Virus record (IMG/VR): IMGVR_UViG_3300030085_002432
Span: 1 to 26,803 of that record
DNA length: 26,803 bases
Reading direction: 5' to 3' (one strand)
DNA from: a virus
Part shown: one piece after another, positions 1 through 26,803 of the stretch
How the letters are laid out: each line of letters starts with the position of its first letter
Numbering within the stretch: the first letter of the stretch is position 1
Made by a program: the position numbers and the translations under genes
The notes under the pieces: model-generated
The model's input: only the letters and a program-made list of their open reading frames with translations
The model's database searches: none
Told to the model about the DNA's origin: nothing

Positions 1-61
1 GCACCAGACTTAAAATCTGTTGGGAGTTAATCCCGTGGGGGTTCAAGTCCCCCCTCTCCTA
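1..61 (+). tRNA. tRNA-Leu (anticodon UAA), 5' end outside window
   Basis: The anticodon arm, long variable arm, T arm and 3' acceptor strand of a class II tRNA are visible. The 7-base loop at 9-15 holds anticodon TAA at 11-13. A variable-arm hairpin follows, then a T stem of GGGGG/CCCCC around the loop TTCAAGT (42-48). The acceptor strand is 54-60 with discriminator A61. The long variable arm and discriminator A fit leucine. CCA is not encoded. The acceptor 5' strand and most of the D arm lie before base 1. Confidence 0.9.
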
Positions 62-82
62 CTGCACTAAATAAGTGCGAGC

Positions 83-155
83 GCCAATTTAGCTCAGCTG
101 GTAGAGCACCGCTTTTGTAAAGCGGTGGTCAACGGTTCAAGTCCGTTAATTGGCT
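83..155 (+). tRNA. tRNA-Thr (anticodon UGU)
   Basis: This is a complete class I cloverleaf. The acceptor GCCAATT (83-89) pairs with AATTGGC (148-154), and the discriminator is T155. The D arm contains AGCTCAGCTGGTAGAGC. The anticodon stem CCGCT/AGCGG encloses loop TTTGTAA with anticodon TGT. The T stem AACGG/CCGTT (131-135/143-147) encloses TTCAAGT. CCA is not encoded. The tRNA reads ACA codons, which are frequent in the AT-rich genes downstream. Confidence 0.95.
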
Positions 156-203
156 TTCCATCTTCGGATGGGACGGAACTCTGGGGGCACCTGGAGGTCT
201 GTA

Positions 204-289
204 TAAATTAGTTTTACATGTGTTGTTATACTTACACCGAGATCAATAGCGCGCCGGAAAAAGTATTACAAGGATATGAGACTAATTTA
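204..289 (+). ncRNA. Possible structured RNA: long imperfect hairpin
   Basis: Three nested helices are collinear. Bases 204-216 pair with 277-289 (13 pairs, two G-U). Bases 223-233 pair with 261-271 (10 of 11; only T227/T267 fails). Bases 237-239 pair with 255-257. Short internal loops (217-222/272-276 and 234-236/258-260) separate them. In total 26 of 27 positions in the helices pair. No RNA family was recognised. It could be a small RNA, a pre-tRNA processing structure, or a decayed element. Confidence 0.4.
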
Positions 290-366
290 AGTAGGACTGG
301 TTTATAGGGAACGATAGAACAATCCTTCCGTAACTATCTACTTTGTTCTACATTATTGAGGATTAT

Positions 367-396
367 TGGGAATGGTGGAATGACCAATCCAAAACG
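367..396 (+). repeat. Hairpin repeat, copy 1
   Basis: This is a 30-base direct repeat identical to 453-482, at an offset of 86 bases. Inside it TGGT (373-376) pairs with ACCA (383-386) around loop GGAATG, and TGG (367-369) pairs with CCA further out. The flanks extend the hairpin: 357-362 pairs with 401-406 (one G-U), then two mismatches, then further A-T pairs. Confidence 0.85.
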
Positions 397-452
397 ATTT
401 TTCTCATTAGAGTTAGTTTTTAACAAACTAATTCTTTCCCCCTTTGGATCGC

Positions 453-482
453 TGGGAATGGTGGAATGACCAATCCAAAACG
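453..482 (+). repeat. Hairpin repeat, copy 2
   Basis: This is an exact copy of 367-396. Its flanks GGATCGC (446-452) and GCGATCC (483-489) form a perfect 7-bp outer stem. The sequence of that stem is unrelated to the flanks of copy 1. The copy ends 12 bases before the Leu(UAG) tRNA starts. Confidence 0.85.
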
Positions 483-493
483 GCGATCCTATC

Positions 494-575
494 GCTTAAG
501 TGGCGGAATTGGTAGACGCGCTTGGTTTAGGTCCAAGTGGAGTAATCCGTGGAGGTTCAAGTCCTCTCTTAAGTA
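494..575 (+). tRNA. tRNA-Leu (anticodon UAG)
   Basis: This is a complete class II tRNA. The acceptor GCTTAAG (494-500) pairs with CTTAAGT (568-574, closing G-U), with discriminator A575. The anticodon stem CTTGG/CCAAG encloses TTTAGGT with anticodon TAG. A leucine-type long variable arm follows, then a T stem GGAGG/CCTCT with TTCAAGT at 556-562. CCA is not encoded. It reads CTA/CTN leucine codons and complements the Leu(UAA) tRNA at the window edge. Confidence 0.95.
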
Positions 576-591
576 CTTTATTCACCCAATT

Positions 592-762
592 ATGAAAATC
601 AATCTTTGGTATTCAGAAAACAGAAGACAGTGGCGTTGGACATTGTGTGATGATAGCGAAAGAATGAGGCAAGAATCAGGTCAACAGCCTTTTCTTCGTG
701 ATGCAATGGAAGATGTTGCAAATACTGTAGAATTTATGTTACAATGCAAACAACCTGAGTAA
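592..762 (+). CDS. Small conserved cyanophage-type protein, unknown function
   Basis: This ORF encodes 56 residues starting MKINLWYSENRRQWRW. A longer in-frame reading from 466 would run straight through the Leu(UAG) tRNA, so I place the start at ATG 592, 16 bases after that tRNA. The product is rich in Trp, Arg and acidic residues. It has no signal peptide or membrane segment. The pattern (aromatic/basic N-terminus, then a helical segment LRDAMEDVANTVEFML) resembles small hypothetical proteins I recall from cyanomyoviruses, but I know of no function. It sits just before the Mom-like gene and may be cotranscribed with it. Confidence 0.7.
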   Translation: MKINLWYSENRRQWRWTLCDDSERMRQESGQQPFLRDAMEDVANTVEFMLQCKQPE

Positions 763-771
763 TTTTACCCA

Positions 772-1383
772 GTGAAGAGTGAATTTTATATAGATAGAGT
801 AGATAAAGATTCTTGTAAAGATCTTCTTTATAACTATCACTATCTAAAAGACGAATCGAAAGACTTCAAATCGGGATTTAATTATGGACTTTTTAAGCAC
901 ACTGAGTGGGAATGCCCTCTTAGGATTGGCGGCTGCCTTGCTGTTTGCATTTTTACTGGGTTCCCAGTCCCAGAACTTGGAGTGAGTGCGTTTGGTTTGA
1001 GTAGAGATGATCAAGAGGGTTTATTTGAACTTTCTCGTCTTTGTATCAGACCAGACATACAAAAAGAAGAATATAATATAACATCATGGTTTGTTAGTAA
1101 ATGTATTAGGAGGTTTAGGAAAGATGCAAATGTTCGTGCTATTCTTAGCTACGCTGACTCTTCTCACCACTCTGGAACTATCTACCGCGCTTGCAATTTC
1201 AACTATTTCGGGTTGACTGATCAGAAAAAAGATTTCTATTATTCCGATGGAACAAAGCATTCTAGGGGTTCTGTAAAAGGTTTAGATGGTGAATGGAAAG
1301 ACAGATCTCGTAAGCATAGATATATGCTAGTGTTTGATAAAACATTAGACATTAAGTGGAACCCCCAAGAATGGAAGCGATAA
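772..1383 (+). CDS. Mom-like DNA adenine-modification protein (GNAT-like fold)
   Basis: This 203-residue protein starts at GTG 772, nine bases after the previous stop. Its motif order fits the Mom family known from phage Mu, which converts adenine to a modified N6 form that resists restriction: ELSRLCIRP (about residues 86-94), a helix, then SYADSSHHSG (126-135), IYRACNFNYFG (137-147) and a closing RKHRYMLVFDK (180-190). In that family the fold is acetyltransferase-like and the conserved Ser/Tyr/Asp/Arg-rich blocks line the active site. The length is near that of Mom homologues. Other GNAT-fold proteins cannot be excluded. A role in protecting phage DNA is inferred and fits with a DNA methyltransferase gene elsewhere in the window. 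Confidence 0.65.
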   Translation: MKSEFYIDRVDKDSCKDLLYNYHYLKDESKDFKSGFNYGLFKHTEWECPLRIGGCLAVCIFTGFPVPELGVSAFGLSRDDQEGLFELSRLCIRPDIQKEEYNITSWFVSKCIRRFRKDANVRAILSYADSSHHSGTIYRACNFNYFGLTDQKKDFYYSDGTKHSRGSVKGLDGEWKDRSRKHRYMLVFDKTLDIKWNPQEWKR

Positions 1384-1386
1384 ATA
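1379..1386 (+). promoter_or_regulatory. T4-late-type promoter element
   Basis: GATAAATA matches the NATAAATA late-promoter pattern proposed for T4-like cyanophages. It overlaps the stop codon of the Mom-like gene and lies 32 bases before the start of the giant structural gene. No sigma70 -35 box is needed for this class, which relies on the gp55/gp33 phage sigma system. Confidence 0.5.
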
Positions 1387-1417
1387 GATCATAGAATAGT
1401 ATTAACAGAGAAATACA

Positions 1418-4400
1418 ATGGGTCTTAGCCGCTTAGATAATTTTCTCAAGAACACCAAGGGAGAAATCCTGTATGTAGATCCTTCTAGTTTAGACTCTAC
1501 GGATAGCGTTGAAAACCAGGGTAACTCCTTAGCAAGACCCTTCAAAACTATTCAAAGAGCACTGATGGAGGCTGCAAGATTCTCCTATCAGGAAGGAAGA
1601 GAAAACGATAGATTTGGAAAAACAACAATCTTGCTGTATCCTGGTGAGCATATTGTTGATAACAGACCAGGATTTCTTACATCAGAAGTTAGTGGAACTT
1701 ATTTTACTAGAGCAGGTGATACTACAGAAGACCTATCTCCTCTAGACAGAAATACTAACTTTGATGTTTTATCAGAAAACAACATCCTTTATAAACTGAA
1801 TAGTGTCTATGGTGGTGTTATTATTCCCCGTGGTACTTCTATTGTTGGTCTTGACCTAAGAAAGACAAAGATCAGACCAAGATATGTGCCTGATCCAGAA
1901 AATGATACCATTGAAAGATCTGCTATATTCCGTTTAACTGGCGCATGTTACATGTGGCAGTTCTCTGTCTTTGATGCTGATCCAAATGCGATTGCGTATA
2001 AAGATTATACTACTAACACATTTATCCCCAACTTCTCTCACCATAAATTAACAGTATTTGAATATGCTGATGGTAAGAATGAAGTAAACATTGATGATGA
2101 TCTCCTAACTTACGAATCCGAACAAACTGATCTTGATATTTACTATCAGAAGATTGGTGATGTTTATGGTTCTACTTCTGGTAGAGAAATTGAACCTGAA
2201 ACTGTTGAAGATCCTCTAGATATTGAAGCAAAGATTGACGAATATAGAATTGTTGGTTCTAGAGGTGCTTCTGTTGGTATTTCTAGTATTAGAGCAGGTG
2301 ATGGTGAAACATCTTCTAGCACCATTACTGTTACTTTATCCGAAGAACTTGATGGTCTGGACGTAGATACTCCTATTCAGATCTCTGGTGTATCTGTAAA
2401 TGGTTATACTGGACAGTTTGTTGTTAGTGAGAAAAATAGTGCTACAGAGATTGAGTATAAAGCACCAACTTCTCCAATTACTCCCTTACCTTCAACGTCG
2501 GACATCGCTGAAGCAGAACTTACCATTGTCACTGATACTGTAACCTCAGCATCTCCATACGTTTTTAACATATCTCTAAGATCTGTATATGGTACTTGTG
2601 GTATGCACGCTGATGGAGATAAAGCGGACGGCTTTAAATCCATGGTTGTTGCTCAATATACTGGAATCGGTCTACAAAAAGATAATAATGCCTTTATCAA
2701 ATATGATGATACGACAGGAACATATGAAGACTCTACAACAGTAGCAAATCTGTTTAGTGATTCGAGAGCAAGATATAAACCTTCCTATGAAAACTATCAC
2801 ATCAAAGCAAGTAATAATGCTGTTATTCAGATTGTTTCTGTATTCGGTATTGGTTATGCTGTTCACTTCTTAGCTGAGAGTGGTGGTGATCTCTCTATCA
2901 CTAACTCTAACTCTAACTTTGGTGCAAAAGCTCTTGTTGCTAGGGGATTCCGCGCAGAATCTTTTGCTAAGGATGATGTTGGTTATATCACCCATGTTAT
3001 TCCACCCCAAGAGAATGTTACTAATGATGTAAATGTAGAATTTGTTTCCTTTGATGTTGATCAGACGACAGGAGTTGGATTAACATCACGTCTGTATCTT
3101 TATGAGCAAGTAGTTGAGGCAGAAAAACCAAACAATGTTATTGATGGATATAGAGTTGGCGCAAAAGAGAATGATGAAATAAAAGTAGACATTATTAACG
3201 CAGGAATTACTTCTACATTCTCTGCAAAGATTGTAATGCCTGGAACAGAAACTTCTTATGAAAAAGAGTTTACTGTTACTAAAAAGTCGAATGGAATTTC
3301 TAATGAGATTACATCAAATACCTTTACTTTTACAGAAACACATTCTCTTGCAAATGGTGAGTCTGTAAGAATTATCAGTGATACTGGACATATTCCTGAC
3401 GGACTAATTAACGGTCAGGTTTACTATGCAATTACAACAGGACTTTCTGGTAATCAGATTCAAGTTGCTAAGACATTTAATGACGCTTTAATTGGTCAAG
3501 AAGCTGTAATTTATTCTAATGAAACTAGTACAGTAAAAGTAGTCTCTAGAGTTTCTGATAAATCTCCTGGAGATACTGGACATCCACTTCAATGGGATTC
3601 TTCTAGAACTCAGTGGTATCTTTCTACCTCCGGCGAATCTGCTGATAATGATCTTTACGGATTAATTGTTAATCTAACATCAGATGCTACTCCTAGATCT
3701 TATTTCACAAGAACTCCTGATACTAGAGGTCTCTTAGATAGAATTTACCGTCTGAGATATGTTATTCCTAAAGATAACCCTACTGCATCTAGACCACCCA
3801 TTGAAGGATATGTTCTTCAAGAATCTAGTGGTGTAACAGGTAGTGATGTAGAAAACGAGAAGTATTTTAGCATCTCCTCTAAAGTTCTTAATGATAGTAC
3901 AGAACTTAGAAATCCTAGATTTATCGCTGATGCAACCTATGCTGGAACTACAGCTACAATCACAACTGAACTACCACATAATCTGACTGTAGGTGATACG
4001 ATCAGAACTAGACTGATTGAAAGTACATCAAATGAAGATGGTACAGATTCTGTTGGATATAATGGTATTTTCTTTGTAGCAACTATTCCTGATAAAAAGA
4101 CCTTTACATATACATTAGCAACTGATCCTGGAACATTTACTAGTGATCCAAACACTAGAGATTCTACGCTTCCATATTTTACTAAGTATGAATTACCTGG
4201 AACATATGTAATCTATCGTTCTGAAGAAGTTCAGAAGTATATCAAGGACGAGCAAGATGGTATATATCACTTAATTCTTTTAAGTGCATCTAATAATCCT
4301 ACTGTTTCTCCATTTAATAACGATAATTACGTTCAACCAGTTCAATTCCTGTATCCTCAGATCAATAAAGACAATCCAAAGTCTGATCCTGATGCTACTA

Positions 4401-7400
4401 AGTCATTTGCAGAATCTGAATTAATTGGTAATGTAATCGTTAATGATGCTCAAAAGAGTATAACAAAGGAATCCATTACAAAACTATATGATGATATAAA
4501 CATTGGTATTGCTATTACCGATATTGTTTCTACTGCGACTACAACAGGTACTGGTATTGCTCATACATTGTTTACTGAAGTTGAGCATGGATTGAATAGA
4601 ATTACTTCTTTAAGTATTGATAGTCCTGGTTCTGGATATGGATCTGGTAGTGGTACAGTTCTTTATAATGCAACTTTAGTTGGATTGTCTGGTACTGTTT
4701 ACGGCACTAGTGCTACTTGTGTAGTTTCTATTGATGGTGCTGGATCCTTGACTGGTATTAAAGTCATGGATGGTGGTCAAGGATATTCTGTTGGAGACAA
4801 ATTAAAGGTTACTGGAACAGCAACAACAACTGGATTTTCAACTGCTACTGTAAATGTTGATTCAATTTATGATAATACTGGTGATGTAATCTACATCACT
4901 GAGATTGCAGATTCTCACAAGCAGTATAACACTCTCTATAGAATTACTGGTCTTACTACAACATATGATGACCAGATCTTTGTTGAATCTATGGAGACAA
5001 TATCTGGTATTAACACTCTTGGTGTTGGTATTACCGATCTTTTAAGTTCTAAGGCATATAACCTTGGACCTACAATCGGTATTTCATCTCTCTCGTATAA
5101 TAACATTACGGGTGTTGTAAGCTTTACCTCGGTGGATAATCATGGATTATCGGAAGACAACAAGATTCGACTTGCTGGTGCTAACTACTCTGGCTACAAT
5201 AAAGATCACATTATTACCAGAATTACAGGTCAGGATTCTTTTGAAGTTAATGTCGGAGTTGGAACAACAGTTCCAAATGCCTTAGGAACAATTAGAGCAT
5301 TTAGAAATGGATTCTCATCTAGAGGTGGTCTAATTAGTCTTTCTGACCAGAACATTGCTGGTAGACTTATTGATCAATATGGAGGTGTAACTGCACAATT
5401 AAGTGCTGCTATTACATCTGCGGATGCAACAACACTTTCTATTACTAATCTATCTGATTATGACTTAGAAATTGGTGATTATCTGCAGATCAATGAGGAA
5501 ATCTTCAGAATTAAAGAGTCTGTAGATGGAAACCCAATTACAGTCTTTAGAGGAGCACTTGGATCTGTAAGATCAACACATGCTTCTGGTGATGTTGTAA
5601 GAAGAATCAAACCAATTCCAATGGAATTGAGAAGAAATTCTATTATTCGTGCATCTGGCCATACTTTTGAGTACCTTGGATATGGTCCTGGTAACTATTC
5701 TACAGGTCTACCTGATAGACAAGATAGAGTTCTTGATCAAAGAGAAATCTTTATTGCACAGGCTAACAAACAGAATGGTGGTGTCGTTGCATTTACTGCA
5801 ATGGATAGTGATGGTAACTTCTTTATTGGTAATAAGAAACTTAACTCTACAACTGGTAGAGAGGATGTATTTGATGCTCCTATCATTACCATTACTGGTC
5901 AGGATGTTACCACTGGAAATGAAGCAGGATTTGATGCTCAAGTATCCTCTGAGATTACAATTACAAGATCTCTGAAGGTTGAGGGTGGTCCTGAGAAAAA
6001 TATTGTTTCTGAGTTTGATGGACCAACTATTTTCAATGAAAAGATTACATCTTCTTCTGATGATGGTGTAGAACTGAAATCCTTGTTCATGCAAGGTGAG
6101 AATAAGATCTCTAGAAAGTATACAAACTCTCCATCTAAACCAACTATTGCTGGAAACCCTGGAGACATTGTTCTTAATTCTCAACCAGACAGTGGCGGAA
6201 CTCTTGGATGGGTTTATACTGCTGATAATATTTGGGAAGACTTTGGTCTTGTTTCTGATCAAGGATTAGCCCTATCCAGAAACGTTGGACTCACAACTGA
6301 TGGTGCAAGTTATGCTGGTATTGCAACCAACATTAACTTCGTAGGAACTGGTATTTCTATCACTGCTGATGTTGATATTAATTCTGGAGTTGGAACAGTT
6401 TCACTCTACTCTAGTTCAGTTGAACCCGAGTTCTTGATTGTTGCTGGTGTTTCTACATTTAATGATGATGTAATTTGTAATGAAACACTATTCTCTCAAG
6501 GTGGATTTATTGCTACAACTGGTGTTTCTACATTCTTTGATGATGCTATCTTTAGAGAAGGTATTGCGGTATTTAATGGATTAGAAGCAGATACTGCTAC
6601 TATTTCTGGTACTATTGTTGCTACAGAAGTAAATACAACAACATTCTCTAATACATCCTCTGCCTTTGCTGGAAGTATTTCCGCTGGTAGCACGTCTGAT
6701 ACATCAAACAGAACAATTCAAGTTCTAAGTGGTGATAATACTAATGCTGGATTTGAAGCATACGGTGCTACTCAAGGTACTGGATACTTACAGATAGGAT
6801 CTAGAGCAGATAGGGGTGGTGGTATTTTCTATAATGGAAACCTTTCTCCATCATTTGCAATCGATGAAGAAGCAGACACAGTTTCTTATTACAGAAGATC
6901 TTCTGGTGTAAATTATGTAGTGTTCTCTCACCCATATAATAGTGATACGGTTACTTTTGAAGGAGATGTAAATCTCGGTAATCTAAGCGCATCCGATATA
7001 ACCGCTACTGGAAGTGTTTCTATCACTGGAAGTATTTCTACTGTAACAAATATCAATTCTATTGGTGTTTCTACACTACCTACGATCAATTCTGATACTG
7101 TTAATGTTAATCAGAAGTTGTCTATTCTTGCTCCTGTTGATCAAAATATAGTTTCTCTTGGATCTTCAAATATTATTGATTGTTCTCAAGGAAATTATTT
7201 CACAGTAAGTGTTGGAGCTGCAACTACATTTGAATTTACAAATGTTCCATCTGGAGTTGTTTATGGTGCAACTTTAGAAATTACTCACAGCTCTGGTGCA
7301 ATTACATGGCCTACTTCTGTTAAGTTCCCAGAAGATCAAGCCCCAATTTTACAGACGGGCAAGACACATCTCTTCATGTTTGTTTCTGATGACGGTGGAT

Positions 7401-7441
7401 CCAGATTTAGAGCAGCAGCACTGTTTGATTTTGAAAACTAA
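1418..7441 (+). CDS. Giant virion appendage/tail-fibre protein (2007 aa)
   Basis: The N-terminus (about residues 18-85) reads like the entry to a right-handed beta-helix of the pectin-lyase type: VDPSSLDSTDS, then ARPFKTIQRALMEAARF, then ILLYPGEHIVDN. Further beta-helix-like segments run to about residue 540 (for example SVYGTCGMHADGDKADGFKS). The middle is beta-rich with repeated modules that include Gly-rich GSGYGSGSG and GGQGYSVGDKLKV stretches near 1070-1130. Toward the C-terminus GVSTF repeats occur near 1676 and 1702, as in cyanophage fibre stalks. The last 100 residues form a compact tip ending RFRAAALFDFEN. No signal peptide or catalytic motif is evident. Size, modularity and a late promoter support a long tail fibre or baseplate-attached appendage. 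The exact T4 counterpart is unclear. Confidence 0.75.
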   Translation: MGLSRLDNFLKNTKGEILYVDPSSLDSTDSVENQGNSLARPFKTIQRALMEAARFSYQEGRENDRFGKTTILLYPGEHIVDNRPGFLTSEVSGTYFTRAGDTTEDLSPLDRNTNFDVLSENNILYKLNSVYGGVIIPRGTSIVGLDLRKTKIRPRYVPDPENDTIERSAIFRLTGACYMWQFSVFDADPNAIAYKDYTTNTFIPNFSHHKLTVFEYADGKNEVNIDDDLLTYESEQTDLDIYYQKIGDVYGSTSGREIEPETVEDPLDIEAKIDEYRIVGSRGASVGISSIRAGDGETSSSTITVTLSEELDGLDVDTPIQISGVSVNGYTGQFVVSEKNSATEIEYKAPTSPITPLPSTSDIAEAELTIVTDTVTSASPYVFNISLRSVYGTCGMHADGDKADGFKSMVVAQYTGIGLQKDNNAFIKYDDTTGTYEDSTTVANLFSDSRARYKPSYENYHIKASNNAVIQIVSVFGIGYAVHFLAESGGDLSITNSNSNFGAKALVARGFRAESFAKDDVGYITHVIPPQENVTNDVNVEFVSFDVDQTTGVGLTSRLYLYEQVVEAEKPNNVIDGYRVGAKENDEIKVDIINAGITSTFSAKIVMPGTETSYEKEFTVTKKSNGISNEITSNTFTFTETHSLANGESVRIISDTGHIPDGLINGQVYYAITTGLSGNQIQVAKTFNDALIGQEAVIYSNETSTVKVVSRVSDKSPGDTGHPLQWDSSRTQWYLSTSGESADNDLYGLIVNLTSDATPRSYFTRTPDTRGLLDRIYRLRYVIPKDNPTASRPPIEGYVLQESSGVTGSDVENEKYFSISSKVLNDSTELRNPRFIADATYAGTTATITTELPHNLTVGDTIRTRLIESTSNEDGTDSVGYNGIFFVATIPDKKTFTYTLATDPGTFTSDPNTRDSTLPYFTKYELPGTYVIYRSEEVQKYIKDEQDGIYHLILLSASNNPTVSPFNNDNYVQPVQFLYPQINKDNPKSDPDATKSFAESELIGNVIVNDAQKSITKESITKLYDDINIGIAITDIVSTATTTGTGIAHTLFTEVEHGLNRITSLSIDSPGSGYGSGSGTVLYNATLVGLSGTVYGTSATCVVSIDGAGSLTGIKVMDGGQGYSVGDKLKVTGTATTTGFSTATVNVDSIYDNTGDVIYITEIADSHKQYNTLYRITGLTTTYDDQIFVESMETISGINTLGVGITDLLSSKAYNLGPTIGISSLSYNNITGVVSFTSVDNHGLSEDNKIRLAGANYSGYNKDHIITRITGQDSFEVNVGVGTTVPNALGTIRAFRNGFSSRGGLISLSDQNIAGRLIDQYGGVTAQLSAAITSADATTLSITNLSDYDLEIGDYLQINEEIFRIKESVDGNPITVFRGALGSVRSTHASGDVVRRIKPIPMELRRNSIIRASGHTFEYLGYGPGNYSTGLPDRQDRVLDQREIFIAQANKQNGGVVAFTAMDSDGNFFIGNKKLNSTTGREDVFDAPIITITGQDVTTGNEAGFDAQVSSEITITRSLKVEGGPEKNIVSEFDGPTIFNEKITSSSDDGVELKSLFMQGENKISRKYTNSPSKPTIAGNPGDIVLNSQPDSGGTLGWVYTADNIWEDFGLVSDQGLALSRNVGLTTDGASYAGIATNINFVGTGISITADVDINSGVGTVSLYSSSVEPEFLIVAGVSTFNDDVICNETLFSQGGFIATTGVSTFFDDAIFREGIAVFNGLEADTATISGTIVATEVNTTTFSNTSSAFAGSISAGSTSDTSNRTIQVLSGDNTNAGFEAYGATQGTGYLQIGSRADRGGGIFYNGNLSPSFAIDEEADTVSYYRRSSGVNYVVFSHPYNSDTVTFEGDVNLGNLSASDITATGSVSITGSISTVTNINSIGVSTLPTINSDTVNVNQKLSILAPVDQNIVSLGSSNIIDCSQGNYFTVSVGAATTFEFTNVPSGVVYGATLEITHSSGAITWPTSVKFPEDQAPILQTGKTHLFMFVSDDGGSRFRAAALFDFEN

Positions 7442-7465
7442 GACAGTTTGAAATCTGTCCACTTG

Positions 7466-7489
7466 CACCTCCACCTTCGGGTGGGGGTG
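7466..7489 (+). terminator. UUCG-loop terminator hairpin after giant fibre gene
   Basis: A 10-bp stem (7466-7475 with 7480-7489, one G-U) is closed by a UUCG tetraloop 25 bases after the stop. A weaker 5-bp hairpin, GACAG/CTGTC at 7442-7459, precedes it. The U-tract is poor (TTATAAT), so termination may be partial or the hairpin may stabilise the 3' end of the upstream message. Confidence 0.7.
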
Positions 7490-7496
7490 TTATAAT
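7488..7496 (+). promoter_or_regulatory. Extended -10 promoter (TGTTATAAT)
   Basis: TATAAT at 7491-7496 is preceded by TGn, giving an extended -10 box that starts inside the last base pairs of the terminator stem. The first gene starts at 7518, leaving a leader of roughly 15 bases. No good -35 box is visible because that region is the hairpin itself. Confidence 0.5.
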
Positions 7497-7517
7497 ATGT
7501 GGGTAAACAGGAAAGTC

Positions 7518-7616
7518 ATGAACTCTCTGGAGAAATTGATTTTCATTGCATCTTTCATGTTTATGATGCAGTGGGGAACCCGTGTAACTTCGCTTGCGAT
7601 CAATGCACTGTATTGA
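7518..7616 (+). CDS. Small hydrophobic protein (32 aa)
   Basis: The ATG at 7518 follows CAGGAAAG, a plausible ribosome site. The 32-residue product begins MNSLEKLIFIASFMFMMQW and is essentially one membrane-spanning segment (about residues 6-19) with a short tail containing one Arg. Its stop lies one base before the next ATG, which suggests translational coupling. Such single-span miniproteins are common in cyanophages and their function is unknown. Confidence 0.6.
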   Translation: MNSLEKLIFIASFMFMMQWGTRVTSLAINALY

Positions 7617-7617
7617 A

Positions 7618-8061
7618 ATGTCTGGTTACAACTACAGCAAAAACCGCTGTAGGGATACAGTTTTCTGGTTTCTGAGTAAGTACCTTCCCAATCATAAGAT
7701 TACAGTTTCTATTCATCATCGTGGAATGGTTCGTGATGGTGTAAAGGGATGGATTTCTGTTACTGATTGTGATTGGAGACCTAGAGAGTTTGAAATTGAA
7801 ATGCACAATAAGTTGACTATTGAAGATTACATAACTACACTTCTACATGAGTTATGGCATCTTTATCAGCATGTAAATGGATCTCTCAGGGACAAACGAG
7901 GTAAAAGATTCTGGAGAGGTATTGATCATTCTGATACCGAGTATTCAGATCAACCATGGGAAATCGATGCTTACAAAATGGAAAAAGTATTGTATAATGA
8001 ATACTTAAACCCAAATACTCAAAATACCTTCTTTTCTAACCGCCTAACTACTAATGTCTAA
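7618..8061 (+). CDS. HExxH metallopeptidase-like protein
   Basis: This 147-residue product starts at ATG 7618; an in-frame reading from 7594 would overlap the upstream small ORF, and its first eight residues look spurious. The key motif is HELWH at residues 77-81, a HExxH zinc site within a predicted helix (YITTLLHELWHLYQH). It is followed about 34 residues later by WEIDAYKMEKVL, whose Glu115 could be the third ligand of a gluzincin/SprT-like zincin. The region before the helix is beta-rich, as in minimal zincins. Substrate is unknown. A role in virion-protein maturation, host-protein cleavage or lysis would be guesswork. Confidence 0.65.
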   Translation: MSGYNYSKNRCRDTVFWFLSKYLPNHKITVSIHHRGMVRDGVKGWISVTDCDWRPREFEIEMHNKLTIEDYITTLLHELWHLYQHVNGSLRDKRGKRFWRGIDHSDTEYSDQPWEIDAYKMEKVLYNEYLNPNTQNTFFSNRLTTNV

Positions 8062-8251
8062 GAAAAAGTTCGTTTGCGTAAGTCCTCTCTCTAAAAAAGC
8101 AAAAAATCGTTTTGCTAATGAGATGGACCTATTTCATTCTTGTGAAATAGAAACAGAAGAAAATAATATGCTTTTTCTAGCATCTTTGAATAGAAAATAC
8201 TTCTTTTGGGTTCCAAAAAGTGGTAATGAACACTGGAGAGTTGAAAAATGA
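8054..8251 (+). CDS. Hypothetical protein (65 aa)
   Basis: The ATG at 8054 overlaps the end of the HExxH gene by eight bases, and the stop overlaps the next start by four. The product is basic at the N-terminus (MSKKKFVCVSPLSKKAKNRF) and then carries acidic and aromatic stretches (NRKYFFWVPKSGNEHW). It has no membrane segment. It resembles small hypothetical proteins I recall from cyanomyoviruses; no function is recognised. Confidence 0.7.
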   Translation: MSKKKFVCVSPLSKKAKNRFANEMDLFHSCEIETEENNMLFLASLNRKYFFWVPKSGNEHWRVEK

Positions 8252-8988
8252 GTGACAACATTAATTACAGCGAACACCACAACACTAGAAAAAGAACATG
8301 GAATAATCTTCATCCCGACTATGTAATAGATCCCGATGAAGATGTTGTTGTTTCTATGTTTCATGTTCCAATAGCTCACGTAAAAGTGAAAGATTGGCCA
8401 CGTAAGAAAGCAAAATTACTAAAGATATATGAAAACACTTTATCAAACTTTAATAGAGATCATGATGATCCATTTGATGTAACAACAGATTTTCATTACA
8501 ATGAATATGGAGATAATGGTTCTGGAGCTGAAACTTCTTATAGAGAAACGGTTAATACTCTTTTAGATGAAGAACTTGCTACACTAGAAAATCTATTGCT
8601 TCCTTCAGATCGGTGTATTGATAATTTTACTGAAGCTCTTGGTTTAGAAGAAGGAGTCTATTTTAAAATAACTAATATTTGGTTTGAAAAATCTGAGAAG
8701 TATGGACAACATACTCCACATACTCATGGGTCTCGCGGTTTTAGTTGTGTTTTATTTGTTAATTATGATAAAGAAGAGCATAAACCAACAGTTTATATGA
8801 ATCCATTTACTAGTTATTTTTATGGAACTAATCCAGATTGGACTTGTCCTGAAGCTGAGGAAGGATCTTTGCTTTGTTGGCCAGCTCCCATCGTGCATTA
8901 TACTTACCCAAATGGTTCGGATGCGAATCGTTTAGTATTGTCTTGGAATATGTCTATTATTGATGCAAATGGAGGAGTTTTAGAATGA
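8248..8988 (+). CDS. 2OG-Fe(II) oxygenase-like protein
   Basis: This is a 246-residue protein whose C-terminal half looks like a double-stranded beta-helix. The expected strand order is present: NIWFEK (143-148), HTPHTHG with His158/His160, FSCVLFVNY (165-173), GSLLCWPAPIVHYTYPN with distal His217, and NRLVLSWNM ending the barrel with Arg228. This matches the HxH...H...R layout of small phage oxygenase-like proteins (Pfam 2OG-FeII_Oxy_5 type). The classical HxD is replaced by HxH, so activity needs testing. The N-terminal 120 residues are helical and unassigned. A GGAG precedes the start, and the next oxygenase gene overlaps by four bases. Confidence 0.65.
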   Translation: MSDNINYSEHHNTRKRTWNNLHPDYVIDPDEDVVVSMFHVPIAHVKVKDWPRKKAKLLKIYENTLSNFNRDHDDPFDVTTDFHYNEYGDNGSGAETSYRETVNTLLDEELATLENLLLPSDRCIDNFTEALGLEEGVYFKITNIWFEKSEKYGQHTPHTHGSRGFSCVLFVNYDKEEHKPTVYMNPFTSYFYGTNPDWTCPEAEEGSLLCWPAPIVHYTYPNGSDANRLVLSWNMSIIDANGGVLE

Positions 8989-9650
8989 TTAGTTTTGATA
9001 AAACCACACAATCTGGAATATGTTACTTTCCCCCTCCATTCGTATCTTTTCAAAAAGTCGAAAAACATGAAGAAATCAAAAAACAATTAACCCCTCAGAT
9101 TGAAGATCATCTTGAGAAAAATTCTGATATTATCAAAAATGAATGGGTCTGTGATGTAATATCATCATTTCATTTTGGTGAAAACGAATTTTTATTTCAA
9201 AATGAACTTTTGATTGAGGCAATTTGGAATGCATATAATAGTTGTCTTGATGGTTTAATATGCGATAATTGGATACCAGAAACTACTGATCTAAGATCAA
9301 CTACACTAGTTGATATGTGGTATAACATATATAAACCTGGTGGAAATCAAGAAATTCACACTCATAAACCTTTTGAATTTTCTGGAATTTATATATTAGA
9401 TGATACTGAAATTAACAATACACTATTTTGGTATGAAGCAAATATGTTTCCCTCAGGACTAAACTCCTATATGTGTTCTAACAATCCTTCATACAGTGAT
9501 ACGACGTTTGGTGAAGTTGGAGAGGGGTACATAGTTATTTTTCCTGGATCTTTGCCTCATTATGTTCCAACTGTAAAAAATAGGAAAACCTCCATCTCAT
9601 TTAACTTTGAGTGTAATGATACATGTAATACTCATGGTGGAGATGAATGA
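8985..9650 (+). CDS. 2OG-Fe(II) oxygenase-like protein (2OG-FeII_Oxy_5 type)
   Basis: This 221-residue protein shows the signature order WYNIYKPGGNQEIHTH (metal ligands His125/His127), FSGIYIL, GYIVIFPGSLPHYVP (distal His192) and RKTSISFNFEC (Arg200, the usual 2OG-binding position). A GGAGGAG precedes its ATG, inside the end of the previous oxygenase gene, with a 4-base overlap. The N-terminal 105 residues are helical. The family is abundant in cyanophages; proposed roles include protein hydroxylation, but the substrate is unknown. Confidence 0.75.
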   Translation: MISFDKTTQSGICYFPPPFVSFQKVEKHEEIKKQLTPQIEDHLEKNSDIIKNEWVCDVISSFHFGENEFLFQNELLIEAIWNAYNSCLDGLICDNWIPETTDLRSTTLVDMWYNIYKPGGNQEIHTHKPFEFSGIYILDDTEINNTLFWYEANMFPSGLNSYMCSNNPSYSDTTFGEVGEGYIVIFPGSLPHYVPTVKNRKTSISFNFECNDTCNTHGGDE

Positions 9651-10240
9651 AAAAGGTAAGAGTAGTAAAAAATTTTGTAAATTCTAATGAAATTTTACTA
9701 TTGAATAAATGGTCTTTGCAAAATTATAAAAATAATCCTGGCAACTATATGGATGCTAATATGGATTCAATTCGTCCCAGAACAAGATTTACTACTAGAT
9801 TAGAAAATTCTCGCAATCATCATAAAGAAAGGATTTCTATAGATTACCCGAAAGAAGCATATACTATTAGAGATAGAATTAAAAGTAAGTTTGGATTATG
9901 GAATTACGAATCTCCACCATCTTTTGTTGATGGTATTGTTAATGGTATTGGTTTTGGTGAAGGAGCTATTGATGAACATATAGATCCAGTATACTATCCA
10001 AACACTCATACTTTACATTGCAATGTAATCTCTCAGAAATCAGATTCTGGTGGTGTTACTATTATTGGTGGAGAAGAGTATGATGTAAATGTTGGAGATT
10101 TACTCTGTTATGTTGTTTCTGATGTAAAGCATAGAGTCACCGTTACTAAAGGAAAAACCAACAGAATTTTGTGGGTTTATGGATTCTGTATATCGTCCTA
10201 TAAAATGGAAGAAATATTTTATGAAAAATTTTCTATTTAA
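9647..10240 (+). CDS. 2OG-Fe(II) oxygenase-like protein with HxD...H...R
   Basis: This 197-residue protein belongs to a different branch from its two upstream neighbours. It has a full facial triad: His111-Ile-Asp113 within DEHIDPVYY, His162 in SDVKHRV, and Arg173 in KTNRILW for 2OG binding. The strand containing THTLHCNVIS and the turn NVGDLLCYV fit the beta-helix core of AlkB/prolyl-hydroxylase-like enzymes. The N-terminus (MKKVRVVKNFVNSNEILLLN) resembles the opening of AlkB-like and P4H-like folds. It overlaps the previous gene by four bases. A nucleic-acid or protein substrate is possible. Confidence 0.75.
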   Translation: MKKVRVVKNFVNSNEILLLNKWSLQNYKNNPGNYMDANMDSIRPRTRFTTRLENSRNHHKERISIDYPKEAYTIRDRIKSKFGLWNYESPPSFVDGIVNGIGFGEGAIDEHIDPVYYPNTHTLHCNVISQKSDSGGVTIIGGEEYDVNVGDLLCYVVSDVKHRVTVTKGKTNRILWVYGFCISSYKMEEIFYEKFSI

Positions 10241-10427
10241 GCTAAGAAAAATATATGATATTTTAGTATATCCTGGACCAGATTTAACCTGGGAGGATGA
10301 AGTTGCATTGTATGAGTGGGTTAAAACCTTTAATGAAAGAACTGATAGAATAGAAGATAATCAAGTTTATATACGAGGAGAGATACTTAGACTTGAAAAA
10401 AAGATCGATAGATTGTATAATAAATAA
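10221..10427 (+). CDS. Small hypothetical protein (68 aa) with coiled-coil tail
   Basis: I choose ATG 10221 (preceded by GGAAG) over an in-frame start at 10179, which would overlap the oxygenase gene by 62 bases. The product begins MKNFLFKLRKIYDILVYPGP, a basic amphipathic segment. It then has TWEDEVALYEWVKTFNERTD and a heptad-like tail RGEILRLEKKIDRLYNK. No family is recognised. A short helical oligomerising or scaffold-type protein is possible. Confidence 0.6.
   Translation: MKNFLFKLRKIYDILVYPGPDLTWEDEVALYEWVKTFNERTDRIEDNQVYIRGEILRLEKKIDRLYNK
10419..10426 (+). promoter_or_regulatory. T4-late-type promoter element
   Basis: AATAAATA fits the NATAAATA pattern. It overlaps the end of the preceding ORF and lies 31 bases before the next start, which has a strong AAGGAG ribosome site. 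In such AT-rich DNA a chance match is possible. Confidence 0.4.
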
Positions 10428-10457
10428 GGTATCCTATTTTTTAAGGAGACTTATTTT

Positions 10458-10808
10458 ATGCCCGAAGAAAACGTAAATCTTTCATTATCTAATGATGGAA
10501 GTACCGCAGAAGTTAACCTTTCTTTTGATGGAAATGTTGATATTGCAACCAGTAGTCCTCTTCCTACTTCCGAATTAAGAGAATCCATGAAAGAATTTGT
10601 GGATATTGTATCGAAAGTAGTTGAGTCAGATATGGCTGATAAAGACGCTTTTGTCTTAATCCGAAAATCTTGGAGAGAACTCAGACAAGAAAAACTAAAA
10701 TTTTACCCAGTAAAACAAAAAAAGAAAAAGAATAAACTTAAATTGAAGAATAAGAAAAAAGGAATTATTAAAGGCAAAAAGAGAAAAAACAAAAAACAAA
10801 AAAAGTAA
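10458..10808 (+). CDS. Hypothetical protein with Lys-rich C-terminal tail
   Basis: A strong AAGGAG precedes ATG 10458. Residues 1-85 form an acidic, probably folded part with a beta-like start (VNLSLSNDGSTAEVNLSF) and a helical segment (ELRESMKEFVDIVSKVV). Residues 86-116 are an extreme basic tail in which 19 of 31 residues are Lys. The tail could bind nucleic acid or a negatively charged surface. The A-run at 10717-10723 places A_AAA_AAG in the phase of a -1 slippery site; slippage would stop translation three codons later and remove the tail. No family is recognised. The late context suggests a virion or assembly role. Confidence 0.65.
   Translation: MPEENVNLSLSNDGSTAEVNLSFDGNVDIATSSPLPTSELRESMKEFVDIVSKVVESDMADKDAFVLIRKSWRELRQEKLKFYPVKQKKKKNKLKLKNKKKGIIKGKKRKNKKQKK
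10718..10724 (+). promoter_or_regulatory. Possible -1 ribosomal slippery site A_AAA_AAG
   Basis: In-frame codons CAA AAA AAG give the heptamer A AAA AAG in the correct phase for -1 frameshifting. The -1 frame then reads GAA AAA GAA TAA, giving a product without the Lys-rich tail, as in the short DnaX form. No obvious downstream stem-loop or upstream Shine-Dalgarno stimulator was found. Confidence 0.25.
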
Positions 10809-10826
10809 ACTAGTGTAGGTTTTATT

Positions 10827-11507
10827 ATGAACATCTGGGAACACAATGATTTGTCTAATATCCAAGTAGAGGATTTTGAAGACTCAAAAATATACTGGAT
10901 GGATGATTTTTATAAGTATCCAGATTTAGTTTATGAAGAAATAACCAGAGAGGAACCTCCTCTCTGGAAATATGGTGAAGGTTGGAATACTGAAGGAAGT
11001 CAAAACAACATTCGTTTTATTGATGCCAGATGGAGTGAAGAAAGAGAGGGATTAGATCTTCCATATCAATCCCTCAGTAAAATTTTTAATCAACCCTCTA
11101 GTGATGAAGGTTTTTTAGTTACAAATCACACTAGATTTTTTACTGATGAGCAATCTTTAGAATTTAATAATTATAAAGATAATTTCTGGTGGCCTCATAC
11201 GGATAGTGGATATAATGCGATTGTTTATCTAAACAAATCTGAGGATGGATCTGAATATGGAACAAACTTATATAAAGTAAAGGATGAAGAACTTCTTCCG
11301 ACTGAAGGTGAACCAGAACATGCAAATCCCTGGCATTCTAAAGATAACTGGGATCTAATAGCAGCATTTAAGTCAAAATATAATAGAATGGTTGCTTTTA
11401 ATGGATTTATATATTATCATGGAATGAGTGTAGATTCTGATAAATGGTTTCATGAAACTAGAATAAATCAAGTTATGTTTTTTGATGACGAAAATTTTGA
11501 GAGATGA
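10827..11507 (+). CDS. 2OG-Fe(II) oxygenase-like protein (DUF6445-like)
   Basis: This 226-residue protein has an intact triad: WWPHTDSGYNAIVYLN gives His124 and Asp126, GFIYYHGMS gives His198, and HETRINQVMFF gives Arg212. The N-terminal WMDDFYKYPDLVYEEI is typical of DUF6445-type prolyl-hydroxylase relatives, where a short 'DFY..P..V' helix opens the fold. There is no good Shine-Dalgarno apart from GTAGG. It stands between the Lys-rich protein and another oxygenase-like gene. Substrate unknown. Confidence 0.75.
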   Translation: MNIWEHNDLSNIQVEDFEDSKIYWMDDFYKYPDLVYEEITREEPPLWKYGEGWNTEGSQNNIRFIDARWSEEREGLDLPYQSLSKIFNQPSSDEGFLVTNHTRFFTDEQSLEFNNYKDNFWWPHTDSGYNAIVYLNKSEDGSEYGTNLYKVKDEELLPTEGEPEHANPWHSKDNWDLIAAFKSKYNRMVAFNGFIYYHGMSVDSDKWFHETRINQVMFFDDENFER

Positions 11508-11516
11508 GGAGTTTGT

Positions 11517-12182
11517 ATGGCGTATAATTTAGATCATTATCATGGAGACGCTGTTACTCCAGTAGAGTCTGAAAATATAGAATTTGAAGACTTTCAAAAT
11601 GAAATTATTTTCTATAATAAGGTTTGGACGGCATTTCCAGCAGACGTTGATAATGAAGAAATAATTAAAGATTGTTATGATGCTCAAATACATCTTCCTG
11701 GAACACAAAGATCTAATGCTGGTGGATGGCAGAGTGAAGTTAGACCTCTAACAGAATCAGTTTTTAGAGCAACTCTTCCTCATGTTTATGATCTTGGCGT
11801 TAGAGCTGTAGAATTCTCTAATAAATGTTCTGAAGAACTTGGTTCGGATATAGAGTATAATTTAGATAGTGCTCATTTGTGGGTCAATATCAATAATCAG
11901 AATGACTATAATGTTATACATTCGCATCCACATTGTGATCTTATTGTATTATATTACGCTATCCATGAAAAAAGTATGGGAAATCTGCATTTAGTTAGAG
12001 CAGATGGATCATGTCATGTTTCTACTTTTATGGGTGTGAATGATTCTCATGAATATATTGTAGAACCAGAAGAGGGAATGTTTGTCGCTTTTCCTCCGCA
12101 TCTTTTACATTACGTTGATCCAAATCAAACAGGAAACGATAGAATTTCTATATCTTTCAACATGGCTGCTGTGAATGGATAA
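11517..12182 (+). CDS. 2OG-Fe(II) oxygenase-like protein (2OG-FeII_Oxy_5 type)
   Basis: GAGGAG precedes ATG 11517. The 221-residue product has the typical block order: LWVNINNQNDYNVIHSHPH (His135/His137), LIVLYYAIHE, an EGMFVAFPPHLLHYV block with distal His198, and DRISISFNM with Arg209. It is a closer paralogue of the 8985-9650 product than of its immediate upstream neighbour. It is the last oxygenase before the two adhesin-like genes, and a late promoter lies just downstream. Hydroxylation of tail proteins is a speculative role. Confidence 0.75.
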   Translation: MAYNLDHYHGDAVTPVESENIEFEDFQNEIIFYNKVWTAFPADVDNEEIIKDCYDAQIHLPGTQRSNAGGWQSEVRPLTESVFRATLPHVYDLGVRAVEFSNKCSEELGSDIEYNLDSAHLWVNINNQNDYNVIHSHPHCDLIVLYYAIHEKSMGNLHLVRADGSCHVSTFMGVNDSHEYIVEPEEGMFVAFPPHLLHYVDPNQTGNDRISISFNMAAVNG

Positions 12183-12200
12183 TAATATAAACTTCTGACT

Positions 12201-12208
12201 TATAAATA
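12201..12208 (+). promoter_or_regulatory. T4-late promoter TATAAATA
   Basis: This is an exact match to the canonical T4 late -10 element, in the gap between the oxygenase stop and the adhesin start at 12234. It implies a leader of about 20 bases. It is the clearest late promoter in the window and probably drives both tail-collar paralogues. Confidence 0.7.
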
Positions 12209-12233
12209 ATGAAAAAGAAATGCCTAGAATATA

Positions 12234-12767
12234 ATGTCGATCCTACAAGCTGACGGTATACAATTTGGTTCCGACTCTACCACTTTGGATTCATTATATG
12301 GAATTATACCCCAAAATTCTGTAACCGTATTTTTTGAATCTGCTGCTCCAACTGGTTGGACTAAGTTAACAACACACGATAATAAAGCACTTAGAGTTGT
12401 TACTGGAACTGGTGGAGGATTTGGTTCTGGTGGAACTTCTGGTGTCGGAGGAAATCCTTTTACCGATACTTTTAGATCTGTTCCTATTACTGGAACTGTA
12501 ACTACTTCTGGAACTGTAGGTGGACATACTCTGAGTATTACAGAATTACCTTCTCACTCTCACGCTGCTGGTTCCGCTATTGGAATTAACCCTCAACCTG
12601 GATCTGGAGTGAACGGAAGAGATACAAATACTTCAGGACCAGTTACAGGTTCTGTTGGTGGTGGTTCAGCACATACTCACCCATTTACGGGATCTCCTTC
12701 TCCATGGACGGCAAGTATTGATATGAATGTTAAATATATTGATGTTATTATATGTCGTTTTAACTGA
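12234..12767 (+). CDS. Tail-collar/short-fibre-type adhesin (177 aa)
   Basis: The N-terminus MSILQADGIQF leads into GIIPQNSVTVFFESAAPTGW (about 23-42), the typical start of a phage tail-collar or gp12-like domain. ALRVVTGTGGGFGSGG follows. Two His pairs, HSH (108-110) and HTH (147-149), resemble the metal-binding HxH motifs that knit trimeric receptor-binding tips. The protein ends with SIDMNVKYIDVIICRFN. A Gly/Ser-rich linker of about 35 residues lies between the His pairs. It is a tandem paralogue of the next gene. Host attachment is the likely role. Confidence 0.75.
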   Translation: MSILQADGIQFGSDSTTLDSLYGIIPQNSVTVFFESAAPTGWTKLTTHDNKALRVVTGTGGGFGSGGTSGVGGNPFTDTFRSVPITGTVTTSGTVGGHTLSITELPSHSHAAGSAIGINPQPGSGVNGRDTNTSGPVTGSVGGGSAHTHPFTGSPSPWTASIDMNVKYIDVIICRFN

Positions 12768-12788
12768 TATTGGAGGAGATAAAATACA

Positions 12789-14333
12789 ATGTCTATTTTA
12801 CAAGCAGATGGCATCCAATTCAGTGATGGATCAGTCCTTAACAGTTTTTATGGGATAATTCCACAAAGTAAAAAACTAGTCTTTTACCAAGCTGCTGCTC
12901 CTGTTGGTTGGTCGAAAACTACTACAGCTAACGATGATGCATCGATGCTACAAGATCAGAGTATTGATAATGTTAGTATTAGATTAGTTAGTGGATCATC
13001 TGGTGGGCAAGTCAACACGCTCTTCGGCACCATCGGTGATTTTACAACAGCAATGCCTGCGACTCCTAAGTCGTTTGATCCATTTCCTGTATCACGAGTC
13101 ACACAGTTTCAAGGTGCTGTAGAACCTCATACCTTGATTACTGATGAAATACCTTCTCATAGTCATGAGATAGGAAGTAGAGAAGTTGATGATGGACCTC
13201 CAGCTCCTACAGCATATCAAGCAACTTTACAAAGATCATATGCAGATAGATCTCCAACAAATCTTCAAACTGCATATCAACAACCAGTTGTATATCAACA
13301 ACCTGTTGTATATCAACAACCTTCTGCATATCAGCAACCAGCTACTAGACGAGCAACTCAACCCGTACAGAATCCAAGCACCTATCAGCAACCTACAAAT
13401 CCAAACCAACGAATAACAAGCCAACAACCCGATTCAACTAACCAAAGAGTTAATGTAACACAAAACCGTAATGAGAGAGTAAGGCAAAGAAATCCAGTAG
13501 CAAACTCAGCTAGAACTAGAAATAGTACACGAGTAAATAGACGAGCCTCACAACCAGTAAATAGAAGAAATAGAAATAATGCTCGTCAAAGAAATCCAAG
13601 ACCACAACCAAATCCACAAAGCCGTAATACTAGACAAACACGTAGTGAGAGGGATCGGGCAAGAAATCGTAATAGACGTGGCCGTAGAAGAAATAGAAGA
13701 AGAGTAAGAAGACGCCAAAACCGACAAGCTCCAGTAAGTCGTAATGTTCAGGTAACTAATAATGTTAGAAGAAGGGTTAATGTTAGACGCAGGCAGCCTA
13801 ATTCAACACAAAATCAGCAACCAAATACAACACCAGTCAACAGACAAAATCCTGTTAATGTGAACAGTAGAGTTCGGATTAGAACCCCTCAACAAAGAGG
13901 AGCACAAGTACAGCAACCAAATCCAGTCAACAGACAGACATCTATTCAAAATCCTAATCCAAATCCAATTCAAAATACAACACCATTAAGAACACCATCA
14001 ACCGCACAACAACCAAATAATACCCGAGTCACTGCTAATACTCGCGTAAATGCAACTAAAAGAGTTAATGCTAATACAAATCAACCAGTAACTGTTCCAA
14101 GTAATGTTCAAAATCCTGTAGTTAATTACAGTCCATATCCACAACCATTGATTGTTCCTGGAGATACTATAAGAGGTGATAATACTAATGCTCCAGATAC
14201 AGCACTGGTTGGTTCAAATCAAGCTCACAGTCACCCATTTACTGGAGGAGATATAGCTCCTCAACTTTCAGCTCCTTCTGGACTTAGTTTTCAGGTTCAG
14301 TATATTGATGTTATTATTTGCAGTTTAGACTAA
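12789..14333 (+). CDS. Tail-collar adhesin paralogue with large basic low-complexity insertion
   Basis: The ends match the previous protein: MSILQADGIQF...GIIPQSKKLVFYQAAAPVGW, then IPSHSHE (His124/His126) and, at the C-terminus, AHSHPFTGG (His480/His482) and VQYIDVIICSLD. Between the two His pairs, at about residues 140-460, is an insertion unlike any usual fibre. It starts with YQQP repeats (163-184, 199-202). It continues as Arg/Asn/Gln/Pro-rich sequence with an Arg core near 284-335. The insertion is almost certainly disordered and very basic. The reading frame is open for about 960 bases, which argues for selection. A GGAGGAG precedes the start. A role in binding anionic host surface polymers is inference. 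Confidence 0.75.
   Translation: MSILQADGIQFSDGSVLNSFYGIIPQSKKLVFYQAAAPVGWSKTTTANDDASMLQDQSIDNVSIRLVSGSSGGQVNTLFGTIGDFTTAMPATPKSFDPFPVSRVTQFQGAVEPHTLITDEIPSHSHEIGSREVDDGPPAPTAYQATLQRSYADRSPTNLQTAYQQPVVYQQPVVYQQPSAYQQPATRRATQPVQNPSTYQQPTNPNQRITSQQPDSTNQRVNVTQNRNERVRQRNPVANSARTRNSTRVNRRASQPVNRRNRNNARQRNPRPQPNPQSRNTRQTRSERDRARNRNRRGRRRNRRRVRRRQNRQAPVSRNVQVTNNVRRRVNVRRRQPNSTQNQQPNTTPVNRQNPVNVNSRVRIRTPQQRGAQVQQPNPVNRQTSIQNPNPNPIQNTTPLRTPSTAQQPNNTRVTANTRVNATKRVNANTNQPVTVPSNVQNPVVNYSPYPQPLIVPGDTIRGDNTNAPDTALVGSNQAHSHPFTGGDIAPQLSAPSGLSFQVQYIDVIICSLD
13269..13340 (+). repeat. Four in-frame 18-base repeats encoding xxYQQP
   Basis: Four consecutive 18-base units encode TAYQQP, VVYQQP, VVYQQP and SAYQQP. 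The two central units are nearly identical at DNA level, which suggests recent tandem duplication. A further YQQP lies at residues 199-202. Confidence 0.8.
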
Positions 14334-14367
14334 AAAAAGTTATAATTAAATTACATTGAGGTAAATT

Positions 14368-14733
14368 ATGTCTAGTGGAAAATGGTGCCCATTGATTCGT
14401 AAAAATTGTGTAGAACATAAGTGTGCATTTTATACACATGTTATGGGACACAATCCTAATACAGGACAACAAGTAGATGAATGGGCATGTTCTATTCAAT
14501 TTCTTCCAATGCTTTTGATTGAAAACTCTCAACAACAACGAGGAACTGGTGCTGCCGTAGAATCATTTAGAAATGAAATGGTAAAGGCAAATCAATCAAA
14601 CATAAATATTCTTGAAGCAGCTGCGAACATGTTTTCAACAACGCAGCAAGTTCAAGTTACTGATCAAACATCTGAACAAAAACTAATTACTGATTCTATA
14701 AATACAAACACAAGTCTTGGAGATAATCGATAA
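14368..14733 (+). CDS. Cys-rich conserved phage protein (121 aa)
   Basis: TGAGG precedes ATG 14368. Residues 1-45 carry Cys7, Cys14, His17, Cys19, His24, His28 and Cys41 (CPLIRKNCVEHKCAFY, then WACSIQF). This is a likely zinc or Fe-S site. The rest is a helical, Gln/Asn-rich segment (ENSQQQRGTGAAVESFRNE) with no membrane span. The same pattern is familiar from hypothetical proteins in T4-like cyanophages. Its stop shares a base with the start of the coiled-coil gene, so the two are likely translated together. Confidence 0.7.
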   Translation: MSSGKWCPLIRKNCVEHKCAFYTHVMGHNPNTGQQVDEWACSIQFLPMLLIENSQQQRGTGAAVESFRNEMVKANQSNINILEAAANMFSTTQQVQVTDQTSEQKLITDSINTNTSLGDNR

Positions 14734-16199
14734 TGAAAGTCGTAGTAATTGTTCCTGATAGAAACATTACAGTAGACAACAGAATGTTGGTGCTGGATCA
14801 ACATGATTGGAACTTTGATGATTCTCATATTCATGCAATTCATTGGAATGAAACTTCTGGTGAATTAGAATATGTCGATACATCTGCAAATGAAAAATTA
14901 ACAACTATTGATTTAGTTCAACCATATATTGATAAGTTTTTTGAAGAACTTCCTAGAATTGAAAAAATTAGAATTCAAAGAGAAGAAGAATCTCTTGCTG
15001 CTAGAGAATCTCGCGAGCAAAAAATGCGAGAAGAGGAGGAAGAGCAAAATAAAATTCTCCAAAAAATTCGTGAAACAGCGGAAGAAAATAGAAGATTAAA
15101 AGAACAAGCTTCTATTGCTTTTGAAAGAGAGCAAGAAGCAAAAAGAAAGCAGGATGAACTTGAAAAGCAAATTGCTTTCCAGGATGAAATAGATCGGAAA
15201 AAAGCAATTAGAGAGTCTATTGATCTTGAAATTGCTGATAAAGTGAAATTATTTGATGAAGATATAAAGCAAAAGAAAGAAGAATTGAAAGCTGTAGAAG
15301 AAGATATTGTTACTAAACAAGAAAGTCTAGAAAATACTTTTAATAATAAATTAGCGGATCTCTTTGATCAAAGAGGTTCTATGTTATCAATGATTGATGA
15401 TGAAAGAGCAGAACTTGATAAACAAAGAAGAGAATATCTTGAGTCTAAACGAAAGCAAGATGAACGCGATGAACTAATGCGTGAGGAATTAAATGTACGA
15501 AGTGAAACTCTTAGACTAGAAAGAGAAGTCGATCAAAAAGCCCTAGAAGCAGAGAGAGAATCTTTAGAAGCTAGTAAAGTAGAAGCTATTAGATTTCGTG
15601 ATGAGTTACATGCTTTGGCTGAACATCAAACAAATAGTCATAATGCAGAAGTGCATGAGTGGTTAAGAGAAAGAGAACTAGAGGAAGAAAGACTTAGAGT
15701 AGAAGAAGAAAATCTTCAAATAAGAAAAAACCAACTAGAGTTAGAAAAGCGCGAATATCAAGAAAATTTAGCAACTTATAATGCTAAAGAAAGAAATCTT
15801 GAAACCATTTTAGAAAATGAGCAAGAAATATATGAAGCCAGATTGTATGAAGAAAAAGCTAGAATAGAGGCAGATAAACTTTTCGATGAACATCAACGAA
15901 ATGTATTACAAACTGAAGCATTAGACAAACAAGCAACTATGCTTCAAGAAATTTCTGAATCAGGTGATCCCTTTACTCTGTTCTCCGTACTAGATATGGA
16001 TAACTTTGATGTTACAAATCTTCCAGTAACGGAAATTATAATGTTCTTTAGTAAGATGAAAAGACTTCAAGTTTTCTGCCAGAAGTATGATCTCACTTGG
16101 AAGCAGATTAAAAATGATCCAGAACTTCAAGAAAGAATCGAAGATTTCCTGGCTGAAGGTATTGAAGAAGAAGGTGGTGTTGATGGGGGAGACATTTAA
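14733..16199 (+). CDS. Long coiled-coil protein with tail-assembly-like N-terminus
   Basis: This 488-residue protein has three parts. Residues 1-75 form a small beta domain (VLDQHDWNFDDSHIHAIHWN, then GELEYVD and LVQPYIDKFF) like the N-terminal domains of tail-fibre-assembly or DUF4376-like proteins. Residues 76-400 are a continuous Glu/Lys/Arg-rich coiled coil. Residues 400-488 are helical with DPFTLFSVLDMDNFDV and an acidic end. There is no signal peptide. The length of the coil would span tens of nanometres if extended, so a structural, chaperone or tether role in tail assembly is plausible. No specific family is assigned. Confidence 0.65.
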   Translation: MKVVVIVPDRNITVDNRMLVLDQHDWNFDDSHIHAIHWNETSGELEYVDTSANEKLTTIDLVQPYIDKFFEELPRIEKIRIQREEESLAARESREQKMREEEEEQNKILQKIRETAEENRRLKEQASIAFEREQEAKRKQDELEKQIAFQDEIDRKKAIRESIDLEIADKVKLFDEDIKQKKEELKAVEEDIVTKQESLENTFNNKLADLFDQRGSMLSMIDDERAELDKQRREYLESKRKQDERDELMREELNVRSETLRLEREVDQKALEAERESLEASKVEAIRFRDELHALAEHQTNSHNAEVHEWLRERELEEERLRVEEENLQIRKNQLELEKREYQENLATYNAKERNLETILENEQEIYEARLYEEKARIEADKLFDEHQRNVLQTEALDKQATMLQEISESGDPFTLFSVLDMDNFDVTNLPVTEIIMFFSKMKRLQVFCQKYDLTWKQIKNDPELQERIEDFLAEGIEEEGGVDGGDI

Positions 16200-16226
16200 T
16201 AATTAAATTTTATGAATTGATTTTAT

Positions 16227-17672
16227 ATGAATAAACAATTATTAGAACAAAACTTTCTTGTTCTTCGTGAATTTATACCTCAAGAAGACGCAAAACGACT
16301 TGGAATAAAGTTCAAAGAAGACTGCGAAAAAGTAAATTTTCCTGGAGATACTCAAGCAGAAAACTCACATAGTGTCTATAATTATAAAGATGCACTAGAA
16401 CTTCTGTGTAATTCTACTAATAGTGTTTCACACATTATAGAAGAACCTGTCCTACCAACTTATACTTATGGTAGAATTTATAAAGAAAATTCTGTATTGA
16501 AAAAGCATACAGATAGACCTGCTTGTGAAGTATCTGTAACTCTTCATTTAGATGGTGATCATGTATGGCCAATTTGGGTTAAAAATCAATCTGGAAGATC
16601 GCATTGCGTAGAACTTAACCCAGGAGACGCTTTATTATATCTTGGTTGCATAGCTCCTCATTGGAGAGATGAGTTTGATGGTACATGGTATGCTCAATTT
16701 TTTATGCACTATGTTAGAGCTAATGGACCAGCGGCAGAATGTTACTTTGATGTAGAACAAATAGAAGGAGTAAGAAAAAATCAAATTATTGATTCTTTAA
16801 TTGATGAATCAGTAAATAAAACACCTATTCCTAGGCACTTAACTAATAGATACCTTAATGGTATACTTTTAAGTAACCGTGATACTAGAGAAATACCTAA
16901 TACAGAACAGATTACAGAACAAATTGATCATGAAGAGGACGAAGAAATGAATTTCACAGAAGAAAAAAGTATTTTACAAATTCTTGAAGAAAAGAAAAAT
17001 AGAATTAGAGGTAACTCTAATCAAGTAGAAGAGAGTAAACCAATAGAATCTGCTTTTGTTAGATTTGATAAAGGAGTAGAACTAAAGAAAGAATCTAATT
17101 CATCTTCTAAAAAACTTGATGATTACATTCGTGTTTATGAAAATGCACTATCAGACAGAGTTTGTGATGATATTCTGAATGAATATATTACTACAGATGA
17201 CTGGAGTCATGCAATGACGGGTGGTGGACTAGATCAAAATGCAAGAAATTGTGATGTGATTGGTACATCGAATAGAGAGATTATGGATAGAAACTTTAAT
17301 TATCGTAAAATGCTTGACGAAAAAATATATAATTGCGTCAATTCTTGCATGAAAAAATATGAATCAGATTGTGTAAGTAAAGAAGGATTATCTATATCTC
17401 AAGACACTGGATATGAGTTGTTGAGATATAGAGAGGGACAGTTTTATGTGCAACACACAGATCATTTCAAACAAAATCCTAGAGTTCTTTCGTGTAGCAT
17501 TTGTTTGAATGATGACTATGAAGGTGGTGAATTTGCTTTCTTCAATAGATCAATCAAGATAAAGCCTAAGAAAGGAACTGTTATCATGTTTCCTTCTAGT
17601 TTTATGTTCCCTCATGAAGTTATGCCCATTATTAAAGGAAATAGATACGCAATTATTACCTGGTTAGTATGA
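16227..17672 (+). CDS. Double-domain 2OG-Fe(II) oxygenase
   Basis: This 481-residue protein carries two oxygenase-like domains. In the N-terminal domain (about 1-175) LKKHTDRPACEVSVTLHLDG gives His94/Asp96, and a GDALLYLG turn leads to His145 in APHWRD. In the C-terminal P4H-like domain (about 297-481) GQFYVQHTDHF gives His410/Asp412, GGEFAFFNRSIKIKPKKG is the core, FPHEVM gives His463 and GNRYAIITW gives Arg473. The linker (about 210-295) is acidic then basic and low in complexity. An internal Met241 could start a separate C-terminal product. No Shine-Dalgarno is seen at the first ATG. The next oxygenase gene overlaps by four bases. Confidence 0.75.
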   Translation: MNKQLLEQNFLVLREFIPQEDAKRLGIKFKEDCEKVNFPGDTQAENSHSVYNYKDALELLCNSTNSVSHIIEEPVLPTYTYGRIYKENSVLKKHTDRPACEVSVTLHLDGDHVWPIWVKNQSGRSHCVELNPGDALLYLGCIAPHWRDEFDGTWYAQFFMHYVRANGPAAECYFDVEQIEGVRKNQIIDSLIDESVNKTPIPRHLTNRYLNGILLSNRDTREIPNTEQITEQIDHEEDEEMNFTEEKSILQILEEKKNRIRGNSNQVEESKPIESAFVRFDKGVELKKESNSSSKKLDDYIRVYENALSDRVCDDILNEYITTDDWSHAMTGGGLDQNARNCDVIGTSNREIMDRNFNYRKMLDEKIYNCVNSCMKKYESDCVSKEGLSISQDTGYELLRYREGQFYVQHTDHFKQNPRVLSCSICLNDDYEGGEFAFFNRSIKIKPKKGTVIMFPSSFMFPHEVMPIIKGNRYAIITWLV

Positions 17673-18421
17673 ACTATCAAGAGGAATATACTGATTTCAT
17701 CGGCATTTATAGAAATGTTTTTACTCAAAAATCAACTAATGATTTAATTTCATATTTTGATAAATTAGAGGAGGATAAACATTCGGCAGTTTGGATTTCT
17801 GATAGCATGTATGGTGGAGGATGTAATAGACTCGATACTGCTGTAGCAGTAGAGCAGGTTAGTGAAAAGTGGTACGATATAATAAACGAAAGTGTTTATG
17901 AATGCTTGAAAAAATATAGAAAAAAATATTTTTCAATGAATTCAATGGACAGTCTCAAACTTACATCTCCTTTTATCAAAGTTCAGAAAACTTATCCTCA
18001 AGGGGGTTATCATATATGGCATTATGAAGTCGATGGTATAGACAATATAGCTCGTAGTTTGGCTTGGATTTTATACTTAAATGATGTCCCTGAAGGAGAG
18101 GGTGAAACTGAGTTTCTTTTTCAAGGTTTAAGAATACAACCTAAACAAGGGACACTTATTATGTGGCCAGCTCAATTTACACACACTCATAGAGGAAATC
18201 CTGTCTATAATTGTGTAAAATATATTGCTACTGGATGGATTGAATATGCGGATGTTCATGAAGGAATTGGTCCATGGAGAATAGATGAGGAGACCGGATA
18301 TTGTTATTATATGGATAATCCTCCTTTTGAAGATGAAGATACTTGCGAAGATGACGATGATGATGTAATATGTGATATGAACAAACCTAAACGTTACAAA
18401 CGACTTTCTGATCTAACTTAA
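17669..18421 (+). CDS. 2OG-Fe(II) oxygenase-like protein (P4H-like, HxE variant)
   Basis: This 250-residue protein is coupled to the upstream double oxygenase by an ATGA overlap. The core is FIKVQKTYPQGGYHIWHYEV, in which His118-Tyr-Glu120 replaces the common HxD. Strand SLAWILYLND (130-139), LRIQPKQGTLIMWPAQFTHTH with distal His172/His174, and a Lys184/Tyr185 region in place of the usual Arg follow. It ends in an acidic DDDDD-containing tail and a basic terminus. The acidic-residue swap means the enzyme could be active or merely a fold relative. Confidence 0.7.
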   Translation: MNYQEEYTDFIGIYRNVFTQKSTNDLISYFDKLEEDKHSAVWISDSMYGGGCNRLDTAVAVEQVSEKWYDIINESVYECLKKYRKKYFSMNSMDSLKLTSPFIKVQKTYPQGGYHIWHYEVDGIDNIARSLAWILYLNDVPEGEGETEFLFQGLRIQPKQGTLIMWPAQFTHTHRGNPVYNCVKYIATGWIEYADVHEGIGPWRIDEETGYCYYMDNPPFEDEDTCEDDDDDVICDMNKPKRYKRLSDLT

Positions 18422-18423
18422 CT

Positions 18424-18654
18424 ATGGCGCTTTCCGAATCAGTAGAATCTTCTCTTAAAGAAGCAGAAGCAAATCTCCGAAATGCTTTAGCATATGCTGC
18501 ACGTCAAGAACGTCCAGTAGTTTGTGGAGTTATTGCAGAACTAATTACAAAAATTGATACAGTTATCACGATGGATTCCGTGATGGATAAACTAGAAAAC
18601 CGTCAGATGGGTGATAGCGGTATGTTTGGTAACTTCTTTACGGATGATGAATGA
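18424..18654 (+). CDS. Hypothetical protein (76 aa), helical
   Basis: The ATG is two bases after the previous stop, with no separate ribosome site, so translation is probably coupled. The product is Ala/Glu-rich and helical (SLKEAEANLRNALAYAARQE, then VVCGVIAELITKIDTVI) with an acidic end GNFFTDDE. It resembles small hypothetical proteins I recall from cyanomyoviruses. It marks the end of the late-type block. Confidence 0.7.
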   Translation: MALSESVESSLKEAEANLRNALAYAARQERPVVCGVIAELITKIDTVITMDSVMDKLENRQMGDSGMFGNFFTDDE

Positions 18655-18701
18655 ACTCTAAAGTAATTATGAAGAAACCAACACATTTGTTAGGGATCTT
18701 G

Positions 18702-18707
18702 TATAAT
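18702..18707 (+). promoter_or_regulatory. Sigma70-like -10 box TATAAT
   Basis: A perfect TATAAT lies 27 bases before the start of the small ORF at 18734. No convincing -35 hexamer is seen at the usual distance. It marks the switch from late-type to early-type gene organisation. Confidence 0.45.
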
Positions 18708-18733
18708 ATACTATAGTAAACAATCGTAAGTCT

Positions 18734-18889
18734 ATGAGTTTCAAACGAGACGAGCAATCTCTCAAAAAAGAAGAAATCGATTCAATAGAAAAGGCTGTGA
18801 AAGAGTCTGGATTGGGTGCAATTCATCCCGATAAGATGGAAGATTGGGCAGAACATCTAGTTAGGAAACTCGTGACGGACGATCATTGA
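18734..18889 (+). CDS. Small hypothetical protein (51 aa)
   Basis: This ORF encodes MSFKRDEQSLKKEEIDSIEK and then an amphipathic, acidic region (GLGAIHPDKMEDWAEHLVRK). It is bracketed by a TATAAT box upstream and a textbook terminator ten bases after its stop, so it forms a one-gene transcription unit. No family is recognised. The independent unit supports a real gene despite the short length. Confidence 0.65.
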   Translation: MSFKRDEQSLKKEEIDSIEKAVKESGLGAIHPDKMEDWAEHLVRKLVTDDH

Positions 18890-18898
18890 AGTGGCACA

Positions 18899-18923
18899 GG
18901 GGAGCAACCATGCTCCCCTTTTT
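18899..18923 (+). terminator. Rho-independent terminator
   Basis: A perfect 8-bp stem, GGGGAGCA (18899-18906) with TGCTCCCC (18911-18918), has loop ACCA and is followed directly by five T residues. The next promoter cassette begins within three bases of the T-run. Confidence 0.92.
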
Positions 18924-18925
18924 CA

Positions 18926-18948
18926 TGTATATTAAAAGAGTCAAAGGA
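18926..18948 (+). promoter_or_regulatory. Promoter/leader cassette, copy 1
   Basis: TGTATATTAA is followed by the shared leader AGAGTCAAAGGAA. The probable -10 is TATATT (18928-18933). AAAGGA serves as the ribosome site, seven bases from ATG 18956. The -35 position falls in the terminator hairpin and looks weak. Related copies occur at 23845, 25614 and 26049. Confidence 0.6.
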
Positions 18949-18955
18949 ATTGCAC

Positions 18956-19354
18956 ATGACTACTCAGTTCGCTGATTTTGTTGCTCAACAAGATGCTCGT
19001 AACACTATTGAGCTGAACGTCCGTAAGTATTCTCTGATGCTTTGTGATGCTCTTATGGACAACTTTAAGTCCCGCAATCGTGGTGAACTTGCTGGTCGCC
19101 CTGCTCCTGTGTATAAGTTCTACATTGAGAGTGGTCGCAAGTATCACAAAATCATTATGGAGATTCCTAATGAGAATCGTGCTCCTTCCCGTAGTGTTCA
19201 TGCTTTCGTGAATAAGAAGACTGGTGAAGTATACAAACCAGCATCATTCAAGTCTCCTGCTAAGCATGTACGTTTCAACCTTTGCATCATCAGTGATCGT
19301 GAATGGTTGCTTGAAAATGCAGATTGGGCAGGTGGTTATCTTTACATGAAATAA
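18956..19354 (+). CDS. Hypothetical protein (132 aa), early region
   Basis: ATG 18956 is preferred to a TTG two codons earlier because AAAGGA sits at the right distance. The product begins MTTQFADFVAQQDARNTIEL, continues with a helical segment (YSLMLCDALMDNFKSR), and has a beta-rich, basic C-terminal half (YKFYIESGRKYHKIIMEIP, then HAFVNKKTGEVYKPASFKSP). I recall similar proteins as hypotheticals in cyanophages. No catalytic motif is apparent. The gene starts a run of overlapping small genes. Confidence 0.75.
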   Translation: MTTQFADFVAQQDARNTIELNVRKYSLMLCDALMDNFKSRNRGELAGRPAPVYKFYIESGRKYHKIIMEIPNENRAPSRSVHAFVNKKTGEVYKPASFKSPAKHVRFNLCIISDREWLLENADWAGGYLYMK

Positions 19355-19560
19355 TGAGAAAAAAGAAAAAACCAGAGATCAAAGTATCAAATTCAAGAAA
19401 GAAGGAGTTGTTTCCTCATCCAGGAACATTTCCTATCTTTCTTGAAGATAAAACAGAGAAAAAACGTTGCTGGTTTACTTGTATCGAACATGCACAAAAG
19501 TATGTCGATAGATATGAACCAAAGTACAAGTGTTACAAATTCACAGGAAAAATCCAATGA
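19354..19560 (+). CDS. Small basic hypothetical protein (68 aa)
   Basis: ATG 19354 shares its A with the previous TAA stop, a clear coupling arrangement; an in-frame ATG at 19324 would overlap more. The product starts with MRKKKKPEIKVSNSRKKELF. It has two Cys in RCWFTCIEHAQKYVDRY and ends KYKCYKFTGKIQ. It may be a small nucleic-acid or ribosome binder by charge alone. No family is recognised. Confidence 0.65.
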   Translation: MRKKKKPEIKVSNSRKKELFPHPGTFPIFLEDKTEKKRCWFTCIEHAQKYVDRYEPKYKCYKFTGKIQ

Positions 19561-19745
19561 ATCTCAATCATCATCAATGGAAACTTGTCTTCGATGCTGT
19601 TCGCAAACAACAGGTGAATAGTATTGTCGATGGATCATCTTACAAAGAGTATGATGAAATTCTTAATAAACTCTGGGATCTAGCATATTCAGAAACTTAT
19701 GCTAATATAGAAATGGTAGAAGATCTCGCACGTTCTAAATTCTAA
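19557..19745 (+). CDS. Small hypothetical protein (62 aa)
   Basis: ATG 19557 overlaps the previous TGA by four bases. The product is helical: MNLNHHQWKLVFDAVRKQQV, then EYDEILNKLWDLAYSETYAN. This 'W..v..AVR..Q' plus 'Y..iL..L' layout is shared with the product of 22441-22647, which has HEEWRSLIHIIRDYAN and DTVVDKLYVYQ. The two may be distant paralogues. Function unknown. Confidence 0.65.
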   Translation: MNLNHHQWKLVFDAVRKQQVNSIVDGSSYKEYDEILNKLWDLAYSETYANIEMVEDLARSKF

Positions 19746-19746
19746 G

Positions 19747-20037
19747 ATGACTACTTGGAGAGCAGATGTTTTCCCTGATTCCAGTGTTGGAGAAATCAGC
19801 GTAGAAGTTGAAGCTTCAACATTTCATGGAGCAGAAAGACAAATTCGTACAATCTATGGCGATGTTCAATACATCCGCAATCTTCGTGAGGTTGGTATGT
19901 TTTCTGGTGGTTCTAGCTCCAGTGGTATTGGATGGGGAACAATCGCTGTTCTCTTTGGTATATTTTTATTCTTCGCATATTGGCCCTGGTTCTTACTTAT
20001 TGGGATAATTTGGTTCATTTGGAATATATTTAAGTAA
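19747..20037 (+). CDS. Small membrane protein (96 aa)
   Basis: Residues 1-50 form a soluble alpha/beta domain (WRADVFPDSSVGEISVEVEA, then GAERQIRTIYGDVQYIRNLREV). A Gly/Ser hinge (FSGGSSSSGIGWG) follows. Residues about 62-95 are strongly hydrophobic (IAVLFGIFLFFAYWPWFLLI), probably two short membrane passes or a hairpin. It is the last gene before a strong terminator. Such membrane miniproteins are common in cyanophage early regions; the target is unknown. Confidence 0.75.
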   Translation: MTTWRADVFPDSSVGEISVEVEASTFHGAERQIRTIYGDVQYIRNLREVGMFSGGSSSSGIGWGTIAVLFGIFLFFAYWPWFLLIGIIWFIWNIFK

Positions 20038-20056
20038 CCAGTTGGTGAGCTGTCCA

Positions 20057-20081
20057 CCCCCTTGTGAAAGGGGGTTTTTTT
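20057..20081 (+). terminator. Rho-independent terminator
   Basis: CCCCCTT (20057-20063) pairs perfectly with AAGGGGG (20068-20074) around a GTGA loop and is followed by seven T residues. The stem also contains the likely -35 of the next promoter. Confidence 0.92.
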
Positions 20082-20090
20082 GTGTATAAT
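20062..20090 (+). promoter_or_regulatory. Sigma70-like promoter for helicase-methyltransferase pair
   Basis: TTGTGA (20062-20067), a 17-base spacer and TATAAT (20085-20090) make a good sigma70 promoter. Its -35 lies inside the terminator hairpin, a compact terminator/promoter fusion. The expected start of transcription is about 14 bases before ATG 20111, with no clear Shine-Dalgarno. Confidence 0.65.
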
Positions 20091-20110
20091 AGTTCTAACG
20101 ACACAAACCA

Positions 20111-21313
20111 ATGACTCTGACGCTTCGCCCGCACCAAGATCGCATCGTTGCTCGGATGCAAACTTACAAAAAAGGTCAGATCATTGTCCCTACTGGTGGT
20201 GGTAAAACTCTCACCATGATTGTTGATACTCAGCGCCGTCTGGATTCTATCAACAACGGCACCACGACTGTTGTTGTTGCTCCTCGGATTCTTCTTGCTG
20301 AGCAACTTTGCAGTGAGTTTATGGAGGTTATTGATCCTAACAATAGCGATCCTTATCTGCATGTGATGCACGTTCACAGTGGTGAAACACACTACACCAG
20401 CACAACTAAAGCAGACAGAATCAATGTGTTTGCTAATTGTGCTCGCAATATGGGCGAGAACTGCATCATCTTTACCACCTACAATTCTCTCCATCGTGTG
20501 ATGGAAGCAGATATTGAGGTCAATGCTATTTACTTTGACGAAGCACATAACAGTGTAAAGAAGAACTTTTTCCCTGCTACTGAGTTCTTTTTGGAGAACG
20601 CAGATCGTGCATATTGTTATACTGCAACTCCGAAACATTCTCTTGCTGCTACCAAACCAGGCATGAATTGGTCTGTTTATGGTCAGGTTCTGATCAATGT
20701 TCCTGCTCCTGAGTTGGTCGAAGGTGGTTACATTCTTCCTCCCAAAGTTGTAGTCAAGCAGCTGCCTATGATTAAAGGTCGTAAGGTTGTATTTGCTGAT
20801 GATTGTAATAACCTGCTGGAGACCATTGATGATAACAACATCAAAAAAACTCTGATCTGTGCTCGCACAACAAAGCAGATTATCACTCTTCTTTCTCAGT
20901 CTAAGTTCTGCCTCGAACTTGCTCAGCGTGGTTATTCTTGGATGACGATCACATCTAAGACTGGTGCAATTATTGACGGTCAGAAAGTCAATCGTGAGCA
21001 ATTTTTCGAGACTCTGAACGCTTGGGGCAAAGATCCTGAGAAAAAATTTGTTGTTCTGCATCACTCTATTCTGTCCGAGGGTATCAACGTCAGTGGACTG
21101 GAAGCAGTTGTTTTCATGCGGAACATGGATTACATCGGAATCAGTCAATCCATCGGTCGTGTGATCCGCCTGGGTGGATCTGAGAAGACGTTTGGATTGG
21201 TTTGCATCCCAACTTATGATAAAGTTGGTATCAGCACTGCCCGTAAAGTTCAGGCAGTTGTTGATGTCGTTTTCAATCAAGGTCAACCCGCTATCAGTGA
21301 GATTCGTCGATGA
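20111..21313 (+). CDS. SF2 DEAH helicase
   Basis: This 400-residue protein shows SF2 helicase motifs in order: LRPHQ near the N-terminus (Q-like motif), Walker A PTGGGKT (27-33), VVVAPRILLAEQL (motif Ia), FTTYNSL, DEAH (143-146), TATP (171-174), then domain 2 with TLICARTTKQ, LSEGINVSGLEAV (motif V) and SQSIGRVIRLGG (motif VI). The set matches UvsW/Res-type DNA translocases. No nuclease domain is present and the length is modest. T4 UvsW is a possible role model for recombination or origin-R-loop processing. The 4-base overlap with a methyltransferase gene also recalls the Res partner of restriction systems, though without the endonuclease. Confidence 0.85.
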   Translation: MTLTLRPHQDRIVARMQTYKKGQIIVPTGGGKTLTMIVDTQRRLDSINNGTTTVVVAPRILLAEQLCSEFMEVIDPNNSDPYLHVMHVHSGETHYTSTTKADRINVFANCARNMGENCIIFTTYNSLHRVMEADIEVNAIYFDEAHNSVKKNFFPATEFFLENADRAYCYTATPKHSLAATKPGMNWSVYGQVLINVPAPELVEGGYILPPKVVVKQLPMIKGRKVVFADDCNNLLETIDDNNIKKTLICARTTKQIITLLSQSKFCLELAQRGYSWMTITSKTGAIIDGQKVNREQFFETLNAWGKDPEKKFVVLHHSILSEGINVSGLEAVVFMRNMDYIGISQSIGRVIRLGGSEKTFGLVCIPTYDKVGISTARKVQAVVDVVFNQGQPAISEIRR

Positions 21314-22284
21314 GTGTAACTATCCTGCAAAAACCTGTTGAGGAGATTGATTCTATAGACCAGACATTTGATCTGGTTTATATGGATCCCCCGTTCGGAT
21401 TGCAGCGGGATTTTACCATGCAAGAGGAAGATGGTCAGAAGAAAGGATTCTCAGATAAATGGGAATCTTTCGATGATTATACAGATTGGTACGCAAATGT
21501 AATAAACTCATGCTGGGCTAAACTTAACAAGAATGGATGGATGTATGCCCACAATAACTTCATGGGCAATGCACTTGTGATGTCTAAAATAGATCGAAAG
21601 ATCAGAGATTCTTTCTATACAAATATCTCTTGGAAGAGATCTGGACCGAAGAATAACATCAAGAATGGTTGGGGTAACATCGTGGATTCAATCCTGGTGT
21701 TTAGAAAAGGCAGTCCATATTTTGAGGTTGAGTATACCTCACTTGATCCTGTCTATGCAGCTAATAGTTTCAAGAATAAGGATGACGTTGGTTACTATGC
21801 TCTGGCGAAAGTAACGGGGGAAAAGAGTAGACCATGCGCTAGATTTGAATACAAAGGTTACAATCCTGTTTATGGGTTCCGTATAACAAGGGAAAAACTC
21901 GAAGAACTGGACGCGCAAGACCTGCTGCACTACGGCACAAACAATATCTACAAAAAAATCTATTCTCATGAGTCTAAAGGTGTTCCAGTGCAAAATCTAT
22001 GGGATGATGTATACTTTATCAGCAGAAGTGAGAAGAATAAGCGTAAATATCCCACACAAAAACCCCTGAAATTGTTACAACGTATCATAAAAGCATCATC
22101 TGAGTCGGGCGGATGGGTTCTGGATCCTTTCTGCGGATCAGGAACAACAGCAATCGCGGCAATGGAACTGGGTCGGAATTGCATCACAATGGACGTGAAT
22201 CCCGATGCTATCACCATCGCACAAGAGACAATCGATGAGCTGTCTACCAAATCGACAAATGCCCTCGCTGAGGCATTATATTGA
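21310..22284 (+). CDS. DNA N-methyltransferase, beta class (N4-C or N6-A)
   Basis: Motif IV, DPPF at residues 26-29, comes first, then a long variable region, KYPTQKP (246-252), and motif I DPFCGSGTT (272-280) near the C-terminus followed by GRNCITMDVNPDAITIA. This order is typical of beta-class DNA N-methyltransferases. The 324-residue length is normal, with the target-recognition region between about 30 and 240. It starts in the stop of the helicase gene (ATGA). No partner endonuclease is seen. The likely role is to shield phage DNA from host restriction or to mark it; the specificity cannot be read from sequence. Confidence 0.88.
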   Translation: MSVTILQKPVEEIDSIDQTFDLVYMDPPFGLQRDFTMQEEDGQKKGFSDKWESFDDYTDWYANVINSCWAKLNKNGWMYAHNNFMGNALVMSKIDRKIRDSFYTNISWKRSGPKNNIKNGWGNIVDSILVFRKGSPYFEVEYTSLDPVYAANSFKNKDDVGYYALAKVTGEKSRPCARFEYKGYNPVYGFRITREKLEELDAQDLLHYGTNNIYKKIYSHESKGVPVQNLWDDVYFISRSEKNKRKYPTQKPLKLLQRIIKASSESGGWVLDPFCGSGTTAIAAMELGRNCITMDVNPDAITIAQETIDELSTKSTNALAEALY

Positions 22285-22294
22285 CTTCAGTCAA
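22281..22294 (+). repeat. Short inverted repeat at methyltransferase stop
   Basis: TTGACTTCAGTCAA is an inverted repeat (TTGACT/AGTCAA) that spans the methyltransferase stop codon (22282-22284). It could be an operator, a weak hairpin, or chance. It also contains a TTGACT hexamer like a -35 box, but no -10 follows at 16-18 bases. Confidence 0.35.
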
Positions 22295-22303
22295 ACAAAC
22301 CAC

Positions 22304-22441
22304 ATGAACGACTTTTTCATTGATCTTCCTGGCGAAATTCTTGATCTCACTGATGAGGACATTAACCAATTCTTGGATGAAGAAAACCTTGAGAAAAAGT
22401 TCGACCTAAATGAATATATTAACGGAGATTACGATTACTGA
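22304..22441 (+). CDS. Small acidic hypothetical protein (45 aa)
   Basis: An in-frame upstream reading from 22205 lies within the methyltransferase gene, so ATG 22304 is the probable start. The product is strongly acidic (MNDFFIDLPGEILDLTDEDI, then EENLEKKFDLNEYINGDYDY). Acidic miniproteins in phage early regions often bind host enzymes or mimic DNA, but nothing here proves this. The stop overlaps the next ATG. Confidence 0.6.
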   Translation: MNDFFIDLPGEILDLTDEDINQFLDEENLEKKFDLNEYINGDYDY

Positions 22442-22647
22442 TGTCTTTCCCAATTCCAAAAGAGGACCAACTAGATCACGAAGAATGGAGGTCATTGATT
22501 CACATCATTCGGGATTATGCAAATGATGCTGAAGATGATGAAGAATTTGACTTCTGGGATACCGTGGTAGATAAACTTTATGTTTATCAGCAAGCACAAT
22601 TCACCGATCTTTCCAAAAACGATGCAGATGACCAGCAACCAGCTTGA
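22441..22647 (+). CDS. Small acidic hypothetical protein (68 aa)
   Basis: ATG 22441 is embedded in the previous stop (TGATG). The product reads MSFPIPKEDQLDHEEWRSLI, then DYANDAEDDEEFDFWDTVVD and KLYVYQQAQFTDL. The HEEW...I...Y layout resembles the 62-residue product of 19557-19745. It is acidic and helical. Function unknown. Confidence 0.65.
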   Translation: MSFPIPKEDQLDHEEWRSLIHIIRDYANDAEDDEEFDFWDTVVDKLYVYQQAQFTDLSKNDADDQQPA

Positions 22648-22870
22648 GCAACTGAAAGAGAACTACACTCACATGATCATCGATGGGATGGACATGGATA
22701 CGCTCATCACTTTTGCTTTTGATAGTATCATGGGAAACATCGAAACTTGGACTGAAGATGAAGTTAAGGGAGAAATTATTGATCTTTATGATGAAGAAAC
22801 TCTTGAAGGATTGATGCCCACCGATGTAATCGAAGTTTCATACGGAACGGAGATGAAAGCAGCCAGTTGA
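22628..22870 (+). CDS. Small acidic conserved cyanophage protein (80 aa)
   Basis: I choose ATG 22628 (ATG 22622 is two codons earlier), which overlaps the previous gene by 20 bases. The product MTSNQLEQLKENYTHMIIDG, then MDTLITFAFDSIMGNIETW and a DEVKGEIIDLYDEETLE segment, matches a pattern I recall as frequent in cyanomyoviruses. It is acidic and largely helical. No function is known. Its stop codon lies in a hairpin that begins the next promoter region. Confidence 0.7.
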   Translation: MTSNQLEQLKENYTHMIIDGMDMDTLITFAFDSIMGNIETWTEDEVKGEIIDLYDEETLEGLMPTDVIEVSYGTEMKAAS

Positions 22871-22920
22871 GGAACTGGTCTAAAACCCCTTGATTTTTGT
22901 CCCATTCTGTGCAATAGTAG
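22863..22920 (+). promoter_or_regulatory. Upstream hairpin plus sigma70-like promoter
   Basis: CCAGTT (22863-22868) pairs with AACTGG (22873-22878) around GAGG. A CCCC run follows, then a TTGATT -35 (22890-22895) and a weak -10 around CAATAG (22912-22917). ATG 22925 follows almost at once, with AGGA just before it. The block 22868-22895 aligns well with 23804-23830 upstream of another promoter. Confidence 0.5.
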
Positions 22921-22924
22921 GATC

Positions 22925-23806
22925 ATGAAAAACATTCACATCGAACACCCCGAAGACATGATCCTTACGGGTGATCTGTCTGTTGTAGAATTACTCTACA
23001 ATTTTGATCAAGTTTCCGTCAAAATGGACGGTGCTCCTGCTATTGTGTGGGGCAAAGATCCTGCTACAGGTACATTTTTTGTTGGGACTAAAGCAGTCTT
23101 TAACAAGAAAAAGATTCGCATTGCACACTCTCACGAAGAAATTGACGAGCATTATGCCGAAGAGGTTGCGGATATTCTTCACGCTTGTTTTAATTTTCTT
23201 CCTCGCACAGATTCTATCTTGCAAGGCGATTTTATTGGTTGGGGCAATGATCGTACTTTTACTCCCAACACGATTACTTACTCGTTTCCCGAGTTTGTAA
23301 CACAAAAGATCATCATTGCACCTCACACAGAATACTTTGCAGAGAATGATCTGCGTGATGCTGTTGCTAAACCTTTCACAGAACTTCTTGAAGATAATCA
23401 GAAAGTGAAGTGGGTTCAACCTTCTGTAGATTACGTTAAGTATGATGATGAAGCACCTACATTCAAGACTGAAAATGTAAAGTTCTTGGATGAAAGAACT
23501 GCTGCATGTTGTAAGAAAATCATCAATGCTTTTATCCGTGAAGGTAAACTTCTGACGTATGAAATGCTGACGTTGATCTTCGATTGTCCGAGACTTGCTG
23601 ATCTTTATCTCATCCTGATCGAGATGAAAGAGGATCTTATTGACTCTTTTATCATCACAGATTGCCCCACAGCTTCTATTCAAGGACTGAAAGTAAAGCA
23701 GGAAGGTTTTGTTATCCATGGTCAAAATGGGATGCAAACTAAACTCGTAGATCGCGAAGTTTTTGCAAAAGCAAACTTTACCATGCCCAAGCGGTGGACG
23801 ACCTGA
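22925..23806 (+). CDS. Nucleotidyltransferase/ligase-like protein (DUF6267-like)
   Basis: This 293-residue protein has the marks of the covalent nucleotidyltransferase (DNA/RNA ligase and capping) superfamily. Motif I is SVKMDGAPAIVWG with Lys33 as possible AMP-accepting lysine (KxDG). A motif III-like LQGDFIGWG lies near 98-106, motif IV-like EGFVIHG near 262-268, and a motif V-like QTKLVDREVF near 272-281. The opening MKNIHIEHPEDMILTGDLSV is like cyanophage DUF6267 proteins as I recall them. No OB-fold or zinc domain follows. Ligation, nucleotidylation of another substrate, or a decayed fold are all possible. Confidence 0.7.
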   Translation: MKNIHIEHPEDMILTGDLSVVELLYNFDQVSVKMDGAPAIVWGKDPATGTFFVGTKAVFNKKKIRIAHSHEEIDEHYAEEVADILHACFNFLPRTDSILQGDFIGWGNDRTFTPNTITYSFPEFVTQKIIIAPHTEYFAENDLRDAVAKPFTELLEDNQKVKWVQPSVDYVKYDDEAPTFKTENVKFLDERTAACCKKIINAFIREGKLLTYEMLTLIFDCPRLADLYLILIEMKEDLIDSFIITDCPTASIQGLKVKQEGFVIHGQNGMQTKLVDREVFAKANFTMPKRWTT

Positions 23807-23824
23807 GAAGTGGTCTACAGGCGC

Positions 23825-23868
23825 TTGTAGAGGGGTCTCAGGCGTGTATTATTAAAGAGTCAAAGGAA
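23825..23868 (+). promoter_or_regulatory. Promoter/leader cassette, copy 2
   Basis: TTGTAG (23825-23830), a 16-base spacer and TATTAT (23847-23852) are followed by the shared leader AAGAGTCAAAGGAA. AAAGGA acts as the ribosome site for ATG 23875. Spacing is the same as in copies 3 and 4. Confidence 0.65.
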
Positions 23869-23874
23869 CACACC

Positions 23875-24039
23875 ATGAAACCCTATCCGCTCGGCATCGA
23901 CAACCCGATCAAGATCAAAGCAGTTTGGGGTTCACATAAGTGGGCACTTTACTGGAAAGATGATCACACTAAGATCGCAACTTTCCCCAATGAGTTTACA
24001 GCTTACGAAGCACGTCGCGCCATCATCGAATCTCTCTGA
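23875..24039 (+). CDS. Small hypothetical protein (54 aa)
   Basis: ATG 23875 follows the cassette ribosome site; an in-frame reading from 23794 runs through the promoter and is rejected. The product is MKPYPLGIDNPIKIKAVWGS, then HKWALYWKDDHTKIATFPNE and YEARRAIIESL. It looks like a compact beta-beta-alpha domain with strands VWGSHKWALYW and KIATF and a terminal helix. Function unknown. It heads a chain of seven more overlapping or closely spaced small genes. Confidence 0.7.
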   Translation: MKPYPLGIDNPIKIKAVWGSHKWALYWKDDHTKIATFPNEFTAYEARRAIIESL

Positions 24040-24042
24040 ATC

Positions 24043-24210
24043 ATGATCACTTCCAAAGCACAAATGCTCCGCGTGATGAAACAATGCGACGGAGCAAATA
24101 CTCTCACCCGTGAAGAAAAGTTTCAAGTCTTTGTTAGAGTATGTGATAACATGCTCAAAGAGGGTAGAATGACCAAAGCAACTCACAAACGTTTTACAGA
24201 AATCTGGTGA
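24043..24210 (+). CDS. Small basic hypothetical protein (55 aa)
   Basis: ATG 24043 lies three bases after the previous stop. The product MITSKAQMLRVMKQCDGANT, then REEKFQVFVRVCDNMLKEGR and KATHKRFTEIW is helical and basic. Its TGA overlaps the next start. The pattern resembles common cyanophage hypotheticals. No function is recognised. Confidence 0.65.
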   Translation: MITSKAQMLRVMKQCDGANTLTREEKFQVFVRVCDNMLKEGRMTKATHKRFTEIW

Positions 24211-24356
24211 TGGTTAAACTAACAGACAAACAACTAGCAATAATTCTCGACGCTGTTGAGGATTATGGCGTTCTAGTTAATGAGGATCTTGCCGACGATT
24301 GTGGTGAGATTCTCGACATCATCGAAGCATACCTTTCTAACAAAAACGACCAATGA
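24210..24356 (+). CDS. Small acidic hypothetical protein (48 aa)
   Basis: The start sits in TGATG, sharing one base with the previous stop. The product is MVKLTDKQLAIILDAVEDYG, then VLVNEDLADDCGEILDIIEA and YLSNKNDQ, an acidic two-helix protein. Start and stop overlap both neighbours, which supports it as a real coupled gene. Function unknown. Confidence 0.6.
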   Translation: MVKLTDKQLAIILDAVEDYGVLVNEDLADDCGEILDIIEAYLSNKNDQ

Positions 24357-24586
24357 TCATTTACATCGCTGAGAACCAAGGCTGTGCCTACTCCATTTGT
24401 AGTGAGGGAGCACTTTATTACACTCCTTTGTATCAAGATGGGAGCATGAATGTTGAGGATTGGACTGAAGTTGATCTGATGAGCTTGATGGGTGAAGAAG
24501 AGAATCTTCGCTTTGAAGTTGACGACATTCATGATAAACTTATCTCCATGAATAAGGCAGCAGGTTTCTATTATCAAAATGCTTGA
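24353..24586 (+). CDS. Small conserved cyanophage-type protein (77 aa)
   Basis: ATG 24353 overlaps the previous stop by four bases. The product opens MIIYIAENQGCAYSICSEGA and has LYYTPLYQDGSMNVEDWTEV. This combination of a short beta strand, Cys residues and an acidic turn recurs in cyanophage hypotheticals as I remember them. An acidic helix follows (EEENLRFEVDDIHDKL). Function unknown. Confidence 0.7.
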   Translation: MIIYIAENQGCAYSICSEGALYYTPLYQDGSMNVEDWTEVDLMSLMGEEENLRFEVDDIHDKLISMNKAAGFYYQNA

Positions 24587-24866
24587 ATTACCTGATGATT
24601 TCCCACACCAACCCCCAGAAGGATACGCCTACAAAGTTAAATCCTTTAAGCGTAATGTTGTCGCTATTTGGTTACAGCATCCCGATCACTTTAACTATAG
24701 CAATGATCGTGTCTCTACGATCTGGGGGTTCTACAATACAAAATCAAGAACCTATTCGTCGCCTGTTAATGCCTCCAAGCAAGGTGATTCAGTAGACATT
24801 AACAACACCAGACCATGGACTGCGATGCAAATTAACTACAAAGGATTGGAGTCTTTCTTTCTATGA
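24579..24866 (+). CDS. Conserved cyanophage-type protein (95 aa)
   Basis: The ATG overlaps the previous gene by eight bases. The product has a beta-rich core: GYAYKVKSFKRNVVAIWLQH, then VSTIWGFYNTKSRTYSSPVN and TAMQINYKGLESFFL. It has no signal peptide or catalytic motif. It looks like a small beta-sandwich fold and is of a type often found in cyanophage early regions. Confidence 0.7.
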   Translation: MLELPDDFPHQPPEGYAYKVKSFKRNVVAIWLQHPDHFNYSNDRVSTIWGFYNTKSRTYSSPVNASKQGDSVDINNTRPWTAMQINYKGLESFFL

Positions 24867-24961
24867 GAGATCGAATTGTTTTCATGCTTCCATTCTTACA
24901 ACTTGTGATAGCTATAGTCACATTGTATAAACTTGATCAAACTATGTTGGTGTGCCGATGA
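24863..24961 (+). CDS. Single-span membrane miniprotein (32 aa)
   Basis: ATG 24863 overlaps the previous stop by four bases and its own stop overlaps the next ATG. The product MRDRIVFMLPFLQLVIAIVT, then LYKLDQTMLVCR has one hydrophobic helix (about 5-22) after a basic N-terminus. Precise ATGA/ATGA overlaps on both sides support expression. Function unknown. Confidence 0.6.
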   Translation: MRDRIVFMLPFLQLVIAIVTLYKLDQTMLVCR

Positions 24962-25110
24962 AAACCACTTTGACTGTTGGTGATGATGGTGTTCTTACAT
25001 TCACCGATGAAATCCTGGAAGAACTAGGATGGAAAGAGGGTGATTTGTTAGAATGGATTGATAACAAAGACGGTTCACTTTCTTTGGTAAAGGTTGATGA
25101 AGGAGTTTGA
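24958..25110 (+). CDS. AbrB/MazE-like small DNA-binding-fold protein (50 aa)
   Basis: The 50-residue product reads TVGDDGVLTFTDEILEELGW, then KEGDLLEWIDNKDGSLSLVK. This is the swapped-hairpin SpoVT-AbrB pattern: a beta strand, a 'G-x-L-xx-P/T' turn, the helix 'EILEELGWKEGD', and a second strand. Proteins of this fold are antitoxins (MazE) or transition-state regulators (AbrB). The usual basic DNA-contact residues at the N-terminus are few (Lys2). It overlaps the DUF4385-like gene by 14 bases. No toxin with a known fold is adjacent, so an autoregulator or degenerate antitoxin is possible. Confidence 0.6.
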   Translation: MKTTLTVGDDGVLTFTDEILEELGWKEGDLLEWIDNKDGSLSLVKVDEGV

Positions 25111-25561
25111 TTATGAACTCGATTACAAACAACTTGACTTCACAGATGAAGAAACTCGCAAACTTTATCGCATTGGAAGGGGAGAGCAAGGAGTGCTATT
25201 GGTACGCCCTTACACTAACAACATTTGTGCTCATTGGCGCTTTGTAGATGAAACTACTGCTCGCAAATCTGCTGATAAGATATACCAAATGTTCTGTGAA
25301 TTTAGGACCAAAAGAGACTTCATTGGTATGGATATGGCGCGAAAGTTCTTGGAAATGGGTTTTACGAGAGCACGTCGCTATGCAAATCACTCCAGTGGAA
25401 GGAAGTACGATAAAACATCTGGTAAAGTTAGACCCCAGGAGAAAGATTGGCGAACCTCTACCAAAGCCAGAAGTGCTGCTATTTTTAAGGAAGTTAGAGA
25501 CAAAGCTGCATACGATACTGTATACCAAGAAATGAGAAAAGAGTGGAGAAAAAGTGAATGA
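25097..25561 (+). CDS. DUF4385-like protein (154 aa)
   Basis: ATG 25097 is preferred over the TTG one codon before it. The blocks YKQLDFTDEETRKLYRIGRG, then EQGVLLVRPYTNNICAHWRF, MFCEFRTKRDFIGMDMARKF and LEMGFTRARRYANHSSG match what I recall of DUF4385, a family found in bacteria and many cyanophages. A basic tail (KDWRTSTKARSAAIFKEV) follows. The invariant Arg/Tyr/Gly pattern suggests a binding or catalytic pocket, but no activity is known. It is translationally coupled to the AbrB-like gene. Confidence 0.75.
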   Translation: MKEFDYELDYKQLDFTDEETRKLYRIGRGEQGVLLVRPYTNNICAHWRFVDETTARKSADKIYQMFCEFRTKRDFIGMDMARKFLEMGFTRARRYANHSSGRKYDKTSGKVRPQEKDWRTSTKARSAAIFKEVRDKAAYDTVYQEMRKEWRKSE

Positions 25562-25593
25562 AAAAACCAGTTCGATAACCTGCACAAGCCCCC

Positions 25594-25635
25594 TAGATTT
25601 CCGCCCGTTTTCCTGTATTCTATAAGAGTCAAAGG
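25594..25635 (+). promoter_or_regulatory. Promoter/leader cassette, copy 3
   Basis: TAGATT (25594-25599), a 16-base spacer and TATTCT (25616-25621) are followed by the leader ATAAGAGTCAAAGG. The ribosome site AAAGG is 10 bases before ATG 25646. A CCAGTT-type element with partial pairing lies at 25567-25582. Confidence 0.6.
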
Positions 25636-25645
25636 GATTCACCCA

Positions 25646-26032
25646 ATGCTGGTTAAACTTTCCTTTCCTTCCAAATCCAAGAAAACTATTTGCAAGGCAG
25701 TTTATGAGTTTGCAGACTGCCGATCTTTGGAGACTGCTATTGCAACTTTGAAAGCAACTCAAGCAAGAAAAGCAAACAAATCTACCACAACTTTTGAGGT
25801 GATTGAATCTCATAACGGACCAATTTATCGGTGGGATTCTCATTCCAACAAATTTATCAATGAGCGTAAACAAAATGATCGCAGCTATGTTGAAATGAAG
25901 AAAGCACAATATCGGGAGGAAAAACTGAATAAAATCAATGCAAAGATTGATGGGTTTTTTGATACTATCGAAGATTTTATTCTTTTACACAAACCCATGT
26001 GCCAGTCCCTTAAAGTGTCCACTATCTGTTGA
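25646..26032 (+). CDS. Hypothetical protein (128 aa)
   Basis: This is the only gene of a short transcription unit between cassette copies 3 and 4. The product is MLVKLSFPSKSKKTICKAVY, then a helix (ETAIATLKATQARKANKSTT) and a strand TFEVIESHNGPIYRWD. A long basic/acidic helix follows (YVEMKKAQYREEKLNKINAK). No family is recognised. It is lysine-rich with two Cys near the C-terminus. Confidence 0.7.
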   Translation: MLVKLSFPSKSKKTICKAVYEFADCRSLETAIATLKATQARKANKSTTTFEVIESHNGPIYRWDSHSNKFINERKQNDRSYVEMKKAQYREEKLNKINAKIDGFFDTIEDFILLHKPMCQSLKVSTIC

Positions 26033-26072
26033 AATGGGTCCATTTTCCTGTATTCTATAAGAGTCAAAGGAA
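26029..26072 (+). promoter_or_regulatory. Promoter/leader cassette, copy 4
   Basis: TTGAAA (26029-26034), a 16-base spacer and TATTCT (26051-26056) are followed by ATAAGAGTCAAAGGAA. The 26-base stretch 26047-26072 is nearly identical to the copy at 25612. It drives ATG 26085; AAAGGA is the ribosome site. Confidence 0.65.
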
Positions 26073-26084
26073 CACACCTCGCAA

Positions 26085-26264
26085 ATGCTCAACTCTCAAG
26101 CAACTTCCGCCGCTGTTTACAAACAACTGTTTACAGGTGCTGAGTGGGATGCAATCGCTTTCGCCATGAAAGATTATGGTGATTTTCATGGCGGAATGGA
26201 TGAAACAATCGCCAACAATGTTCAGGCAAAGATTGCTAAAATCTTTGAACTGACTGCCGATTGA
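26085..26264 (+). CDS. Small hypothetical protein (59 aa)
   Basis: The product is MLNSQATSAAVYKQLFTGAE, then WDAIAFAMKDYGDFHGGMDE and TIANNVQAKIAKIFELTAD, a mostly helical protein. It sits 13 bases after the cassette leader with a good ribosome site. The next gene starts one base after its stop. It falls below the length usually detected automatically, but the promoter and coupling support it. Confidence 0.65.
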   Translation: MLNSQATSAAVYKQLFTGAEWDAIAFAMKDYGDFHGGMDETIANNVQAKIAKIFELTAD

Positions 26265-26265
26265 T

Positions 26266-26484
26266 ATGGCGAAATATGATGCAAACTGGTTCTCTCAATA
26301 CAACAAAATGATCAACAATCCTTACGTCGAAAATCTTGTAGCAATGGGTTACGATCGCGCTGATTGTGAAACAGTTGCAGCTGCAGGAGTTGATAAGACT
26401 TTCCCAATGAACATTCATGGGAGAGTTTACAACACTCAGGAGGAGTATGATCAAGCACTCCACGATTTTCTCAACGGTCAATGA
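26266..26484 (+). CDS. Small hypothetical protein (72 aa)
   Basis: ATG 26266 is one base after the previous stop. The product is MAKYDANWFSQYNKMINNPY, then VENLVAMGYDRADCETVAAA and GRVYNTQEEYDQALHDFLNG. The middle looks like a UBA-like three-helix unit by pattern (LVAMGYDRADCETVAAAG), a weak similarity. Its stop overlaps the next ATG by four bases. Confidence 0.65.
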   Translation: MAKYDANWFSQYNKMINNPYVENLVAMGYDRADCETVAAAGVDKTFPMNIHGRVYNTQEEYDQALHDFLNGQ

Positions 26485-26663
26485 TTTCAAATTCAATGTT
26501 TAACTCTGCTCTCAAGACTCTCCCCAGTTACATCAAATCTACCGATGCTGATTGGGGTATGGTTTATGATTACATGGAGTCAATGTGTGGTGATCTAAAA
26601 GATTATCATTGGGAAGAAGTTGCTCAAGTCTATCGACAATTCATCAACGATTCTCGCTACTGA
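26481..26663 (+). CDS. Small hypothetical protein (60 aa)
   Basis: ATG 26481 overlaps the previous gene by four bases. The product is MISNSMFNSALKTLPSYIKS, then TDADWGMVYDYMESMCGDLK and HWEEVAQVYRQFINDSRY. It is helical and acidic to neutral. It resembles typical short cyanophage early ORFs. Function unknown. Confidence 0.65.
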   Translation: MISNSMFNSALKTLPSYIKSTDADWGMVYDYMESMCGDLKDYHWEEVAQVYRQFINDSRY

Positions 26664-26664
26664 T

Positions 26665-26803
26665 ATGGAAACAACGACTGCAACTTACAAGATCGAAATA
26701 ACAACAAACGAGGGATCATTATCATTCCTCAAAGTGATGCCTACCAAACCAAAGACACATAAGGGCATTAGATCACAGAACACAAAGTTATCAAAATGGG
26801 TAG
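26665..26803 (+). CDS. Partial hypothetical protein, runs off window
   Basis: ATG 26665 is one base after the previous stop and the frame stays open to the window end (46 codons). The visible part is METTTATYKIEITTNEGSLS, then FLKVMPTKPKTHKGIRSQ. It is basic and Thr/Lys-rich, starting with a likely beta strand. It cannot be assigned without the rest. Confidence 0.6.
   Translation, partial: METTTATYKIEITTNEGSLSFLKVMPTKPKTHKGIRSQNTKLSKWV

Follow-up and report, generated by a model that had tools for sequence, protein, structure and literature searches.

A long arginine-rich hexapeptide-repeat loop in a putative cyanophage fibre-tip protein encoded beside 2OG-Fe(II) oxygenase genes

The long-loop gene and its neighbourhood

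The window analysed here comprises the 26,803 nucleotides of the IMG/VR virus record IMGVR_UViG_3300030085_002432. Its positions 12789-14333 on the (+) strand hold an ORF of 514 amino acids, as had been described in a previous reading of the letters alone (the sequence-only reading). The neighbouring gene at 12234-12767 (+) encodes a collar paralogue of 177 amino acids with a short loop, and the counterpart of this paralogue in Synechococcus phage S-SCSM1, SSCSM1_244, bears a virion-protein mark. That the ends of the long protein match this paralogue was borne out, both for residues 1-52 (62%, E 1e-18) and for the C-terminal 57 residues (46%, E 4e-10). The same reading had the loop between two HxH motifs growing from about 35 to over 350 residues, and the measured distances are 36 residues in the neighbour and 353 in the 514-residue protein (aa 124-126 to aa 480-482). 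Alignment with the paralogue and the S-SCSM1 proteins, together with collar-profile matches, places the N-terminal half of a collar-type tip domain, including the first HxH, at 12789-13166 (+; aa 1-126), and the C-terminal half, with the second HxH (aa 480-482) and a YIDVI-C end, was assigned by alignments to 14226-14333 (+). A collar profile made from the N-terminal part of the ORF and its paralogues matched the tail fibre protein 9qgo (E 1e-6) over the collar including the HxH regions, and the solved tail-fibre chain 9nxk weakly (E 0.015); the Pfam Collar family PF07484 had no match in the window's record or in the long-loop protein. Judged by these alignments, the gene product is a collar-type fibre-tip protein.

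Between them lies the loop of 353 residues (13167-14225, +; aa 127-479), whose hexad repeat was recognised by lag identity and a hexad model. The tandem YQQP units pointed out previously are located at aa 163-184 (13275-13340, +), where the sequence YQQPVV YQQPVV YQQPSA YQQP represents the most regular hexads. The Arg-richest core, which we propose as a distal turn region, lies at aa 285-312 (13641-13724, +), close to the loop midpoint at aa 303, and a 31-residue window of Arg content reaches its maximum at 0.47 of the loop. The loop contains 59 Arg, 53 Asn, 48 Gln and 41 Pro residues, one Lys and 12 Asp or Glu, so that its description as an extremely basic tract was justified. Cys, Trp, Met and His are absent from it, and Phe, Tyr and Trp together make up only 9 of the 353 residues. 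The preference for Arg over Lys cannot be attributed to base composition, because the Arg to Lys ratio is 59:1 in the loop compared with 219 Arg and 240 Lys in the other counted proteins of the window, which has a GC content of 37%.

The long loop is not an assembly artefact. This view is supported by two findings: the gene recurs on a contig from another assembly (L001/L086), where a single R to Q substitution sets it apart, and SSCSM1_245 of S-SCSM1, at a locus of matching gene order, has an Arg-rich loop that differs from the window's.

The collar pair is flanked by genes for 2OG-Fe(II) oxygenases, all on the (+) strand. Upstream, such proteins are encoded at 8248-8988 (PF13759, E 9e-9), 8985-9650 (PF13759, E 3e-10) and, directly in front of the pair, 11517-12182 (PF13759, E 3e-15). 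Two further genes in this stretch are probable members of the group. The one at 9647-10240 showed no family above the cut-off and occupies the position of SSCSM1_241/242, which are annotated as 2OG proteins; the one at 10827-11507 matched phrog_1644 and phrog_274 and likewise occupies the position of S-SCSM1 2OG genes. PHROG 1644 bears the name 'minor coat protein', which may be misleading for 10827-11507, in whose sequence a WPHTD...H pattern is seen. Downstream, a protein with a C-terminal 2OG-Fe(II) oxygenase domain is encoded at 16227-17672 (PF13640, E 2.5e-19) and another oxygenase at 17669-18421 (PF13640, E 4e-11). Between the upstream oxygenase genes, positions 10458-10808 encode a protein of 116 amino acids with a Lys-rich tail, KQKKKKNKLKLKNKKKGIIKGKKRKNKKQKK, which contrasts with the near absence of Lys from the Arg loop close by. 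Elsewhere in the window we noted a Mom-like DNA modification gene (772-1383, PF25680), a tail fibre protein of 2007 amino acids (1418-7441; phrog_529, phrog_4527) and an N6/N4 DNA methyltransferase (21310-22284, PF01555).

Relatives of the long-loop protein

IMG/VR was scanned with the 514-residue protein, the conserved downstream gene, the collar alignment and two relatives as seeds. This yielded more than 25 distinct long-loop proteins with HxH-to-HxH gaps of 275-381 residues and net charges of +36 to +80. The length comparison among orthologues that had been proposed thus excludes the possibility that all relatives are short and the window's loop an error of assembly. In 50,697 phage records, a long-loop relative was present in the cultured phage S-SCSM1 alone (one record, in duplicate). 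Its locus has the order found in the window, namely four 2OG oxygenases, the short collar, the long collar and a small Cys-containing protein, the last being followed in both phages by a large hypothetical protein and then by two 2OG oxygenases. SSCSM1_245, annotated as a 'short tail fiber protein', shares with the window's protein the gene order, the collar ends, the hexad repeat and 2OG genes on both sides, but differs in having a loop of 284 residues with 77 Arg, no Lys and more Phe, Tyr and Trp. A published description of its repeat was not found in our literature searches.

At least 138 viral contigs encode relatives of the small Cys-containing protein CPLI..CVEHKC (14368-14733, +; S-SCSM1 246), whose gene lies directly behind the collar genes in window-type and S-SCSM1-type phages. 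In S-B43, this gene is located beside a fibre gene on the opposite strand. From its distribution, the protein is possibly a conserved partner in the fibre or its assembly.

Short-loop collar proteins from cyanophages and their relatives, such as the 'baseplate protein' of S-SCSM2R and the 177-residue neighbour, have the collar fold and the two HxH motifs in common with the long ones, and many of them occupy the same slot ahead of the CPLI..CVEHKC gene. However, their loops are Gly/Ser-rich and measure only 32-69 residues, and few 2OG genes are found nearby. The one exception in length is a collar protein with many HxH motifs (L002, 658-1245), whose 108-residue loop contains an HxH series and resembles a gp37-type iron needle. 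The L002 collar gene adjoins a CPLI gene on the opposite strand, and a PDB search with this multi-HxH relative gave no match. The same collar slot may thus host different needle chemistries, as the comparison of L002 with the hexad loops would suggest.

In a collar tree built without the loops, 18 of 20 long-loop proteins fall into one supported clade (98/89), and the group around this clade also includes the short paralogues that these phages have in the first slot. The two others, L087 and L091, were placed without resolution, and a single origin is possible. The parsimonious reading of this tree is that a short collar gene was duplicated in this lineage and that the loop of one copy would have grown thereafter. 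A scan of a genome collection returned three distant matches only, L169 and two from Elusimicrobia. L169 is not a long-loop relative, as 45 residues separate its HxH motifs; it is a Hyphomicrobiales MAG contig, possibly a prophage, with a short-loop collar protein from position 3527. Matches of L087 in Streptococcus and Curvibacter phages were discarded as weak, the Curvibacter match being antisense to an unrelated gene.

Periodicity and constraint of the loop

The sequence-only reading had described the loop as disorder. This description does not hold at the level of the sequence, since the loop is a highly significant six-residue repeat that is conserved across clades. Its consensus, x-[NS]-[YF]-[RQ]-[QVN]-P, is degenerate and keeps its phase almost without interruption between the two HxH motifs, and the window's loop follows it throughout with a handful of phase breaks. 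Self-identity of this loop at lags 6, 12, 18, 24 and 30 exceeded that of shuffled sequences with z-values of 6.7, 5.5, 4.9, 3.3 and 5.0. Nearly all relatives behave in the same manner at multiples of 6 from 6 to 30; the mean z-values for 14 representatives were 6.2, 5.3, 5.6, 3.7 and 3.5, compared with at most 0.2 at odd lags. A cyclic profile gained 521 log-units at period 6, and 65, 90 and 366 at periods 5, 7 and 8, respectively; larger multiples of 6 gain more, but it should be noted that they carry more parameters. The signal is not confined to the YQQP units, as residues 211-460 alone gave a z-value of 4.3 at lag 6, although the signal of the Arg-rich core alone is weak (z = 1.7). When all ORFs of the retrieved loci were compared, the combined repeat signal was limited to these loops and to collagen-like period-3 repeats, except for a few low scores.

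The loops of the window's clade and the S-SCSM1 clade barely align, yet they share the hexad. A hexad model trained solely on the S-SCSM1 clade recognised the window's loop with a z-value of 7.4 over shuffles, and the reverse training recognised the S-SCSM1-type loop L101 with a z-value of 14.3; over all transfers between clades, the z-values range from 2.9 to 16.9. By this measure, the loops of all long-loop relatives are one hexapeptide repeat. As in hexapeptide beta-helices, a six-residue periodicity extends over many units; the beta-helix consensus [LIV]-[GAED]-x-x-[STAV]-x is not followed by the loop, Pfam gave no match, and neither did a PDB search with the loop sequence.

Constraint on the loop differs between the clades. 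In the S-SCSM1 clade, the loop measures exactly 284 residues in all 11 distinct complete proteins, compared with several indels in the N-collar, and its identity is 0.80 versus 0.665 for the N-collar, with a dN/dS of 0.32. In a wider alignment of this family, one hexad position forms a ladder of Arg residues, being Arg in 36 of 48 places (20 invariant) with a mean conservation of 0.92 compared with 0.67-0.79 at the other positions. A separate lineage of three proteins (L087, L172 and L173) has loops of exactly 365 residues in all three, which are about 82% alike. In the window's clade, loop lengths are 353-361 among the five closest proteins and 353-381 across the clade, and the loop shows 54% identity overall, a dN/dS of 0.54 and mosaic patches. 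Here the middle of the loop accepts indels and diverges: among four of these five closest proteins, identity falls symmetrically from about 0.84 at the loop ends to about 0.33 mid-loop, with a best centre at 0.49. Alignment error could add to this drop, but the nearly colinear L007 and L008 show the same pattern. The suggestion that the loop could be a variable region under diversifying expansion therefore captures the diverging mid-loop of the window's clade, but does not apply to the S-SCSM1 clade, where the loop is invariant in length, more conserved than the N-collar (80% versus 66%) and under a dN/dS of 0.32. In each of the 25 proteins measured, the centroid of the Arg residues falls at 0.47-0.53 of the loop, although the Arg peak is off-centre in L020, L091 and L024.

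The phages of L007 and L008 are otherwise near-identical. Within codons 207-370 of their genes (L007:3448-4962 and L008:3439-4962), synonymous and nonsynonymous differences are clustered in patches around a conserved Arg-rich centre, a pattern that suggests mosaic exchange. A diversity-generating retroelement target was rejected as an explanation, since the differences affect all base pairs without adenine bias.

A proposed needle and its possible modification

The view that no phage fibre tip is known with such an insertion is contradicted by phage T4, where the collar-fold domain D10 of gp37 accommodates D11, an inserted domain of 128 residues with a stem, a tip and seven iron ions (PMC6957217). 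The kind of insertion is therefore already known, and it is the size and the chemistry that are new. Like gp37, the window's protein consists of a collar half, an HxH, a long insert, another HxH and a second collar half, with 353 residues between the paralogue-aligned HxH motifs, and in both proteins the insert would serve distal tip recognition. The differences are that the insert has about 353 instead of 128 residues and consists of Arg/Pro hexads without an internal HxH ladder. Indeed, no series of HxH iron sites is present, His being absent from the window's loop and from those of most relatives apart from the two bounding HxH motifs, and the searches run gave no sequence match to gp37. 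We therefore do not file the protein as a gp37 needle, but suggest that it works like one.

We propose that the product of the gene is a trimeric adhesin at the fibre tip of a Kyanoviridae-like cyanophage, and that its collar domain would be split by a needle of roughly 60 hexapeptide units, as D10 is by D11. Each chain would emerge from the collar behind the first HxH and extend away from it as a regular repeat of beta type; close to the Arg-rich middle it would reverse direction and lead back to the second HxH. The result would be a long, rigid, arginine-studded spike that could engage anionic surface polymers of the host. We give this reading as a whole a probability of roughly 55%. Since the two ends of the insert have to meet neighbouring strands again, a needle that runs out and back offers the simplest path, and a distal tip would agree with the variation around the loop midpoint. 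The Arg core and the variability are centred mid-loop in several clades, but against this reading stand the members with an off-centre Arg peak, and a direct test of mirror symmetry in loop composition was weak. An argument from strand parity, which placed Arg on the outer and HxH on the inner side, was not kept, as the offset differs between clades.

The principal alternative is that the loop forms an intrinsically disordered polycationic brush, its hexads being a product of ancestral repeat expansion and composition rather than of a fold. The few bulky hydrophobic residues would suit disorder, though equally a polar fibre, and the extreme Arg/Asn/Gln/Pro bias points in the direction of a brush, as do the divergence and indels at the loop centre in the window's clade. 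AlphaFold2 yielded no structure either, with monomer pLDDT values of 32.5 for the window's protein (20 aligned sequences) and 37.5 for an S-SCSM1-type protein (13); however, the low confidence extended to the collar, which has solved relatives, and the result for the loop therefore speaks neither way. We consider such a brush unlikely. An invariant length, 284 residues in one clade and 365 in another, would be unusual for a free brush, the Arg register is likewise kept in two clades with Arg held at one hexad position, the repeat keeps its phase between clades whose loops can no longer be aligned, and in the S-SCSM1 clade the loop is under purifying selection (dN/dS 0.32) with an identity above that of the collar. 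Thus, of the previously suggested polycationic brush for anionic cell-surface polymers, the polymer target is plausible, but plain disorder does not agree with a hexad repeat across clades. A structured repeat could also be compacted on the collar, as a beta-solenoid or a PPII-type bundle, instead of extending as a needle. Hexad and 18-residue periodicities, both observed here, resemble those of three-sided beta-helices. However, no enrichment was seen at lag 3 (mean z 0.2), which led us to reject a collagen or PPII-type period. Moreover, a solenoid of about 20 coils running one way would fail to bring the loop ends to neighbouring HxH strands, and the midpoint-centred variation agrees with a distal turn. 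A compacted form therefore seems to us distinctly improbable.

It is further part of our proposal that the protein is located in the virion. S-SCSM1 virions have been analysed by MS, with 45 phage proteins found (PMC9602691), and in GenBank a virion-protein mark is given to the short SSCSM1_244 but not to the long SSCSM1_245. The long-loop protein might accordingly act in the host, for example by binding nucleic acid or an envelope polymer, or be a product of the assembly stage. Yet only 6 of the 83 predicted tryptic peptides of SSCSM1_245 are 7-30 residues long, the loop being cut into 77 pieces, and hydroxylated peptides would be missed, so that its absence from the list is weak evidence. 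Moreover, both collar halves and the HxH pair are kept, and the gene occupies the second collar slot of a fibre locus. A role outside the virion is thus very unlikely in our judgement.

We also examined how the 2OG-Fe(II) oxygenase genes are distributed with respect to the collar pair, counting Pfam PF13640 and PF13759 matches over whole contigs and within 6 kb of the pair. The latter distance contained a mean of 4.7 such genes in 18 long-loop contigs compared with 1.2 in 19 short-loop contigs, whereas their density elsewhere on the contigs was equal (0.027 and 0.029 per kb, respectively). A search seeded with the window's 2OG proteins found 5-7 of them in all 39 long-loop loci of at least 8 kb, some of which overlap, versus 0-2 in 37 short-loop loci. 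This link is a correlation among related phages, and because of their relatedness a p-value calculated from contig counts would overstate independence. As a weaker inference than the needle, the neighbouring oxygenases might hydroxylate Pro, Arg or Asn of the hexad repeat. We put forward only tentatively that the needle is an Arg/Pro/Asn structure hydroxylated after translation by some five to seven flanking phage enzymes. The known precedent is the prolyl 4-hydroxylase of chlorovirus PBCV-1, which acts on Pro-containing peptides in vitro, although the search for hydroxyproline in the virion proteins of PBCV-1 was negative (PMC7019647). It has in common with our proposal a virus-encoded 2OG-type hydroxylase and Pro-containing peptide substrates, but virus, enzyme and substrate are different ones. 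The hexad repeat and its linkage to the 2OG genes are the new points of this study; literature searches on phage hexapeptide repeats, Arg-rich cyanophage fibres and proline hydroxylation of fibres returned no account of them.

These findings turn an apparent low-complexity disorder into a defined and conserved fibre repeat with a testable geometry, and with S-SCSM1 a cultured phage carrying a long-loop gene exists. This phage carries 24 2OG-Fe(II) oxygenases (PMC9602691). The 2OG oxygenases of cyanophages have so far been interpreted as serving the nitrogen metabolism of the host, but their clustering beside this one adhesin suggests the modification of a virion protein instead, which gives these numerous enzymes a concrete substrate hypothesis. 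If it is true, many cyanophage 2OG oxygenases that are as yet unexplained would have a function, and a phage adhesin would resemble hydroxylated structural or wet-adhesive proteins in its chemistry.
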